64,000 bases of DNA from Parvularcula maris (GTDB taxonomy: Bacteria > Pseudomonadota > Alphaproteobacteria > Caulobacterales > Parvularculaceae). The notes below the pieces were generated by a model that did no database searches, was not told the DNA's origin, and was given only the letters and a program-made list of their open reading frames with translations. The stretch spans positions 1 to 64,000 of the forward strand of contig NZ_JANIBC010000003.1 in assembly GCF_024505085.1 (NCBI RefSeq). The letters run 5' to 3'. Of the stretch, positions 1-64,000 are shown piece by piece. The first letter of the stretch is position 1. The number at the start of each line of letters is the position of its first letter. A program made the position numbers and the translations under genes.

Positions 1-271
1 TCTTTTCCGTCCCATTCCTCAGCTCCTCAGTTGGAGCCAAGTCTAACATATCACCCGGACCACTTTTCGGGAGGCAGAGCAGGATGAACGCGTTGGTCAT
101 CCAGGTTCGAGCTGCAATCGTCCTTACTCGACATGAAGGCGGCGATCTCTTCCAGACGGAGAGACAAGCATGCAAGGCCGTTTTCTATTGACCTTCACCG
201 GTATGCCTCAGATGCCCCCTGCCTTCCCGCGGCGCTTGCCAAGCCTTGTTCCGCATTGCCATAGCTGCGGA
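1..271. other. Leading stretch without a recognised gene
   Basis: No coding region with family similarity is visible in these bases. An in-frame ATG at 170 could extend the next gene by 34 residues, but that extension is Pro/His-rich and has no counterpart in the family, so I treat it as upstream sequence. The promoter of the next gene is probably here, but no clear -35/-10 pair was seen. Confidence 0.4.
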
Positions 272-1180
272 ATGCAGAACCCCCATGCCGTCGTCATGAT
301 CCGTCCGACCTTCTTCGGCGTGAACCCTGAAACCGCGCTGGACAATGCGTTCCAAACCGAGGGGGCGGCGGGGGACAGGGAGGCGGCGCTTCGGGAGTTC
401 GACGCTATGACCTTTCAGCTTACCGCAGCTGGGGTCAGTGTGCATATCTTCGAGCAGGACCGAGAGGACACACCCGACGCGGTCTTCCCCAACAACTGGT
501 TCTCCACCCATCATGACGGACGGCTGGTCACCTATCCCATGCTGGTACCGTCCAGGAGGCGCGAACGCCGCGGGGACATTCTCGAAGAGCTCGGCCGGAC
601 CTACCAGGTGAGCGGCGCGCTCGACCTTTCCGGCAACGAGGCCGATGCGCTCTTTCTGGAGGGAACGGGCGCCATCGTTTTCGATCATGAGCGCCGGATC
701 GGCTATCTCGCTCAGTCGCTGAGAGCTGACGCCGAGCTGTTTCTCGGGCTTTGCAGGACCCTGGACTACGAGGCGGCGATCTTCGAGGCCTTCGACGCGC
801 ACGGCCATCCGATCTACCACACCAATGTCATGCTGAGCATCGGAGCGAACATCGTCCTCGCTGGGCTCGACTGCGTCACCGACCTGGAAGAGCGGCAGAT
901 GCTGGAGGAGGATTTCGCTTCCTCTGATCGCTTGGTCGTCGAGCTCGATCAGAAGCAGATCGCTAACTTCGCCGGGAATGCGCTTGAGGTGGATACCGCC
1001 GAAGGGCCGGTGCTGGTCATCTCCAAACGCGGATGGGAAGCGCTGACCGTAAAGCAGCAGGTTCAAATAGAGCAAAGGGTCCGGATTCTGACCCCCGACC
1101 TTCCCACGATCGAAAAGTCCGGGGGCAGTGCCCGATGCATGATGGCCGGTGTTCATCTGCCGCTTCGTCAGGACGCTTAA
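272..1180 (+). CDS. ctlX: CtlX-type citrulline/arginine deiminase-related hydrolase
   Basis: A 302-residue protein of the amidinotransferase/arginine deiminase superfamily, closest in my reading to the CtlX branch annotated as citrulline utilization hydrolase. The start MQNPHAVVMIRP is chosen because the family opens at this strand and the upstream extension is unlike it. Family signatures visible are FPNNWFSTH near residue 73, HTNVMLSIG near 183 (catalytic His) and a Cys in GGSARCMMAG near 288 (likely nucleophile). It should hydrolyse a guanidino or ureido substrate in the cytoplasm; the exact substrate is inferred from the family only. It stands alone, converging on the downstream flavoprotein gene. 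Confidence 0.8.
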   Translation: MQNPHAVVMIRPTFFGVNPETALDNAFQTEGAAGDREAALREFDAMTFQLTAAGVSVHIFEQDREDTPDAVFPNNWFSTHHDGRLVTYPMLVPSRRRERRGDILEELGRTYQVSGALDLSGNEADALFLEGTGAIVFDHERRIGYLAQSLRADAELFLGLCRTLDYEAAIFEAFDAHGHPIYHTNVMLSIGANIVLAGLDCVTDLEERQMLEEDFASSDRLVVELDQKQIANFAGNALEVDTAEGPVLVISKRGWEALTVKQQVQIEQRVRILTPDLPTIEKSGGSARCMMAGVHLPLRQDA

Positions 1181-1239
1181 GAAAGCTTCTAGCGGGAGTG
1201 AGTGATCGGCTCGCAGTGGTGAGTTCCCCGGAGGGGAGA

Positions 1240-2460
1240 CTAAACTGAGGGCGCCAGTGCCTTCGCGGCGGCTACGGCCGATGCCCAGGCCCACTGAAAA
1301 TTGTAGCCTCCGAGCCAGCCGGTGACATCCACCACCTCGCCGACGAAGTAGAGGCCGGGGAGGCTCTTCGCCTCCATGGTCTTGGAATGGAGTGCCGCCG
1401 TATCGACACCGCCCGCGGTGACCTCGGCGGTGCGGTAGCCTTCGGACCCGTCGGGCAGGGGCTGCCAGCGGTGAAGCTTGTCTGCCGCTTCCTCGATGCG
1501 CCGGTCCGGCCAGTCGGCGAGGCGGCCCTGCCAGCCGTGGTGCTCGGCAAGCTTCTGAGCGAGCCGTTTAGGCAGGTGCTCCGCCAGGGCGACGGGCATG
1601 GTGACGGCGCCGCCCCTGGCTTTCCTCTCCCGAAGCGTCGCGGCCATGTCACGAGCGGGCGCAAGGTCGATCTCTAGCGCCTGCCCCTCGCGCCAGTAGC
1701 TCGACGCTTGAAGGACCGACGGGCCGGACAGCCCACGGTGGGTGAAGAGGAAGCCGTCTTCGAACGCCGGGGGCTTTGCCTTCTTCTTCGTACCCGGCGG
1801 CGCTGCGGCTGCGACGGACGCGTCGATGGAGAGGCCTGCGAGCTCCTTCGCCATCTCCCTGATCGGTCCGCCGAAGGTAAGGGGGACGAGGGCGGGGCGG
1901 GGTTCGATGACCGGCAGGCCGAACTGTCTGGCAACTTCGTAGCCGAAGCCTGTCGCGCCGATCTTCGGGATCGACTTGCCGCCGGTGGCGATGACCAGGG
2001 CAGGGGCGGTCAAGCGCTGACCCTCCGCAGTGACCGTGAAGGCGCCTCCGTCATGGCCGACCTCACCGATGGTAGCACCGGATTTCACGATCACCCCGGC
2101 CCGGCAGCAGCCATCCAGCAGAAGGTCGATGATGTCCTGGGCGCTCCTTTGGCAGAAGAGCTGGCCGAGCTTCTTCTCCTCCCAAGGGATGCCTGCGGCC
2201 TCTACCTCGGCCAAAAAATCGTGGGCCCTGTAGCCGCGCAGGGCGGAGATGGCGAATTTAGGGTTCTCGGACAGGAAGTGCTTCGGCTCGCAGCCGAGAT
2301 TGGTGAAGTTGCACCGCCCGCCGCCGGAGATCCTGATCTTCTCGCAAAGGCGCTTGGCATGGTCGAGCACCAGGACGCGCTTGCCTTGCTCGCCAGCCTT
2401 GGCCGCGAAGAACAGGCCCGCCGCTCCTGCGCCGATGACGATGATGTCCGGGTTGTGGAT
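1240..2460 (-). CDS. HI0933/BaiN-like FAD-dependent oxidoreductase, abnormal start
   Basis: About 406 residues of the YhiN/HI0933/BaiN flavoprotein family. The frame contains the dinucleotide-binding glycines (GAGAAG, ten residues in), RISGGGRCNFTN, a GGKSIPKIG segment and a C-terminal GEVVDVTGWLGGYNFQWAWAS typical of this family. The oddity is the start. The FAD-binding glycine motif is intact, but upstream of it this frame has no ATG, GTG or TTG before a TAG at 2464-2466; an ATG at 2476-2478 lies four codons beyond that stop. An AUC at 2458-2460 has GAGGA eight bases upstream and sits where homologues start, so I use it. The first ordinary ATG (2370) would delete the FAD motif. Natural AUC start, recent start loss or a base error are all possible. 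Confidence 0.75.
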   Translation of the reverse strand: MHNPDIIVIGAGAAGLFFAAKAGEQGKRVLVLDHAKRLCEKIRISGGGRCNFTNLGCEPKHFLSENPKFAISALRGYRAHDFLAEVEAAGIPWEEKKLGQLFCQRSAQDIIDLLLDGCCRAGVIVKSGATIGEVGHDGGAFTVTAEGQRLTAPALVIATGGKSIPKIGATGFGYEVARQFGLPVIEPRPALVPLTFGGPIREMAKELAGLSIDASVAAAAPPGTKKKAKPPAFEDGFLFTHRGLSGPSVLQASSYWREGQALEIDLAPARDMAATLRERKARGGAVTMPVALAEHLPKRLAQKLAEHHGWQGRLADWPDRRIEEAADKLHRWQPLPDGSEGYRTAEVTAGGVDTAALHSKTMEAKSLPGLYFVGEVVDVTGWLGGYNFQWAWASAVAAAKALAPSV

Positions 2461-2600
2461 AAGCTAGGTCCTCGACATGCGAGCGGTGTTCAGAAAGGGG
2501 CGGGGCCTTCGCGTCAAGGCCGCGCCTTGCGTGCAGCACCCCGCCCTTGGTTCGAGGCGGGAAACCGGCCAAGACCCTCTACAACAAAGAGGAGGCCCGG

Positions 2601-3653
2601 ATGGCTAGCGATTTTGCAGGTCTCGGCGAGGTGCCCGAACACCTCGCTTTCGACGTGGATGGGCTGAAGAAGGGGGCGGGCCACGCGGTGCCGGGCCTTT
2701 CTTCCGGCGTCGAGGTGCGCAAGTTCAAGGGCGGGCAATCGAACCCCACCTATCTTCTGACCACCTCCGAGGGCCGCTATGTCCTGCGCCGCAAGCCGCC
2801 GGGGAAGCTCCTCGGCTCGGCCCATGCGGTGGACCGCGAGGCGCGGGTGATGGCCGCGCTCGAGAACACCCCCGTTCCTGTACCGAAGATCCTGTTCCAC
2901 GGCGACGACCCGGAGATGATCGGCTCTGAGTTCTTCGTCATGGAGTTCATGGACGGGTGCATCTTCTGGAACCCGCTGCTGCCGGAGCTGGAGAAGAGCG
3001 AGCGGACCGCCCTCTACGAGCGGCTGACCGACACCCTCGCAGCGCTTCATTCGGTGGACTACGAAGCCGTAGGGCTGGGCGATTTCGGTCCGCAGGGGGA
3101 GTATCTCTCTCGCCAGATCGGGCGCTGGTCGAAGCAGTACAAGGCTTCGGAGACGGACGATGTCGAGGCCATGAACTGGCTCATCGACTGGCTACCGAAG
3201 GACATTCCGGCGGGTGACCGGACCTGCCTCATCCACGGTGACTTTCGTCTCGACAACTGCATGATGGCGAAGGACGAACCCCGGCCCATCGGGCTAATCG
3301 ACTGGGAGCTTTCGACCCTCGGCCATCCGCTGGCGGACTTTACCTACTACCTCCTGTCCTGGAAGATGCCCCTCAGCCCCGGCGGGGGGCCGAGCCTGGT
3401 GGGCGCCGACCTCGGGGAGCTTGGCATACCGGACGAGAAGGCGCTGACGGACCGCTACCGCGAGGCGACGGGCCAGGAGGTGCCGGAGGACCTGAACTTC
3501 TACTTCGCCTACAACATGTTCCGCCTCGCCGGGATCGTTCAAGGGGTCTACAAAAGGGCAAAGGACGGCAATGCCAGCTCGGAGAAGGCGCTGTCCTACG
3601 GCAAGATGGTGACGCCGCTGGCTACCATGGCGAAGCAGTTCGCAGGCGGATAA
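2601..3653 (+). CDS. Phosphotransferase family protein (APH/ACAD10-like)
   Basis: A 350-residue aminoglycoside phosphotransferase-fold kinase of the branch often found with acyl-CoA dehydrogenases. Visible marks are the nucleotide-loop region FKGGQSNPTYLL, the catalytic loop CLIHGDFRLDNCM (His-Gly-Asp...Asn) and the metal site GLIDWELSTLGHPLADF. Start at MASDFAGL is supported by AGAGGAG nine bases upstream; an upstream in-frame ATG at 2547 adds a poorly conserved tail. It probably phosphorylates a small hydroxylated metabolite or 4-hydroxyacyl-CoA rather than a drug (family inference). The next gene begins one base after its stop, suggesting an operon with the membrane protein and the nitroreductase. 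Confidence 0.85.
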   Translation: MASDFAGLGEVPEHLAFDVDGLKKGAGHAVPGLSSGVEVRKFKGGQSNPTYLLTTSEGRYVLRRKPPGKLLGSAHAVDREARVMAALENTPVPVPKILFHGDDPEMIGSEFFVMEFMDGCIFWNPLLPELEKSERTALYERLTDTLAALHSVDYEAVGLGDFGPQGEYLSRQIGRWSKQYKASETDDVEAMNWLIDWLPKDIPAGDRTCLIHGDFRLDNCMMAKDEPRPIGLIDWELSTLGHPLADFTYYLLSWKMPLSPGGGPSLVGADLGELGIPDEKALTDRYREATGQEVPEDLNFYFAYNMFRLAGIVQGVYKRAKDGNASSEKALSYGKMVTPLATMAKQFAGG

Positions 3654-3654
3654 G

Positions 3655-4311
3655 ATGCTTGGCCGCTTTCTGGACGGGATCAGAAATCAGAACTGGCCGC
3701 GCTTAGGTACCGAGCTCTTCATCGTCACCTTCGGTGTGTTTCTCGGCGTGCAGTTCGGCAACTGGAACGATGCCCGCGCCGAGCGTGCCCGCGAGGCCGT
3801 CCTGCTCGACAAGCTCAAACAGGACTTCCAAGCGATCGAGCAGTCGCTGATCCGCGAGAAGGGGCGCTCAGAGGAGTATCTGCGCCTCGTGGGTGAGCTG
3901 AGGCAGCTCATGGAAAGCGATGTCAGGCTTGGGGACCGGGACCTTACAGCTCACCTCGATGCCATGGTTTCCGCCTCCCGCCCGGCGAGGCCCTCGCCCA
4001 CCTATATTGAGATGCAGTCCTCCGGAGCCCTCAGCCGCCTCGGCAATACCGAGCTGAGGGCGGCTCTCGTCGCTTATCATCTTGATACGGAGGTTGCCGA
4101 GCGCGGTCTCGACTGGGCGTTGGAAGGTTTTGCGCCGGGCCGCATCACGCTCCGCTATGTCGAGCCTCTCTACGGCGACTATGACGGTCTTAGGGAGGCG
4201 GTGGGAGAAGTGAACTACATGATCATCGCCCATCAGCTTCAGGTACGCTACGCCGAGGCAAGCCTCGAGCTGTCACGGCGGGTCCTGTCGGAAATCGAGG
4301 AGAGCCTCTGA
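3655..4311 (+). CDS. Small single-pass membrane protein, DUF6090-like
   Basis: 218 residues of unknown function. One N-terminal hydrophobic segment (about residues 20-36) ends in FGNWNDARAER, recalling the ELxIVxxGxxLALQxxNWNxxR pattern of the DUF6090 family. The rest is a charged, helical, probably coiled region (residues 40-110) and a helical C-terminal half. It most likely sits in the inner membrane with a soluble helical domain. It is squeezed between the kinase gene (one base apart) and the nitroreductase (TGATG overlap), so the three are probably co-transcribed. No catalytic residues are recognisable. Confidence 0.7.
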   Translation: MLGRFLDGIRNQNWPRLGTELFIVTFGVFLGVQFGNWNDARAERAREAVLLDKLKQDFQAIEQSLIREKGRSEEYLRLVGELRQLMESDVRLGDRDLTAHLDAMVSASRPARPSPTYIEMQSSGALSRLGNTELRAALVAYHLDTEVAERGLDWALEGFAPGRITLRYVEPLYGDYDGLREAVGEVNYMIIAHQLQVRYAEASLELSRRVLSEIEESL

Positions 4312-4988
4312 TGGCCATGAGTGTCAGCGAAGCGGTGACCAGGCGCCGCTCTACCCGTGCGTTTACGGACGAGACCGTGAGCGAAGAGCGTCTGCGCGCT
4401 CTTTTGGACAAGGCCCTTCGCTCTCCCTCGGGAGGCAATCTTCAGCCATGGCGGATCATCGCGGTGACAGGGGAGGAGCGGGAGGCGCTTTCCGGTCCTG
4501 CCGCTGCCTCGCTGATGGCGAACCCCACGGGAGACGACGAAGGCTACCCGATCTATCCCAAGAACCTCGCCGATCCCTACCGCTCGCGGAGGTTCGCGGT
4601 GGGCGAAAGCCTCTACGCCGCGCTCGGTATTCCGCGTGAGGACAAGATGGCGCGGATGGCGTGGCTTGCCAGCAACTTCTCCTTCTTCGGCGCGCCTTTG
4701 GGTCTGTTCTTTGTTACGCGGAAGAGCTTCGGTCACCACCAATGGGCGCATATGGGCATGCTGATGCAGACCATCGCCCTCCTAGCCGAGGAAGAGGGGC
4801 TCGGCACCTGCATGCAGGAGGCCTGGGCGTTGGTTAGGCCGCAGCTTCGCGAGCGCTTCGGGCTGGAGGACGACGAGATCGTCTATGCGGGGATGGCGTT
4901 GGGCGTACCGGATCGGAAGGCTCCCGTGAACGGCTGGCGAAGCGAGCGGGCCGATACAAGCGAGCTGTTGGAGTTGCGAGGGTTCTGA
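4311..4988 (+). CDS. Nitroreductase family protein
   Basis: A 225-residue FMN-dependent nitroreductase-fold protein. RRSTRAFTDETVSEE and SPSGGNLQPWRIIAVTG are the FMN-phosphate and flavin-binding motifs of the family; GTCMQEAWALVRP and GMALGVPDRKAPVN mark the C-terminal half. Such enzymes use NAD(P)H to reduce nitroaromatics, quinones or flavins as cytoplasmic dimers; the natural substrate is not deducible. The start ATG overlaps the preceding stop (TGATG), indicating translational coupling. Confidence 0.9.
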   Translation: MAMSVSEAVTRRRSTRAFTDETVSEERLRALLDKALRSPSGGNLQPWRIIAVTGEEREALSGPAAASLMANPTGDDEGYPIYPKNLADPYRSRRFAVGESLYAALGIPREDKMARMAWLASNFSFFGAPLGLFFVTRKSFGHHQWAHMGMLMQTIALLAEEEGLGTCMQEAWALVRPQLRERFGLEDDEIVYAGMALGVPDRKAPVNGWRSERADTSELLELRGF

Positions 4989-4996
4989 ACCCGCTT

Positions 4997-5019
4997 CCCT
5001 CTCCCCATAGGGGAGAGGG
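4997..5019. repeat. Short intergenic palindrome (CCCTCTCCCC family)
   Basis: Perfect 10-base inverted repeat CCCTCTCCCC/GGGGAGAGGG with a 3-base loop between the nitroreductase and acs. The same stem sequence recurs at 20284-20427 and 39334-39465. There is no following T-run, so it reads as a REP-like element rather than a classic terminator. Confidence 0.75.
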
Positions 5020-5090
5020 GGAACTGCTTCAACCCTTTGGCGCTGGTTCTGGTCCGTCTTATCCTGGCGAAAACCCTGGAAGAGCGCGCC

Positions 5091-6980
5091 ATGTCCGACC
5101 GAACCTCCCGCCAACAACCCTCCGACCTCGACGCCTTCTGGCTGAAGGAGGCCGAGCGTCTCGACTGGATGACGAAGCCGAGCAAAGCCGGGAACTGGAG
5201 CTGGGCCGAGGACGACCTCCGCATCGCCTGGTTCGAGGACGGGGTGCTCAACGCCTCCGTCCAGTGCCTCGACCGCCATGTGGCGGCCCACCCGGACAGG
5301 ACAGCGATCATCTGGGAGGGGGACAGCCCCGACGTCTCTGAACGGATCACCTACCGGGAGGCCTTCGAGGAGGTCTGCCGCATGGCCAACGTCCTGAAAG
5401 CGCGCGGTGTACGGAAGGGTGACCGCGTCATCCTCTATATGCCCATGGTGCCGGAAGCCGCCTACGCCATGCTGGCCTGTGCCCGGATCGGAGCGGTGCA
5501 TTCGGTGGTGTTCGGAGGGTTCTCGCCCGAGGCGCTGGCCAGCCGGATCGAAGATTGCGGCGCGACGGCCATCATCACCGCCGATGGCGGCAGGCGGGGC
5601 GGCAAGACCATCCCCCTCAAAGCCAATGTGGACAAGGCGCTGGAGAAGGCTTCCGGCATTCGACTCGTGCTGATGGTTCAGGTGACTGACGAAAAGGTGG
5701 CCTTCGAGGATGGCCGTGACCTCTGGTGGCACGAGGCGAGGGACGACGTCACCCCCGACTGCCCGCCCGAGCCGATGAAGGCGGAAGACCCGCTCTTCAT
5801 TCTTTATACGTCGGGCTCGACCGGCAAGCCGAAGGGAGTAGTGCACACCACCGGCGGCTATATGACCTACGCTGCCTACACCCACGAGAAGGTGTTTCGC
5901 GTCGAGCCCGAGCGCGAGGTCTACTGGTGCACGGCCGATGTGGGCTGGATCACTGGGCACAGCTACATCGTCTACGGACCGCTGGCCAATGGCTGCACCA
6001 CGCTGATGTTCGAGGGCGTGCCCTCCTATCCCGACGCCGGGCGCATGTGGGCCGTGGTGGAGAAGCACGAGGTGGCGGTCCTCTACACCGCGCCGACGGC
6101 GGTGCGTGCCCTGATGCGCGAGAGCGATGAACTGGTGACAAAGCACGACCGAAGCTCGCTGCGCCTTCTCGGCTCCGTCGGTGAGCCGATCAATCCCGAG
6201 GCCTGGCGCTGGTACCACGAGGTGCCGGGGGAGGGGCGCTGCGACATCGTCGATACCTGGTGGCAGACCGAGACGGGGGGCATCATGATCACCCCGCTGC
6301 CCGGCGACCCCATGGACAAGCCGGCCGCCGCCACGAAGCCCCTACCGGGCATTGTCCCGGCTATTCTGGATGCGGACGGGAAGCCTATCGAGGGGCCAGG
6401 AGAGGGGGGGCTCGTCATCACGCAGAGCTGGCCCGGTCAGGCGCGTACGGTGTGGGGCGATCACGAACGCTTCGTGCAGACCTATTTCTCGACCTATAAG
6501 GGTGCCTATTTTACCGGAGACGGGGCACGGCGGGACGAGGACGGCGACTACTGGATCACCGGGCGCCTCGACGATGTGCTGAACGTCAGTGGGCACCGTA
6601 TGGGCACGGCGGAGATCGAAAGCGCGCTCATCACCCACAAGGCCGCTGCCGAAGCGGCGGTGGTCGGCTACCCCCACGACGTGAAGGGTCAGGGGGTGCA
6701 CTGCTACGTCATTCTCAAGGAAGGCTACGAGCCGAGCGACGAGCTGGCCTTGGAGCTCAAGAAGACCGTCCGTGAGGAGATCGGTCCCGTCGCCACCCCC
6801 GACCGGGTGCAGCTCGCGCCGGGCCTGCCGAAGACACGCTCGGGCAAGATCATGCGCCGGATCCTGCGCAAAATCGCCGAGGGGCACCCTGACCAGCTTG
6901 GCGATACGTCCACGCTGGCAGAGCCGGAGATCGTGGACAAGCTGATCGAGGGCGCGAAGGGCTTCAAGCCTGGGGAGTAG
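5091..6980 (+). CDS. acs: Acetyl-CoA synthetase
   Basis: A 629-residue AMP-forming acetate-CoA ligase, typical length for Acs. Motifs include the ATP-binding loop [27 protein letters not shown], the hinge [19 protein letters not shown] and the C-terminal [12 protein letters not shown], whose Lys (about residue 586) is the residue acetylated in well-studied Acs proteins. It activates acetate to acetyl-CoA in the cytoplasm. The start MSDRTSRQQ follows GGAAGAG at seven bases; an in-frame ATG at 5037 would add 18 unconserved residues. It is monocistronic, flanked on both sides by palindromic repeats. Confidence 0.96.
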
Positions 6981-6983
6981 GTG

Positions 6984-7103
6984 CCCCTCCCGCTCAGCCT
7001 GCCGGCAGCTCCCCCTCTAGAGGGGGAGTGAGATAAAGACTCAGCGTTGGTACTGCATCCCTCCCCCACGGGTGGGTGAGGTGCCCAACAGGCGGAGGGG
7101 GCG
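6984..7103. repeat. Composite intergenic repeat, copy 1
   Basis: About 120 bases between the convergent acs and desaturase genes. It contains CTCAGCCTGCCGGCAGCTCC, a CCCCCTCTAGAGGGGG hairpin, a variable centre, CCCTCCCCCAC and a closing GGCGGAGGGGGC. The region 29889-30007 is its reverse complement with scattered differences, so the two are inverted copies of one element. Confidence 0.8.
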
Positions 7104-7109
7104 CCTTTC

Positions 7110-8075
7110 CTAAGCCGCAGCGCCGTTCGGCGCGGGCAAAGTCGTCACCTTGCGCAGTACGCTGAGATAGCCCGGCTGAAGGTCCGTCCTCCCCAGCGCC
7201 CCTTTCGCGGCGAGCATCCGGTGCGCCAAGGGCAGGCGGAAGCAGGGCACGTACATCATGGCGTGGTGCTCGGCATGGTAGGCGACCCAGTAGGGGGCGA
7301 GGGTGATCCGCTCGAGGAAGTTCGTGTGCGTCGTTCTAGCCTGGCTGAGGGGCTCGCCGTGATCGCTCTCCACGCAGGCATGCTCGGCGATGTTGCGGAT
7401 GCGGGTGGCAAGCGGGTTCCAGGTGGCGAGCGGTAGCAGCCAGCACCAGAGGTAGAGCCAGCCGTGACCGAGGGCGATCAGCGCGCCCAGAAGAACCGCA
7501 TTGGTCAGTAGGAACCGGTTCATGCCGGACTGGCTGGCGATGACCTCGGCCCCCGGCGTCGTCACCATGTCGCGGCGAAAGTAAGCGCCGAGGAAGGCGA
7601 AAGCCCGCTGCTTGAAGAAGGTCTGACCGGTGAGGTCGCGGATGATCTTGCGGCGCAGGGACTGCTTGCTCACCGGGAAAGGGGCGGAGAGGGGGAGGTC
7701 CGGATCGTCCTCGGTCTGCACATGGCGGTGGTGACTGAGGTGATAGGGCCTGTACCAGTTAAGGTCCGAGCCAGTCGGCGCCGCGGAGAGCCACTGGCCG
7801 AGAACATCGTTCCAGCGCTTGTTTCGGTGCAGCATACCGTGCGCTGCCTCGTGCATCAGGATGCCGAAGCCGAGCTGCCGGGCACCGACGATGGGAATGC
7901 CGAGCAGGATAACCAGCGGGTGGTAGCCGGACAGCACCACGGCCAGCATCACCGCCGCCACCACGGCCCAGGCATGGGCGACCAGGGCGAAGCCCTGCCA
8001 GGTCACCGGCGCGGTCAGCCGAGCCCACTCATCGGCGGTGAAAACGTTGCGGGGACGGAAGGGGGTGCGCTGCAT
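7110..8075 (-). CDS. Membrane fatty acid desaturase family protein
   Basis: A 321-residue integral membrane di-iron desaturase/hydroxylase. The three His clusters are present: HEAAHGMLH near residue 76, HLSHHRHVQ near 112 and HAEHHAMM near 269, with hydrophobic segments around residues 30-60 and 190-215. These His boxes hold the di-iron centre that introduces a double bond or hydroxyl group into lipid acyl chains or a related substrate. Substrate and position cannot be read from the sequence. It is alone on the minus strand, divergent from the downstream kinase gene. Confidence 0.88.
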   Translation of the reverse strand: MQRTPFRPRNVFTADEWARLTAPVTWQGFALVAHAWAVVAAVMLAVVLSGYHPLVILLGIPIVGARQLGFGILMHEAAHGMLHRNKRWNDVLGQWLSAAPTGSDLNWYRPYHLSHHRHVQTEDDPDLPLSAPFPVSKQSLRRKIIRDLTGQTFFKQRAFAFLGAYFRRDMVTTPGAEVIASQSGMNRFLLTNAVLLGALIALGHGWLYLWCWLLPLATWNPLATRIRNIAEHACVESDHGEPLSQARTTHTNFLERITLAPYWVAYHAEHHAMMYVPCFRLPLAHRMLAAKGALGRTDLQPGYLSVLRKVTTLPAPNGAAA

Positions 8076-8232
8076 AATCCTATTCTAGCATCCTCGCACG
8101 GTGCAGGACAGAAGCGGCCCTTGCTGTCTTCGAATAAATCGTGCGGCCTAAACGCAGCGGCCTAGCTGTCAAAACCGCTCAGCATATGGTGAGGTATCGA
8201 GAACCTTCCCGCAAACGACCGCGGAACTCGTG

Positions 8233-10713
8233 ATGCTCACCGCAAATCTGAAGTCGAAGCATATCGCCGTCGCTGTTCTGCTGATCCTTGCAAGCGCTTG
8301 GAACGGTGCTGCTGCTCGTATTCCCGCAAGCTGCACTTCGGTCGATGGCACCAGCGCCGGAAAAGACGAGTGCATGGCCGACCTAATCGCTTTGAAAGGT
8401 CGACAAGCCGAGGCGGCAGCGCAAAGCCTGCTCACGCAGGGCCGATACGACCTGGTGACCCCGGCCATCGTTTCTTCTTTCGAAGACGAAGTTCCGCCCT
8501 CGCTGTCTTCGGCCCTACGCTCGGCATTGCTACTAGCGGAGGTGAAGAGCGCTCCAGCCAAGGCCAGCACCGAAGCAGAAATAGAGGAGCTGATCGAAGC
8601 TGCCGAAAAAAGCGGTGATCTATCGTCCCTTGCGTACCTCTACGCGGCTCTCGCCGCCAGGAGGAAGGCCGACGGCCAATGGGACGAGATCACGGGAGCG
8701 CTGGACCTGGCCTTCACTGCCGCCGAGCAGGCCGGTTTCGAGGGACTGCTCCCGCACCTTCAGTTTGCGCGGGGCGAGTCCGCCGTGAGAACGAGGGCCT
8801 ACGGGGATGCGCTGCCGTGGCTCCGTCCGGCCTATGAGAGCTTTCTTGCCTCGGGAAGGCGGATGGACGCCGGCGAGGTCTGCCAGCTCATGGCCGGTTC
8901 CTGGGCCTACGATCCTGAGCGCAGCTCTGAAAACATCGAAAGAGCCGCTGCAGGATCAGGTGGCGACCGGCCGTGCAGGATTGCTGCTGTCTTCTATCGA
9001 GGGCAGCGCGACCAGCTACCCTATGCCGAGATGGAGAGGCGCGGCCTCGCTGCCGCCAAAGCGGCTGGGGAAGCGGGGCTCGACACGATGTCCCCTTGGC
9101 TCCTCAACAGTATCGCCATGGCCGCGGCCCGGAACGGCAACTACGGGGCGGCCGCGAATTTCTACAGTCAGGCCAGGGGCGGCTTCGAGGCCGTCGGTAA
9201 CCTGTTCATGGTCGCCGCTGTAGCGAGCAACGAAGCGGTCAATCTGGTCGAGATCGGTGCCCGAGACGAGGCTATCCCGATCCTGGAGCGCAGCCTCGCC
9301 ATCTTCCGAGAGACCGCACCGGACAGGCAAGACTCCATTCTCAAGGTGCAGCGCCAGCTAGGCTTGGCTCACGAAGGGGAGGGGCGTCTTGCCGAAGCCG
9401 AGCTTTGGCTGGCGCGGGCCTACGAGACGAGCAGGGCTTTCACTAACCGCTACTACGATGGGCTCGTCGGCTCGGACTACGCCCGCATCCTTTATGCTCG
9501 AGGCCGCCAGGCGGAGGGGCTGGCGATGGCGGATGACGCCGTGGCGGTGCTTCTGGCTGAAGCGCAAGTACCGGACAAGGCCACAGCAGCGAAGACTCTT
9601 TCCTGGGCGGCGGAGCAGTATCTGCGCCGCGGAGAGATCGAGAACGCGCAGGCCACCCTCGAGCGGGCGGGCGGACTGATGGACCCTGGAGGCGAAGGGG
9701 CGAAGGCCCTTGCCGATAGTCCTTGGGAGCTGATGACGCGCCTCCAATACGCTCGCAGCATGAGCGATTTGCTCTTCGCGCTCGACCGCCGCGATGAAGC
9801 CGCTGCCTACGCCCGAGTGGCCCTCACCCTAAGCGAGAACCGCCTTGAGGAGCAGAAGATCAGGGCCATGGCCAATGCCGAGCTGCAGAGGGTGGTGGCC
9901 GAGAACGAGATGAAGATCGCCAGCCTCGGACAGGAGGCGGAGATGACCGCGGCCGTGTTGAAACACACGAGGGCCAGGGCGTTTCTCGGCGGCGGCGCGG
10001 CCCTGGCGGCGAGCATTGCAGCGCTGGCTGTCTACCGCTCCTACCGGACGCAGAAACAGCTTTCCGAGAGCAAGGAGACCTTCCTCGCGGAGATCCACCA
10101 CCGCATGGCCAACAACCTGCAGATCATCACCAGCCTTCTGCGGGTCGAAGCGCGGGCGGACAAGGCGAGCCTTAAGGACGCCGCCAACCGCGCCCGGACC
10201 ATGGGCCTCATCCACCACCACATCTACCACCACGGCCAGGACAAGTTCATCGACGCGGAGGCTTTCCTGCGAGCGCTGGTGGTGCTGATGGGCGAGGCGC
10301 TAGAGCGGCCGGGGGTGACGATCGAGCTCGATGCCGAGCCGGTGGCCCTCGACATCTCCGCGGCGACCCCGGTGGGCCTGATCGTCTGCGAGGCGGTGAC
10401 CAATGCCTATAAATACGCCTTCGAGGACAGCCAGACGGGGACGGTGACGGTCGGCCTCGACGATGAGGGGAGCACGATCACCCTGACCGTTGCCGATGAT
10501 GGCTGCGGCATGTCCAAGGACGAGCCGAGGGGGGGCTCGCAGGGCCAGAGGCTGATGGCCGATCTGGCGCAGCAGATCGGAGGGGTCCTGTCCGTTCTGG
10601 ACCATCCGGGCGGCGGCACGCTGGTCGCCGTCAAGGGCATCCCAAAGGGGCTGGAGACCCAAGGGGAGCCGGCCGATTTCCAGGACCTGCCGCAGACGGG
10701 CGAGAACGCCTGA
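8233..10713 (+). CDS. TPR-containing sensor histidine kinase, HisKA_2 type
   Basis: An 826-residue membrane kinase. An N-terminal signal/anchor (residues about 8-28) is followed by about 550 residues of helical, Ala-rich repeats read as tetratricopeptide-like (for example YGAAANFYSQARGGFEAVGN), then a transmembrane segment near 582-604, a HisKA_2 phosphoacceptor region EIHHRMANNLQIITSLL with the His near 622, and an ATPase domain with N-box CEAVTNAYKYAF and G-box ADDGCGM. The TPR part is therefore predicted in the periplasm and the kinase in the cytoplasm. No receiver or response regulator gene is adjacent. The start may alternatively be the GTG at 8230; no good ribosome binding site is visible. 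Confidence 0.85.
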   Translation: MLTANLKSKHIAVAVLLILASAWNGAAARIPASCTSVDGTSAGKDECMADLIALKGRQAEAAAQSLLTQGRYDLVTPAIVSSFEDEVPPSLSSALRSALLLAEVKSAPAKASTEAEIEELIEAAEKSGDLSSLAYLYAALAARRKADGQWDEITGALDLAFTAAEQAGFEGLLPHLQFARGESAVRTRAYGDALPWLRPAYESFLASGRRMDAGEVCQLMAGSWAYDPERSSENIERAAAGSGGDRPCRIAAVFYRGQRDQLPYAEMERRGLAAAKAAGEAGLDTMSPWLLNSIAMAAARNGNYGAAANFYSQARGGFEAVGNLFMVAAVASNEAVNLVEIGARDEAIPILERSLAIFRETAPDRQDSILKVQRQLGLAHEGEGRLAEAELWLARAYETSRAFTNRYYDGLVGSDYARILYARGRQAEGLAMADDAVAVLLAEAQVPDKATAAKTLSWAAEQYLRRGEIENAQATLERAGGLMDPGGEGAKALADSPWELMTRLQYARSMSDLLFALDRRDEAAAYARVALTLSENRLEEQKIRAMANAELQRVVAENEMKIASLGQEAEMTAAVLKHTRARAFLGGGAALAASIAALAVYRSYRTQKQLSESKETFLAEIHHRMANNLQIITSLLRVEARADKASLKDAANRARTMGLIHHHIYHHGQDKFIDAEAFLRALVVLMGEALERPGVTIELDAEPVALDISAATPVGLIVCEAVTNAYKYAFEDSQTGTVTVGLDDEGSTITLTVADDGCGMSKDEPRGGSQGQRLMADLAQQIGGVLSVLDHPGGGTLVAVKGIPKGLETQGEPADFQDLPQTGENA

Positions 10714-10784
10714 TCGAGCGGACCCGCGGCGGCTGCGGCACCGGTTCTTCTTGCGCCCGGCGGCAGCGCCGCTAAGAGCGGCCC

Positions 10785-11180
10785 ATGGCCGATACTGCAT
10801 TCCTCCTCGACTACCTGCCGATCATCATCTTTCTCGGGCTGGCGCTCGTCCTGGGGGGCGTGTTCCTGGCGATCCCGCTGACCTTCGCGCCGAACAACCC
10901 CGACCTTCAGAAGAACTCGACCTATGAGTGCGGCTTCGAGCCCTTCGAGGACGCGCGGATGAAGTTCGACGTGCAGTTCTACATCGTTGCCATCCTGTTC
11001 ATCATCGTCGATCTCGACGTGGCGTTCCTGTTCCCCTGGGCGGTGACCCTGTTCAACCCGGAGCTGGGGCTGGACCGCGACTTCCAGATCTTCGCCTTCT
11101 GGTCGATGTTCGTGTTCCTAGCCGTGTTCTTCATCGGCTTTCTCTACGAGTGGAAGAAGGGTGCGCTGGAATGGCGCTAG
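10785..11180 (+). CDS. nuoA: NADH-quinone oxidoreductase subunit A
   Basis: 131 residues with three membrane helices, standard for NuoA. The conserved loop [24 protein letters not shown] is present, containing the Cys characteristic of the quinone-pocket loop. It is a membrane subunit of proton-pumping complex I at the junction with the peripheral arm. It heads the local cluster nuoA-nuoB-lipoprotein-nuoC; 57 bases separate it from nuoB. Confidence 0.97.
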
Positions 11181-11237
11181 GGGTGTCCCCGAGCGACTTC
11201 CGCACCCATCTCTTCCCTAGTTTCAAGGATTTGACCC

Positions 11238-11912
11238 ATGGCTGACGATACGAAGACGGTGGTCAAGACGCGCCAAGAGGCCACCAAGATCGAGACCATC
11301 ACCCCGCCCAGCGAGAACCCGCTGGCGCGTTTTCCCGAGCCGAAACCCCTGACGCCTGGCGATCTGCCCTACGGCACGGCTGGGCGCGCGGATGTGGTGG
11401 GCTACGACCCTAAGGCCGAGGACCCCTTCTTCCGCCACGTCAACGCGGAACTCGCCGATAAGGGCTACATGACTGCGCCAGTCGACGCGGTGATCAACTG
11501 GGCGCGCACGGGCTCGCTCATGTGGATGACGTTCGGGCTGGCGTGCTGCGCGGTGGAGATGATGCAGGCCTCCATGCCGCGCTACGACATGGAGCGCTTC
11601 GGCATGGCGCCGCGCGCGTCACCGCGCCAGTCGGACCTGATGATCGTGGCGGGGACGCTCACCAACAAGATGGCACCTGCGCTGCGTAAGGTGTACGACC
11701 AGATGCCCGAGCCGCGCTACGTCCTCTCCATGGGAAGTTGCGCCAATGGCGGCGGCTACTACCACTACAGCTACTCCGTGGTGAGGGGCTGTGACCGCAT
11801 CGTACCTGTAGACGTCTACGTACCAGGCTGCCCGCCCTGTGCCGAAGCGCTGGTCTACGGGCTCCTGCAGCTCCAGAAGAAGATCAGGCGCGAGGGGACG
11901 ATCGAGCGATGA
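11238..11912 (+). CDS. nuoB: NADH-quinone oxidoreductase subunit B
   Basis: A 224-residue NuoB carrying the ligands of iron-sulfur centre N2: tandem Cys 103-104 ([10 protein letters not shown]), Cys168 ([16 protein letters not shown]) and Cys198 (GCPPCAEAL). It has a longer N-terminal tail (about 60 residues, charged) than many bacterial homologues. It passes electrons to quinone at the base of the membrane arm. Its stop overlaps the next gene by ATGA, so translation is coupled to the lipoprotein and not directly to nuoC. Confidence 0.97.
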
Positions 11913-12313
11913 GGTTTTCTTTCGCCCTTTTGACGTGTTTGTTCGCGGTGGGCTGCACGGCGATGCCCACCGGCACTGAACAACCGGTTCCGCCGTTTGC
12001 CTCGGCCCCTGCATCCCAGGATATGTCCGATCGCGATGCGATGCCTCTGGTCCGCGTCCCGCCTCAAGGTTTCGAACACTGCATTCGTGGTCGAACCGGA
12101 AAAGTAGGGAGAACCGAAGTTGAGTTCGACGTGACGAAGACGGGACGTGTCACCAATGTCCGCGTCGTCGATTCGCTGGATCCTTGCTTCGACAAGTATG
12201 TGGTGAGAGCGGTGTCTCGCTGGCGGTACAGCCCGAAGATGGTGGATGGCGAAGCTCTCCCCCGCTACGGCGTTCGTTCCGAGATCAATTTCGATGTGGA
12301 GGCTACCGGATGA
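11909..12313 (+). CDS. Lipoprotein with TonB C-terminal domain, inside nuo
   Basis: 134 residues. An N-terminal signal with lipobox FAVGC (Cys16) predicts a lipid-anchored envelope protein. After a Pro/Ala linker, residues about 55-132 form a TonB_C domain: [20 protein letters not shown], two Cys (CIRGR and DPCFDK), then VSRWRYSP and [11 protein letters not shown]. There is no membrane-spanning TonB N-terminus or Pro-rich spacer, so it is not a classical energy transducer. It overlaps nuoB upstream (ATGA) and nuoC downstream (ATGA), making it translationally coupled on both sides. That location is unusual; whether it acts on complex I is unknown. Confidence 0.85.
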
Positions 12314-12933
12314 GCACCACCCTTCTCGACGACCTCACCGAGCTCGAGGACCACATCGCCTCCCAGCTCGGCGAGAACCTGATCTCCAGCCAGGTCGCCT
12401 ATGGCGAGCTGACGCTGACTGTTCCCTGCAAGCAGATCACCGGTACGCTAAAGTTCCTGCGTGAGGACCCGATGTGCCGCTTCACGCAGCTTATGGATCT
12501 TGCCGGCGTGGACTATCCCGAGCGGCGCAAGCGTTTCGATGTCGTCTACCATCTCCTCAGCATGGAGACGAACCTCCGCGTGCGGGTGAAGCTCGCCAAC
12601 GCCGAAGGCGATACGGTGCCTACGGCGACGGGCGTCTTCCCCAATGCCGACTGGTACGAGCGCGAGGCCTTCGACATGTACGGCATCGTCTTCGAGGGGC
12701 ATCCGGACCTTCGGCGCCTTCTCACCGATTACGGCTTCGAGGGGCACCCTCTGCGCAAGGACTTCCCTCTTACGGGCTATACCGAAGTGCGCTGGGACGA
12801 TGAGCAGCAGCGGGTGATCTACGAGCCGGTGCAGCTTACGCAGGAGTACCGCAACTTCGACTATCTCTCGCCTTGGGAAGGCAGCCAGTATGTGCTGCCG
12901 GGCGACGAAAAGGCTGAAGGCAACAAAAACTAG
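12310..12933 (+). CDS. nuoC: NADH-quinone oxidoreductase subunit C
   Basis: 207 residues, normal NuoC length. Family motifs: [52 protein letters not shown] split across residues 115-145, [16 protein letters not shown] and the C-terminal FDYLSPWEG. It is a hydrophilic subunit of the complex I connecting module. The start MSTTLLDDL is fixed by ATGA overlap with the upstream lipoprotein gene. A strong terminator follows 27 bases after the stop, so transcription of nuoABC ends before nuoD. Confidence 0.96.
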
Positions 12934-12960
12934 CTTTCGTCACACATCGGCGGGACAGCA

Positions 12961-12994
12961 AAAAGCCGCGGAAGCGTTAGCTACCGCGGCTTTT
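12961..12994. terminator. Bidirectional intrinsic terminator after nuoC
   Basis: Perfect 11-base stem AAAAGCCGCGG/CCGCGGCTTTT with a 12-base loop and T-runs on both strands. It can end transcription from nuoC (plus) and from the small minus-strand gene that converges on it. Confidence 0.92.
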
Positions 12995-13016
12995 CTGTGT
13001 TCGAGGTTCGGAACCG

Positions 13017-13403
13017 TTAGATCCGGTGGGTGGCCGTATCGGTCCGGTGGCTCTTCTGACGCTGGAGGTCGATGAGCTTGACGGCGAGGCCGACGATCAC
13101 ACCGACCACGGCGTAGATCACGACATCGAGGAAGGTCAGCGCCTCGAGGCTCGAGAGGGACGGGCCGGACAGCCAGTCGAACAGGGTCAGCGCGAGGAAG
13201 GTGAGCACACCGATGGTGAGACCCTTCTTGGCGGCCGAAGCGTTGTTGACGGTGCTCGTCGGCGTGGTGGTGGTCCGGGTCGCCGTCGTGTCGCGGTAGT
13301 CGTTCGCGCGGGCACTCGTCGTGGTGCCGGCGGCGGTGGTGGTGTTGGTCGTCGTCTGCGTCCGGATGGCCGGATCGTTAGTGCGGCGGGTTGTGTCAAC
13401 CAT
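13017..13403 (-). CDS. Thr-rich two-helix membrane protein between nuoC and nuoD
   Basis: 128 residues, unrecognised. Residues 1-65 are low-complexity and dominated by Thr, with Ala, Arg and Asn, predicted disordered. Residues about 72-92 and 100-120 are two hydrophobic helices (GLTIGVLTFLALTLFDWL and LDVVIYAVVGVIVGLAVKLI), ending in a basic His/Thr tail. Start MVDTTRRT follows GGGAG at a suitable distance. It lies antisense between nuoC and nuoD and interrupts the nuo order. Confidence 0.65.
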   Translation of the reverse strand: MVDTTRRTNDPAIRTQTTTNTTTAAGTTTSARANDYRDTTATRTTTTPTSTVNNASAAKKGLTIGVLTFLALTLFDWLSGPSLSSLEALTFLDVVIYAVVGVIVGLAVKLIDLQRQKSHRTDTATHRI

Positions 13404-13599
13404 GTGGGTCTCCCGTTGAGTTACCAATCCACGGACAGGGAGCGGGGCACGGGCGTTCTGAGTAGCACGAAGAGTTGACGTCATGACAACCTGGTAGGGT
13501 GCGGCGTGGGCTGGGACGAAGCGCCCAAACGCCTCACCGGGCTTGCGCAATCAGGACCTACGGGGCACATGCTGCAAAGCTTTCAGAAGACAGAGAACC

Positions 13600-14820
13600 A
13601 TGGCCGACGGATCACGCACCATCGTCGTTGAAGACAGCCCCTCGGATGCGGGCGCCGACCGCCCGTTCACCATCAATTTCGGGCCTCAGCACCCCGCAGC
13701 CCACGGCGTGCTGCGCCTGGTCCTCGAGCTCGACGGCGAGGTGGTGGAGCGGGTCGATCCCCATATCGGCCTCCTGCACCGCGGCACCGAGAAGCTGATC
13801 GAGCACAAGACCTACCTGCAATCGATCCCCTATTTCGACCGCCTCGACTACGTCGCGCCGATGAACCAGGAGCACGCCTTCGTGCTGGCCGCCGAGAAGC
13901 TGCTCGGCTGCGAGGTGCCGCGCCGAGGCCAGATCATCCGCGTCCTATACTCCGAGATCGGGCGCATTCTCAGCCACCTTCTCAACGTCACCACCCAGGC
14001 CATGGATGTGGGCGCCCTGACCCCGCCGCTCTGGGGGTTCGAGGAGCGCGAGAAGCTGATGACCTTCTACGAGCGGGCCTGCGGCGCGAGGCTCCACTCG
14101 AACTACTTTCGCGTCGGCGGGGTGCACAAGGATCTGCCTCAGAAGCTGATCGACGACATCTACGCCTGGACCGAGACCTTCCCTAAAGTCTCCGACGAGA
14201 TCGAAGGGCTGATCACCGACAACCGCATCTTCAAGCAGCGCAATGTCGATATCGGCGTGGTCAGCAAGCAAGAGGCCCTGGACTGGGGCTTCACCGGCGT
14301 CATGCTGCGCGGCTCAGGCGTGCCCTGGGACCTGCGCAAATCCCAGCCCTACGAGATCTATGACGAGCTCGATTTCGACATCGTGCTGGGCAAGAACGGC
14401 GACTGCTACGACCGCTATGTGGTGCGCATCGAGGAGATGAAGCAGTCGCTCCGCATCATGCGCCAATGCATCGAGATGCTCGAGCCCGGCCCCGTCATGA
14501 GCGAGGACGGCAAGGTCGCACCGCCCCGCCGGGCCGAGATGAAGGAGTCGATGGAGGCGCTAATCCATCACTTCAAGCTCTACACCGAGGGCACCAAGGT
14601 TCCCGCTGGCGAGGTGTATACGGCCGTCGAGGCGCCCAAGGGCGAGTTCGGCGTCTACCTCGTCTCCGACGGCTCCAACCGCCCCTACCGCTGCAAGATC
14701 CGCGCGCCGGGTTACGCCCACCTCCAGGCCATGGACTGGATGAACAAGGGCCACATGCTGGCCGACGTCTCGGCTATCATCGGCACGCTCGACGTGGTGT
14801 TCGGCGAGATTGATCGGTAG
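13600..14820 (+). CDS. nuoD: NADH-quinone oxidoreductase subunit D
   Basis: 406 residues, normal for Nuo[21 protein letters not shown] opens the conserved core, with [28 protein letters not shown], the C-terminal [13 protein letters not shown] and the end DVVFGEIDR that is diagnostic for NuoD. It forms the quinone-reaction chamber with NuoB. The start MADGSRTIV is favoured over an ATG at 13543. Unlike the usual order it has its own upstream region (about 196 bases) behind a terminator and is not followed by nuoE. Confidence 0.97.
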
Positions 14821-14834
14821 CTTCTAACCCGGTT

Positions 14835-14938
14835 TCCCATGGTAGCGCGAAGCGATGTCCATGGGACCCAATTCCCACCGTCCCAAACGTGTCTGAACCT
14901 AGGTGATGGGTCCCACGGATCGCTCCGCGACCGTGGGA
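14835..14938. repeat. Pair of related palindromes (TCCCATGG and TCCCACGG)
   Basis: Two hairpins after nuoD: TCCCATGG/CCATGGGA (14835-14842 with 14859-14866) and TCCCACGG/CCGTGGGA (14911-14918 with 14931-14938), each with an inner GC-rich stem. Related CCATGGGTCCC arms occur inside the element at 17365-17484. Confidence 0.65.
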
Positions 14939-14954
14939 AGACGGTATGGAGAAG

Positions 14955-15287
14955 CTACAGCTGCATCACCAGCGCCGCCACATAGGTGAAGGCGACCGCG
15001 ATCAGCGGCACGAAGAAGTGCCGTCCGAAGCCGTCCTCCTTGAACATGAAGGCGTTGAGGATGAAACCGACGACCAGTCCGAAAAAGGCCGAGGCGGCGA
15101 TGACGGTGAGGTCCTGGCCCTCCACCCAATCGAAGCCTACAGCGCCCAAGCCCTCGCGGCGCCCGATAAACGCTACCCCCATCAGGCCGACTAGCTTCAC
15201 GAAGCTGCCCAGCAGCTTCTTCAGGACGAACGTCCCTGCAATCACCACGGCAGCGGCGATCAGGACGGTGGTGAGCTGGGTTTCCAT
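14955..15287 (-). CDS. Three-helix membrane protein of unknown function
   Basis: 110 residues with three hydrophobic segments at about 5-22 (TVLIAAAVVIAGTFVLKKLL), 60-80 (TVIAASAFFGLVVGFILNAF) and 90-108 (FVPLIAVAFTYVAALVM). A GRREGLGAVGFDWVEGQ loop separates helices 1 and 2. I do not recognise a family. It is a lone minus-strand gene between nuoD and the photolyase, bordered by palindromic repeats on both sides. Confidence 0.6.
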   Translation of the reverse strand: METQLTTVLIAAAVVIAGTFVLKKLLGSFVKLVGLMGVAFIGRREGLGAVGFDWVEGQDLTVIAASAFFGLVVGFILNAFMFKEDGFGRHFFVPLIAVAFTYVAALVMQL

Positions 15288-15397
15288 GAAGCCTCCCTTG
15301 TTGCGTCCCGCCTAACACGAGCTGTGCGCCCGTGTCGCTCGGCTTTCTCTTCCTGCGCTCCAGATAACGTCTTGGGTTGAATGAAAGCCGACTGCCA

Positions 15398-15435
15398 CCG
15401 TCATCCCGGATAGCCTTCGGCTTCCGGGATGACGG
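15398..15435. repeat. Intergenic palindrome (CGTCATCCCGG family)
   Basis: Perfect 13-base arms CCGTCATCCCGGA/TCCGGGATGACGG around a 12-base loop upstream of the photolyase gene. The same CGTCATCCCGG arms bound the larger element at 17365-17484. Confidence 0.8.
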
Positions 15436-15471
15436 CGGGAAACAGCCAGAGGCTTGAAGAGGGAGTGTTCT

Positions 15472-16998
15472 ATGGGTGTCTTGCGTCTCGTTCTGGCCGA
15501 TCAGCTGACCCGCGAGGTGGCGGCGCTGCGCGGTGCCGATCCTGAGGCCGACATCATCCTGATGGCCGAGGTCCATGACGAGGCCACCTATGTGCGCCAC
15601 CACAAGCAGAAGATCGTCTTCCTCTTCTCCGCCATGCGCCGCTTTGCCGAGGAGCTTCGAGACGAAGGGTTCAACGTCCGCTACGTGAAGCTCGACGGCG
15701 GGGAGAACAGCGGCAGCATCTTCGGTGAGGTACGGCGGGCATTCGCCGAGGAGGATGTCGAGGAGCTGGTCGCCACCGCCTGCGGCGAGGTGCGGCTGGC
15801 GGACGATATGGAGGGTTGGGGGCGGAAGCTGAACCGGCCTGTGACCATCCGCGACGACGATCGCTTCATCTGCTCGCTGCCTGAGTTCCGTGCTTGGGCC
15901 GACGGGCGAAGAACGCTCCGTATGGAGTATTTCTACCGCGAGATGCGCAAGAAGACCGGGCTCCTGATGGACGGGGACGAACCCGTGGGCGGGCAGTGGA
16001 ACTACGATGCGGAGAATCGCAAGACCCTGCCCAAGGACTACGCAGCGCCTGCGAACCCCGAGGTGGTGGCAGGGCCGATCGTCGATGAGGTCAAAGATTT
16101 GGTGGAGGAGCGCTTCGGCGACCATTTCGGCACACTTCATCAGTATGCCTACGGCATCGACCGGGCGGCGGCGCTCAAACGCCTCGATCTGTTCCTGGAC
16201 GAGAGTCTGCGCCTCTACGGCGACTACCAGGACGCCATGGCCACGGGGGAGGACTTTCTCAACCACTCCCTTATCTCCGTGTACCTCAATGCGGGACTGC
16301 TGACGCCGCTGGAGATCTGCCAGGCTGCCGAAGAGCGCTACCGTTCCGGCAAGGCGCCGCTCAACGCGGTGGAGGGCTTCATCCGCCAGATCATTGGCTG
16401 GCGCGAGTATGTCCGCGGTGTCTACTGGCTCTACATGCCGGAGTACAAAGAGCGCAACGCGCTGGGTGCGGAGCGTCCGCTGCCGGACTTCTACTGGACC
16501 GGCGAAACAGACATGCACTGCATCGCCGAGTGTGTGCGCAACACCCGAGACAACGCCTATGCGCACCATATCCAGCGGCTGATGATCACCGGCAATTTCG
16601 CGCTGATTTACGGCGTGCTGCCGGACGAGATCAACGAGTGGTACCTGATCGTCTATGCCGACGCCTATGAGTGGGTGCAGCTTCCCAACACCCACGGCAT
16701 GTCTCAGTGGGCGGATGGAGGGGTCTTGGGCTCCAAGCCCTATGCCTCGTCAGGCGCCTACATCAACCGCATGTCGAACTACTGCAAGTCCTGCCGCTAT
16801 GACGTCCGTAAGCGGACGGGAGAGGGGGCGTGCCCGTTCAACTATCTCTACTGGGACTTTCTCATGCGGCACGAGAAGAAGCTGCGCGGCAATCCGCGCA
16901 TGGCGATGATGTACCGAACCCTCGACAAGAAGGAGGAGAAGGAGAAGCGCGCCCTGCGCGAGAGCGCGGCAGCGCTGGTGAAAAGGATCGAAGGCTGA
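15472..16998 (+). CDS. Iron-sulfur (6-4) photolyase / cryptochrome (PhrB type)
   Basis: 508 residues of the FeS-BCP/PhrB photolyase class. The N-terminal alpha/beta domain (GVLRLVLADQL) is followed by the FAD domain with EGFIRQIIGWREYVRGVYW and the DNA/FAD motif NTHGMSQWADGG. Four Cys at 350, 438, 441 and 454 (MHCIAEC, NYCKSCRYD, GACPFN) match the arrangement of [4Fe-4S] ligands in Agrobacterium PhrB as I recall it. It should use blue light to repair (6-4) photoproducts. The start MGVLRLV has AGAGGGAG upstream; a possible ATG at 15454 precedes that site. It overlaps a DUF2237 gene by TGATG. Confidence 0.93.
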   Translation: MGVLRLVLADQLTREVAALRGADPEADIILMAEVHDEATYVRHHKQKIVFLFSAMRRFAEELRDEGFNVRYVKLDGGENSGSIFGEVRRAFAEEDVEELVATACGEVRLADDMEGWGRKLNRPVTIRDDDRFICSLPEFRAWADGRRTLRMEYFYREMRKKTGLLMDGDEPVGGQWNYDAENRKTLPKDYAAPANPEVVAGPIVDEVKDLVEERFGDHFGTLHQYAYGIDRAAALKRLDLFLDESLRLYGDYQDAMATGEDFLNHSLISVYLNAGLLTPLEICQAAEERYRSGKAPLNAVEGFIRQIIGWREYVRGVYWLYMPEYKERNALGAERPLPDFYWTGETDMHCIAECVRNTRDNAYAHHIQRLMITGNFALIYGVLPDEINEWYLIVYADAYEWVQLPNTHGMSQWADGGVLGSKPYASSGAYINRMSNYCKSCRYDVRKRTGEGACPFNYLYWDFLMRHEKKLRGNPRMAMMYRTLDKKEEKEKRALRESAAALVKRIEG

Positions 16999-17357
16999 TG
17001 GCGAAGAACGTTCTGGGCGAGGAGCTTGCCATCTGCGGCTGCGATCCGATGACCGGCTGGACGCGCTCCGGCTCCTGCGAGACGGGGCCTCAAGACCGGG
17101 GCAGCCATACAGTCTGTGCGGTGATGGATGAGGGGTTTCTTCGCTATACGAAAGAGCAGGGCAATGACCTATCGACGCCGAGGCCGGAGTTCGGCTTTCC
17201 AGGGCTCGCGCCAGGCGATCGCTGGTGCGTCTGCGCCTCGCGCTGGGAAGAGGCACGGGCGGCGGGGCAGGCGCCTCGGGTGGTGATCAAGGCCTGTCAT
17301 GAGAAGTGCCTGGAGGTTGTGGAGCTGACGGACTTAAAGGCGCATGCGCTGCAGTGA
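16998..17357 (+). CDS. DUF2237 family protein
   Basis: 119 residues with the DUF2237 pattern: NVLGEELAICGCDPMTGWTRSG, CVMDEGF-like TVCAVMDEGFLRYTKEQGNDL, PGDRWCVCASRWEEA and a C-terminal ACHEKCLEVV. Seven Cys residues are spread along the chain and may bind metal or respond to redox state; that is speculation. Its function is not known to me. Overlap with the photolyase stop (TGATG) ties its translation to light-repair expression. Confidence 0.88.
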   Translation: MAKNVLGEELAICGCDPMTGWTRSGSCETGPQDRGSHTVCAVMDEGFLRYTKEQGNDLSTPRPEFGFPGLAPGDRWCVCASRWEEARAAGQAPRVVIKACHEKCLEVVELTDLKAHALQ

Positions 17358-17364
17358 AGCCCAG

Positions 17365-17484
17365 CGTCATCCCGGCCGTAGTCCGTAAGGACGGAGAGCC
17401 GGGACCCATGGACGGTACGGATCATACCTTGCGGGACTTAGGTCCATGGGTCCCGGATAAGCTTGCAGCTTTCCGGGATGACGG
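17365..17484. repeat. Nested palindromic element
   Basis: Outer arms CGTCATCCCGG (17365-17375) and CCGGGATGACG (17473-17483) enclose inner arms GGGACCCATGGAC (17401-17413) and GTCCATGGGTCCC (17442-17454). It combines the palindrome types seen singly at 15398-15435 and 14835-14866, so it looks like a composite REP-like element. Confidence 0.75.
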
Positions 17485-17501
17485 TGAAAGCAAACAGCGA
17501 A

Positions 17502-17523
17502 AAGGCGGCCCGAGAGCCGCCTT
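17502..17523. terminator. Hairpin terminator between convergent genes
   Basis: Stem AAGGCGGC/GCCGCCTT with a 6-base loop between the DUF2237 gene and the convergent GlsB-like gene. The T-run is short, so efficiency is uncertain. Confidence 0.65.
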
Positions 17524-17547
17524 CTGCCGTGCGATCGGAATGGATCG

Positions 17548-17805
17548 TTAGTGGGTGCGGGTGGCGCCGCGACCTTTGATCAGCCTAGCGACGAAGATCA
17601 GCAAGCAGGCGCCGATAATACCGGCGATCAGATAGCCGACGATCCCGCCGATGGCGATACCGGCCGCAGCCATGATCAGGTTGGCGACAAAGGCACCGAC
17701 GATGCCGAGAACGATGTTCATGAGAAGGCCCATGTTCGACTTCATGAGTTTCTCAGCGATCCAGCCTGCGAGACCGCCAACGATGATAGCAACAATCCAG
17801 TTCAT
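17548..17805 (-). CDS. GlsB/YeaQ/YmgE family stress-response membrane protein
   Basis: 85 residues, nearly all hydrophobic, with the Gly-rich pattern of the transglycosylase-associated/YeaQ family: VGGLAGWIAEKLMKS, then NIVLGIVGAFVANLI and GGIVGYLIAGIIGACLLIFV. Three inner-membrane helices are predicted. Family members are induced by general stress; no enzymatic role is established. The start MNWIVAII follows AAGGGA. It is monocistronic. Confidence 0.9.
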   Translation of the reverse strand: MNWIVAIIVGGLAGWIAEKLMKSNMGLLMNIVLGIVGAFVANLIMAAAGIAIGGIVGYLIAGIIGACLLIFVARLIKGRGATRTH

Positions 17806-17910
17806 GGTAGTTCCCTTCAAGCGCTGCCCAGGCACACCCCAGGCGCTTCGAGGGAACTAACGGGCAAGAAAGTGCGACGTTCGCGCGTTCACAGTAAAGT
17901 TCCCTTTGAT

Positions 17911-18369
17911 TCAAGTCTTGCGTGTGACCAGGAGCTGGTTGCCGTCGCTCCCGGCCACTTCCAGGCGCTCTCCCGGTGCAGCGGTGCCCTCTTCGGTGAG
18001 CCTGGCGGACCAGTCGGTGTCGCCGAGGCGCACCCGGCCCACGCCCCCTTCGAAGGCGGTGAGCGCGACGGCGGTCTGCCCCTTACGGCTGGCTGGCGAG
18101 TTGAAGGCGCGACCGTCCTGCGGTGCGGCGCTGCTCTTCAGACCCAAGGCTCTCGCCGCGAGGGTCAGCACCAAGGTCAGCACGGCGAAGAGAAGCCACT
18201 CGGCAGGCCCCGACGGGGTCATCGGCGCCATGGTGGCGAGCCCCGTGAGGCCTGCCCCCGCCGCGGGCCAGAGGAGAACGAAGGTCCCGGTCATCACTTC
18301 CAGCGTCAGCAGGATACCGGCGAGGGCGATCCAGGCCCAGAAGGGCGGGTCGAGAAGGAACTCTAGCAT
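17911..18369 (-). CDS. NfeD-like membrane protein
   Basis: 152 residues. The N-terminal half has two or three helices (FWAWIALAGILLTLEVMTG and EWLLFAVLTLVLTLAARAL), the C-terminal half (from about residue 90) is the small beta-barrel OB-like domain with GGVGRVRLGDTDWSARL and GERLEVAGSDGNQLLV. NfeD-like proteins associate with SPFH/stomatin proteins, and here the SPFH gene ends three bases upstream, consistent with an operon and a membrane complex. Confidence 0.9.
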   Translation of the reverse strand: MLEFLLDPPFWAWIALAGILLTLEVMTGTFVLLWPAAGAGLTGLATMAPMTPSGPAEWLLFAVLTLVLTLAARALGLKSSAAPQDGRAFNSPASRKGQTAVALTAFEGGVGRVRLGDTDWSARLTEEGTAAPGERLEVAGSDGNQLLVTRKT

Positions 18370-18372
18370 GGC

Positions 18373-19299
18373 CTACTCCGCCTCCTTCTTGCCCTTCTGG
18401 TCGGCCAGGAACGTGCCGATGCCGCCTACAGTTTTAGCGATGCTCGTCAGCTCGGTGGGCAGCAGCACGAACTTCTGGTTCGGTGCCTTGGCGAGCTGCT
18501 CGAAGGCTTTGATGTAGTCCTGGGCGATGAAGTAGTTGATGGCGCCGGTGTCGCCCTTGCCGATGGCTTCGGAGACCATGCGCGTGGCTTCCGCCTCGGC
18601 TTGCGCCTCGCGCTCGCGGGCTTCGGCGTCGGCGAAGGCGGCCTGCTTGCGGCCCTCCGCCTCCAGGATGGCGGACTGCTTCTCGCCTTCCGCGCGTAGG
18701 ATGGCGGCCTGACGCTCACCGTCGGCCTGCAGCACCTCCGCGCGTTTCTCGCGCTCGGCTTTCATCTGGCGGGCCATGGCCTGGGTGATGTCGGCGGGGG
18801 GCGTGAGGTCCTTGATCTCGACGCGCGTGACCTTGACGCCCCAGGGGTTGGTGGCGGCGTCAATCACCATGAGGAGCCGCGAGTTGATCTCGTCGCGGTT
18901 GGAGAGCACCTCGTCGAGCTCGAGATTGCCGATCACCGAGCGGATGTTCGTCATCGCCAGGTTGACGATCGCCATATTGAGGTTCGACACCTCGTAGGCG
19001 GCCTTGGGCGCATCCATGATCTGGATGAAGGCGATGGCGTCGGCGGTCACCATGGCGTTGTCGCGGGTGATGACCTCCTGGCCGGGGACATCCACCACCT
19101 GCTCCATCATGTTCAGCTTACGGCCGACCCGCTGAATGAAGGGGACGAGGATGTGCAGGCCCGACTGAAGCGTCTTGGTGTAGCGGCCGAAATTCTCGAC
19201 GGTGTAGTTGTAGCCCTGCGGCACGATGATGATGACCGACCTGACCACGAGCACGGCCAGGACCACGAGAACGGCGACGGCGATGTATGACAGCTCCAA
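18373..19299 (-). CDS. SPFH/Band 7 (stomatin/paraslipin-like, QmcA-type)
   Basis: 308 residues: one N-terminal membrane helix (YIAVAVLVVLAVLVVRSVII), the Band 7 domain from VPQGYNYTVENFGRYTKTL through DEVLSNRDEINSRL, and an Ala/Glu-rich coiled-coil (residues about 185-245, repeating ILRAEGEKQSAILEAEGRKQ) for oligomerisation. Such proteins build membrane microdomain scaffolds and influence protease activity. The start codon is TTG, positioned after AAGGAG. It lies between an endonuclease-like gene and its NfeD partner on the same strand. Confidence 0.93.
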   Translation of the reverse strand: MELSYIAVAVLVVLAVLVVRSVIIIVPQGYNYTVENFGRYTKTLQSGLHILVPFIQRVGRKLNMMEQVVDVPGQEVITRDNAMVTADAIAFIQIMDAPKAAYEVSNLNMAIVNLAMTNIRSVIGNLELDEVLSNRDEINSRLLMVIDAATNPWGVKVTRVEIKDLTPPADITQAMARQMKAEREKRAEVLQADGERQAAILRAEGEKQSAILEAEGRKQAAFADAEAREREAQAEAEATRMVSEAIGKGDTGAINYFIAQDYIKAFEQLAKAPNQKFVLLPTELTSIAKTVGGIGTFLADQKGKKEAE

Positions 19300-19314
19300 A
19301 CGGGCGCTCCTTCT

Positions 19315-20226
19315 TCAGCTTTCCATTCTGTTATGTAGGGGCTCGGAGGACCGGTTTGAAGAGGCGGCAGCGCCGATCCTGACGAGGACCGGGCGGTGAT
19401 CGGAACCGAGCCAGGGGCCTAGCTCCGCGGAAACCGGAACCTCGCCGCGCACCCATACATGGTCGATGGGCAGACCGATGAGGGGGAGAGGGCAGGCCCA
19501 GGTGGCCTGCCTGCCCGTGGGAACCCGGCGGAATCCACGCTGGCTGAGCTGGCGCGTATCCTTCGACCACGGAACGAGGTTGAGGTCGCCTAGGAGCACG
19601 GTGGTGGGACGCGCGATCTGAGCTGCGAAGCGTAGATCCTCCCGGCGCCTAGCCGTGCCCGCGGGCAGGAAAGGCGCGACGGTGTGAACGGACTGGATGT
19701 GAACGACCTCCTCTTCCGCCGACAGGATGATCTGTTTGCGGCCGTTCGTATCCAGCGCGCGGCAGGTGAAGCCCGTCGACCTCACATAGGCCCTGACGCG
19801 GTTGGGCATGCAGCCTTCTTCCGGGCCAAGCTCCAACCATCCGATGGGAGCAGCCAGGGTTCCGTCGGCGTTCTCTGCAGTAACGAGAATGTCCGCCTGC
19901 TGCTTTTTTGCCCAGCCAGCGACACGGTCCAGCACGGCCTGCCGGTTGAGGAGGTTCATGTGAACCACCGTGAGCTGCGGATCGGCGAGGGGGGCGGGCG
20001 CGGCGCGGTAGTGCCTGCCGACACTGATAAGGGCGAGAGCCGCAACGGCGATGGCGGCTGCGCCGGAAGCGAAGCGGTGCTCAAGGATGAGGAGCCCGCC
20101 GGTGATGAGGAGGGCGAAGGCGAGCTGGGGGCGGAGGGAGAGGAGGAGCTCGGGAAGCTGAGCGGGGCTGAACAGCGCACCGGTAAGGAGAGCAAGGGTG
20201 AGGAGGGCGGCTGCGGTGAGAAGCAT
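19315..20226 (-). CDS. Membrane-anchored endonuclease/exonuclease/phosphatase-fold protein
   Basis: 303 residues. Two to three N-terminal helices (residues about 1-70) anchor an EEP-fold domain from about 85 onward. Fold signatures are VVHMNLLN, the metal Glu in VTAENADG, GDLNLVPWS, PIDHVWV and GSDHRPVLV (catalytic His). The domain would sit outside the cytoplasmic membrane; it could be a nuclease or lipid/sugar phosphatase. It is the first gene of the operon with SPFH and NfeD, 15 bases upstream of SPFH. Confidence 0.85.
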   Translation of the reverse strand: MLLTAAALLTLALLTGALFSPAQLPELLLSLRPQLAFALLITGGLLILEHRFASGAAAIAVAALALISVGRHYRAAPAPLADPQLTVVHMNLLNRQAVLDRVAGWAKKQQADILVTAENADGTLAAPIGWLELGPEEGCMPNRVRAYVRSTGFTCRALDTNGRKQIILSAEEEVVHIQSVHTVAPFLPAGTARRREDLRFAAQIARPTTVLLGDLNLVPWSKDTRQLSQRGFRRVPTGRQATWACPLPLIGLPIDHVWVRGEVPVSAELGPWLGSDHRPVLVRIGAAASSNRSSEPLHNRMES

Positions 20227-20283
20227 GGGTTTGCCTATAGCGGCTTGGGGCGTTTGGGGGAGTGGCGCTTGCAGCTAGCGCCT

Positions 20284-20427
20284 CCCTCTCCCGTTTACGG
20301 GAGAGGGACCGAGGGTGAGGGGGTTCTGAGCGAATTTCTCAAAAGAGCGAAGCGGCACGGCTTCGCCGAGGCCCTCACCTAAAGTCTGCTACCGCAGCCT
20401 TTGACCTCTCCCGTAAACGGGAGAGGT
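20284..20427. repeat. Composite intergenic repeat with two CCTCTCCC hairpins, copy A
   Basis: Hairpin CCCTCTCCCGT/ACGGGAGAGGG at 20284-20307 and hairpin ACCTCTCCCGT/ACGGGAGAGGT at 20404-20427, linked by about 95 bases ending in GCCCTCACC...GCAGCCTTTGACCTCTCCC. The 39334-39465 region has the same two-hairpin plan and a similar linker end. It fills the gap between the endonuclease-like gene and pnp. Confidence 0.78.
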
Positions 20428-20462
20428 AGAGCTTGGCGCCTCTAAGCCCCCACACAACGAAA

Positions 20463-20492
20463 AAGGGCACCCGGCGAACCGGATGCCCCTTA
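20463..20492 (-). terminator. Intrinsic terminator of pnp
   Basis: Strong hairpin AAGGGCACCCGG/CCGGATGCCCCTT with a CGAA tetraloop and one mismatch, 25 bases beyond the pnp stop. On the minus strand it is followed by TTTTT. Confidence 0.88.
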
Positions 20493-20516
20493 TTCGTTCC
20501 GTAAGAAGAGAAAGCC

Positions 20517-22634
20517 TTACTCGCCTTTCTCGATCTCCTTGCCGGTCTCCTGGTCGACGACCTTCATGGAGAGCTTGGTCTTGCCGCGGTCGTCGAAGCC
20601 GAGGAGCTTGACCCAGACGCTGTCGCCTTCCTTGACGACATCGGTGGTCTTCTCGACGCGGTTCTCCGCAAGCTGAGAGATGTGAACGAGGCCGTCGCGG
20701 GCGCCGAAGAAGTTGACGAAGGCGCCGAAGTCCATCGTCTTGACGACCTTGCCCTGGTAGATCTCGCCGACTTCCGGTTCGTCCGTGATCGACTTGATCC
20801 ATTTGACGGCGGCGTCGATCTGCGACTTGTCGGAGGAGGCGATCTTGATCACGCCCTCGTCGTCGATGTTCACCTTGGCGCCGGTGGTGTCCACGATCTC
20901 GCGGATGACCTTGCCGCCGGAGCCGATCACTTCACGGATCTTCTCTTTAGGGATGGTCATGGTCTCGATGCGCGGGGCGAACTCGCCAAGGTCGTCACGC
21001 GACTCGCCGAGGGCCTTGTTCATCTCGCCGAGGATGTGCATCCGGCCGTCCTTCGCCTGGGCGAGGGCGGTCTTCATGATGTCCTCGGTGATGCCTGCGA
21101 CCTTGATATCCATCTGAAGGCTGGTGACGCCTTCGGAGGTGCCGGCCACCTTGAAGTCCATATCGCCGAGATGGTCCTCGTCACCCAGAATATCCGAGAG
21201 CACGGCGTGCTTGTCGCCTTCGAGGATCAGACCCATGGCGATACCGGCGACGGCGCGCTTGAGCGGGACGCCCGCGTCCATCATGGCGAGCGAGGAGCCG
21301 CACACTGTGGCCATCGAGGACGAGCCGTTCGACTCGGTGATCTCCGAGACGAGGCGGATCACGTAGGGGAACTCCTCAGCGCTCGGAAGAACCGCGCGGA
21401 CGGCGCGCCATGCCAGCTTGCCGTGGCCGATCTCGCGGCGGCCCGGAGAGCCCATGCGGCCCGTCTCACCGACGGAGTAGGGCGGGAAGTTGTAGTGGAG
21501 AAGGAAGTTCTCTTTATACGTTCCTTCCAGGGCGTCGATGAACTGCTCGTCGTCCGAGGTGCCGAGGGTGGCGACCACGATGGCCTGGGTCTCACCGCGG
21601 GTGAAGAGGGCCGAGCCGTGGGTCCTGGGCAGGATGCCGACTTCGCCAAGGATCGGGCGGATGTCGGTGGTGGTGCGCCCGTCGATACGGCCGCCGGTCT
21701 CGATCACCTGGCCGCGGACGATCTCGCTCTCGAGCTCCTTCAGCAGCGAGCCGACGATCTGGCCGTCGAGGGGGTCGGAGGCGTTCTCGCCGGTGAGCTG
21801 CTCCTTCGCCGAGGATTTAACCTCGCCCAGTTTGGCGACGCGCTGAACCTTGTCGGTAAGCTGATAAGCTTCGCGCAGGCCGCTCTCGGCGGCTTCGCGG
21901 ACGCGGGGCATGACGTCGGAGTGGTCCGGGGGCTGGTAGTCCCAGGGCTCCTTGGCGCACTCCTCGGCAAAACCGATGATGAGGTCGATGACCTCGCGGG
22001 AGGCCTTGTGGCCCTCCATCACGGCGCCGAGCATGATGTCCTCGGAGAGCTCTTTGGCTTCCGATTCCACCATCATGACGGCGTCTTGCGTGCCGGCCAT
22101 GACGAGGTCGAGCTGGGTGTCCTCCATATCGGGGATCGGCGGGTTCACGATGTAGCCGCCGTCTTTATAGGCGACGCGGGCGGCGCCGATCGGACCCATG
22201 AAGGGGATGCCGGAGATGGTCAGCGCCGCGGAGGCTGCGACCATGGCCACGACATCGGGGTCGTTCTCGAGGTCATGGGTCATCACGGTGAGGACGACCT
22301 GGACCTCGTTCTTGAAGCCGGGGGCGAAGAGGGGGCGGATCGGGCGGTCGATGAGACGGCTGGTCAGCGTCTCTTTCTCGGAAGGACGGCCCTCTCGCTT
22401 GAAGAAGCCGCCGGGGATGCGGCCCGCGGCGTAGGCCTTCTCCTGGTAGTTGACCGTGAGGGGGAAGAAGTCCTGGCCGGGCTTCGCCTCGCGCTGACCG
22501 ACAACGGTCGCAAGGACCGTGGTTTCGCCATAGGTGGCCAGCACGGCGCCGTCAGCCTGGCGGGCGATGCGCCCCGTCTCCAGGGTCAGCTCGCGGCCGG
22601 CCCAGGTCATGGTTTTCTTGGTGATTTGGAACAT
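20517..22634 (-). CDS. pnp: Polyribonucleotide nucleotidyltransferase (PNPase)
   Basis: 705 residues, standard PNPase. Two RNase PH domains ([18 protein letters not shown] in the first; [15 protein letters not shown] and [19 protein letters not shown] in the second), KH domain with [11 protein letters not shown] near 567 and S1 domain with [20 protein letters not shown] to VHISQL. It degrades RNA 3'-5' by phosphorolysis as a trimer. Usually it directly follows rpsO; here rpsO is upstream on the same strand but a terminator and about 775 bases intervene, so pnp probably has its own promoter. Confidence 0.98.
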
Positions 22635-23355
22635 GTGTCTTCGTTTCTGTTCGCGCCCCCGGCCGGATTGCCTCGGGGCCTTTCAGGATTGTGCTTTCAG
22701 ATGCACTGGCGGCTCATGGCTGCTTCCGGGGGGCTTGGCAACAAGAGCGGGGAGAGAAAGACCAGCGTGAGAAGTACTGATATTGTTAGATAGTTACCCT
22801 ATCTGCGTTGCAACATCACGTTTCGTCACAACTATCACGATAATGTGTAGTGATTTGAAGAAGAAAGCAGAACTTTAGCGCTGCAAAGCTTGCCATCTTG
22901 TTGCACCATTCTAACTGAAAGTTCAAGGACCGGCGCAGGATATCGAACTAGCCGCACCAGCCCTCGAATTCAGTTTCACCGGTGACGACCGGTGATGATG
23001 GTGCCGAGCCTGCCTACACCTCGGTACCGCTCAGGTGTCGATCACGCTGTTCTGCCCGAACTTCGGCGTGGTCGGCACCTGCTACCTTTCTCTGCCCCCT
23101 CTGTTCAAGCATTTGGTTAACGGCGCCGTGCCGTCTCGCGGTTGCTGTAATACTCTTCGGCAACCCTGAATGGGTTGGCCGGATGGAGGTAGAGACGCTC
23201 GGTCTTTCAGGTGGTTGAAAGAGAAGGCTTTTGCGAAAAAAGGCCGAGAGCGAGCGTATTTTTGCACTGCGGCGTTCCACCGCGCCATGGGTTCTCGGGT
23301 TTGAGGGCGCTCCCAGGCGGCAGTACATCTCGCTCTTCGAACGAAGGCGCATAGC
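22635..23355. other. Long rpsO-pnp gap with an AT-rich segment
   Basis: No convincing gene is visible. Bases about 22780-22930 are markedly richer in A and T than the surroundings, as expected for promoter or leader DNA of pnp. A small hairpin CACCGG/CCGGTG occurs near 22977-22994. Short open frames on both strands around 23010-23370 are Arg/Ser/Pro-rich without family resemblance and without good ribosome binding sites. Confidence 0.4.
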
Positions 23356-23385
23356 AAAACGCCCGCTCGTCACCGAGCGGGCGTT
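23356..23385 (-). terminator. Intrinsic terminator of rpsO
   Basis: Perfect 12-base stem AACGCCCGCTCG/CGAGCGGGCGTT with a short loop, followed by TTTT on the minus strand, 24 bases past the rpsO stop. Confidence 0.92.
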
Positions 23386-23409
23386 AGCAACTGATGTACC
23401 CAGAGCAGA

Positions 23410-23679
23410 CTAGCGGCGCAGGCCGAGGCGGCTGATCAGGCCCTGATAGCGCTCTTCGTCCTTGCCCTTGACGTAGTCGAGGAGCTTCCGGCGGTGGCTC
23501 ACCATCTTGAGGAGGCCGCGGCGGGAGTGGTTGTCCTTCTTGTGCTCCTTGAAGTGCTCGGTAAGGTTGTTGATCCGCTCGGTGAGGATCGCGACCTGCA
23601 CTTCGGGGGAGCCGGTGTCGCCGTCCTTGACGGCGTATTCCTTGAGCAGCGTTTCTTTACGCTCTGCCGTGATCGACAT
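23410..23679 (-). CDS. rpsO: 30S ribosomal protein S15
   Basis: 89 residues, the exact usual S15 length, with [48 protein letters not shown] and the C-terminal [12 protein letters not shown]. It binds 16S rRNA in the central domain of the small subunit. The start MSITAERK is chosen because GGAGAA lies seven bases upstream; an earlier ATG at 23694 overlaps that site. A terminator follows directly. Confidence 0.98.
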
Positions 23680-23820
23680 CTCGTTCTTCTCCATGCGCCA
23701 TGTCGGTTGCCTCCAGCCAGGGCGCCGTCCAGCCGGAAGAAGCGCCGGTAGCGCAAGGGCCGACTTCTGACAAGGATAAAGGCTCGGCTCCTAGTGGCCG
23801 GGCCTTCGATCGAACGAGCT

Positions 23821-26169
23821 TTAGAACTCAATCGTCGCCTGGAAGCCGAACACCCGGCCTCGCTGTAGCGGGGAGAGGGTGCCGAAGGCGGGCTGGTTGT
23901 CGAAGGGGTCGTTGAAGAGGTTCGAGTTCGGGCCTGCGACGCCGCCATTGCCCAGATTGTCGGTATCCGGCGTACCGTTCACGCCGGGCACCCCGCCGAA
24001 GGGGATCTGGGTGTCGCCCCCGGCCTGGACCTCGTCGAGGAGGTTCTCACCGAAGAAGGAGAGCGAGAGCCCCTCCACCGGCGTCTGCCAGGTGAGGTTG
24101 ACCTCGAGCATGTCGGCCTCCTGGATGAAGCCGAAATTGTTGTCGGTGAAGGCGAACCGGTCGCGGTGCTGGAAGGCGACACGGCTCGTCAGACTGCCGC
24201 GATCGCCCAGCGGCAGGTCCCAGATCACGCTCGCGCCGTAGGTGAGCTCGGGCACGCGGGGAATGGCGAGGTTCTCGTCTTCGCCGTCGAGAACACCGTC
24301 GGACGAGATGTCGAAGCGCACGTCTTCGTAGTCGGCGTTGATGTAGCCAAGATTGCCCAGCACCAAGAATGTCTCCGTCAGGGCGTAGCGCGCTTCGAGT
24401 TCGACGCCGAAGATGTTCGCATCGGCGGTGTTCGCGATGAGCTGACTGACCCCCGCACCGGGGTCGGAGAGGTTCACCTCGCGCTGAAGGTCCTGGATGC
24501 TGGTGTAGAAGAGGGCACCGTTGAGCTGACCGCGCCCGTCGGGGGTCTGCACCTTGGCGCCGAGCTCGAAGCTGTCCACCTGCTCCTCGTCGGTTGCGAT
24601 CTCGCCCTGCTCGATGACGAGATCGAGGAAGTTGGGGATGTCCGTGATGCGGAAGTTGTAGCCGCCCGAGCGGAAGGCACGGGTCCAGTGGCCGTAGACC
24701 TGTGCGTCGTCGCGCGGGGTGAACTGGAAGCCCACTTTGGGGGACAGGTTCTGCCAGGCGTCGTCGTCCTCGAAACCGGTGGAGAGGATGTCATTGGTTG
24801 GGCAGGTGCCGTCGAGGATGTCGCAACCCGGCACGCGCGGAATGACATAGGCGATCCCCACATCCTTCTCCTCATAGCTGAAGCGCAGCCCGCCGGTCAG
24901 GGTCAGCTTGTCGGTGAGGGCGTAGTCGAGCTGGGTGAAGACGCCGTAGACGTCCTGATCCTGGCTGCCGCCGCCGGTGAAGGTGATCGGCGTGACGCCG
25001 GGCAGGAAACGGTCCTCGTTCACCGCGATGTCCTGGTGGAAGTAGAAGAAGCCGGCCTTGACGTCGAGACTGCCGAAGGTGCCCGCGTAGCGCAGCTCGT
25101 TGGAGATCTGCTCCTGCTCGGTCTGGGTGGGGGAGTGGAAGATGAAGACCGGCAGACCGTCGATATCGCCGAGCGTCCGCTGGTCGAAGCTGCGATAGCC
25201 GGTGATGTTGGTGATGGTGCCGAAGTTCAGCTCCCAGTCCGTCCGCAGGGAGAAGGTCCGTGCGTCGATGTCGACGAAGCCGACCTCGTCGAAGGACACA
25301 TCAAAGGTGTCGCGCTCGAAGACGCCGCGGTTCTGGGTGACCGGGCCGTCGGAGCGGGTGGAGAAGTTCTCCGCCTTGCCAAGGAAGGTAAGGTTGTCCG
25401 TCGCCATCCACTCGAGTGCCCCGCGGATGATCTCGGTGCGGGCGGCGCCGACATTGCCGCCATCGAATTGGTTCTCGAAATAGCCGTTGTCGTCGTTGTA
25501 GTAGGCGGAGAACTTGCCGTTCAGCCTGCCCTCGACGATCGGGCCGGAGACCGTGCCCATGAAGTACTGGTTGAGCCCGCCGCGGTCGTCGCCGCCGGGG
25601 ATCTCGGCGATGTAGCTGGCCTTGGCCCGGAACTCGTCGGTGGGGTTGCCGGTGTTGATGAGGACCGCGCCGCCAGTGGTGTTCCGCCCAAAGAGGATGC
25701 CCTGCGGGCCGCGCAGCACCTCGACGCTCTCCAGGTCGAAGATGTCGAAGACGACGCCCGAGTTGATGCCGAGATAGACGCCGTCGACGAAGACGCCCAC
25801 CGCCGGGTCGATCGAGCCGATCGAGCTGTTCACCCCGAGCCCACGGATGGAGAAGTTCGCCTGGCCCCGCGCCGTGCCGATATCGTCGAGGGAGACGTTG
25901 GGCATGGAGAAGCTGAGATCGTCCAGGGCACGGACGTTCAGCGCGTCCAGGGTGCGGTCGTTGAAGGCGGTGACGGCCACGGGCACGTCCTGCACGTCCT
26001 CGGGGTCCGCGCTCTTGGTGGCGGTGACGGTGATGACGTCGGTCAGGTCCGCCACGGCGCCGCGCGGGCGCGGTTCATCTTCCTGGGCGAGGGCGGCGGC
26101 GGGGGCGGCGAGGGCCAGGAGAGACAGTCCCGTCAGAAGGCGGGTCGCGGGGCGCGTGTTCGAGTACAT
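23821..26169 (-). CDS. TonB-dependent outer-membrane receptor
   Basis: 782 residues. Signal peptide LLTGLSLLALAAPAAALA, then a TonB-box-like ADLTDVITVTATKS, plug domain (VPVAVTAFNDRTLDALNVRALDDL, SIRGLGVNSSIG, VEVLRGPQGILFGRNTTGGAV) and a 22-strand-type barrel ending in the terminal Phe of FGFQATIEF. It belongs to the large branch of proteobacterial receptors with VPVAVTAF/RGLG plugs, often used for complex organic nutrients; the ligand is unknown. The start MYSNTRPA follows GGAAGGA. No transport genes adjoin it. Confidence 0.93.
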   Translation of the reverse strand: MYSNTRPATRLLTGLSLLALAAPAAALAQEDEPRPRGAVADLTDVITVTATKSADPEDVQDVPVAVTAFNDRTLDALNVRALDDLSFSMPNVSLDDIGTARGQANFSIRGLGVNSSIGSIDPAVGVFVDGVYLGINSGVVFDIFDLESVEVLRGPQGILFGRNTTGGAVLINTGNPTDEFRAKASYIAEIPGGDDRGGLNQYFMGTVSGPIVEGRLNGKFSAYYNDDNGYFENQFDGGNVGAARTEIIRGALEWMATDNLTFLGKAENFSTRSDGPVTQNRGVFERDTFDVSFDEVGFVDIDARTFSLRTDWELNFGTITNITGYRSFDQRTLGDIDGLPVFIFHSPTQTEQEQISNELRYAGTFGSLDVKAGFFYFHQDIAVNEDRFLPGVTPITFTGGGSQDQDVYGVFTQLDYALTDKLTLTGGLRFSYEEKDVGIAYVIPRVPGCDILDGTCPTNDILSTGFEDDDAWQNLSPKVGFQFTPRDDAQVYGHWTRAFRSGGYNFRITDIPNFLDLVIEQGEIATDEEQVDSFELGAKVQTPDGRGQLNGALFYTSIQDLQREVNLSDPGAGVSQLIANTADANIFGVELEARYALTETFLVLGNLGYINADYEDVRFDISSDGVLDGEDENLAIPRVPELTYGASVIWDLPLGDRGSLTSRVAFQHRDRFAFTDNNFGFIQEADMLEVNLTWQTPVEGLSLSFFGENLLDEVQAGGDTQIPFGGVPGVNGTPDTDNLGNGGVAGPNSNLFNDPFDNQPAFGTLSPLQRGRVFGFQATIEF

Positions 26170-26398
26170 GGGTGTTCCTTCCCTCTTAAGCGTAGAGCGC
26201 GAAAGTGATGCGCGGCTGAACCAGCCATCGCCGGCGTTACCCGCCCTGATTGGGGCGTTCGTCATCAGTGTCTCGCCGATATGGCGTGCTCCTCTACCGC
26301 CGCAGTGTCACATGCTGCCAATGCACCCCGACTGTTGCCGTTCGGGCACAGTCATGCCGGACTCTTCGCACGGAAAGGTTGAGCTGGGACAGGAAGCG

Positions 26399-26415
26399 TT
26401 AAGCCTCTAGCAACC
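26399..26415 (+). promoter_or_regulatory. CtrA-like site upstream of motA
   Basis: TTAA-N7-GCAACC, 24 bases before the motA start. It resembles the CtrA consensus TTAA-N7-TTAAC in one perfect half and one degenerate half. The same arrangement recurs before flgB, flgE and motB. Confidence 0.45.
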
Positions 26416-26438
26416 ATCGGGGGCGTAAGGCTCGACCC

Positions 26439-27314
26439 ATGGTTGTGATCATCGGCATCGTCTTCACCCTCCTCGCAGTCTTCGGCGGCTATGTCTGGGC
26501 CGGCGGCAGCATGGACGTCATCGTCGCAGCGCTCCCCTTCGAGATGCTGATCATCGGCGGCTCGGCCTTCGGCGCCTTCGTCGCCTCGAACTCGGTCAGC
26601 GTCATCAAGCACACGGGCAGCGACCTCATGGCGATGATCAAGGGTCCGCGCTTCAAGAAGTCGGACTACCAGGACCTTCTCTGCCTCCTGCACCGGCTGG
26701 TGGAGATCGGCTCGAAAGACCCCTCGGCCCTAGAGAACGAGATCGAGAACCCGGCGGAGTCGGCGCTCTTTTCTCAGTACCCGCGCATTCAGAAGGACAA
26801 GGCCACGGTCGAGATCATCTGCGACACGATGCGCTCGATGATCATGAACTTCGACAACGCCTTCCAGGTCGAGGAGATGCTAGAGAAGCAGCTTCATCAG
26901 ATGAAGGAGGACAGCCTGCACGGCGCCCATGCCCTCAGCCGGGTGGCAGACGCGCTGCCCGCCCTCGGCATCGTCGCCGCCGTGCTCGGCGTCATCAAGA
27001 CCATGGCGTCCATCGACCGGCCGCCGGAGGTCCTGGGCGGCATGATCGCCTCGGCCCTGGTCGGTACGTTCCTCGGCGTCTTCCTCGCCTACGGCATGAT
27101 GGCTCCCATCGCCGAGAAGGTGAAGCAGATCCGCGAGGAGGAGCAGAGCTTCTACGGACTGATCCGCGAGGTGTTGGTCCACTGGCTGCACAGCCACCCG
27201 CCGGTCCTCTGCGTCGAGGTTGGGCGCCGCAACGCCCCCTCCAAGATGCGACCCAGCTTCGCCGACCTCGAAGAGGCCATCCGCGGGTCCAAGGCCGAGA
27301 AGGAAGCCGCCTGA
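26439..27314 (+). CDS. motA: Flagellar motor stator protein MotA
   Basis: 291 residues with the four-helix MotA plan: FTLLAVFGGYVWAGG, ALPFEMLIIGGSAFGAFVAS, then after a cytoplasmic domain ALPALGIVAAVLGVIKTMA and MIASALVGTFLGVFLAYGMMAP. The Pro residues of helices 3-4 and the charged cytoplasmic loop that contacts the rotor are present. With MotB it forms the proton-driven stator. It leads the motA-flgF-flgG-flgA-flgH unit and overlaps flgF (TGATG), whereas motB lies about 13 kb away. Confidence 0.95.
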   Translation: MVVIIGIVFTLLAVFGGYVWAGGSMDVIVAALPFEMLIIGGSAFGAFVASNSVSVIKHTGSDLMAMIKGPRFKKSDYQDLLCLLHRLVEIGSKDPSALENEIENPAESALFSQYPRIQKDKATVEIICDTMRSMIMNFDNAFQVEEMLEKQLHQMKEDSLHGAHALSRVADALPALGIVAAVLGVIKTMASIDRPPEVLGGMIASALVGTFLGVFLAYGMMAPIAEKVKQIREEEQSFYGLIREVLVHWLHSHPPVLCVEVGRRNAPSKMRPSFADLEEAIRGSKAEKEAA

Positions 27315-28027
27315 TGACCGACGCCATCACCCTCTCCGTGGAGCGCCAGTCGGGCCTGATGCGTGAGCTGACGATGATCGCCAACAACGTCGCCAACGCC
27401 TCCACCACCGGCTACAAGAAAGAGGCCGCCGTCTTCGCCGAGTTCATGAAGAAGGTGCCCGGCCAGGACGCGATGTCCATGGGCTCGCTGCGCGGTCACT
27501 ATACGGACCTTTCGGCGGGAGCGTTCCAGGCTACCGATGCGCCCCTGGACGTGGCCATCGAAGGAGACGGCTTCTTCGGTGTCGAGCGGGGCGGCGAGCA
27601 ACTTCTCACCCGCGACGGCCACTTTCAGCTCGATGCGGAAGGCGCGCTGGTGACCGCGGACGGCTTCGCGGTGCTGGACGAGGGCGGCGGCCCCATCGAG
27701 CTGCCCCCCGGCACCGGCGAGGTCGCCATTGGCCGCGACGGGACGATCACCGCCGACGGCGTGCCCTTCGCGCAGCTAGGCGTCTTTGCAGCTACGCCGG
27801 AAACCCTGACGAGAGCCGGCGGCAATCTCTGGTCCGCAGGCGGAAGGCTCGAGGCCGATGAGGACCCCCGCGTCCGGCAAGGCTTCCTGGAGAACGCCAA
27901 TGTCTCCCCCGTCGAAGAGATGGCCCGCCTGATCGAGGCCCAGCGCATGTATGAGGCCGGCTCCAACCTTCAGTCCGACGAGCATGAGCGTTTGCGCTCC
28001 CTGATCGAGGCGCTCGGCCAGCAATAG
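27314..28027 (+). CDS. flgF: Flagellar basal-body rod protein FlgF
   Basis: 237 residues. The N-terminal rod motif appears as MIANNVANASTTGYKKEAAVF, followed by DVAIEGDGFFGVERGGEQLLTRDGHFQLD, and the C-terminal helix VSPVEEMARLIEAQRMYEAG shared by rod/hook proteins. It forms part of the proximal rod. Coupled to motA by a TGATG overlap and 29 bases before flgG. Confidence 0.93.
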   Translation: MTDAITLSVERQSGLMRELTMIANNVANASTTGYKKEAAVFAEFMKKVPGQDAMSMGSLRGHYTDLSAGAFQATDAPLDVAIEGDGFFGVERGGEQLLTRDGHFQLDAEGALVTADGFAVLDEGGGPIELPPGTGEVAIGRDGTITADGVPFAQLGVFAATPETLTRAGGNLWSAGGRLEADEDPRVRQGFLENANVSPVEEMARLIEAQRMYEAGSNLQSDEHERLRSLIEALGQQ

Positions 28028-28056
28028 CTTCACCAACATAGAAGAGGAGGGCGAGG

Positions 28057-28842
28057 ATGAACCCGCTCAACATCGCGGCCACCGGCATGGCGGCCCAGCA
28101 GACCCGCGTCTCGACCATCGCCAACAACATCGCCAATATGTCGACCACGGCCTATGCGCCGCGCCGGGCGACCTTCGCCGATCTCTTCTACCGCCAGGAG
28201 GTGACCCCCGGCGTGCTCAGCTCACGGACGGGCACCATCGTACCCGGCGGTGTGCAGCTCGGCATCGGCGTGCGTACCGCCCAGGTGGTGGCCGAGCAGA
28301 GCCAGGGGGCGCTCGCCAATACCGGCGGCGACCTCGACATCGCCATCGAAGGTAGAGGCTTCTTCGATGTGGAGCTTCCCTCCGGCGAGCGGGTCTATAC
28401 TAGGGACGGACGCTTCTCTCTGTCCCCTGACGGAACGCTGGTGACGTCCGAGGGATTCCCGGTCTCGGGCGGTATCGCCATCCCAGAGAACGCCCGCTCG
28501 GTCAGTATCTCCGCTGAGGGCCAGGTCTTCGCCGTCTTCTCCGACGGCACCCCGCCGCAAGAGGTAGGCCTCATCGGCATCACCATCTTCGCCAACGACA
28601 AGGGCCTCGAAGCCCTCGGCGGCAACCTCTACCGCGAGACGGAAGCCTCCGGCGTGCCGCTCGGCGGCTTCGCTGGCGTGGACGGTGCGGGCTTCATGCG
28701 CCAGGGCTTTCTCGAAGAGAGCTCCGTGGACGTGGTGTCCGAGATCGCCGACCTCATCGAGGCCCAGCGCGGCTACGAGCTCAACTCCAAGGTCATGACC
28801 GCCGCCGACGAGATGCTGACCGCGACCACGAGGATCCGCTGA
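28057..28842 (+). CDS. flgG: Flagellar distal rod protein FlgG
   Basis: 261 residues, the usual FlgG length. N-terminal NIAATGMAAQQTRVSTIANN and STTAYAPRRATFADLFY, GDLDIAIEGRGFFDVELPSG, and C-terminal VDVVSEIADLIEAQRGYELN plus MTAADEMLTATTRIR. It builds the distal rod through the periplasm. GAGGAGGG precedes the ATG; the stop overlaps flgA. Confidence 0.97.
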   Translation: MNPLNIAATGMAAQQTRVSTIANNIANMSTTAYAPRRATFADLFYRQEVTPGVLSSRTGTIVPGGVQLGIGVRTAQVVAEQSQGALANTGGDLDIAIEGRGFFDVELPSGERVYTRDGRFSLSPDGTLVTSEGFPVSGGIAIPENARSVSISAEGQVFAVFSDGTPPQEVGLIGITIFANDKGLEALGGNLYRETEASGVPLGGFAGVDGAGFMRQGFLEESSVDVVSEIADLIEAQRGYELNSKVMTAADEMLTATTRIR

Positions 28843-29231
28843 TGCGCTGGCTTCTCGCGGCGGCTCTCTTCATGGGCAGCGCCAGTGCCGAGGTCACGGC
28901 GAACGCCGCCCTGCCGCGCGGCACGATCCTCATATCGTCGGACCTCTCCGGCCCACGCGCCGAGGTGGACCGCATGGTGGGGCTGGAGGCAAGACGCCCG
29001 CTCTTCGCCGGGCGCACCGTGCGCCCTACGGATCTGCGCGAGCCGCGCGCGGTCAAGCGCCAGCAGGCGGTCAGCGTGATCTTCGTCCGTGGACTGCTGG
29101 TCCTGCGCACCGAGGGGAGGGCGGCGGGCGAGGGCGCCGTGGGCGACAGCGTGGACATCCTCCTTGAGGGGCGGCGCGCGCCGATCAGGGCACGGGTCAC
29201 GGGACCCGGCCGGGTGGAGGTGGCGTCGTGA
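28842..29231 (+). CDS. flgA: Flagellar P-ring assembly chaperone FlgA (short form)
   Basis: 129 residues with a signal peptide (residues 1-16) and a SAF-type domain: LEARRPLFAGRTVRPTDLREP, VSVIFVRGLLVLRTEGRAAGEGAVG and RVTGPGRVEV. This corresponds to the C-terminal core of FlgA; the N-terminal domain present in enterobacterial FlgA is missing. It should guide FlgI polymerisation in the periplasm. It sits between flgG and flgH with overlaps on both sides. Confidence 0.85.
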   Translation: MRWLLAAALFMGSASAEVTANAALPRGTILISSDLSGPRAEVDRMVGLEARRPLFAGRTVRPTDLREPRAVKRQQAVSVIFVRGLLVLRTEGRAAGEGAVGDSVDILLEGRRAPIRARVTGPGRVEVAS

Positions 29232-29881
29232 AGCGCGTTCTCCTGTCTGCGCTGCTTGTCACTGCCTGCGCATCGACCGACACAGGCGGGGAACGCCGCA
29301 AGGAACGTCCGCGTCCGGCGGCCAGCGCCTCGCTCTGGAACCAGGACCCCGAAAGCCTTTTCGGCAACCGGCGGGCGCGGGAGGTGGGCGATGTTCTCAC
29401 CGTGCTGGTCGCCATCGATGACGAGGCGCAGATCCTCAACAACAACGACCGCAACCGGACCAGCGAGCGGGAGTTCACTCTTCCAGCCGCCGCCGGGCTG
29501 CCCCAATGGGCCTTGCAGCGCCTGCCGGAAGGCGCGAGCTTCGACCCGGCGCTGGAGCTGAGCCAGCAGCAGCGCGTGCGCGGTCAGGGCCGGGTGCAGC
29601 GTCAGGACCGCATCACCCTGCGCCTCGCTGCGAGGATTGTCGGTACAGAACCCAATGGCGATCTACGCATCGAGGGTAGCCAGCTCGTCCAGGTAGGCGG
29701 CGATAAACGCTACCTCTCCGTAGAAGGCATCGTCCGACCCGAGGATATCTCCCGCGGCAACACCATCCAGCACGACCGCATCGCCGAGGCCGATATTCGG
29801 TACACGGGACGCGGGCCATTATCGGCGACCGCTCGGAAGGGTTGGGGCAACAAGCTGCTTGATGCGGTGCTGCCTTTTTAG
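29228..29881 (+). CDS. flgH: Flagellar L-ring protein FlgH
   Basis: 217 residues. Lipobox LVTAC (Cys15) for outer-membrane anchoring, then the FlgH signatures SLWNQDPESLFGNRRAREVGDVLTV, RITLRLAARIVGTEPNGDLRIEGS in two blocks and GIVRPEDISRGNTI, ending with GWGNKLLDAVLPF. It forms the outer-membrane bushing around the rod. The start is GTG overlapping the flgA stop. Confidence 0.96.
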   Translation: MKRVLLSALLVTACASTDTGGERRKERPRPAASASLWNQDPESLFGNRRAREVGDVLTVLVAIDDEAQILNNNDRNRTSEREFTLPAAAGLPQWALQRLPEGASFDPALELSQQQRVRGQGRVQRQDRITLRLAARIVGTEPNGDLRIEGSQLVQVGGDKRYLSVEGIVRPEDISRGNTIQHDRIAEADIRYTGRGPLSATARKGWGNKLLDAVLPF

Positions 29882-29888
29882 CGGCATA

Positions 29889-30007
29889 GGCCCCCTCCGC
29901 CCTTCGGGCACCTCCCCCACCAAGTGGGGGAGGGACGCAGAACGAACGCTTCTCTCTGTTTCGCTCCCCCTCCCCGAGGGGGAGCTGCCGGTAGGCTGAG
30001 GGGGGGA
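29889..30007. repeat. Composite intergenic repeat, copy 2 (inverted)
   Basis: Reverse-complement copy of the element at 6984-7103: CCCCCTCCGCC, CCTCCCCCACCAAGTGGGGG hairpin, then GCTCCCCCTCCCCGAGGGGG and AGCTGCCGGTAGGCTGAG. Both copies lie between convergent genes. Confidence 0.8.
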
Positions 30008-30057
30008 AGCACCAGCTTTACAACCTTGTTAAGTCTGCGTTCAATACGAACGCTAAG

Positions 30058-30088
30058 AAAAGCCCCGCCCTATCATGGGCGGGGTTTT
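30058..30088. terminator. Bidirectional terminator between flgH and flgD
   Basis: Stem GCCCCGCCC/GGGCGGGG with loop TATCAT, flanked by AAAA and TTTT so that it can act in both directions for the converging flgH and flgD transcripts. Confidence 0.92.
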
Positions 30089-30107
30089 GCATCGGAACCG
30101 GTTAGGC

Positions 30108-30353
30108 CTACTCTTCCCTCAGCAGACCGATAATCTCCTTGAGGTGCCCGTTCGAGGCGATCTGCTGCTCGAGGCTGTTGATGGTGGCGAGCTGCTCGAT
30201 GAACTGGTTCGCTTCCATCGGCTCCATCGGATCCTGGTTCTCGATTTGAGCCGTGAGAAGCTGCAGGAACTGGCTCATCTCGTCCGAACTGGCGGCTCTG
30301 GGTTCGAGCCGCTGGTCCTGACTGGCGGCGGAGGTGAGGGAGAAGACTTCCAT
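30108..30353 (-). CDS. flgD: Minimal FlgD-like hook cap protein
   Basis: Only 81 residues. It holds the FlgD N-terminal signature FLQLLTAQIENQDPMEPMEA followed by FIEQLATINSLEQQIASN and then stops at IIGLLREE. The Tudor/Ig-like C-terminal part of classical FlgD (over 200 residues) is absent, and the frame ends just before a strong terminator, so it is not a frameshift with remaining coding sequence. AGGAG precedes the start. It follows fliK by eight bases on the minus strand, so hook-length control and cap are co-transcribed. Confidence 0.82.
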   Translation of the reverse strand: MEVFSLTSAASQDQRLEPRAASSDEMSQFLQLLTAQIENQDPMEPMEANQFIEQLATINSLEQQIASNGHLKEIIGLLREE

Positions 30354-30361
30354 AGGGACTC

Positions 30362-31495
30362 CTAGAGTTTGAGGTCGAGGCCTTGGTTCGGTCCTGACGG
30401 GTTGGCGGCAGAAGGGGCGGGGGCGGAAGAAGTCGCAGCGGAGGGGTGCCCATCCGCCTGATCGCTGGCCGTCGACTGCTCGTCGCCGCGCCACTCGAAG
30501 GAGAGGTCGCCGAAGCCCTGGTCGCGCAGCTCCTCCTCTAGGCTGCCGCCATGCTGGCGCATGAGGTCGAGCGTATCCGCTTCGCTGGCGGAGATAACGG
30601 CGCGGAGCTGGCCGTTGCCGCGCATCTCGAACTCGATCTGTACCCGGCCGAGCTCTGGCGGGTCGAGGCGAAGCTCGATACGCGCCGCCCCGTCACGAGC
30701 CTCGATCGCCGCCTTGACTTGGGTGAGGGCGGGGGGCTCGGCTCTCATAGCCTCCTGGGCAGGCGTCGGCGTAGCAACAGCTTGCGGAACGGCGTTCCTA
30801 CCGGTCTCCGTCAGGATGGGCGAAGGTGCTGTCTCTACGGAAGAAGCGGTCGTACCCGCACTGATCTGTATTTCGGAAAAGGGAGCCGTGAGGGGCGCGG
30901 GGCGAAGAGAAGAATTGTGAGCTTGCTTAGGAGATACGGTTGTCTCGATCCTCGAAGGACCCGCAGCCTGAGATCCATCGTTCCCGTGTCGAGCGAGCTG
31001 CGGCGCAGCGGCGGTGGGCTGCGCGCTCTCCTGTGCCTGGCGAAGCGGTGTACTGACGATAGAGGCCGCAATAGCGGGTGGTTTCCGGCCCGTCACCGCT
31101 TTCTCGGCGGTGGGACGGGAAACCTGGACCGCTTCTTCCCCTGGTAAGAAAGTCGGCGCTGGGCTCTGACGGCTGCTCGTAGCCGTCCGAGTGCCATCAG
31201 TTAACAGCGCGTCGTTCTGCGGCGATACTGTTGCCGTCTTGGCCTCGGACGACGCGGGCTCGGGCAGAGCCGTTCCGCCGGAAAGAGCGGACTTGCCTTC
31301 CGTCAAGACGGGCTGCGCTTTGACGGCTTGCGTCCCGCTAGGCGCAAGGTGCTGCTCGCCTGTGGTAATAAGCGGGGGCGCCTGGACGAGCAGCCCGAAC
31401 GCACTGGCTTCCGCTTCAGCGGGCAGGGGTTTGACCGCCTCGGCCTTCGCGGCGGAGAGCGGCTTGGTCGCGATCATCTGAGGAAGTCCGTTCAT
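30362..31495 (-). CDS. fliK: Flagellar hook-length control protein FliK
   Basis: 377 residues. Residues 1 to about 250 are a low-complexity, Ala/Pro/Thr/Ser-rich ruler-like region; residues about 260-335 hold the conserved Flg_hook domain with ARIELRLDPPELGRVQIEFE, GQLRAVISASEADTLDLMR and GFGDLSFEW. It measures hook length and triggers the FlhB export switch. Placement directly upstream of flgD, across from flgE and flhB in the same island, fits. Confidence 0.88.
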   Translation of the reverse strand: MNGLPQMIATKPLSAAKAEAVKPLPAEAEASAFGLLVQAPPLITTGEQHLAPSGTQAVKAQPVLTEGKSALSGGTALPEPASSEAKTATVSPQNDALLTDGTRTATSSRQSPAPTFLPGEEAVQVSRPTAEKAVTGRKPPAIAASIVSTPLRQAQESAQPTAAAPQLARHGNDGSQAAGPSRIETTVSPKQAHNSSLRPAPLTAPFSEIQISAGTTASSVETAPSPILTETGRNAVPQAVATPTPAQEAMRAEPPALTQVKAAIEARDGAARIELRLDPPELGRVQIEFEMRGNGQLRAVISASEADTLDLMRQHGGSLEEELRDQGFGDLSFEWRGDEQSTASDQADGHPSAATSSAPAPSAANPSGPNQGLDLKL

Positions 31496-31520
31496 GGGGA
31501 AAGAAATAGTTCGGAAACCT

Positions 31521-31536
31521 TACTTCAACCTTTACG
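31521..31536. promoter_or_regulatory. CtrA-like site between fliK and flgJ-like genes
   Basis: TTAC-N7-TTTAC in the divergent interval, a degenerate form of the TTAA-N7-TTAAC consensus. It could serve either the fliK-flgD or the flgJ-like transcript. Confidence 0.3.
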
Positions 31537-31575
31537 CGCAATGTCGGTACGCGGCGTGATAAGGAGAAACCGTCC

Positions 31576-31827
31576 ATGGAAGTGAATCTGATCACCAGTC
31601 CTCAGCCCGGCCAAACCCCCGACCCCAACCGGGAGGCGGCGGAGAAGCTGCACGCCGCCCTCTTCGCCGACATGCTGCGCCACGGGGGGCTAAGCGAAGC
31701 GCTCTCTACCGGAGAGGACAGCCTCGACAGTCTGGCCTCGGTGGTCATCGACCGCGTAGCCGGTGAGCTCGCTTCCCAGGACGCAGCGTTCACTGATCAT
31801 CTCTACAAGGTGCTCAAGGCCTACTGA
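31576..31827 (+). CDS. flgJ: FlgJ-type rod-binding protein
   Basis: 83 residues resembling the rod-binding (N-terminal) domain of FlgJ: REAAEKLHAALFADMLRHGG and a C-terminal AFTDHLYKVLKAY. The muramidase domain of enterobacterial FlgJ is absent, as is common in Alphaproteobacteria. It would act as the rod cap/scaffold. AAGGAG precedes the start. It stands just upstream of the flagellin gene. Confidence 0.75.
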   Translation: MEVNLITSPQPGQTPDPNREAAEKLHAALFADMLRHGGLSEALSTGEDSLDSLASVVIDRVAGELASQDAAFTDHLYKVLKAY

Positions 31828-31875
31828 CAGGACTTTCTCCACAGCGGCCACTTTTCTCTCGTGGTTCACGGGAGC

Positions 31876-31890
31876 TTAAGCACTGCAACC
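31876..31890 (+). promoter_or_regulatory. Weak CtrA-like half site upstream of flagellin
   Basis: CTTAAGCACTGCAACC contains a TTAA half and a CAACC half like the motA and flgB sites but with two bases less spacing. Followed by an 89-base leader up to the flagellin start, long enough for FlbT action on the mRNA. Confidence 0.25.
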
Positions 31891-31979
31891 TAAGGAGGAG
31901 AGGCAACCGGATGTTGCGGAGGCTGGCGGGACCCGAGGAAGGGGAACCCGCGCCGGCTCTTCAAAGGAGGAAAGACGAG

Positions 31980-33227
31980 ATGTCTTCCATCAACTTCAAC
32001 CAGAGCGCCCAGGTCGCTCTCATGACCCTCAACAAGGTGAACACGGACCTGTTCAAGATCCAGGACCAGATCTCCACCGGCAAGAGGGTCGCGACCGCCC
32101 GCGACAACGCTGCCGTTTGGGCCATCAGTGCCGTGATGGAGTCCGACGTGATGGGCTTCCGCCAGATTACCGACAGCCTCAATCTCGGCCTCTCCACCGT
32201 GGAAGTCGGCCGGGCAGCGTCCGAGCAGGTGACCAACCTCCTCAAGGAGATCAAGGCCGAGATCGTCTCCGCCAAGGAGCAGAACGTCGACCGCAAGGCC
32301 ATCCAGCGCGACATCGCGGCGCTGCGTGACCAGGTCGGCTCGATCGTTGACGCGGCGCAGTTCAACGGCCTGAACCTTCTCAAGGGCGGGGCCGATGTCG
32401 AGGTTCTCTCGTCCCTCGACCGTGACGCTTCCGGCACTGTCAGCACGGCGAGCATCGCCGTGAAGCGGGCCGACTTCCGCCAGGTCGAAGGCACGTTCGG
32501 CACCACCGCTGTGGCTGCCAACGCCGTTGGTGACACCACCATCTCCGCCGGTACCATCGCGGCTGCCGGAACGGAAACCCTCACGATCGAAGCCGGCACG
32601 CTGGGTACGAACATTCAGGCCGGCTACAGCTTCGACATGACCATCGGTTCCGAAACCGTTGAGTACATCGCGCGCGAAGGCGACACGGTGAACGACGTCG
32701 CCGAGAAGCTGGTCGAGGCCGCCGAGAAGCGCTTCGCCGAGATGGAGGCCGTCTCGCCAGGCTCCGCACCGGACGTCGACTTCACCGTCACGTTGGGTAC
32801 GGATCCAGAGACCCAGGACGCGGTCATCTCCGTCACCAACAATGGCGGCGCGGGTGTGGCCTTCACCTCGGATAGCTTCTCCGACGGCGTATCGGGCGGT
32901 GATCTTGGCCGCCTGGTCGGCATCGACGTCGACACCACCGACGAGACCGCCATCAACCAGGCTCTCCTGGATGTCGAGGACATGATCCAGACCGTCATCG
33001 ACGCCACCGCATCCTTCGGTTCGGTGCAGAACCGCATCGACATCCAGAACAACTTCGTCACCTCGCTGATCGGCTCCCTCGAAGCCGGTGTGGCAGGCCT
33101 GACGGACGCCAATCTGGAGGAAGCTTCCGCTCAACTGCAGGCCCTGCAGGTGCAGCAGCAGCTCAACATCCAGGCGCTCTCGATTGCCAACTCGGCACCG
33201 AGCGCCCTCCTGGCTCTCTTCCGTTAA
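31980..33227 (+). CDS. Flagellin
   Basis: 415 residues. Conserved ends are intact: N-terminal MTLNKVNTDLFKIQDQISTG and DNAAVWAISAVMESD, C-terminal GSVQNRIDIQNNFVTSLIGS and the final QQQLNIQALSIANSAPSALL. The middle (about 160-310) is a Thr/Val/Gly-rich variable domain exposed on the filament. Start MSSINFNQS follows AAAGGAGG. The flaF and flbT genes follow after a terminator. It is the only flagellin gene in the window. Confidence 0.95.
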   Translation: MSSINFNQSAQVALMTLNKVNTDLFKIQDQISTGKRVATARDNAAVWAISAVMESDVMGFRQITDSLNLGLSTVEVGRAASEQVTNLLKEIKAEIVSAKEQNVDRKAIQRDIAALRDQVGSIVDAAQFNGLNLLKGGADVEVLSSLDRDASGTVSTASIAVKRADFRQVEGTFGTTAVAANAVGDTTISAGTIAAAGTETLTIEAGTLGTNIQAGYSFDMTIGSETVEYIAREGDTVNDVAEKLVEAAEKRFAEMEAVSPGSAPDVDFTVTLGTDPETQDAVISVTNNGGAGVAFTSDSFSDGVSGGDLGRLVGIDVDTTDETAINQALLDVEDMIQTVIDATASFGSVQNRIDIQNNFVTSLIGSLEAGVAGLTDANLEEASAQLQALQVQQQLNIQALSIANSAPSALLALFR

Positions 33228-33238
33228 GGAGAGCCGGA

Positions 33239-33273
33239 GGCCAGCCGGGAGTCCGTCCCCGGCTGGCCTTTCT
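33239..33273 (+). terminator. Intrinsic terminator of the flagellin gene
   Basis: Perfect 11-base stem GGCCAGCCGGG/CCCGGCTGGCC, 8-base loop, then TTTCT, 11 bases after the flagellin stop. Confidence 0.9.
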
Positions 33274-33308
33274 ACGTAGACGGATCATAGCGGGAAGGGA
33301 CGACCGGC

Positions 33309-33677
33309 GTGCAGTATCAAGGCTATCAGTCAGTACAAAAAGAAACCAGCGGAGGGGGCAGGAACCTCGAGCGCGAAGTCTTGGAGCGCATCACCATGCG
33401 TCTACGCGGTGCGAGGGAGAATGCCGGGGCGGGCGGCGCGAGGCGGCGCGAAGCCCTCGATGACAACCGCAAGCTCTGGCTGACCTTCGCCTCGGACCTC
33501 GCCAATCCGCAGAACAACTGCCCGGACGATGTCAAGGCGGCGCTCATCTCCATCGCAGCCTATGTCGAGAAGAACACGGGCGCGGCAATTCGCGACAACG
33601 AGGTGCTGGCAGGTTTCGTCGAAATCAATTCGAACATCATCGCCGGCCTCGGCCAAGCAAGCCGGGAAGCGGCCTAA
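33309..33677 (+). CDS. flaF: Flagellar biosynthesis regulator FlaF
   Basis: 122 residues matching FlaF: AREN-type linker, then ALDDNRKLWLTFASDLANPQN, LPDDVKAALISIAAYVE-like segment and FVEINSNIIAGL. FlaF acts with FlbT to couple flagellin translation and secretion in Alphaproteobacteria. The start is GTG; the stop overlaps flbT (TAATG). Confidence 0.93.
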   Translation: MQYQGYQSVQKETSGGGRNLEREVLERITMRLRGARENAGAGGARRREALDDNRKLWLTFASDLANPQNNCPDDVKAALISIAAYVEKNTGAAIRDNEVLAGFVEINSNIIAGLGQASREAA

Positions 33678-34099
33678 TGGCGGGCCTGATCCTCAACCTT
33701 CGCCCCTGGGAGACTTTCCTGGTGGGCGAGCACGTCCTGCAGAACGGGCCGAAGAAGACGCAGCTCCGCGTACCCGATGAGGGCGCCAAGGTGCTGCGCC
33801 AGTCCGATGCGCTGCACCCGGACCAGGTCTCGACCCCGGTGACCCGCGCCTACTACACCGCACAACTTCTGGTTTTAGGCCTGACCGAGGAAGGGCCGGG
33901 GAAGGGGGCGCTCTGCCACCTGCTGCGCCAGCTCAAAGAGGCGCTGGGGGAGAGGGCGGAAGCCGCAGCGGCCCTTACCCTGGCGCTCGAAGGCCGGTAC
34001 TACCTCGTCCTTCGCCAGCTCAAGAAGCTGCTGCCCGAGGAGGCGCTGCTCCTCTCCGCCCAGCACCACCAGCGCGAGCAACTGGCAAGGGCCTGTTAA
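33677..34099 (+). CDS. flbT: Flagellar biosynthesis repressor FlbT
   Basis: 140 residues. N-terminal LILNLRPWETFLVGEHVLQNG is diagnostic; TPVTRAYYTAQLLVL and GRYYLVLRQLKKLLPEEALLL are the helical core. In Caulobacter FlbT binds the flagellin mRNA leader and promotes its decay. Coupled to flaF by a one-base overlap. Confidence 0.93.
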   Translation: MAGLILNLRPWETFLVGEHVLQNGPKKTQLRVPDEGAKVLRQSDALHPDQVSTPVTRAYYTAQLLVLGLTEEGPGKGALCHLLRQLKEALGERAEAAAALTLALEGRYYLVLRQLKKLLPEEALLLSAQHHQREQLARAC

Positions 34100-34112
34100 G
34101 ACCCTAGTAACC
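34096..34112 (+). promoter_or_regulatory. CtrA-like site upstream of flgB
   Basis: TTAA-N7-GTAACC starts within the flbT stop codon, about 45 bases before flgB. It closely parallels the motA site, including a shared CTAG between the halves and AACCAnnGG after them. Confidence 0.5.
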
Positions 34113-34156
34113 ACAGGTTGTATATCTTCCTTTCCGAAGCCTGAACGGAGTTTCGG

Positions 34157-34468
34157 ATGGAAGCACCAGTATCGACCCTCAAGCTGACGAGCGCGCTGGC
34201 GCGGCACGCGGCCCACGCTCATGCGGCGGTGACGAGCAACCTCGCCCGCGCCGATCTTCCGGGTGCCGAGCGGCTCGCCGTCCAGTCCTTTGAGGACATG
34301 GTCCGGCGCGGCGGCGAGGCGCCTCGCAGCTTCGCCGTGCCCGAGGTCATTTCCACCGAGACGGAGATGCTGTCCCTCGCTCGTGCGGGTGCGGACCATC
34401 AGGCTTCCCTGACGCTGTGGAAGTCCACCCTCAACATGCTGCGGGTCGCAGCGGCGGGGCCGCGCTGA
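34157..34468 (+). CDS. flgB: Flagellar basal-body rod protein FlgB (short, divergent)
   Basis: 103 residues, shorter than the usual 120-140. The rod motif normally NIANADTPGY is NLARADLPGA here, and the C-terminal ADHQASLTLWKSTLNMLRVA matches the FlgB end. It forms the innermost rod with FlgC and FliE. GGAG precedes the ATG; its stop overlaps flgC (TGATG), which supports the identification. Confidence 0.85.
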   Translation: MEAPVSTLKLTSALARHAAHAHAAVTSNLARADLPGAERLAVQSFEDMVRRGGEAPRSFAVPEVISTETEMLSLARAGADHQASLTLWKSTLNMLRVAAAGPR

Positions 34469-34854
34469 TGGCCGGTGTCGATCCCATCCAGGGTGCCATG
34501 GGCGCGGCGAGTTCCGGCATGAAGCTCGAGAGCCACCGCCTCAGGCTGTCCGCCGAGAACCTCTCCAATGTCGACACCCCCGGCTACCAGCGCAAGCTGA
34601 TGTTCGCCCGCGAGATGGCGGGCGGCGGGGCGGAGGTCGCGCGTACCGGCCTTTCGCCGAAGGAGGGGAGGGAGCACTACGACCCCTACCATCCGCTAGC
34701 TGACGAGCGGGGCATGGTACGCCTTTCCAATGTCGATCTGATGGTCGAGCTTGCCGATGCCCGCGAGGCACGGCGCAGCTTCGACGCCAATGTCCAGGCC
34801 TTCAAGCAAGCCCAGAGCTTCTACCGCGGCCTTCTCGATCTTCTTCAACGCTAG
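34468..34854 (+). CDS. flgC: Flagellar basal-body rod protein FlgC
   Basis: 128 residues with GMKLESHRLRLSAENLSNVD and TPGYQRKLMFARE, HPLADERGMVRLSNVDLMVEL and ARRSFDANVQAFKQAQSFYR. These are canonical FlgC segments. Start fixed by overlap with flgB; 12 bases separate it from fliE. Confidence 0.94.
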   Translation: MAGVDPIQGAMGAASSGMKLESHRLRLSAENLSNVDTPGYQRKLMFAREMAGGGAEVARTGLSPKEGREHYDPYHPLADERGMVRLSNVDLMVELADAREARRSFDANVQAFKQAQSFYRGLLDLLQR

Positions 34855-34866
34855 GGAGCAGAAGCG

Positions 34867-35133
34867 ATGAACATCTCCGATATCAGCGCCGCCAGCGGCT
34901 ACGGCCAGATGAGGGGCCTCCAGGCAGGGGGCGGCCTCAAAGGCCTCGCCGACAGCTTCGGCGCCATCTTCGACAAGGCCGACGACGCGGCCAAAGCCTT
35001 CGCCGCGAAGAAGCTCGATACCCAATCCGTGGTCGAAGCGTTCAGCCAGGCCGAGCTCGCCCTCCAGACGGCGGTGACGGTACGCGACCGGGTGGTCTCC
35101 GCCTATCAAGAAATCCTCCGGATGCCAATGTGA
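34867..35133 (+). CDS. fliE: Flagellar hook-basal body protein FliE
   Basis: 88 residues. The C-terminal part DTQSVVEAFSQAELALQTAV and RDRVVSAYQEILRMPM is the FliE signature that links MS ring and rod. Preceded by GGAGCAGAAGCG. Its stop overlaps the fliQ start. Confidence 0.92.
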   Translation: MNISDISAASGYGQMRGLQAGGGLKGLADSFGAIFDKADDAAKAFAAKKLDTQSVVEAFSQAELALQTAVTVRDRVVSAYQEILRMPM

Positions 35134-35390
35134 CGGAAGCCGACATCCTTCAGCTTCTGCGCGAGGCCTTGAGGATCGGCATGGTCATGGTGGCGCCGAT
35201 CCTGGTCTCCGCACTGATGGCGGGCCTTATCATCGGCCTGGTCCAGGCGCTGACCTCGATCCAGGAGCTGACGCTGACCTTCGTGCCGAAGCTCGTGGTC
35301 ATCGTGCTGATCTTCTGGATGACGGCTGGGTTCATGGTGACGATGCTGGTGGGGTTCTTCGAGCGGGAAGTGCTGGCGCTGTTCTCGTAG
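35130..35390 (+). CDS. fliQ: Flagellar export gate protein FliQ
   Basis: 86 residues, two helices: MVMVAPILVSALMAGLIIGL and KLVVIVLIFWMTAGFMVTML, with VQALTSIQELTLTFVPK between, all standard for FliQ. Start is GTG overlapping the fliE stop. The TAG stop codon is the first three bases of the perfect palindrome that follows. Confidence 0.95.
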   Translation: MTEADILQLLREALRIGMVMVAPILVSALMAGLIIGLVQALTSIQELTLTFVPKLVVIVLIFWMTAGFMVTMLVGFFEREVLALFS

Positions 35391-35460
35391 GGCGGAACGC
35401 GAAGCTTTCCGCCGAGCAATGGGTGCGTGATAGCGGCGGAAAGCTTCGCGTTCCGCCCTA
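35388..35460. repeat. Perfect 27-base inverted repeat between fliQ and flhA
   Basis: Arms 35388-35414 and 35434-35460 are exact reverse complements (outer end TAGGGCGGAACGCGAAGC) around a 19-base loop. The first arm supplies the fliQ stop. There is no T-run, so it is not a typical terminator. It ends 16 bases before the flhA start. Confidence 0.92.
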
Positions 35461-35475
35461 CAAATGGGGCAGGGT

Positions 35476-37509
35476 ATGGAACAACTCACGAAACTGAAAA
35501 TCAGCCCCACCGTGGCGCTGTCCTTGGGGCTTGTGGCAATTCTCATCATGATGGTGCTGCCCGTGCCGCCCATCGTCCTGGACCTCGGGCTGACGGCAAG
35601 CTTCGCCTTCGCCATCCTCATCTTCGTCACGACACTGTTCGTCGAGCGCCCGCTCGACTTCTCGAGCTTTCCGGCGATCCTCCTCGTCTCGCTTCTTCTG
35701 CGGCTGGCGCTGAACATCTCCTCGACCAAGCTGATCATCGGTGAGGGGCATACCGGGACCGCAGCCGCCGGAGGGGTGATCGAGGGCTTCGCCATGTTCA
35801 TCATGGGGGGGAACATCGCGATCGGTCTGATCGTGTTCTCCGTCCTTGTGCTGGTGAATTTCCTTGTCATCACCAAGGGCGCGGGAAGGATGGCCGAGGT
35901 GGGCGCCCGCTTCGCCCTTGACGCCATGCCAGGCAAGCAGCTCGCCATCGATGCCGACGTCGCGGCAGGCGCCATCACCCACGAAGAAGCCAAGATCCTT
36001 CGCCAGAAAGAGCAGCAGGAGACGGCGTTTCTCGGCTCCCTCGACGGTGTGTCGAAATTCGTCAAAGGCGACGCGGTGGCGGGGCTCCTCATCACCATCC
36101 TCAACCTCGTCGCCGGCATCGTGGTGGGCATGCTGGTGCACAAGGTCAGCTTCGGCCAGGCCATCGAGAACTACTCCGTCCTCACCGTAGGCGACGGCCT
36201 CGTCAGCCAGATCCCCGCCGTGGTCATCTCGGTGGCCGCAGCGCTTCTTCTCTCAAAGGGCCGCGGCGAGGAGGCAGTGGACCTCGCCCTCCTGCGCGAG
36301 CTTGGAGGCAGGCCCGAGGCGCTCGTCACCGTGGCCTGTGTCATGGTCGCCTTCGCGCTTTTTCCGGGCTTGCCCTTTCTACCCTTCGTGTTCGGAGCAG
36401 GGCTCTTGGGCTACCTCGCCTGGCGTCAGTACAAGGCAGGCCCTGCGCCTACGGATGACAAACCCACGGAGACGCATACCAAACCCGAGACCAATCTCGG
36501 CGACCTTCTCGATGTGGACGAGATTCATGTGGAGCTTGCGCCGGACCTAGTCTCCTCGGTGGTCTCCGACCGCGACGGCTTCGATGCGCGGGTGGAGAAG
36601 ATCCGCGGCTTCATCGCCCAGGAGTACGGCTTCATCCTGCCGCCGGTGCGCGTCACCGACCGCTCGACCCTTCCGGCGCAGGGCTACGAGATCAAGGTGC
36701 AGGGAGTGCGCGCGGCCAAGGGCGAGCTGCGCCCTGGACGGTGGCTGGCGCTGCTCCCCCACGAGCAGGAGGCTCACATTCCCGGCGAGCAGGCCACAGA
36801 GCCTGTCTACGGTGCCGCCGCCCGCTGGGTGGACTTTCCGGGCAAGGAGCAGATGATCGTAGCGGGCGTCACCGTGGTCGAGCCTTCGGAGGTCATGGCC
36901 ACCCACCTGCTCGAGACCGTGCAGGCGCAGTTCGCCCGGCTCGTCACCCGCAAATCCCTCCGCGCCGTACTCGATGCGTACACGAACGTCACCGATCCCG
37001 ACCGCGCCGCCTCCAACCGCCGCTTCATCGAGGAGATGATCCCGGAGAAGGTCACGCACGACCTCCTGCAGGGCGTCATCCGCGACCTCCTGGCCGAGCG
37101 GGTTTCGATCCGCCAGCTCCCCCTTATCATCGAGGCGGCGGCGGAGGCCAAGGCCGCCGACCTCATGCCCGGCGACATCGCCGAGCATGTCAGGCGCCGC
37201 ATCGCCTTCACCTTTGTCGGCAAGCTGGCAGGGGAGACGGGCGAGCTGCCCACTATCGCGCTGGGGCCTGAGCTGACCAAACGCCTCTCCGGTGAAGAGA
37301 AGGACCGCGCAGAGAGCGATGCCGCGGGGGCCATCCGCCGTCTGATCGACCGGGCGGCGGAGGCGGGGGCCTACCCGGTGGTGGCGGTCCACGCCACCCT
37401 GCGCCGGACGGTCAGGGGCCTCCTCGCAGCCCAGGGCATCCGCAACCCGGTGCTCTCCATCGACGAGATCCAGGGCCACGCCAGGCCCAAGCTCCTCGGC
37501 ACGGCATGA
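35476..37509 (+). CDS. flhA: Flagellar export protein FlhA
   Basis: 677 residues. The N-terminal half has about eight helices with the FHIPEP region (RFALDAMPGKQLAIDADVAAG and GDAVAGLLITILNLVAGIVV), the C-terminal half is the cytoplasmic ring (LVTRKSLRAVLDAYTN, MIPEKVTHDLLQGVIRDLL). It is the export gate ring using proton motive force. The start at MEQLTKLK follows GGGG; an ATG at 35464 is the alternative. Overlaps fliR by ATGA. Confidence 0.97.
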   Translation: MEQLTKLKISPTVALSLGLVAILIMMVLPVPPIVLDLGLTASFAFAILIFVTTLFVERPLDFSSFPAILLVSLLLRLALNISSTKLIIGEGHTGTAAAGGVIEGFAMFIMGGNIAIGLIVFSVLVLVNFLVITKGAGRMAEVGARFALDAMPGKQLAIDADVAAGAITHEEAKILRQKEQQETAFLGSLDGVSKFVKGDAVAGLLITILNLVAGIVVGMLVHKVSFGQAIENYSVLTVGDGLVSQIPAVVISVAAALLLSKGRGEEAVDLALLRELGGRPEALVTVACVMVAFALFPGLPFLPFVFGAGLLGYLAWRQYKAGPAPTDDKPTETHTKPETNLGDLLDVDEIHVELAPDLVSSVVSDRDGFDARVEKIRGFIAQEYGFILPPVRVTDRSTLPAQGYEIKVQGVRAAKGELRPGRWLALLPHEQEAHIPGEQATEPVYGAAARWVDFPGKEQMIVAGVTVVEPSEVMATHLLETVQAQFARLVTRKSLRAVLDAYTNVTDPDRAASNRRFIEEMIPEKVTHDLLQGVIRDLLAERVSIRQLPLIIEAAAEAKAADLMPGDIAEHVRRRIAFTFVGKLAGETGELPTIALGPELTKRLSGEEKDRAESDAAGAIRRLIDRAAEAGAYPVVAVHATLRRTVRGLLAAQGIRNPVLSIDEIQGHARPKLLGTA

Positions 37510-38264
37510 CCGGGATGTTGACCGGGCTCGGCCTTCTCGCCGAGGCATTGGGCGCGAACCTCGAGACCATGCTGGCGCTCTTCTGTAGGCTAGGGGGCTT
37601 CATCGCGCTCCTCCCCGGCCTCGGCGCGCAGACCCTGCCGGTGCGGGTCAAGCTCTCCCTTGGCCTGGCGCTGACGGCGCTGCTCCTGCCACTGACCACG
37701 CCGACGCCGGAAGGCGAGCTGATACCCCTCGTTCTGACCGAGGCGTTCCAGGGCCTCTTTCTAGGCTTTGGCATCCGCGTCTTCGTCTTCGCGCTCGGCG
37801 TCACCGGCTCGGTCATCGCCCAGGCCCTCTCGCTTAGCCAGCTCTTCGGCGTCAGCGCCGAGGGCGACAGCAGCGGCGCGGTCTCCAACGCGCTGGTCAT
37901 GGCGGCGGTGACGATGTTCCTCACCGCCGACCTCGAAGTGGTGGCGCTGGCTAGGTTCGTCGAGCACCTCGCCGTGGTTCCTTTGGGCTACGGTTTCGAG
38001 GCAGACAGCGCGGCTATGGCCGAGCGGGCGCTGGACCTCACCGCCGAGGCCTTCGCCTTGGGCGTGATGCTGGCCGCGCCCTTCATGGTGCTGAACTTCG
38101 CCTTCTATATCCTCCTCGGCCTTCTCAACCGGGCCATGCCGCAGCTCATGGTCACTTTTGTAGGCCTCCCCGGCATCACCCTTGGAGGCCTCGTCCTCCT
38201 CATGCTGACGGCCGGCGCGCTTTTGACGGCATGGGCCGCGAAGATGGGAGGCATCCTCTCGTGA
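37506..38264 (+). CDS. fliR: Flagellar export gate protein FliR
   Basis: 252 residues, six hydrophobic segments, with FCRLGGFIALLPGLGAQTLPV, SLSQLFGVSAEGDSSGAVSN and FVGLPGITLGGLVLLML as FliR landmarks. Part of the FliPQR gate, though fliP is not in this window. Overlaps flhA (ATGA) and flhB (GTGA). Confidence 0.95.
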   Translation: MTGMLTGLGLLAEALGANLETMLALFCRLGGFIALLPGLGAQTLPVRVKLSLGLALTALLLPLTTPTPEGELIPLVLTEAFQGLFLGFGIRVFVFALGVTGSVIAQALSLSQLFGVSAEGDSSGAVSNALVMAAVTMFLTADLEVVALARFVEHLAVVPLGYGFEADSAAMAERALDLTAEAFALGVMLAAPFMVLNFAFYILLGLLNRAMPQLMVTFVGLPGITLGGLVLLMLTAGALLTAWAAKMGGILS

Positions 38265-39322
38265 GCGACGCAGCCGATAAGGTCGTCGAGGCCTCCCCGG
38301 ACAAGAAAGCCCGCGCGAAGAAGAAAGGGGATGTGGAGAGCTCCCAGGAGCTCGTGACCGCGGCAGCGCTTCTTGGCCTCCTCCTTGGCCTTTTCGCCAG
38401 CGTGCCCTTTGCCCAATCGCTGGCTAGCGAGCTGAAGATCCTCCTCCTCAGGCCCGAGGGGGCAGGGGCGGCGGTCCTCTTCGAGGGGCTAGGCTGGCGC
38501 TTCATCAGGGCGGGGCTCTTCTTCGTCCTGCCCCTCGCCGTCTTCCCGGCGGCAGCCACCCTCATCGCCCTGGCGGTGCAGGACGCTATCGTCTTCGCGC
38601 CGCAGAGGATCGCGCCCAAGCTGGACAAGGTCTCCCCGATCAAGGGCGCGGGCAAGAAGTTCGGCCCCCAGGCGCTCCTCGAGTTCGTCAAGTCGATGGT
38701 CAAGGTCGTCGCTCTCAGCAGTGTCGGGGTGACCGCGCTGGTCTTTGAGGCAGGCCGGATCAGCCGCGCCTTCGCGGCCCCGCCGATAGCGCTGCCGCAG
38801 CTTCTCTTAAGAGAGCTTCTCGTCATGCTGGCCATCGGCGTGGCGATCACCGGGGCGGCGGCGCTCATCGACCTGCCCCTCGTCCGTGCACAGCGCGAGA
38901 AGCGCCTGAAGATGTCCCGTCAGGAGGCCGCCGACGAGCAGAAGGAGCAGGAGGGTGATGCGGGCCTCAAGGCGCAGCGCCGCAAGAGGGCGGAGGCCAT
39001 CGCGCTTCACCAGATGATGCAGGAGATCAAGACGGCGGATGTGGTGATGACCAACCCCACCCACTACGCCGTGGCCCTCAAATGGGACCGCACCGGCGGC
39101 GAGCTCCCTCGCTGCGTGGCCAAGGGGGTGGACGAGATTGCCCTGCGCCTTCGCAGTGCCGCCTTCGACGCGGGCGTTCCGATCAAGGAGGACCCGCCCG
39201 CGGCTCGCGCGCTCTACGCCAGCGTGGAGATGGGCGACCCGGTGAAGCCCGAGCACTTCCAGGCGGTGGCCGCCGCCATCCGCTTCGCCGACCGGATGCG
39301 GGCGCTTAGGCGGAAGGGGTAG
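38261..39322 (+). CDS. flhB: Flagellar export switch protein FlhB
   Basis: 353 residues. N-terminal charged stretch KKARAKKKGDVESSQELVTA, four helices, then the cytoplasmic domain with the self-cleavage site NPTH at residues 265-268 (MTNPTHYAVALKWDR) and KEDPPAARALYASVEMGDPV. It changes export specificity from rod/hook to filament in response to FliK. GTG start overlaps the fliR stop. Confidence 0.96.
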   Translation: MSDAADKVVEASPDKKARAKKKGDVESSQELVTAAALLGLLLGLFASVPFAQSLASELKILLLRPEGAGAAVLFEGLGWRFIRAGLFFVLPLAVFPAAATLIALAVQDAIVFAPQRIAPKLDKVSPIKGAGKKFGPQALLEFVKSMVKVVALSSVGVTALVFEAGRISRAFAAPPIALPQLLLRELLVMLAIGVAITGAAALIDLPLVRAQREKRLKMSRQEAADEQKEQEGDAGLKAQRRKRAEAIALHQMMQEIKTADVVMTNPTHYAVALKWDRTGGELPRCVAKGVDEIALRLRSAAFDAGVPIKEDPPAARALYASVEMGDPVKPEHFQAVAAAIRFADRMRALRRKG

Positions 39323-39333
39323 GGAAGAGGCTT

Positions 39334-39465
39334 ATCTCTCCCTCCGGGAGAGATCGACATCTGCGATGTCGAGTGAGGGCGAGTAGGGGTACTGAGCTTG
39401 GTCTCGGGAATGCCCTCACCCGAAGCCTGCCGAGGCAGCCTTCGACCTCTCCCATTGGGAGAGGT
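39334..39465. repeat. Composite intergenic repeat with two CCTCTCCC hairpins, copy B
   Basis: Hairpins ATCTCTCCC/GGGAGAGAT (39334-39354) and ACCTCTCCCA/TGGGAGAGGT (39445-39465) flank a linker ending in GCCCTCACCCGAAGCCTGCC...GCAGCCTTCGACCTCTCCC, similar to the linker end of 20284-20427. Confidence 0.78.
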
Positions 39466-39494
39466 AAGCCGCTGATCGGATACTGAATGAAAGT

Positions 39495-40340
39495 CTAACC
39501 CGTCAGTTCACCAACGGTGAAGCTGCGCCGCTGGAAGCGTGAGGCGACGCTGCCGCGCGCCACCTTCTTCGTCACGCCGCCCGTCTCTACCTCAAGGTCC
39601 ACCTGCCCGGCATCGGCACCGGGCAGGGCCAGCTCCACTCCTACCTCCAGCTCGCGCAGCATTCGCCCATCACTGGTCCAGCGGCAGAGCGTGACATGGG
39701 CGGGAAGGGGCAGGGCATGCGGCCCGAGACCGCCGGGTACCTGGCTTCCCCAGGCCTCCAGTAGAGCCTCGCCGAGGGGCGGGAAGAGGAGGTCGAAGAC
39801 GGCTTCCTTCCCTTCGATCCGTAGGGTGAAGGTGCCCAGCAGACGCTCGCCAGCGGGCGGCAGGTTCAGTGGCCACTCCTCTAGAATGGGAAGCGAACGG
39901 TTCGGCTCGAGCTCCAGCTCGAACCCCTCGCGCAGGACCTCGGCCAAGGGCTCGGCAATGGTAACCATGGACATGCTGTCGAGCACGGAAGGATGCATCG
40001 GCGGGGAAAGTCCCTCGCTGTCGCCAAGCAGGTAGCTCGTCAGAAGAAGCGCCGCCTCGGGCGGGAAGCGCAGCACGGCCGCGCCGTCCGGCTCGCCAAC
40101 AGGCACCAGAAGCCCCGGCTGCGGCAGCTCGCGCCGATAGGCATTGTGGCTGGTCATCCGGAAGCTGACCTCCGCCTCCACCGGCCGGGAGACGAGGCGG
40201 GAGAGCCGCCCGCCGAGCTGGTCGGTCAGCGCTTTCCAGCGGTGCATCTCTTCGGAAACGGCAGCGGGGACGGGCAGGATCTCGTCCTGGGCGGGGTCGG
40301 TTCTGACGAAAGCGGTCAGGGGGAGCGTGTTCATCGGCAT
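39495..40340 (-). CDS. Divergent FliM-like protein with SpoA-like C-terminus
   Basis: 281 residues. No family match is obvious at first sight. Residues about 30-180 have the spacing of a FliM middle domain (LTDQLGGRLSRLVSRPVEAE, ...RFPPEAALLLTSYLLGDSE), and residues about 225-280 read as a SpoA/FliN-type barrel (LRELEVGVELALPGADAGQ...GSVASRFQRRSFTV). The N-terminus contains DPAQDEIL, faintly like the CheY-binding SQDEID of FliM. I infer a flagellar C-ring component. It is divergent from motB with a CtrA-like site between them. Start could also be the second Met (40334). Confidence 0.55.
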   Translation of the reverse strand: MPMNTLPLTAFVRTDPAQDEILPVPAAVSEEMHRWKALTDQLGGRLSRLVSRPVEAEVSFRMTSHNAYRRELPQPGLLVPVGEPDGAAVLRFPPEAALLLTSYLLGDSEGLSPPMHPSVLDSMSMVTIAEPLAEVLREGFELELEPNRSLPILEEWPLNLPPAGERLLGTFTLRIEGKEAVFDLLFPPLGEALLEAWGSQVPGGLGPHALPLPAHVTLCRWTSDGRMLRELEVGVELALPGADAGQVDLEVETGGVTKKVARGSVASRFQRRSFTVGELTG

Positions 40341-40363
40341 GGGGACAACACAACCGGAGAGCG

Positions 40364-40379
40364 TTAAATTACGCTTTAC
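40364..40379. promoter_or_regulatory. CtrA-like site between fliM-like gene and motB
   Basis: TTAA-N7-TTTAC in the 101-base divergent interval, the copy closest to the TTAA-N7-TTAAC consensus after flgE. Confidence 0.45.
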
Positions 40380-40441
40380 GGACCTTTGCTAGACGCAACC
40401 CCAGGCTGTGCGCCGTGGGGGCGCCCTAAGGGGGTAGAGCG

Positions 40442-41209
40442 GTGGAAGACCAACCGATCATCAAGCGGAAGAAGATCGTCCAGGGCGACGGTCACCATGG
40501 CGGCGCGTGGAAGGTGGCGTATGCGGACTTCGTCACCTCCATGATGGCGTTCTTCATGCTGCTATGGATCCTCAACGTGACCACCGAGTCGCAGAAGGAG
40601 GGCCTCGCGGACTTCTTCGACCCCTCCATCCCGGTCAGCGCCAACAGCTCGGGCGGCGACGACCTCCTGTTCGGCGACGGGCTGAGCGGCGACGCCCATC
40701 TGGCCTCCGACGGCAAGACCATCCTGCAGGGCCCCGCCCTCTCCGACGAGGAGCTGGCGAGGAAGCTCGCCACCTCGCTGGACCGCGTGGCGGGGGAGGG
40801 CGCCACCAAGATCACGCTGAGCCCCGAGGGGCTACGCATCGAGCTTCTGGACACGGCGGAGCAGCCCATCTTCCGCCTGGGCGAGGCGGGGCGGACCAAG
40901 CGCCTCGAGGAGATCATCGCCGTGGCGGCGCCCGTGCTGCGCGAGAGTGGCAGGCGCATCAAGGTCTCGGGCCACACCGACAGCATGCAGTTCGCGGGGC
41001 GCGCCTACACCAATTGGGAGCTCTCCGTGGACCGAGCGAACATGGCCAGAAGGCTCGCCGTCGAGAACGGCGTCCCCGAGGGGGCGTTCTACGAGGTGAC
41101 GGGCCACGCCGACAAACTGCCCGCCGCCGAAAATAGTGCGTCCCCGGAGAACCGCCGCATTGCCTTCCACCTTCTCAATCCGGAGACGATGCCGTTAACG
41201 GCGCGCTAA
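40442..41209 (+). CDS. motB: Flagellar motor stator protein MotB
   Basis: 255 residues. Single helix WKVAYADFVTSMMAFFMLLW with the proton-carrying Asp29, then a plug/linker and a C-terminal OmpA-like peptidoglycan-binding domain (about 135-250) with VSGHTDSMQFAGRAYTNWEL and ENRRIAFHLL. It anchors the MotA/B stator to the cell wall. Start codon is GTG. Only a DNA-level promoter element, overlapping its last codons, separates it from flgE. Confidence 0.95.
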   Translation: MEDQPIIKRKKIVQGDGHHGGAWKVAYADFVTSMMAFFMLLWILNVTTESQKEGLADFFDPSIPVSANSSGGDDLLFGDGLSGDAHLASDGKTILQGPALSDEELARKLATSLDRVAGEGATKITLSPEGLRIELLDTAEQPIFRLGEAGRTKRLEEIIAVAAPVLRESGRRIKVSGHTDSMQFAGRAYTNWELSVDRANMARRLAVENGVPEGAFYEVTGHADKLPAAENSASPENRRIAFHLLNPETMPLTAR

Positions 41210-41211
41210 CC
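41195..41211 (+). promoter_or_regulatory. CtrA-like site upstream of flgE
   Basis: TTAA-N7-CTAACC overlapping the motB stop, 46 bases before flgE. Both halves keep the TAA core, making it the best of the set. Confidence 0.5.
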
Positions 41212-41256
41212 CTAAGTCACTACAACTTGAGGTAGAGACTTAGGAGCGTGCTTACA

Positions 41257-42567
41257 ATGACGATCTCTTCCTCCCTCAATGCCGGGGTCATGGGCCTCTC
41301 GGTCAACGCGACGAAGCTTGCAACGATCTCGGACAATGTCGCGAACTCGGGCACCATCGGCTACAAGCGCGCCGCCGCCGATTTCGTCAGCATGGTGATC
41401 GCTGAGACTCCCGCCGCCTACTCCGCTGGCGGCGTGCGGGTGGAGACGGTGCGTCTCGCCGGTGAGCAGGGCGCTCTCTTCGCGACCGGTTCCTCGACCG
41501 ACCTCGCCATTGCAGGGCGCGGCTTCCTGCCGGTCACCCAAAGCTACGACGTAGGCGACCAGGCAGGCGACCGTCCGCTGCTCCTGACCTCCACCGGCTC
41601 GTTCCGCGCCGATGACAAGGGCTTCCTTGTCACCCCTGGCGGCGCGGCGCTCCTAGGCTGGCCGGTCACGGCGGACGGCACGGTGGGTGATGTGACCCGC
41701 CGCTCGGCCTCGGACCTCGTGCCGATCAACATCAACACCTCCGAGCTCGCCGCCGAGCCGACCACCGATGTTCGCCTCGGCATCAACCTGCCCGCGGCAG
41801 CCACCGAGGCGGGGGGCAGCGGCGACCCCTATACGCTTCCCATCGAGGCCTTCGACAATCTAGGCCGCATCCAGACCATCGACGCGGTCTTCACCCCCCA
41901 ACTGCCCGCCGCCGGTGCGTCCAACCGCTGGACCATGGAGCTGATCGACAACAGCCAGGTTCCGCCCGCCAGCATCGGCACGTTGGACATCGAGTTCAGC
42001 AATCTGAACCCCGGCGGCGGCACCATCGCCAATGTCACGGCGGGCGGCGGCGCCGCCTACGACCCGCTGACAGGCGAAGTGGATGTGAGCTGGCTCGATG
42101 TGGGCAACGACCTCACCATCGACATCGGCGCGATCGGCGAAGCCGGCGCGATCTCTCAGTTCTCGGAAGTGTTCAGACCCATCAACGTGGTCCGCAACGG
42201 CGCGCCTGCCGGTGATTTCAGCCGGGTGGAGGTCGATGAGACCGGCCGCATGGAGGCCATCTACGAGACCGGCTTCCGCCGCTTCATCTACCAGGTGCCG
42301 GTAGCCGACGTTCCGAACCCCAACGGCCTCAGCGCCGCCGACAACCAGAGCTTCCGCGTCAGCCAGGAGTCCGGTGACTTCTACCTGCACGACGCTGGCG
42401 ATGGAGCGGTGGGGGGCATTGCGGGCTTCGCTTTGGCTGAATCGACCACCGATCTAGGCACCGAGCTGACCGATCTCATCCGTACCCAGCGCGCCTATGC
42501 GTCGAACGCCAGCGTCATCCGCTCGGTCGACGAGATGCTGCAGGAAACCACCAACATCCTTCGCTGA
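41257..42567 (+). CDS. flgE: Flagellar hook protein FlgE
   Basis: 436 residues. N-terminal LSVNATKLATISDNVANSGT and IGYKRAAADF, FlgE-core DLAIAGRGFLPV and the C-terminal ELTDLIRTQRAYASNASVIR. The central region (about 130-330) is the Ala/Gly/Thr-rich hook surface domain. Start ATG chosen with AGGAG ten bases upstream; GTG at 41248 is an alternative. Heads the flgE-flgK-flgL-flgI unit. Confidence 0.95.
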   Translation: MTISSSLNAGVMGLSVNATKLATISDNVANSGTIGYKRAAADFVSMVIAETPAAYSAGGVRVETVRLAGEQGALFATGSSTDLAIAGRGFLPVTQSYDVGDQAGDRPLLLTSTGSFRADDKGFLVTPGGAALLGWPVTADGTVGDVTRRSASDLVPININTSELAAEPTTDVRLGINLPAAATEAGGSGDPYTLPIEAFDNLGRIQTIDAVFTPQLPAAGASNRWTMELIDNSQVPPASIGTLDIEFSNLNPGGGTIANVTAGGGAAYDPLTGEVDVSWLDVGNDLTIDIGAIGEAGAISQFSEVFRPINVVRNGAPAGDFSRVEVDETGRMEAIYETGFRRFIYQVPVADVPNPNGLSAADNQSFRVSQESGDFYLHDAGDGAVGGIAGFALAESTTDLGTELTDLIRTQRAYASNASVIRSVDEMLQETTNILR

Positions 42568-42617
42568 TCCCTAGGCTGACCGAAGCGTCCGAACCACGCC
42601 TCTGAGGAGGGGCCGCC

Positions 42618-44015
42618 ATGAGCTTTTCGACCATCATGACCAACGCGCTGGCGGGGATGAACGCCTCGTCAGTACGCGCTGAGGTCCTGTCCTACAACAT
42701 CGCCAATGCCGAGACGGAGGGCTATGCGAGGCGCCAGGCGCGCTTTGAGCCCTCCAGCCCCGGCGCGGTGCAGCTCACCGCCATCCAGCGCGCCGACGCA
42801 GGGGTTGCGAGACGGGAGCTTCTCGGCGCGGAAACCGAAAGCGCCGGTGCCCGCATCAGAAGCCAGGCACTCGCGGCGATGAACCAGGCGCTGGGCGATG
42901 CGGACGACCCCAACGCTCTTTACGCAGTCTATGCCCGCTTCGAGACTGCGCTCGCCGACCTCCGCCTCACCCCCGAGAGCGGCGCGATGCAGCTTGCTTT
43001 CCTCAGGGCGGGGCAAGACCTGACCGAGAGCTTCGCCCAGCTCGAGGGCAGCATCCAGGACATCCGCGAGACCGCCGAGGCGGAGATCGCCCGCGACGTC
43101 CTTCGGGCCAACGAGGTCCTGCGCGAGCTGCAGGGCCTCAACGCCGAGGCCGTGCAGCCTCGCGGGCCGGGCCTCGAGGACATCTCCGAGCGTCAGTCGC
43201 GTCTTCTCACCGAGCTGTCCCAGCTTCTCGACGTGGAAGTCCAAGGCGAGACGGGTGAGGAGATCCGTATCAGGACGGGCGGCGGTTTTCTGCTGCTTGG
43301 CGATACGGCGCAAGAGCTCAGCTTCACCCGCTCCGGCGCGCTGTCGGCGGACCTCACCTATGCGGGGGGCTCGCTCTCCGGACTGACCCTTGGCGGCTAC
43401 AACCTCACGCCCGGCAAGCTTCAGGGGCTTCGCGGCGGTAGGATCGCGGCCAACTTCGCCGTGCGCGACAGCCTCGCGACGGATGTCTCCGGCCGCATCG
43501 ACGCCGCCGCTACGGCGCTTGCGGATCGTTTGGGCGCGGACCCCGCTACGGCCGTGATCGTGGTGAATGCAGGGCCGGGCAGCGCCGCCCAGCGCCTGTC
43601 GGTGAACCCGCTGGTCGATCCGGAGCAGGGGGGCGAGCTCTACCGCCTTCGCGACGGCGTGACGGCGGGTGCACCCGGACCGGCCGGGGGGCAGGGGATG
43701 CTCGCCGAGCTCGAAGCGGCGCTCTCTTCACCCCAGCCCCTGCCGATTGCGACGGGCACGCCCTCGCCGCTCACCTACACCGACACGCTGGGAAGCCTCG
43801 CCACCCAGCTCGGCACCATGACCCTTCGCGCCCAGGACGCCTCCCAGGCCGCCGAGCGTAGCCGCCAGTCCTTTGCCGACGAGACCGCGCGCCTCACCGG
43901 CGTCGATACAGACCGGGAGCTTCAGGACCTCCTCCTGGTCGAGCAGTCCTTCGCCGCCAATGCGCGGGTCGTTCAGGCAGCGGACGAGATGCTGCAGCGC
44001 CTTCTGGAGATCTAA
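42618..44015 (+). CDS. flgK: Flagellar hook-filament junction protein FlgK
   Basis: 465 residues. N-terminal FSTIMTNALAGMNASSVRAE and LSYNIANAETEGYARRQ; helical D1 region to about 200; C-terminal LQDLLLVEQSFAANARVVQA and ADEMLQRLLEI, as in FlgK. It is the first hook-associated protein. GAGGAGGGG precedes the ATG; three bases separate it from flgL. Confidence 0.95.
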   Translation: MSFSTIMTNALAGMNASSVRAEVLSYNIANAETEGYARRQARFEPSSPGAVQLTAIQRADAGVARRELLGAETESAGARIRSQALAAMNQALGDADDPNALYAVYARFETALADLRLTPESGAMQLAFLRAGQDLTESFAQLEGSIQDIRETAEAEIARDVLRANEVLRELQGLNAEAVQPRGPGLEDISERQSRLLTELSQLLDVEVQGETGEEIRIRTGGGFLLLGDTAQELSFTRSGALSADLTYAGGSLSGLTLGGYNLTPGKLQGLRGGRIAANFAVRDSLATDVSGRIDAAATALADRLGADPATAVIVVNAGPGSAAQRLSVNPLVDPEQGGELYRLRDGVTAGAPGPAGGQGMLAELEAALSSPQPLPIATGTPSPLTYTDTLGSLATQLGTMTLRAQDASQAAERSRQSFADETARLTGVDTDRELQDLLLVEQSFAANARVVQAADEMLQRLLEI

Positions 44016-44018
44016 GCC

Positions 44019-45011
44019 ATGTACCTGACCTCACCCAACGTCACCCACTACGCTCAGTTCTCGCGCGGTATTGCGGGCCTGAGGGCGCAGCTCGACCGCA
44101 GTTCGCTGGAGATGGTCACCGGACGGACCAGCGACCCGCTACGGGCCGTCCGCGGTGACCAGGAGACGATCCTCCGCTCCCAGAGTGCCCTGGACCAGGC
44201 CGAGGCGGACAGCGCTCGCCTCAAAGTGCTCGGCGGACGCTACCAAGTGGCCGCCACCACATTGCGGAGCGTGGCCGAGCTCGGCCAGAGCGTCATCGGT
44301 GCGGCGCTCGCCGCCGCCGACGGCAGCTCAGGCATCGACGCGGAGCGCTTCGCCCAGGCCCAAGCGCGGACCTCCATCGGCTCCGTTCTCGGCGCCCTCG
44401 AAGCCCGCTTTGGAGGCAGGGCGCTCTTCGGCGGGGCGCTGGGCAGCGGTCAGGTGACCCAAGGGTTCGCCGCTCTCCAGACCGAGCTCGACACGGCGCT
44501 CACCGGCGCGGTGTCAGCGGCAGACGTCCGCACGGCGATCGAGGGTGTCTTCGCGGATGGCGGCGCCTATGAGACCAACATCTATCTCGGCGAAGGTCAG
44601 GCGGCGGACAGCCAGCTCGCCCACGGCAAGCCCCTGGGCAGCCTGCCTTCGGCCAGCGCCGCGCCGATCCGCCAGATGCTCAGCGGCATGAGCATGGTAC
44701 TTCGCACGGACCAGGTGCCCACGGCGGAGCGCGAGGCTTTCCTTCAGGAGGCCGCCGAGCTGATGCAGGCTGCCCTCGAGAATATCATCGCGGAGGAGGC
44801 CTCGGTCGGGCTCTCTATCCAGTCCATCACCCGCGAGGAGACGGCGCTCGAGCGCCGCCTTTTCGATGCGGAATCGAGCCTGGAAGCCGTGCTGGGCCGC
44901 GATCCCTTCGAAGCCGCCAGCGAAACCCAGAGCCTAGAGGCCAGGCTTCAGGCCGCCTACACCGTCACGGGCCGCCTCGGCGCCCTCCGGCTGACGAACT
45001 TCCTACGATGA
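44019..45011 (+). CDS. flgL: Flagellar hook-associated protein FlgL
   Basis: 330 residues of the flagellin superfamily. N-terminal THYAQFSRGIAGLRAQLDRS and SLEMVTGRTSDPL, with flagellin-like helical C-terminus (AYTVTGRLGALRLTNFLR). It joins FlgK to the filament. Overlaps flgI by ATGA. Confidence 0.93.
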   Translation: MYLTSPNVTHYAQFSRGIAGLRAQLDRSSLEMVTGRTSDPLRAVRGDQETILRSQSALDQAEADSARLKVLGGRYQVAATTLRSVAELGQSVIGAALAAADGSSGIDAERFAQAQARTSIGSVLGALEARFGGRALFGGALGSGQVTQGFAALQTELDTALTGAVSAADVRTAIEGVFADGGAYETNIYLGEGQAADSQLAHGKPLGSLPSASAAPIRQMLSGMSMVLRTDQVPTAEREAFLQEAAELMQAALENIIAEEASVGLSIQSITREETALERRLFDAESSLEAVLGRDPFEAASETQSLEARLQAAYTVTGRLGALRLTNFLR

Positions 45012-46105
45012 GATGGCTTCTCCTCCTCATCCTCCTGCCGCTTCTCCTCACCGGCGAGGCGGCGGGCCAGGCCGTGCGGCTCAAGGACCTTGTCGACGTC
45101 GAGGGCATGCGCGGCAACGACCTCATCGGCTACGGTATCGTCGTGGGCCTGAACGGCACCGGCGACCGCCTGCGCAACTCCCCCTATACGGAGGAAGCGC
45201 TGGTCAGCCTTCTCGAGCGGCTCGGCGTCAACATACAGGACGACCAGTTCCGACCTGACAACGTCGCCGCCGTCATCGTCACGGCGGAGCTGCCGCCCTT
45301 TGCCAGGGCCGGCAGCCGGATCGACATCTCGGTCAGCTCAATGGGTGATGCCGAGAGCCTCCAGGGCGGGGTTCTCGTCATGACCCCTCTTCTTGGTGCG
45401 GACAATCAGGTTTATGCCGTCGCCCAAGGCCCTCTCACCGTGGGCGGCTTCGAGGCCAGGGGGCAGGCGGGTTCCGCCGTCAAGGGGACGCCGACTCTCG
45501 GCACCATCGCCGGAGGGGCGAGGGTGGAGCGCGAGGTCGCCTTCGCCTTCGGTGATCTGCAGGAGCTGCGCCTCGCTTTGCGCGACCCCGACTTCACCAC
45601 CGCCAAGCGGATCACCGATGCCCTCAACACCCTCTTCGAGCGGGACGTGGCGGAGATGCTCGACGCGGGCACGGTCCTCCTCGACAGCAAGCGGACGAAA
45701 CTGCCCGCGCCCGAAATGATGGCGAGCATCGAAGGCCTGTACCTCACCCCCGCGAGGCGGGCGCGGGTGGTCATCGACCAGCGCTCCGGCACGATCGTCC
45801 TCGGCGAGGATGTCCGCATCGCCCCCGTCGCGGTGGCCCAGGGCTCGCTGACCATTCAAGTGGCCGAGACCCCCGTCGCCTCCCAACCCGGAGCGTTCTC
45901 GCGCGGGCGCAGCGTGGTCCTGCCGCGTACCAGCATCACAGCGGAGGAGGAGGCCGCCGCCGTCGGCACGCTGGCTTCGGGCGCCTCCCTCAAGGACCTG
46001 ATCGAGGGCCTAAACGCCCTCAACGTCCCGCCCCGCGATATGGTGGAAATCTTCGAAGCGCTGAAGGCAGCGGGTGCCCTCCATGCGGAGATCGTGCTAC
46101 AGTAG
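45008..46105 (+). CDS. flgI: Flagellar P-ring protein FlgI
   Basis: 365 residues. Signal peptide LLLLILLPLLLTGEAAGQA, then the FlgI signatures RLKDLVDVEGMRGNDLIGYG, VVGLNGTGD, SSMGDAESLQGGVLVMTPL and the C-terminal LIEGLNALNVPPRDMVEIFE with ALHAEIVLQ. It polymerises around the rod in the peptidoglycan layer, helped by FlgA. Last gene of the flagellar island. Confidence 0.97.
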   Translation: MRWLLLLILLPLLLTGEAAGQAVRLKDLVDVEGMRGNDLIGYGIVVGLNGTGDRLRNSPYTEEALVSLLERLGVNIQDDQFRPDNVAAVIVTAELPPFARAGSRIDISVSSMGDAESLQGGVLVMTPLLGADNQVYAVAQGPLTVGGFEARGQAGSAVKGTPTLGTIAGGARVEREVAFAFGDLQELRLALRDPDFTTAKRITDALNTLFERDVAEMLDAGTVLLDSKRTKLPAPEMMASIEGLYLTPARRARVVIDQRSGTIVLGEDVRIAPVAVAQGSLTIQVAETPVASQPGAFSRGRSVVLPRTSITAEEEAAAVGTLASGASLKDLIEGLNALNVPPRDMVEIFEALKAAGALHAEIVLQ

Positions 46106-46558
46106 CGCGGTCAGCAGCGCAGCCGTTGGCCGCGTAGGAAGCGCCCTCGCCAGCATCCAGCGGCCAGTCCTTTCTGGCCTGTCCGCCCTACGGGGGTGGT
46201 CCTGGTTTTGAGGGCTTCGGCGTAGAGTGGACGCTGGTAGGCGGCCACCTTCTCCCTGCGGCGAGCTCGCAAGGTAGCCGCCTGCTGGCGTCTACCCTAC
46301 GGGGTCTCTGTTCTGACCTGGTCGCTGTGAACGGGAACCTACCTGTAACTTTTCGGGCCGTCGGACGAAGGCTTTTGATCCGTCCCCGGTGCGATTTCTT
46401 CGCGCGCTTGTTACTTGAGGCCTTGGCGGCAGTAAAACACTGTTATACCGAAATTATTGCGCGGTCAGGGCCTTCCGGCGGAACGCTTTCCTGTCAATGC
46501 TCGTTTGTCCCTCCAGCACCCTGCCATAGGCTTCCCCCAGCTTCGAAGGAGATCACCC
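46106..46558. other. Intergenic region upstream of catalase
   Basis: 453 bases without a gene. It holds an imperfect inverted repeat (46222-46246 with 46277-46301, arms CGTAGAGTGGACGC... and ...GCGTCTACCCTACG) and, nearer the catalase, an A/T-richer stretch (about 46405-46470) with TTGGCG and TATACC that could be a promoter, though the spacing is a little short. No OxyR site could be confirmed by eye. Confidence 0.45.
46222..46301. repeat. Imperfect 25-base inverted repeat after the flagellar island
   Basis: Arms 46222-46246 and 46277-46301 pair over 25 bases with a few mismatches or G-U pairs; loop about 30 bases. No T-run follows. Confidence 0.65.
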
Positions 46559-48073
46559 ATGAGCGACGAGCGCCCGACCCTGACCACGACCGCCGGTGCC
46601 CCCTGGCCCAACAACCAGACGTCGAAGACCGCAGGCGAGCGCGGGCCGGTGCTGGTCCAGGACTACCAGCTCATCGAAAAGCTCGCCCACCAGAACCGCG
46701 AGCGCATTCCGGAGCGCGTGGTCCACGCCAAGGGCTGGGGCGCCTTCGGCACGTTCAAGGTGACGAACGACATCACCAAGTACACCCGTGCCAAGCTGTT
46801 CGAGAAGGTGGGCAAGGAGACCGAGCTGGTCGCCCGCTTCTCTACGGTGGCCGGCGAAAGCGGCGCGGCGGATGCCGAGCGGGACGTGCGCGGCTTCTCG
46901 GTCAAGTTCTACACGGAGGAAGGCAACTGGGACCTGGTCGGCAACAACACGCCGATCTTCTTCATCCGTGACGGCTACAAGTTCCCTGACTTCATCCGCA
47001 CCCAGAAGCGCCATCCCAAGACGAACCTCCGCTCCCCCGAGGCGATGTTCGACTTCTGGAGCCAGCAGCCCGAGAGCGTGCACCAGGTGACCATCCTGAT
47101 GTCCGACCGAGGCATCCCCAAGAACCCCATGCATATGCACGGTTACGGCTCGCACACCTTCAGCCTGTGGAACGCCGAGGGCGAGCGCTACTGGGTCAAG
47201 TTCCACTGGCGCTGCCAGCAGGGGATCGAGAACTACACCAACCAGGAGGCCGAGAACATCATCGGCTCGACCCGCGAGAGCTACCAGGAGGACCTCTACA
47301 ACGCCATCGACGAGGGCCGCTATCCGAAGTGGAAGCTCATGGTGCAGATCATGCCCGAGAAGGAGGCGGAGACGGTCCCCTACAACCCCTTCGACCTCAC
47401 CAAGGTCTGGCCGCATGGCGACTACCCGCTGATTGAAGTCGGCGAGATGGAGCTGAACCGCAACCCGCAGAACTACTTCGCCGAGGTCGAGAACGCCGCC
47501 TACAGCCCGTCCAATATCGTGCCCGGCATCAGCTTCTCGCCGGACAAGATGCTTCAGGCGCGTATCTTCGCCTATGCCGATGCCCACCGCTATCGTCTCG
47601 GTACGCACTACGAGGCGTTGCCGGTGAACGAGGCGAAGGCTGCCAAGGTCCGCCACTATCACAAGGACGGCTCGATGCGGTTCTTCGCCAACAACCACGA
47701 GAACCCCGACGCCTATTACGAACCCAACACCAAGGACGGTCCGGTGGAGGCTCCCTGGGCCGAGGAGCCACCCCTGCGCATCGACGCGGATGCAGTGGCG
47801 GCACGCTTCGCGCAAGAGGACAGCGATGCGGACTACGTGCAGCCGCGCTCGCTTTTCGGCATTCTGTCCGACGACGAGAAGGAGCGGATGTACTTCAACT
47901 ACGCCGCGGCGATGGGGCCGGTATCCGATGAGATCAAGGAGCGCTGGTGCAAGGTGCTCGACCGGGTGCATGAGGACTACGGCCGAGGCGTGCGCGAGGC
48001 GCTGAAGACCTACGACACCGATGTGAACGCCGTTCCGATCACGGAGGACACGGCTATTCAGGCGGCGGAGTAG
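46559..48073 (+). CDS. katA: Monofunctional heme catalase (small-subunit type)
   Basis: 504 residues, typical of clade 3 catalases. Distal His in [15 protein letters not shown] near residue 60, Asn in [11 protein letters not shown] near 132, proximal heme Tyr in [14 protein letters not shown] near 342. It splits hydrogen peroxide into water and oxygen. Start [10 protein letters not shown] has GAAGGAGAT upstream; an ATG at 46457 would add an unrelated Arg/Pro-rich extension. Monocistronic. Confidence 0.95.
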
Positions 48074-48189
48074 GGCGGGTTGCCTGGGCATCCGCCCGTT
48101 GGGTCGCGCCTCTAACCTATCCGCTCTTTCATGACACGGCATTGTCGGAGCGGTCTTCACTGCATCGGCAAACAGCGAAGGAGAGAGCG

Positions 48190-49068
48190 ATGAGGCGGAG
48201 CAGTCTGGTGATGGGTCTTGCAGGAGCCGCTGGGCTTCTGCTTTCGGCGTGTTCGACAACGGTGCAGACCAGCTCGGGCGAGGACTATCTGAGCCGGGGG
48301 CCGTTCGAGACGGCTGCGGCCCAGAGCGCGGGCCTCGATGCGGGCGCGTTCGAGCGGGCGGCATCGGTGGAGCCGCTTATGCGCTTTCCGGCGCGCATCG
48401 GTATCGCCCGGATGGAGGGCGGCAGGCTGACACCGATCCCTGAGGCGGAGATGCAGCACTGGACAGCCCTCGCCGAGGAGACGGAAAGCACCTATGGCGA
48501 GCTGGTCCCGCTCAACCTGCTCAGCACCGCCATGGTCCTGCCGCCCGAGCTTCTGGCAGCCGTCGATGCACCTCGGCATCAACCGCCATCCCGTGCCCAG
48601 GGTTGGGGGCAGCGGCAGGAGCCCGTCACCTTAGGCTCGATGCAGCGTGCAAGCATGGCGATCGAAGCGATCCGCCTAGGCGCCGCCAGGCAGCACCTCG
48701 ACAGCGTGTTCATCTACGAGGTGTACGGACAGGCCGATCTCAGTCAGAGCGCCGCGTCGCTGGCGAACCTGACCCTCCTCGGGGCCTTCATCGCTCCGGG
48801 TACCAAGGTCGATGCCGTGGGCGCGGCGGAGGGCATTCTGGTCGATGTCAGGAACGGCTACCCCTACCTCTCCTCGTCAGAGACCGTGACCCGAGAGGGC
48901 CTCGCCGCTTCGGCTAGGGCAGGCAAACGCGGCGATCTCCTGCGCGAAGCCGCCCAAGAGAAGGCGGTGGCGGACATGGCGGAGAGCCTTCGCCCCGCCA
49001 TGGCTCGTTTGGCGGTGGAGCTAGGAAACCTTCCCGCTGGGGAAGAGCGCCTGGCCCAACGCCCGTAA
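48190..49068 (+). CDS. Lipoprotein of unknown function
   Basis: 292 residues. Lipobox LLSAC (Cys21) after MRRSSLVMGLAGAAG; AAGGAGAG before the ATG. The mature part is globular, with SVEPLMRFPARIGIARMEGG, a Gln/Arg-rich linker near 140, SVFIYEVYGQADLSQSA and VDAVGAAEGILVDVRNGYPYL, and a helical tail. The mid part hints at proteins that track copy or parameter values in the envelope, but I cannot name a family. A lone gene between catalase and DUF3072. Confidence 0.75.
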   Translation: MRRSSLVMGLAGAAGLLLSACSTTVQTSSGEDYLSRGPFETAAAQSAGLDAGAFERAASVEPLMRFPARIGIARMEGGRLTPIPEAEMQHWTALAEETESTYGELVPLNLLSTAMVLPPELLAAVDAPRHQPPSRAQGWGQRQEPVTLGSMQRASMAIEAIRLGAARQHLDSVFIYEVYGQADLSQSAASLANLTLLGAFIAPGTKVDAVGAAEGILVDVRNGYPYLSSSETVTREGLAASARAGKRGDLLREAAQEKAVADMAESLRPAMARLAVELGNLPAGEERLAQRP

Positions 49069-49097
49069 GGCCAGAGGATAGTAGAGCTAGGAGCCCG

Positions 49098-49328
49098 TCA
49101 GTCGGCCCCCCGCCCGGTCTTCTCCTGCAGCCGTTCGATCTCCTTGGAGGCGTCGGCCTTAGAAAGACCGGGATCGAACTGCTCGCCCGCCTCCTCCTTA
49201 AGGGTTTTGAGGTAGCTTGCCTGCGCACCCGTCATCTCCTCGTCGCCCGTGACCCAGTCATCCGGGTCCTTCTCGGCATTGGAGGTGGGGGGATCGGCCT
49301 TCGGGGTGGGGGAGATGTCATCGCTCAT
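49098..49328 (-). CDS. DUF3072 family protein
   Basis: 76 residues, acidic and without membrane segment. Core DPDDWVTGDEEMTGAQASYL and KTLKEEAGEQFDPGLSKADA, then SKEIERLQEKTGRG, matches DUF3072, a small family of unknown role with a helical fold that resembles DNA/protein-binding two-helix units. Start ATG at 49328; a GTG two codons earlier is possible. Confidence 0.88.
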   Translation of the reverse strand: MSDDISPTPKADPPTSNAEKDPDDWVTGDEEMTGAQASYLKTLKEEAGEQFDPGLSKADASKEIERLQEKTGRGAD

Positions 49329-49729
49329 GTTCACCTAACGTTCTAAAGTGTGCCAGCGTTCCCAGCGGCAGGAAAGAGACTGCAGCCAGCGGTGAGGAAG
49401 AGCCTTGTTCAAGAAAAACAGGGCTCGATACCGATAGATACCGGCCCGAGAGGTCCCATACCTTCGTCGCTCTCCGAAGGAGCGGGTCCGTACTGCCTTT
49501 CGAGAAGAAGACCGAAGCCAGGCGACCAATCGGCAGTAAGCAGCTATAAGGCGGCTTTCGGAGCAGCACTCACGAGATTGAAGGTGATGAGAGAGTTCTC
49601 CCCTCGAACTTCTCTCGGCCAGTCTTTTGATGAGGATATGGGCGACACCACTGACGACGGCGATACGGTTGCGCAGTCGCCCCCATGCACCATATTGCGC
49701 CGCACCCCGCCTTGGGGCACACGGCGCGG
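49329..49729. other. Gap between DUF3072 and metG
   Basis: 401 bases, no supported gene. A small hairpin AGCCTTGTT/AACAGGGCT (49401-49425, one mismatch) and an ATG-rich but Pro/Arg-biased open frame are present, neither with a family link. Promoters for the two divergent genes should lie here. Confidence 0.35.
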
Positions 49730-51394
49730 ATGGCCCGTATCCTCATTACCTCCGCACTGCCCTACATCAACGGTATCAAGCATCTGGGGAACCTGGTCGG
49801 CTCGATGCTGCCCGCCGATGTCTATGCGCGGTTCATGCGGGCCAGGGGGCATGAGGTTCTCAGCATCTGCGCCACGGACGAACACGGCACTCCGGCAGAG
49901 ATCGCGGCCAGCCGGGCAGGGCAGGACATCGTCGTCTACTGCGCCGAGCAGCATGAGCGTCAGAAAGAGGCGGGGGACGCCTTCGGTCTCAGCTTCGATC
50001 ATTTCGGGCGCAGCTCCTCGCCCTACAACCACCGTCTGACCCAGCACTTCGCCGCGCGCCTCAAAGAGAACGGATTCATTGAAGAGGTCGAGGAGGAGCA
50101 AATCTTCTCCCCCGCCGACGACCGCTTCCTGCCCGACCGCTATGTGGAGGGGACCTGCCCCAACTGCGGCTTCGAGCGGGCTCGCGGCGACCAGTGCGAC
50201 AACTGCGGCAAGCTTCTCGATCCCACCGATCTCATCGAGCCGTACTCGGCGCTTTCGGGGTCGAAGGACCTCGAGCGGCGCAAGACTAAGCATTTGCATC
50301 TCCTTCAGACCAAGCTGGAGAGTGAGGTGCGGGACTGGGTCGATCAGCACCCTGACTGGCCGAACCTGACCAAGTCCATCGCTTATAAATGGCTCGACGA
50401 GGGCTTGCGCGACCGGACGATCACGCGTGACCTTAGCTGGGGTGTTCCGGTACCGGACCTTCCGGGTAAGGTCTTCTATGTTTGGTTCGATGCACCCATT
50501 GCCTATATCGCCGCCACCGAAGAGGCCGTGGCAGGCGACTACCGGAAGTGGTGGCGCGAGGACGAGGGCGCAGACGATGTCCGCTACGTCCAGTTCATGG
50601 GCAAGGATAACGTCGCCTTCCACACGGTCAGTTTCCCCTCGACGATCCTCGGTAGCCGCGAGCCTTGGAAGAAGGTGGACACGCTGAAGAGCCTCAACTG
50701 GCTCACCTGGTACGGCGGCAAGTTCTCGACCTCCGAGGGCCGGGGCATCTTCATGGATCAGGCGCTGGAGCTTCTGCCTGCTGATCTCTGGCGCTGGTAC
50801 CTCATGGCCAACGCGCCGGAGTCGGACGATACGGCGTTCACCCTGGAGGGTTTTCAGCAGACGGTGAACAAGGACCTCGCCGATGTGCTGGGCAACTTCG
50901 TCAACCGCATCACGAAATTCGCAGGCTCGAAGTTCGAAGGTCGCGTGCCCGAGGGCGGTGAGCCCGGCGAGGCGGAAGCGGCGCTGGAAGAGGCGCTTCG
51001 GTCCGGCATCGCTCGCTACACCGAGCATCTCGAGGGAATGGAGTTCCGCAAAGCCTTCGCCGAGCTGCGCGGGCTTTGGGTGCTCGGCAACGAGTACCTG
51101 CAGGCGCAGGCGCCCTGGGCGGTGTTCAAGAACGACAAGGAGCGGGCCGGGGTCATCGTCCGCACGACGCTCGGCCTCATCCCGCTCTACGCCGCATTGT
51201 CGGCACCGGTCATTCCGTTCACGGCGGACAAGCTGGCGGCGGTGTTCGGCGGCGACCTCGGCGCTTGGCCGGGGGAGGGGGCACTGCTGGATGGCGCTAC
51301 TCCGGGTGCTGCATTCAAAGCGCCGAGCGTCCTATTCAAGAAGATTGAGGATGAAGACGTGGCCGACTGGGCGGAGCGGTTCGGGGCACCTTGA
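49730..51394 (+). CDS. metG: Methionine-tRNA ligase
   Basis: 554 residues of class I MetRS. Signature [20 protein letters not shown] (the HIGH-like HLGN), a zinc knuckle [20 protein letters not shown] with four Cys near 142-160, and the second ATP motif as KFSTS ([11 protein letters not shown]) near 347. Charges initiator and elongator tRNA-Met. The C-terminal tRNA-binding EMAP domain of some MetRS is missing. Start MARILITS chosen; an upstream ATG at 49685 adds a His/Pro-rich tail. Confidence 0.96.
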
Positions 51395-51406
51395 AGGAGT
51401 GACGAG

Positions 51407-51922
51407 ATGAGATTTCGTTGGCATTTGCTTGGTTGCGTTCTGCTATTGTCGGCATGCAGCTCGATACCGCGAACACCTGCCACTTATCCCGTTGAACGGC
51501 TATTCGATCATGAAACGAACCGTACGACCGTTATTTTTTATAATACAACTAAAAGGGCGCTGTACTGGGAGGAAAACGCAAATATCGACATTACTATAGA
51601 GGGTGCTCCATACCAAAGAATAAACTACGGTGAGTATATAGTATTTATGATGAAGCCAGGGTCGTACGAAATAAAGCTTTCACATAAAGATATTTGGACT
51701 TTTGCTGAGGATCACAGTATAAACGTAGATGGAAAAATCATGTTCGTAAAAGTCTGGAACTCTCTCGTTGGTACTGAGTTAAAGCTTGTGAATACTCCTG
51801 ACCAGAGGTTCTTCAACAAGTATCGAACTGCGACGGCCGAAACTTATCGTATCCCTGATACGCCACCGAGTTCCGAAACACCCACAGTATCGGACCCTGA
51901 CGCGCCGATAGCAATACAGTGA
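51407..51922 (+). CDS. AT-rich lipoprotein gene, likely foreign
   Basis: 171 residues. Signal with lipobox LLSAC (Cys17), then YPVERLFDHETNRTTVIFYN and GEYIVFMMKPGSYEIKLSHK, a pattern reminiscent of DUF2846-type surface lipoproteins, and a Pro/Ser/Asp tail. Base use is strikingly different from neighbours: AAT, ATA, AAA, TAT codons are frequent over most of its length while adjacent genes avoid them, pointing to acquisition from an AT-richer source. Twelve bases separate it from metG. Confidence 0.75.
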   Translation: MRFRWHLLGCVLLLSACSSIPRTPATYPVERLFDHETNRTTVIFYNTTKRALYWEENANIDITIEGAPYQRINYGEYIVFMMKPGSYEIKLSHKDIWTFAEDHSINVDGKIMFVKVWNSLVGTELKLVNTPDQRFFNKYRTATAETYRIPDTPPSSETPTVSDPDAPIAIQ

Positions 51923-51988
51923 TAATATTCTTCTACACAGAAATTATTGTATAGAGTAGCAATTGCATGGGCATGGCGGCCTATCCTT

Positions 51989-52780
51989 CTACCTGTTCGT
52001 GCTCTCGAAAATCTTGTCCGCACTCGCTGCGACGAAGCCCTGGTAGAGGCCGCCTTCGGGTTTTTCGTAGCGTTTGGCGAACTCGTAGAAGCAGCTCGGC
52101 AGCTCGTAGGTGCCGTCGGAAAAGGTGACCGGTAGCTTGGTCGCCATGGTCGAGCACTGCTCCAGGCAGACATCCGGTGACCCTTTCACCAGGTCGCCGG
52201 AGCGGTTCATCGGGTGGCCCGCCTCCTCGATGAAGGTGGCGAGCTCTTCGAGGTTGTCGAAACTCGTCAGCTTGTTGACGAAGACGGTGAAGTGGTTGGC
52301 GCAGAAGCCGAAGGCTGAGAGCCAAGCGGCGTACTCGCTCTCCTCGTAGAGCTTCTCATAGGTGGCGAAATCCGTCTGCCAGACCCGACCCATATTGAGG
52401 AGCATGGGATCTGAGAGCTGGTCCTCCGTCATCTGATCGATCAGCGCCTCCATGGTGCGGCGCAGCTCCGGTGAGCACTCCTCAAGCAGCAGCTCCGAGA
52501 TGAAGACCTTGGGCTGGTCCTCGTCCTCATGGGCGTAGTAGCGGGCGAAGAGCTTCTTCTGCTCGAAGCGGTATTCGTCCTTCGGCTCGTAGCCGCGGTC
52601 GAGAAACGGTTGCGCCAGGTTGTCGAGCCCCAAGCGGTGATCGTTCAGGGTGCGGAAGGCAACGTGGTCGTTGACCACTTTCTCGCCGCGAGCTTCGAGG
52701 AGGTCGTGAACCTCCTGTGCCCTGGGGTTGAGCGCCGCGTAGCGCTGCCAAAGGGCACCGAAGAGTTCGTCGACTGTCAT
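51989..52780 (-). CDS. DUF1338 family protein (2-oxoadipate dioxygenase/decarboxylase-like)
   Basis: 263 residues. HVAFRTLNDHRLGLDNLAQP near residue 39 provides the first metal His; ANHFTVFVNKLTSFDNLEEL near 166 the second; a Glu-rich FISELLLEE near 93 and SCFYEFAKRYEK complete the DUF1338 pattern. The biochemically known member HglS is an Fe(II) 2-oxoadipate dioxygenase of about 460 residues; this short branch has not to my knowledge been assigned. It follows yidC by 19 bases and is probably co-transcribed with rpmH-rnpA-yidC. Confidence 0.88.
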   Translation of the reverse strand: MTVDELFGALWQRYAALNPRAQEVHDLLEARGEKVVNDHVAFRTLNDHRLGLDNLAQPFLDRGYEPKDEYRFEQKKLFARYYAHEDEDQPKVFISELLLEECSPELRRTMEALIDQMTEDQLSDPMLLNMGRVWQTDFATYEKLYEESEYAAWLSAFGFCANHFTVFVNKLTSFDNLEELATFIEEAGHPMNRSGDLVKGSPDVCLEQCSTMATKLPVTFSDGTYELPSCFYEFAKRYEKPEGGLYQGFVAASADKIFESTNR

Positions 52781-52799
52781 GCTCGTTTCTCCGGGCTCG

Positions 52800-54563
52800 C
52801 TACTCCGCCGGCTTCTCGGCTGGCTTCCGCTGGAAGGTCTGCTTGATGTTGCCGACGAGGTCCACCTCGACCCCTGCGCGCTTCATGATGAAGTACTGCT
52901 GCACGACGCCGAGGAAGGTGTTCCAGAACCAGTAGAGTACGAGCCCGGCCGCGAACGGCGCGAAGATGAAGATGAAGATCAGCGGCAGGAAGCCGAAGAC
53001 CTGCGCCTGCACCGGGTCGGCGGGCGGCGGGTTGAGCTTGGTCTGCACCCACATGGCCGCGCCCATCAGAAGCGGCAGGACGCCGATGGCGCCGATGAAG
53101 GGGATGCCCGTCGGGTCGAAGGGGAGGAGGCCGAAGAGGTTGAGGAAGCTCGTCGGGTCCTGCTCGGAAAGGTCGCTGATATAGAGGAAGGGCTCGTGCC
53201 TGATCTCGATCGTGGTGAAGAGCACTTTGTAGAGCGCGAAGAAGATCGGCATCTGCAGAAGCACCGGCAGACAACCCGCCGCCGGGTTGATCTTGTGCTT
53301 CTTGTAGAGGGCCATCATCTCCTGCTGCTGCTTCAGCTTGTCCTCGGCGTATTTCTCGCGGATGCGCGTCATCTCAGGGGTGACTTTGCGCATGTTGGCC
53401 ATCGACTTGTAGCTGGCATTGGCGAGGGGGAAGAGGAGCGCTTTGATGACCAGGGTCAGGAGCAGGATTGCCACGCCGTAATTGCCCGTCAGCTCGGCGA
53501 AGAAGTGCATGGTGTGGAAGATCGGCCGGGTCAGGAAGAACAGCATCCCCCAGTCCACCGCCTTGTCGAAATCGGAGATGCCGAGGCCGTCCTCATAGCC
53601 GCGCAGCACCTCGACCACCTTGGCACCGGCGAACATGTTCGAGGTGACCGTGGTCGCCTCACCGGCGGCGAGATAGAAGCCGTCGAGCTGGTAGCTGGAG
53701 CGGTAGGTCGGCGCGCGGGCACCCTCGACGCGGGCCAGCTTCAACTCGAAGCTCTGGTCTTGCGGCGGGATGGCGGCGGCGAGCCAGTACTTGTCGGTGA
53801 TGCCCGCCCAGCCGCCGCTGCCTTCGGTGGCCACGCTGTTCGAGGCCTTGTCGAGCTTCTTGTACTTCTTCGAGAACAGCTCGCCATCGACCACACCGAG
53901 GGGGCCTTCGAAGAGGATCATGAAGTTTTTGAGGTCGTCCGGCAGGTTCTTCTGCACGGCGAAACCGTAGGGCAGGAGGACTGCCTGATCGCCGCCGGTA
54001 TTGGTCACCGTGTGGTCACTGGTGAACATGAAGGCGCCATCCACCGAGATCGTCAGCTCGTGGCGGATGTCGCCTTCCTGCCGGGTCAGGGTGACCGGTG
54101 TTTCGGGGGTGAGCCTTGCGCCCTCGGGTGCTTCCCAGACGGCAGCGTCGTCGCTCTTGCCGTCGATGATGATGCCGGAACGGATATAGGTGGCGGTCTC
54201 GGTGGAGCGGGGGCTGAGGACATGGACCAGCGGCGCGTCGTCATCGACGCTGGTGCGATAGTTCTTCAGCGAGATGTCGTCGATGGTGGCGCCGCGCAAA
54301 TTGATCGAGCCGATCATGGTGGGCGTCTCGACCGCGATGCGGCCGGGCGCCTGCTGCAGCGCCTCGATCCTCGTCAGGGTGGCGTCCACCGTGGGGATCT
54401 CGAGACCCTGGGTCAGGTCTGGGCCTGCCTGCTCGGCAGCCTCGATACCCGCTTGGCGGCGCGCCTCCTGATAGGCCTCGCGCTGCGGGCCTGTGACCAG
54501 CACGTCCCACCCGATCAGGATGAGGAGCGCGAGCCCCACGAAGACGAGGATGTTGCGGTCCAT
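52800..54563 (-). CDS. yidC: Membrane protein insertase YidC
   Basis: 587 residues. N-terminal helix ILVFVGLALLILIGWDVLVT, large periplasmic beta-domain (about 60-340) and the conserved insertase core with helices containing GNYGVAILLLTLVIKALLFP, MYKKHKINPAAGCLPVLLQM (shared Pro/Gly turn) and APFAAGLVLYWFWNTFLGVV. The conserved Arg of the hydrophilic groove lies in the LVIKALLFPL region as Lys. It inserts inner-membrane proteins. yidD, normally between rnpA and yidC, is absent here. Confidence 0.97.
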   Translation of the reverse strand: MDRNILVFVGLALLILIGWDVLVTGPQREAYQEARRQAGIEAAEQAGPDLTQGLEIPTVDATLTRIEALQQAPGRIAVETPTMIGSINLRGATIDDISLKNYRTSVDDDAPLVHVLSPRSTETATYIRSGIIIDGKSDDAAVWEAPEGARLTPETPVTLTRQEGDIRHELTISVDGAFMFTSDHTVTNTGGDQAVLLPYGFAVQKNLPDDLKNFMILFEGPLGVVDGELFSKKYKKLDKASNSVATEGSGGWAGITDKYWLAAAIPPQDQSFELKLARVEGARAPTYRSSYQLDGFYLAAGEATTVTSNMFAGAKVVEVLRGYEDGLGISDFDKAVDWGMLFFLTRPIFHTMHFFAELTGNYGVAILLLTLVIKALLFPLANASYKSMANMRKVTPEMTRIREKYAEDKLKQQQEMMALYKKHKINPAAGCLPVLLQMPIFFALYKVLFTTIEIRHEPFLYISDLSEQDPTSFLNLFGLLPFDPTGIPFIGAIGVLPLLMGAAMWVQTKLNPPPADPVQAQVFGFLPLIFIFIFAPFAAGLVLYWFWNTFLGVVQQYFIMKRAGVEVDLVGNIKQTFQRKPAEKPAE

Positions 54564-54591
54564 CGGCTAGTCTTTCTGCTGCGCTGCCAGC

Positions 54592-54957
54592 TCAGTTAGG
54601 AGCGGCGCGCTCGTTGCGGAAGGGTCCGGCCTCGCCGGACGTCGCGGCGTCGTGAAGGGCCGCGCTCAGATCGTCAAGGAGACCTTGATAGGGGACGGTC
54701 AGCGCCCGCCGCCTGGCGATCAGCACATAGTCGTGACCGGGGCGCCCTAATGTAGGCAATAGCTCGCCTGCAGCGGCCCTGAGGCGCCGCTTGATGCGGT
54801 TTCTGACCACCGCATTTCCCGTCTTCTTGGTAACCGTCAGGCCGATCCTAGCGAAGGATAGGTCGTTGGAGAGGACCTGCATCGTGAAGCAAGAACGCCT
54901 GATCTGCTGCCCCTGGCGCGCGCGAAGGAAATCCGCGCGCCGCTTCAGGGTCTTCAG
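54592..54957 (-). CDS. rnpA: Ribonuclease P protein component, probable CTG start
   Basis: 121 residues when read from CTG at 54955-54957, giving KTLKRRADFLRARQGQQIRR at the front, the conserved N-terminal region of alphaproteobacterial RnpA. Later marks are FARIGLTVTKKTGNAVVRN and RIKRRLRAA (RNR-type RNA-binding motif), then GHDYVLIARRRAL. Between the CTG and the first ATG (54882) no GTG or TTG exists, and starting at that ATG would remove the conserved basic N-terminus. The CTG lies two bases after the rpmH stop, consistent with coupled translation. Confidence 0.88.
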   Translation of the reverse strand: MKTLKRRADFLRARQGQQIRRSCFTMQVLSNDLSFARIGLTVTKKTGNAVVRNRIKRRLRAAAGELLPTLGRPGHDYVLIARRRALTVPYQGLLDDLSAALHDAATSGEAGPFRNERAAPN

Positions 54958-54959
54958 TT

Positions 54960-55094
54960 CTAGGCCGACAGCTTCTTGCGCCCTTTGGCACGCCGGTTCG
55001 CCAGCACACGACGACCACCGACGGTGGCTTTGCGGGCGAAGTAGCCGTGACGGCGCTTACGCTTCAGGTTGGACGGCTGGAATGTGCGTTTCAT
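54960..55094 (-). CDS. rpmH: 50S ribosomal protein L34
   Basis: 44 residues, standard length: [20 protein letters not shown] and [20 protein letters not shown], ending KLSA. A basic rRNA-binding protein at the head of the rpmH-rnpA-yidC operon. Confidence 0.98.
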
Positions 55095-55197
55095 CGGTGA
55101 CCACCGGTCTGAGTTCTGACAAGCCGGAGCCACTAACCGCAAAGCCTAGCCCTCGTCAACGCGCCAACGCCTCGTTTTTTTGAAGGGATGAACCACC

Positions 55198-56721
55198 ATG
55201 TCTGACGCCACCACGAGCTTCCGCGAGACCCATAGCGAGGGAGACATCGTCTCCAAGGCTCCCAGCAATGCGAACACCACCAACAGCTCCAAGAAGAGGA
55301 TCAAGGTCGATGCCTGCGTCATCGGCGCGGGCTCCGGCGGGCTGACCGCGGCAGGAGGCCTCGGTGCGCTCGGCCGCAAGGTCGTCCTCGTCGAGGGCGG
55401 CAAGATGGGGGGCGACTGCCTCAACTATGGCTGCGTACCCTCCAAGACGCTGATCGCCTCGGCCAAGACCGCGCATACCATGCGCGATGCGGCCCGCTTC
55501 GGCATCACGCCGGTCGAACCCGAAGTGCAGTTCCTCGACGTCATCGGCCGCGTGCAGCAGGTTATTGCCGACCTCGCCCACCATGACAGCGAGGAGCGCA
55601 TGAAGGAGGAGTTCAACGTCGACACCATCCGCGCCTATGCCCGCTTCACAGGGCCGCGTGAGGTGACGGCAGGCGACACGGTGATCGAGGCCAAGCACTT
55701 CGTCATCGCGACGGGCTCCTCCGCCTTCGTGCCGCCCATCGAAGGGCTCAAGGAAGCGGGCTACCTCACCAATGAGAGCGTCTTCGAGCAGACCTTCCAG
55801 CCGAGGCACCTCATCGTCTTGGGCGGCGGGCCGATCGGCATGGAGATGGCCCAGGCGCACCGGCTCCTCGGCTCGAAGGTCACGGTCATCGAGAAGGGTA
55901 AGATCTTCGGCAAGGACGACCCCGAGCTCGTCGCCGTGGTCCGCAAGCGCCTCGACGCGGACGGCATCGACATCCTGGAGGACTTCGAAGCCAAGAAAGT
56001 CGCGAAGGACGGCGACACCTTCACCGTCACCATCGTCCATGAGGACGGCACCGAGCGCACCGTCGAGGGCGACCAGCTCCTCGTCGCGGTGGGCCGGCGT
56101 CCCAATGTGGAGGGGCTGGACCTCGAGAAAGCGGGCATCGAGTACAGCCCGCGGGGCATCAAGGTCGACGACAGCCTGAAGACCACCAACTCCCGCGTCT
56201 TCGCTATCGGCGACGTCACCGGCGGGCTGCAGTTCACCCATGTGGCGGGCTACCAGGGCCGTCTGGCGGTCAAGAACATCCTTCTCAAAGCGCTCGGCGG
56301 TAAGAACAAGACGGACCACGTTCCCTGGGTGACCTATACCGAGCCCGAGCTCGCCCATGTCGGCCTGACCGAGAATCAGGTGAAGGAGCGCGGCATCAAG
56401 TACTCTGTCGTGCGCGCGCCTTTTCACGACAATGACAGGGCCAATGCCGAGGGCGAGACCGATGGCCTCGTCAAGGTGTTGGTTGGTTCAGACGGTAAAA
56501 TCTTAGGGGCCGACGTGGTCGGCGCCCATGCAGGAGAGGTGGTGCAGCAGTTCGCCCTGGCCGTGGCCAACGGCCTGAAGATGAGTGCCTTCGACAAGAT
56601 GATCGCCCCCTATCCGACCCTGGGTGAGATCAGCAAGGCGGCGGCGGATACGTGGAGCTTCGAAAAGCTCTTCACCCCGCTGAACAAGGCAGCCATCAAG
56701 GCGCTCGCGCTATTGGATTGA
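55198..56721 (+). CDS. MerA-like flavin disulfide oxidoreductase
   Basis: 507 residues of class I pyridine nucleotide-disulfide oxidoreductases. FAD motif CVIGAGSGGLTAAGGLG near 40, redox disulfide in GGDCLNYGCVPSKTL near 77, NAD motif VLGGGPIGMEMAQAH near 205. The C-terminal position of dihydrolipoamide dehydrogenase, HxHPTxxE, is APYPTLGE here, lacking the catalytic His and resembling MerA; but the N-terminal HMA domain and the C-terminal Cys pair of MerA are absent. Substrate therefore unknown. Overlaps the next gene by TGATG. Confidence 0.9.
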   Translation: MSDATTSFRETHSEGDIVSKAPSNANTTNSSKKRIKVDACVIGAGSGGLTAAGGLGALGRKVVLVEGGKMGGDCLNYGCVPSKTLIASAKTAHTMRDAARFGITPVEPEVQFLDVIGRVQQVIADLAHHDSEERMKEEFNVDTIRAYARFTGPREVTAGDTVIEAKHFVIATGSSAFVPPIEGLKEAGYLTNESVFEQTFQPRHLIVLGGGPIGMEMAQAHRLLGSKVTVIEKGKIFGKDDPELVAVVRKRLDADGIDILEDFEAKKVAKDGDTFTVTIVHEDGTERTVEGDQLLVAVGRRPNVEGLDLEKAGIEYSPRGIKVDDSLKTTNSRVFAIGDVTGGLQFTHVAGYQGRLAVKNILLKALGGKNKTDHVPWVTYTEPELAHVGLTENQVKERGIKYSVVRAPFHDNDRANAEGETDGLVKVLVGSDGKILGADVVGAHAGEVVQQFALAVANGLKMSAFDKMIAPYPTLGEISKAAADTWSFEKLFTPLNKAAIKALALLD

Positions 56722-57365
56722 TGGATGACAGCGACAGTTTGACCAAGGACGGCTCCTACAAGGAAGCCGTCCGTACGCTCCGCCACGATGCCAGGAACCT
56801 TCTCAACGGTATCGCCATCATGGCGGAGCACTTCGAAGGCACCGAGGACAAGAAGGCCGCGCGCTTCGTCTCCTATCTGGAGGACAAGGTGCAGACCATG
56901 GTCCGCCTCGGTGAGCGGGCCGAGACCTTCGCCTCGATGAGTGCCGGTGAGCGGCAGAGCGAGAGCCTGCCCTCCATGATCAGCAGCATCCTCGACAATC
57001 TCGGCGAGGGAGTGAAGCCGCCTTCGCTCCAGCTCTCCCAGACCCAGATGCTGTGCGAACCGCAGCTCACGGCGCTGGCCCTGCGCGAGGTGATCGACAA
57101 CGCCGTGAAGACCGGCGCGCCGGTCGCCATATCCTCCAGCGAGGACGGCGGACGGGTCGTGATCGCTGTCAGCGACGAGGGGCCGGGTATTCCCGAGCCT
57201 GCACTGCCCCATCTCTTCACCCCTTTCCGGGGGGCCAAACGGGCGGGCGGCACGAGCCTCGGCCTGCCGATCGCACGGCGTGCGATGGAGCTCCAGGGCG
57301 GCGGTCTCGACCTCAGGGCAGGTGATGAGGGCGGGACGGAAGTGGTCTGCTCGTTCCCCGCTTGA
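56721..57365 (+). CDS. Small soluble histidine kinase-like protein
   Basis: 214 residues. A short H-box AVRTLRHDARNLLNGIAIMA (His near 22) leads into an ATP-binding domain with N-box LREVIDNAVKTG near 125, G1 VSDEGPGIPEPALPHLFTPF near 155 and G2 GGTSLGLPIAR. No signal peptide, membrane segment or sensor domain. Start ATG overlaps the oxidoreductase stop, so the two are made together; a shared redox/stress signal is a plausible but unproven reason. Confidence 0.85.
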   Translation: MDDSDSLTKDGSYKEAVRTLRHDARNLLNGIAIMAEHFEGTEDKKAARFVSYLEDKVQTMVRLGERAETFASMSAGERQSESLPSMISSILDNLGEGVKPPSLQLSQTQMLCEPQLTALALREVIDNAVKTGAPVAISSSEDGGRVVIAVSDEGPGIPEPALPHLFTPFRGAKRAGGTSLGLPIARRAMELQGGGLDLRAGDEGGTEVVCSFPA

Positions 57366-57371
57366 ACCAGA

Positions 57372-58307
57372 CTAGACCGGCGTCACTTCCTTCGGCCAGC
57401 GGCGGTGGAGCCAGAGCCACTGCTCGGGCCGAGCCAAGATGAAGTCGCCCAGCACCTCGTTGATCCTTGCGGTCAGCTCCTCCGTGGAGCCTTCGTCCGG
57501 CATGATCGGGTTGTGCACGGTCAGAACGAAACGCACGCCAGGGCGGCGGATGAGCTGCAAGGGGACGATCGGCAGACCGAACTTCTTGGCCAGCCGTGCC
57601 GCCGCGGGCGGGGTCATCGCGGGGTAGCCGAGGAGGGGCACCTCGATGCCGTCATTGAGCTTCTGATCGACCAGCATCGAGATCGAGTGGCCGTCCTTCA
57701 GCGCTCCCATCAGCTCGCGCCCGCCGCGCTTGCCCTTGGGGATCTGAAGGCGGGAGACGCCGACCGCGCGAAGGTCGATGATGTGCTTGTCCACCAGCGC
57801 GTTGTTCGGTGCACGGTAGACCACGGCGAACTTTACTCCCTCCCGCTTGATGGTGCAGCCCATGGCCTCCCAGTTGGCGAAGTGACCCGAGACGAAGATC
57901 GCCTGCTGACCCTCTTCGGCGAAGCGCTGCATGCCCTCGGCGTTTTCCAGGGTGACCCTGCCTGCGAGCTTCTCGTAGTGGGCGTACTCGGCAGCCGTCC
58001 GGCCCGCATTCTCCCAGACGTCGCGCAGGATCGCCGAGCGCTCGGCGGGGGTCATGTCGGGGTAGATCAGTTTCAGGTTCCTCTCACCGCGTTGATGCAC
58101 CGTGTGCAGAAGAGGGCCGAGATAGCGCATGGTCCTGCCCAGAAAGGCCGAACCCGACTCGATGGAGAAGAGGCGCAGGATCTTCAGGAGACCAATGAAG
58201 AAGAAAGCCTCGATCCGCCGCTGAAGGGTGACGGGCTTGTTCTTCCGCGGCTCCGGAAGCTCGATCTCCGCATCCCAGGTCTTCGGGCTCGATACCGTCT
58301 CGCTCAT
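57372..58307 (-). CDS. Lipid A lauroyl/myristoyl acyltransferase-like (LpxL family)
   Basis: 311 residues. The HX4(D/E) catalytic motif appears as VSGHFANWEAMG near 144; VVYRAPNNALVDKHI and SISMLVDQKLNDGIEVPLLG follow the LpxL/HtrB pattern; N-terminal membrane anchor near 30-50. Adds a secondary acyl chain to Kdo2-lipid A precursors. Overlaps lpxK by ATGA on the same strand. Confidence 0.9.
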   Translation of the reverse strand: MSETVSSPKTWDAEIELPEPRKNKPVTLQRRIEAFFFIGLLKILRLFSIESGSAFLGRTMRYLGPLLHTVHQRGERNLKLIYPDMTPAERSAILRDVWENAGRTAAEYAHYEKLAGRVTLENAEGMQRFAEEGQQAIFVSGHFANWEAMGCTIKREGVKFAVVYRAPNNALVDKHIIDLRAVGVSRLQIPKGKRGGRELMGALKDGHSISMLVDQKLNDGIEVPLLGYPAMTPPAAARLAKKFGLPIVPLQLIRRPGVRFVLTVHNPIMPDEGSTEELTARINEVLGDFILARPEQWLWLHRRWPKEVTPV

Positions 58308-59284
58308 AGCTTCTCCTCGATCAGCCTCAGCAGCTCGGCCGGTTCAGCCACGCTGATTGTTCCGCCCACCGGCGTGATGCCTTCGTGGTCCTCCGTGCGA
58401 AGCCTCGCAAAATCCTTCTGCGTGGTGACGAGCATGGCGTTCGCTGCCTCGGCTGTCCTTCTCAGGCTGCGCAGGTCGCGCTCAGACAGGAAATGGTGGT
58501 CGGGGAAGGCGACGAACTCGGAAAGGTTCACCCCTGCATCGCACAGGCTGCGCTCGAAACGCTCGGGCCGCCCGATCCCGCAGAAGGCTACGACCGGGCC
58601 GGAGGGGAGGTCCGCCTCGTCCATCTCGAAGCGGGCGCGGAAAACCGGCTTGCCCTGGGCGAGAGGCTTCACCCTCTCCTCCGTTCGGTCTGAGGTCTCG
58701 CCGATCAGGACGATGGCGTCGCAGCGCGCTGCCGCCGCCTCGGGCTTCTCTCTCAAGGGACCGGCGGGGAAGACCTCCTCATTGCCGAACCATGCTTCGC
58801 CATCGATCAGGAGCAGCGAGCAGTCCTTGCGCAGGGAAGGGTTCTGAAGCCCGTCATCCATGAGGATGGGATCAGCGCCCGCCTCCGCCGCGAACCTTGC
58901 ACCGGCAGCGCGGTCCTTGGCTACGACGACCATTGCGTTCCGGGCGAGGAGGAGGGGTTCGTCACCGACATCTTCCGCACGGGCGGTGTCGGCGACCACA
59001 AGCGGTCCTTCCTCACGTCCCCCGTAGCCGCGTGTGAGGATGATAGGGGACCGTCCGGTCTTGATGAGTTCCTCGTTCAGCCAGGCCACGAAGGGTGTCT
59101 TGCCGACCCCGCCCATGGTGGCGTTGCCGACACAGACGACCGGACAGTCGATCTCGGCAGGCTGGCGCGTCTCGAGCCGCCGCTGGACCTCCCGGTGGTA
59201 GGCACTTCCTAAGGGCGAGAGCAGCTTGGCGCGCAGGGACGTGCCGGGCTTCTTCGACCAGAACGAGGGGGCGCTGAGCGGCAC
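58304..59284 (-). CDS. lpxK: Tetraacyldisaccharide 4'-kinase
   Basis: 326 residues. Walker A NATMGGVGKTPFVAW near 55, ILTRGYGG near 82, DPILMDDGLQNPSL near 141 (catalytic Asp/His-Asp region), and C-terminal TQKDFARL. Phosphorylates the disaccharide to lipid IVA. GTG start; one-base overlap with waaA. Confidence 0.95.
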   Translation of the reverse strand: MPLSAPSFWSKKPGTSLRAKLLSPLGSAYHREVQRRLETRQPAEIDCPVVCVGNATMGGVGKTPFVAWLNEELIKTGRSPIILTRGYGGREEGPLVVADTARAEDVGDEPLLLARNAMVVVAKDRAAGARFAAEAGADPILMDDGLQNPSLRKDCSLLLIDGEAWFGNEEVFPAGPLREKPEAAAARCDAIVLIGETSDRTEERVKPLAQGKPVFRARFEMDEADLPSGPVVAFCGIGRPERFERSLCDAGVNLSEFVAFPDHHFLSERDLRSLRRTAEAANAMLVTTQKDFARLRTEDHEGITPVGGTISVAEPAELLRLIEEKL

Positions 59285-60582
59285 TATCCGGCGATCCCGG
59301 CCCTTAGGAGGAGAGGTTCCAGGGCCTCGATCAGGGCTTCCAGAACGGTCTTCGCGCTCTTCTCCGACCAGCTCGCCGCCTGTCCGGCCATGGCCTTACG
59401 GGTCTTCTCGTCGCCGAGAAGTCGGATCAGGCTGGCGGCGAGGTCGCGCTCGTTGCGCACGAGGCCCGAGCTGCCCGAACGGCGCATGGCCGCGTAGGTG
59501 TCGGCGAAGTTGAAGACCTCCGGCCCGTGCAGGATCGCGCAGCCGAGCCTAGCGGGCTCCAGCGGGTTGTGTCCTCCGACGGGGAGCAGGCTGCCGCCGA
59601 CAAAAGCGATGTCGCTGACGGAGTAGAGTACGCCGAGCTCCCCCAAAGTGTCCGCGATATAGATCTCGGTCTTCTCGGTGAGGGCCTCACCTTTCGAACG
59701 GCGCGCGGTTTGAAAGCCCTGCTCCCGGCAGAGAAGCTCGACCTCGTCGCCGCGGACGGGGTGGCGGGGTGCCACGAGAAGAACCGCATCGTCCAGCTCA
59801 CCCATGATCTGCCGGTGCGCCTGAAGAACCGGAAGCTCCTCCCCCTCGTGCGTGGAAGCGGCCAGCCAGCGCAGCCGCGAGCCCAGCCAGCCCTTCATCT
59901 CGCCGATCTCTTCCGAAGGGGCGGGCAGGGGCTCGGCTGCGTGTTTGAGATTGCCCAACGTCCCCACCGGGCGCTGGGCGAGGGTCTCGAACCGCTCGGC
60001 GTTCTCCTGGTTCTGGCCGATGATGATCTCGAAGGCGGAGAGCAGCTCCTTGGCGGCGCGCCTCTTCCCTTTCCAGCTCTCGAAGGAGCGCGGCGACATG
60101 CGGCCGTTGATCAGGGCCAGCGGGATGTCGCGCCTGCCCGCCTCGTCCAGCATGATCGGCCAGAGCTCGGACTCGATGAACACCCCCGCATCCGGCTTCC
60201 AGTGGTCGAGAAAGCTGCGCACGAAGTGGGGCTGGTCGATGGGGATGTACTGATGAATGGCTATGGCAGGCAGACGCTTGCCCATCAGCTCGGCGGAAGT
60301 GACCGTACCCGAGGTGACCAGAAAGGTTAGCTCCGGATGGGCCTCGGCCAGGGCATCGACGAGGGGAAGCACGGACAGGCTCTCGCCGACGGATGCACCG
60401 TGCAGCCACAGCACCTTGCCCTCGGGACGAGGCCGTGAGGCCACCCCGCGCCGTTCGGAGAGACGCTGGGGGTCTTCCTTACCTGCGCGCAGGCGCCGCT
60501 CGAGCACGTAGTTGGCTGCCGGTTTCAGCAGCCGCGTTGCAGCGCGATAGGTCTTCAGCGACCAGGCCTTCGGCTCAGCCAT
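59284..60582 (-). CDS. waaA: 3-deoxy-D-manno-octulosonic acid transferase
   Basis: 432 residues, GT-B fold. LWLHGASVGESLSVLPLVDA holds the acceptor-side catalytic Glu near 69; VFIESELWPIML and LALINGRMSPRSF follow; donor-domain SDIAFVGGSLLPVGGHNPLE and EPARLGCAILHGPEVFNF. Adds Kdo to lipid IVA. The start MAEPKAWSL has GGAGGGGAG upstream. First gene of waaA-lpxK-lpxL, divergent from msbA-like. Confidence 0.95.
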   Translation of the reverse strand: MAEPKAWSLKTYRAATRLLKPAANYVLERRLRAGKEDPQRLSERRGVASRPRPEGKVLWLHGASVGESLSVLPLVDALAEAHPELTFLVTSGTVTSAELMGKRLPAIAIHQYIPIDQPHFVRSFLDHWKPDAGVFIESELWPIMLDEAGRRDIPLALINGRMSPRSFESWKGKRRAAKELLSAFEIIIGQNQENAERFETLAQRPVGTLGNLKHAAEPLPAPSEEIGEMKGWLGSRLRWLAASTHEGEELPVLQAHRQIMGELDDAVLLVAPRHPVRGDEVELLCREQGFQTARRSKGEALTEKTEIYIADTLGELGVLYSVSDIAFVGGSLLPVGGHNPLEPARLGCAILHGPEVFNFADTYAAMRRSGSSGLVRNERDLAASLIRLLGDEKTRKAMAGQAASWSEKSAKTVLEALIEALEPLLLRAGIAG

Positions 60583-60709
60583 GGGGTCTCCCCTCCAGTG
60601 AGCGTCGGCTATGCCCCAAGACGAAAAGAAAAGCACGTGAAGCAGATAGTTTTTTGGTAATGTCACGCGGCGCTGGACCCGAACCTTCCCCCGCGGCAAG
60701 GGGCGGCGG

Positions 60710-62509
60710 ATGAAGAAGCCCCCTTCCTACCTCAAGCGGCTCTGGCGCGAGAACCTGGCCCACTACAAGGGCACGCTGGGACTGTCGTTTCTTCTCATGG
60801 TCGGCCTGGCGGCAGCCGAGGCCAGCTTCGTTCTGATCACTGAATGGATCTTCGCAGGGCTGGAGCCGGGGCGGGGGAGCCGGTTCGGCGAGGTGGACGC
60901 GCGGCGAGTCATGGTGCTCGGGCCGGTTTTGATCATCGCCATCGCCCTTCTTCAGGCGGGTTTCTTTTACGCCCAGGCGCTCACCGCTCAGTCCATCGGC
61001 ATCAGGGTCATGCGTGACCTGCAGAAGCGGATGTTCTCCTCCATTCTTCGCTTCGACATCGCCCAAGTGCGCGGGCGTCCGGGGGAGGGCGGTGAGCCCC
61101 GTATCGGGGGGCTGGTCAGCCGTTTCACCAATGACATGACAGTCCTGCGCGAGGCGCTGCGTCGCGGCCCGAACGGGATCCGGGATATCGTGCGCCTGGT
61201 CGGCTACATTGCCGTCCTGGCCTTCCTAGACCCGGTGCTCTTCCTTTGCGTGCTGGCGATCTACCCCCTCATCGGGCTCCCTATCTCTTTCATCGGTCAG
61301 GCCATCAGGCGTCTCTCGCGCAGGGTCCAGTCCCAGATCGGCGACCTGACGGGGCTGCTCGGCGAGAGCATCGCAGGCCAGGAAGTCGTCAAGGCCTACG
61401 GCCTCGAAGCCGAGGAGGAGAAGCGACTCGGCCAGGCGTTCGAGGAGCGAAAGGCGCTGCTTCTGAAAACCGTTCGCTACGGCTCGGCCAGCGAGCCGGC
61501 GGTGACGGTCATCGCGTCCTTCTCCATCGCGGCGATCATCGCCATCGCCGCCTTCCGGATCGACGCGGGACTTCTCACCGGGCCTGAGCTGGTGGCGTTC
61601 CTTATCGCCATGGCCCTTCTCTCCCAACCCGCGCGGGGCCTCGGTACGCTGAACGCCATCCTGCAGGAGGGCCTGGCGGCCCTCGAACGGGTGTTCGGCG
61701 TGATCGACGACGAGCCTTCGATCAGGTCACCTGAATCTCCAGAGCCCCTGGCAACCGAGAAAGGGAAGGCGCCGTCCATCCGTCTGAAGAACATCACGTT
61801 CGCCTACGACCAGGAGGCGCTGCTTCTAAAGGACTTCTCCCTAGAGGTTCCAGCCGGAAGCACCGCGGCGTTGGTCGGACCGTCGGGGGCGGGCAAGTCC
61901 ACCGTGTTCGGACTGCTGCCCCGCTTCTTCGATCCGGCGGAAGGTCAGGTCCTGATCGGTGACCAGCCGCACGATCGAGTAAGCCTCGAGGACCTACGCG
62001 GTGCGATCGGGCTGGTCGGGCAGAACCCGTTCCTCTTCGCCGCCACCATTGCCGACAATATCCGCATGGGACGGCTCGGCGCCAGCGACGAAGAGGTGCG
62101 CGCCGCTGCCCGCTCTGCGGCGGCAGCAGGCTTCATCGAGGCGCTGCCCAATGGCTACGACACCCGGCTGGGCGAGGGCGGCGGCGGGCTTTCGGGCGGA
62201 GAGCGGCAGCGTATCGCGTTGGCTCGTGCGTTCTTGAAAGACGCACCGATCCTTCTTCTGGACGAAGCCACCTCCGCCCTAGACGCAGAGAGCGAGCGCC
62301 TTATCGAGGAGGCGATGGAACGTCTACGGAAGAACAGGACGACCCTGGTCATCGCGCATCGCCTCTCGACCATCAGGGAGGCGGACAAGATCGTGGTGAT
62401 GGAGCGCGGGCAGATCGTCGAGGAGGGCACCCATACGGAGCTTCTCGCCGCAGGAGGGCTCTACGCCCGGCTGTCCGCCCTTCAAACCCGGTCGGAGCCC
62501 GCGATATGA
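60710..62509 (+). CDS. msbA: MsbA-like lipid A flippase ABC transporter
   Basis: 599 residues: six-helix permease domain (about 20-310) fused to an ABC ATPase domain (about 360-590). Walker A LVGPSGAGKSTVFG, Q-loop GLVGQNPFLF, signature LSGGERQRIALARAF, Walker B ILLLDEATSALD and H-loop VIAHRLST. Divergent placement beside waaA-lpxK supports lipid A export, although family members can carry other substrates. Overlaps the DMT gene by ATGA. Confidence 0.9.
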   Translation: MKKPPSYLKRLWRENLAHYKGTLGLSFLLMVGLAAAEASFVLITEWIFAGLEPGRGSRFGEVDARRVMVLGPVLIIAIALLQAGFFYAQALTAQSIGIRVMRDLQKRMFSSILRFDIAQVRGRPGEGGEPRIGGLVSRFTNDMTVLREALRRGPNGIRDIVRLVGYIAVLAFLDPVLFLCVLAIYPLIGLPISFIGQAIRRLSRRVQSQIGDLTGLLGESIAGQEVVKAYGLEAEEEKRLGQAFEERKALLLKTVRYGSASEPAVTVIASFSIAAIIAIAAFRIDAGLLTGPELVAFLIAMALLSQPARGLGTLNAILQEGLAALERVFGVIDDEPSIRSPESPEPLATEKGKAPSIRLKNITFAYDQEALLLKDFSLEVPAGSTAALVGPSGAGKSTVFGLLPRFFDPAEGQVLIGDQPHDRVSLEDLRGAIGLVGQNPFLFAATIADNIRMGRLGASDEEVRAAARSAAAAGFIEALPNGYDTRLGEGGGGLSGGERQRIALARAFLKDAPILLLDEATSALDAESERLIEEAMERLRKNRTTLVIAHRLSTIREADKIVVMERGQIVEEGTHTELLAAGGLYARLSALQTRSEPAI

Positions 62510-63426
62510 AGCCGCTTCAGGCCGCCCTGCTGCTCGCCATCTGCATCGCCTGGGGCATGCACATGGTCATCATCAAGGCGGTGACCGAGCTCGTCTCGCC
62601 CCTGACCTATGTAGCGCTCCGCATGCCGATCCTGGCCCTGCTGCTCGCGCCCTTGCTGCGCTGGTATCCGGGACAGATGCTGCGGATCGCGATCGCCGGA
62701 GCGTGCTTTGGCGGGCTCAACTACGCCTTCATGTTCACCGGCATCTCGCTGACCTCCGCCTCGATCGGCTCGGTGGTGGCAGAGAGCTATGTGGTCATCG
62801 CGACGATCTTCTCCGTCGTGTTCCTTCGCGAGACGGTGGGTTGGAAAAGGATCACCGGCATCGTCATGGCGCTGATCGGGGTCTTGATCATTGCGACCGC
62901 TGAGGGCGACGCCGTAGGCAGTCGCAACCTACCCCTCGGCGCGTTCTTGATCGTCTGCGGCACCACGGCAGAGGCGACGGGGGCGCTCTTCGTCAAGAAG
63001 ATCGAGGGGGTGAAGCCGCTCTCCCTTCTAGCCTGGATGGCCGTGGTCGGCAGCGCGGTCAGCTTCGTACCCGCCGCCTTGCTGGCCGAGGACCACTTCG
63101 CCTTTGTCGGCGGTGGCGCCTTCTGGCCGGTGATGCTCAGCCTCGGCTACTCGGTCCTGGTGGCCAGTGTCTTCGGGCATACGAGCTACTACTGGCTTCT
63201 CCAGCGCGTGCCCCTCAGCATCATCGCGCCCGCGGGGCTGCTGATCACCTTCTTCGCTGTTCTCTTCGGCACGCTCCTCCTCGGCGAGGCGTTCACGATG
63301 CGGATGGTGCTGGGCGCGGCCCTTGTGGTCCTGGGCGTGATCGTCATCCTCGTCCGCAAGACCGTCGCCGACCGGACGCAAGCTGCCGCCGCAGGCCTGA
63401 CCGAACAGGAAGGAGCCCTCCCATGA
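62506..63426 (+). CDS. EamA/DMT family transporter
   Basis: 306 residues with about ten hydrophobic segments arranged as two EamA repeats (first ending near 150, second from MAVVGSAVSFVPAALLAED). GLNYAFMFTGISLTSASIGSVVAESYV and GLLITFFAVLFGTLLLGEAF are family-typical. An inner-membrane exporter or permease of small metabolites; substrate unknown. Coupled to msbA-like upstream and the amidase downstream (ATGA both). Confidence 0.9.
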   Translation: MKPLQAALLLAICIAWGMHMVIIKAVTELVSPLTYVALRMPILALLLAPLLRWYPGQMLRIAIAGACFGGLNYAFMFTGISLTSASIGSVVAESYVVIATIFSVVFLRETVGWKRITGIVMALIGVLIIATAEGDAVGSRNLPLGAFLIVCGTTAEATGALFVKKIEGVKPLSLLAWMAVVGSAVSFVPAALLAEDHFAFVGGGAFWPVMLSLGYSVLVASVFGHTSYYWLLQRVPLSIIAPAGLLITFFAVLFGTLLLGEAFTMRMVLGAALVVLGVIVILVRKTVADRTQAAAAGLTEQEGALP

Positions 63427-64000
63427 CCGAGAAGAAGGTCTGGACTTCGCCCAATCACGGGGACCGGAAAGGGCACGACATCTCGATGATCGTGCTGCAC
63501 TATACGGGCATGAAGACTGGCGACGAGGCGCTGGAGCGCCTTTGCGACCCGGAAAGCTCCGTCTCAGCCCACTACCTGATCGAGGAGGACGGCCGGACTC
63601 ACCGCCTGGTCCCTGAGGAGCGCCGCGCCTGGCATGCCGGCGTGGGCTCATGGGGGAAGAGCGAAGACATCAACTCCGTCAGTATCGGGATCGAGCTCGT
63701 CAACCCTGGGCACGAATGGGGCTACAAGCCTTTTGCCGAGGCGCAGATCGACGCGCTGGTGACGCTACTCGACAGGCTGAAGCAGGCCTATCAGGTGCCC
63801 CGTTCACGGATCGTCGGGCACTCCGATGTGGCCCCCGACCGCAAGGAGGATCCCGGTGAGAAGTTCCCCTGGGCCGTGCTGGCGGCGGAGGGCCTGGCCC
63901 TCGCCCCCTGGTCGGGGGTGGTCCCGGACAACGTACCGGAGGCGGAGGAGGCCGAAGCGCTCCTTACGAAGATCGGCTACGGGGTGGAGCAGTTCGGCGT
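63423..64000 (+). CDS. AmpD-like N-acetylmuramoyl-L-alanine amidase (cut by window end)
   Basis: The first 192 residues of a zinc amidase 2 domain. MIVLHYTGMKTG holds zinc-ligand His26; SVSAHYLIEEDGRTHRLV, WHAGVGSWG near 71, SVSIGIELVN with the catalytic Glu, and the second His in RIVGHSDVAPDRKEDPGEKF near 138. No signal peptide, so a cytoplasmic, muropeptide-recycling role like AmpD is likely. The sequence beyond 175 begins a helical PGB-like segment (EAEALLTKIGYGVE). It continues past the window. ATGA overlap with the DMT gene. Confidence 0.9.
   Translation, partial: MTEKKVWTSPNHGDRKGHDISMIVLHYTGMKTGDEALERLCDPESSVSAHYLIEEDGRTHRLVPEERRAWHAGVGSWGKSEDINSVSIGIELVNPGHEWGYKPFAEAQIDALVTLLDRLKQAYQVPRSRIVGHSDVAPDRKEDPGEKFPWAVLAAEGLALAPWSGVVPDNVPEAEEAEALLTKIGYGVEQFG

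Follow-up and report, generated by a model that had tools for sequence, protein, structure and literature searches.

FliM counts as one of the conserved core proteins of the flagellar switch. Canonical members (PF02154 plus PF01052; structures 5x0z, 2hp7, 4fhr and 8umd) have a CheC-like middle domain followed by a SpoA domain, occur once per flagellar set along with FliG and FliN, and are encoded next to fliN or fliL. In canonical motors the GGXG loop of FliM meets the EHPQR motif of FliG, a contact that is used in switching models (PMC7355467). According to a further study, the CheY-binding motif EIDAL is present at the N-terminus of "most" FliM sequences, not of all (PMC6946799). The parts of the C-ring can change in a lineage-specific manner. 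In Campylobacter jejuni, with FliM, FliN and FliY in its C-ring, this has happened through duplication of FliN/FliY (PMC6946799). Another point of reference is Fla2, the endogenous flagellar set of Cereibacter (Rhodobacter) sphaeroides. The genes of this alphaproteobacterial set are activated by CtrA, coexist with a second set and include the order fliL-pflI-motE; its fliM and fliG stand apart from the main cluster (PMC10954123, PMC7277832). All of these Fla2 traits have their like in the flagellar genes described here, CtrA activation in the form of CtrA-like boxes.

The window (the whole 64,000-nucleotide stretch of Parvularcula maris DNA that was analysed, on contig C3) contains a gene for a 281-residue protein beside motB. 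A first-pass annotation placed it correctly at 39495-40340, without a strand, which is the minus strand, and proposed that it was either the actual FliM or a novel motor component. The gene, here called P0001, is an unbroken frame from ATG to stop. At the three codon positions its GC content is 0.75/0.48/0.82, much as in flhB, motB and flgE. P0001 converges with flhB (38231-39322, plus) and diverges from motB (40442-41209, plus), with a gap of 101 bp (40341-40441) on the motB side. It stands on its own strand, outside the fliF-fliN-fliP-fliG operon, which counts against its reading as a FliM. The following features belong to P0001 and its upstream region.

39495..40340, minus strand: P0001, probable divergent FliM of set B, 281 aa, stop codon included
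39741..40283, minus strand: FliM middle (CheC-like) domain, residues about 20-200, from fold matches
39498..39704, minus strand: SpoA (FliMN_C) domain, residues about 213-281; the profile alignment reaches the domain end
40011..40031, minus strand: loop LLGDSEG, residues 104-110, aligned by hhalign with LLGGQPG of FliM; GGXG absent
40364..40378, plus strand: CtrA-like box TTAAATTACGCTTTA, between P0001 and motB, one mismatch from the CtrA box

The genome that contains the window (G000) has two flagellar gene sets. Set A is on contig C5 and comprises flhB, fliR, fliQ, fliE, flgC, flgB, fliI, flbT, flaF, flagellin, flgI, flgL, flgK and flgE, together with motB, motA, flgG, flgA, flgH, fliM, fliF, fliH, fliN, fliP, fliG and fliJ. 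These names come from reading the sequences, except that FliM was named by Pfam and FliI by TIGR01026. Set B is split between the window, where it spans 26439-46105 (motA to flgI), and contig C1. Its genes in the window, apart from P0001, include the following.

26439..27314, plus strand: motA (Pfam MotA_N 5.8e-31, MotA_ExbB 4.9e-15)
31911..33227, plus strand: flagellin (Pfam Flagellin_N 7e-27)
33309-33677, plus strand: flaF (Pfam FlaF 2e-26)
33677-34099, plus strand: flbT, by sequence reading
34157-34468: FlgB-like gene, 103 aa, no Pfam match at E<=0.001
34867-35133, plus strand: fliE-like, by sequence reading and gene order in relatives
35130-35390, plus strand: fliQ-like, by sequence reading and gene order in relatives
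35464..37509, plus strand: flhA, named by sequence reading, 73% identical (best segment) to the P. lutaonensis gene
37506..38264, plus strand: fliR, by position and sequence reading
38231..39322, plus strand: flhB (Pfam Bac_export_2 4.2e-88)
40442..41209, plus strand: motB (Pfam MotB_plug 9.5e-17, OmpA 2.9e-10)
41248..46105, plus strand: flgE, flgK, flgL and flgI, by Pfam for flgE and by sequence reading for the others

Since the FlgB-like gene has no Pfam match, other small parts of set B are divergent too. The C1 portion (L016:8351-13362) encodes FliG, FliP, FliN, FliF and FliL, all recognised by Pfam, and two further proteins. FliG exceeds the cut-offs of FliG_N, FliG_M and FliG_C, and FliN is a 91-aa protein with a FliMN_C match of 5e-19. 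The two further proteins are taken for PflI and MotE by their place and sequence; the Pfam matches of one (DUF6468 and two more) stay below cut-off, and the other has none. Near the set-B fliG, two ORFs at L016:4416-6442 have a GC3 of 0.49-0.51, compared with mostly 0.8-0.9 around them, and are likely a recent insertion.

A search of the genome for a second fliM, as the first-pass annotation had advised, found a canonical one on C5, within set A. It is the single PF02154 match of the genome (E 1e-38; L014:4423-5391), and it rules out P0001 as the genome's only FliM. The annotation's remark that the island holds no other switch gene is true of the window, but the FliG, FliN and FliF of set B lie on C1 and a second, canonical set lies on C5. 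No FliM candidate besides P0001 was found for set B when the window genome was searched. P0001 thus occupies a set that has FliF, FliG, FliN, MotA and MotB, and the first of the annotation's two alternatives is the better supported, in the form that P0001 serves as FliM in one of the two sets. We put the probability of this reading at roughly 0.88, mainly on the grounds of profile alignment, fold and gene content of the set.

Alone, P0001 is as hard to recognise as FliM as had been claimed for it. At E<=10 it matches no family in Pfam, NCBIfam or PHROGs and no PDB sequence, the PF02154 model does not match it, and a profile of its seven-sequence family also finds nothing among PDB sequences. 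The earlier description of FliM-like spacing and a SpoA-like tail is confirmed for the family, though not from this single sequence. Pfam FliMN_C matches four of the seven members at E<=0.001, two of them above the curated cut-off (G002, 2.4e-8; G003, 2.7e-6) and two below it (G007, 5e-5; G009, 3.6e-4). The value for the G004 member is 0.091, and P0001 itself and the G001 orthologue have no FliMN_C match in Pfam. A whole-genome PF01052 scan likewise locates a match within the G002 orthologue (9.8e-9) and another within that of G003 (9.6e-7). The HMM-HMM comparison that had been proposed aligns the family profile (7 sequences) with canonical FliM (25 sequences) at E 5.7e-9 over 244 columns, covering the middle and SpoA domains, whereas eight column shuffles and a reversed profile gave E 0.083 to 0.76. 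Of the 26 PF02154 loci of relatives, 25 make up the canonical set here, without the contig-end fragment L042.

The comparison also took in 21 other divergent FliM-like proteins of the Parvularculaceae. The P0001 family aligns with them at E 1.6e-24, and they align with canonical FliM at E 3e-23. P0001 alone reaches E 3.6e-9 against this group, and its alignment with the canonical profile is not significant (probability 1.4%, E 0.038). The 21 proteins are 20 of the 23 loci L078-L100 plus L101; in L084 and L089 the ORF at the locus centre is another gene, and L093 has a fused frame. In a tree of 37 FliMs, which took in nine of the 25 canonical sequences, the seven set-B proteins group together (100/99), separate from the other divergent proteins, and the nine canonical FliMs form another (100/99). 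The finer placement of P0001 is unsure because its end branch is among the longest (1.93).

The predicted fold points the same way. An AlphaFold2 model of P0001 from a two-sequence input is of low confidence (pLDDT 45, pTM 0.43). Its Foldseek matches at ranks 1-16 are FliM chains or, judged by length, FliM chains of C-ring complexes (best 3.0e-8); FliY and CheC come next. VIA-align superposes the model on H. pylori FliM (5x0z_F) with Z 11.2 over 145 residues at 3.3 A. The P. lutaonensis orthologue, modelled as well and again with low confidence (pLDDT 51), has FliM or FliM-sized chains at ranks 1-5 (best 7.6e-4), with FliY right after them; three of its matches pass E 0.001. Structure prediction, which the first-pass annotation had also called for, accordingly returns FliM as the best match of a low-confidence model, with the SpoA part matched weakly. 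That part reaches Z 3.4 to a FliM(SpoA)::FliN fusion, and ribosomal proteins reach Z 3.8. The SpoA domain of HrcQb (Z 2.4) is the sole entry in the fold list from a non-flagellar T3SS (YscQ/HrcQ). By profile and fold, then, the P0001 family has the domain architecture of FliM, and canonical FliMs are its top structural matches. The annotation had named two findings that together would speak against a C-ring protein. One of them, a canonical fliM elsewhere, is indeed present on C5, in a separate set; the other, a missing SpoA fold, is not what was found, as the family has SpoA by sequence and a FliM-type middle by fold, with a weak fold match for the SpoA part of P0001 itself.

What if P0001 is a phosphatase of CheY-P of the FliY/CheC type rather than FliM? 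The fold superfamily with the CheC-like domain is the same, and VIA-align gives Z 9.2 for FliY and 8.1 and 8.0 for CheC-like proteins. FliM entries outrank both in the fold matches, however, and set B already has a FliN and no other FliM was found for it. A phosphatase is therefore barely credible. Nor does P0001 resemble FliN, a short SpoA protein without a CheC-like domain, because about 180 of its residues form such a domain.

As the FliM of set B, P0001 would form the middle wall of the C-ring in this second flagellar system. Its CheC-like middle domain would sit under the set-B FliG and its SpoA domain would join the ring of set-B FliN at the base of the C-ring, so that P0001 would carry torque and switching signals in the set-B motor.

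The place of the gene is conserved. A search with P0001 of 61 genomes (its own and 60 relatives) returned itself and six others at 24-31% identity, all from Parvularcula, of which nine other genomes were searched; the P. lutaonensis orthologue (L110:13856-14713) is 31% identical. Five of the six orthologues lie between motB and flhB, and the G007 copy adjoins flhB at a contig end, which leaves its motB side out of view. The seven-member family profile has matches in 39 of 62 Parvularculaceae genomes. Except for the seven set-B genes themselves and a single G027 match, these are restricted to roughly 55-120 positions at the C-terminal end of longer ORFs. The clearest arrangement is that of the single-contig sister genome G003, where set B forms a single cluster and the orthologue again has motB and flhB as its neighbours. 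It begins with motE-like, pflI-like, fliL, fliF, fliN, fliP, fliG, flgI, flgL, flgK, flgE, motB and the P0001 orthologue, continues with flhB, fliR, flhA, fliQ, fliE, flgC, flgB, flbT, flaF, flagellin and two small ORFs, and ends with fliK, flgD, flgH, flgA, flgG, flgF and motA. A second G003 cluster, set C, follows a similar plan and has its own FliM-like gene beside motB (FliMN_C 4.9e-8). There is thus one FliM-like gene per cluster in this genome. Set C is a third kind of flagellar set and occurs in some Parvularcula genomes, with these divergent FliMs beside motB.

L101:16565-17470: set-C divergent FliM
L106:16543-17430: set-C divergent FliM
L170:2557-3501: set-C divergent FliM
L171:1925-2659: set-C divergent FliM

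These observations bear on whether P0001 is instead an accessory protein derived from FliM, such as a regulator of the stator whose gene adjoins it, with the set-A FliM serving both motors. Such a role would fit a gene on a separate strand beside motB, the loss of GGXG and EIDAL, and the existence of a canonical FliM in the genome. However, G002, G003 and G007 have the orthologue and no PF02154 FliM (though each carries a FliM-like gene of set C besides), and in G003 each flagellar cluster has a single FliM-like gene, in both cases beside motB. In G005, G006 and G008 the sole divergent FliM that was found adjoins motB as well and is divergent from it, an arrangement shared with G003. The set-B FliG, moreover, has diverged from the form that the set-A FliM would bind. 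An accessory protein is accordingly quite unlikely.

P0001, the probable FliM of set B, is a rapidly changing protein. Pairwise identity among the seven set-B FliMs is 17-36% within one genus. Compared with P. lutaonensis (G004), P0001 is about 30% identical and 20 other set-B proteins of the window are 49-87% identical (FliK over 87 of 377 residues, FlhA over 491 of 681, and fliE and fliQ not counted), which makes P0001 the lowest of the 21. The set-A FliM is 81% identical to its P. lutaonensis counterpart. This comparison was confined to window proteins; among the set-B motor parts within the window, FliM is the fastest-evolving. Identities to G003 are 24% for P0001, 26% for the PflI-like protein, 34% for FliL, 37% for FliG, 44% for FliN and 45% for FliF of set B, 68% for MotA and 74% for FlgG. 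The MotE-like protein of set B has no match at all in G003. Fast evolution is thus seen in more than one set-B motor part, in several of them in fact.

Could P0001 simply be a decaying, non-functional gene, with its very low identity the product of relaxed selection? Identity of 17-36% inside a genus and the lowest rank in the window would be expected of such a gene, and set A could supply motility in the window genome. Yet the frame is open in all seven genomes, the seven-row alignment retains 13 invariant positions, and GC3 is coding-like. The gene is also kept in its place, including in genomes that lack set A. A further clue is the CtrA-like box TTAAATTACGCTTTA between P0001 and motB, one mismatch from the CtrA consensus. 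Six boxes with at most one mismatch occur in the 64-kb window where 1.2 are expected, a number reached by one of 100 shuffles, and all six lie in set B, between 30018 and 41209. The form TTAA-N7-TTTA is present in the P0001-motB region of all six genomes examined (G000, G001, G002, G003, G004 and G009), overlapping the annotated motB start in G001; in G007 a contig edge falls there. This conservation supports co-regulation of P0001 and motB and argues against decay, which we regard as very unlikely. A scan of 26001-46200 for the sigma-54 pattern found no match.

A literature search on FliM with MotB, FliN and SpoA in alphaproteobacteria gave no match. The two flagellar sets of C. sphaeroides are said to use different FliMs, a finding attributed to del Campo in 2007. 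Set B has, like the C. jejuni C-ring, undergone lineage-specific change, but through sequence divergence of FliM and FliG rather than by duplication.

It is at the switch motifs that P0001 departs most visibly from canonical FliM, from which it also differs in having no PF02154 match, in its very fast evolution and in its place beside motB. All 25 canonical FliMs have GG in the loop, as do six of the 21 other divergent proteins; the seven set-B FliMs all lack it. Because GGXG is absent, P0001 is taken for a divergent and not a canonical FliM. On the FliG side, EHPQ occurs in 23 distinct genes of 55 aligned (25 of 58 rows, of which three are the same set-A gene and one, L014_3731, is not FliG) and again in none of the seven set-B proteins. 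At this site they have ERPA (G000, G001, G002, G004 and G007), ERPG (G009) or ERAS (G003). These FliGs were assigned to set B by cluster in G003 and by elimination in the six others, where the remaining FliG goes with set A or shares a contig with the set-C FliM; in G000 and G002 neighbouring peroxiredoxin and AhpD-like genes, as in G003, helped. The contact between FliM and FliG may have been rebuilt in set B, because the GGXG loop and the EHPQ motif are both altered there, and their joint change fits such a rebuilding. Shared ancestry accounts for part of it. The FliGs of the set-C loci L101, L106, L170 and L171 are also without EHPQ. As to the row that is not FliG, L014:3731-4426 adjoins the set-A fliM and encodes 231 aa with a sub-cut-off MgtE_N-like match and a weak likeness to FliG_M in the genome scan; it is possibly MotE.

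Another difference lies in the export ATPase. With TIGR01026 (379.5 bits as cut-off), four of ten Parvularcula genomes show a FliI above the cut-off: G000, G001, G004 and G009, exactly those with set A. None is over the cut-off in G002, G003, G005, G006, G007 or G008, of which G003 and G005 are single contigs; their matches, at about 235 bits or less, are taken for F1 and Rho. All six carry flagellar genes with a divergent FliM. Across the 61-genome family sample FliI is over the cut-off in 49 genomes and just under it in G011, and at 1e-75 there is no match in the six Parvularcula and five other genomes, the latter 76-93% complete. Outside Parvularcula, every genome that supplied one of the 17 divergent FliMs has a FliI match (that of G011 just under the cut-off), so divergence of FliM needs no loss of FliI.

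In Salmonella FliH links FliI to FliN (PMC4905995). Gene order shows no fliH between the consecutive fliF, fliN, fliP and fliG of sets B and C (in the G008 listing antisense ORFs hid fliN and fliG), and G027 does have a fliH among these genes. FliI is thus judged by a family model and FliH by gene order; a PF02108 search misses even the set-A FliH. BLASTP with the set-A FliI, FliH and FliJ and two further queries found no match in the window, L016, L101-L108, L165, L168, L170 or L171, a search that did not extend to L166, L167, L169 and L184. Its FliI query works across genera, whereas the set-A FliH query misses the FliH of L109, which makes the FliH part weak.

Parvularcula species are described as motile. 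The passages on Parvularcula in one paper (PMC7179689) say nothing on motility. ATPase-independent flagellar export has been described for Salmonella, in a paper whose accessible text makes no mention of natural ATPase-free cases (PMC4230889), and among the literature matches listed there was no natural flagellum built by proton-motive force alone. In the window genome, the FliI of set A could also serve set B. In the relatives without FliI, the set-B flagellum would be built by proton-motive force alone. Perhaps, then, set B is a naturally ATPase-free flagellum in which FliH and FliI are gone, the C-ring is freed from docking them, a new pairing (FliM without GG, FliG mostly with ERPA) has replaced GGXG/EHPQ in the FliM-FliG contact, and FliM is among the fastest-evolving parts. 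This combined scenario is tentative, and we hold it at somewhat less than even odds.

P0001 by itself would be a modest find; the interest would lie in the system, with its second set, changed switch motifs and FliI-less relatives. If true, a working flagellar set with both motifs changed would show which switch parts are dispensable, and its FliM/FliG pairs would supply natural compensating pairs. The six FliI-less Parvularcula genomes with divergent FliMs offer a test of natural flagellar assembly by proton-motive force only. Family models can miss real FliMs, so such genomes may be misread as switch-less.

A final motif concerns CheY. From reading the N-termini, EIDAL is absent from P0001 and also from the canonical FliM of set A. 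Genes with a CheW domain are present in seven of the ten Parvularcula genomes, including the window genome. At the place of EIDAL, the divergent FliMs of L080, L082, L087, L090, L098, L099 and L100 have a short basic N-terminal motif of the type VLRRKI, which could be an alternative docking motif.
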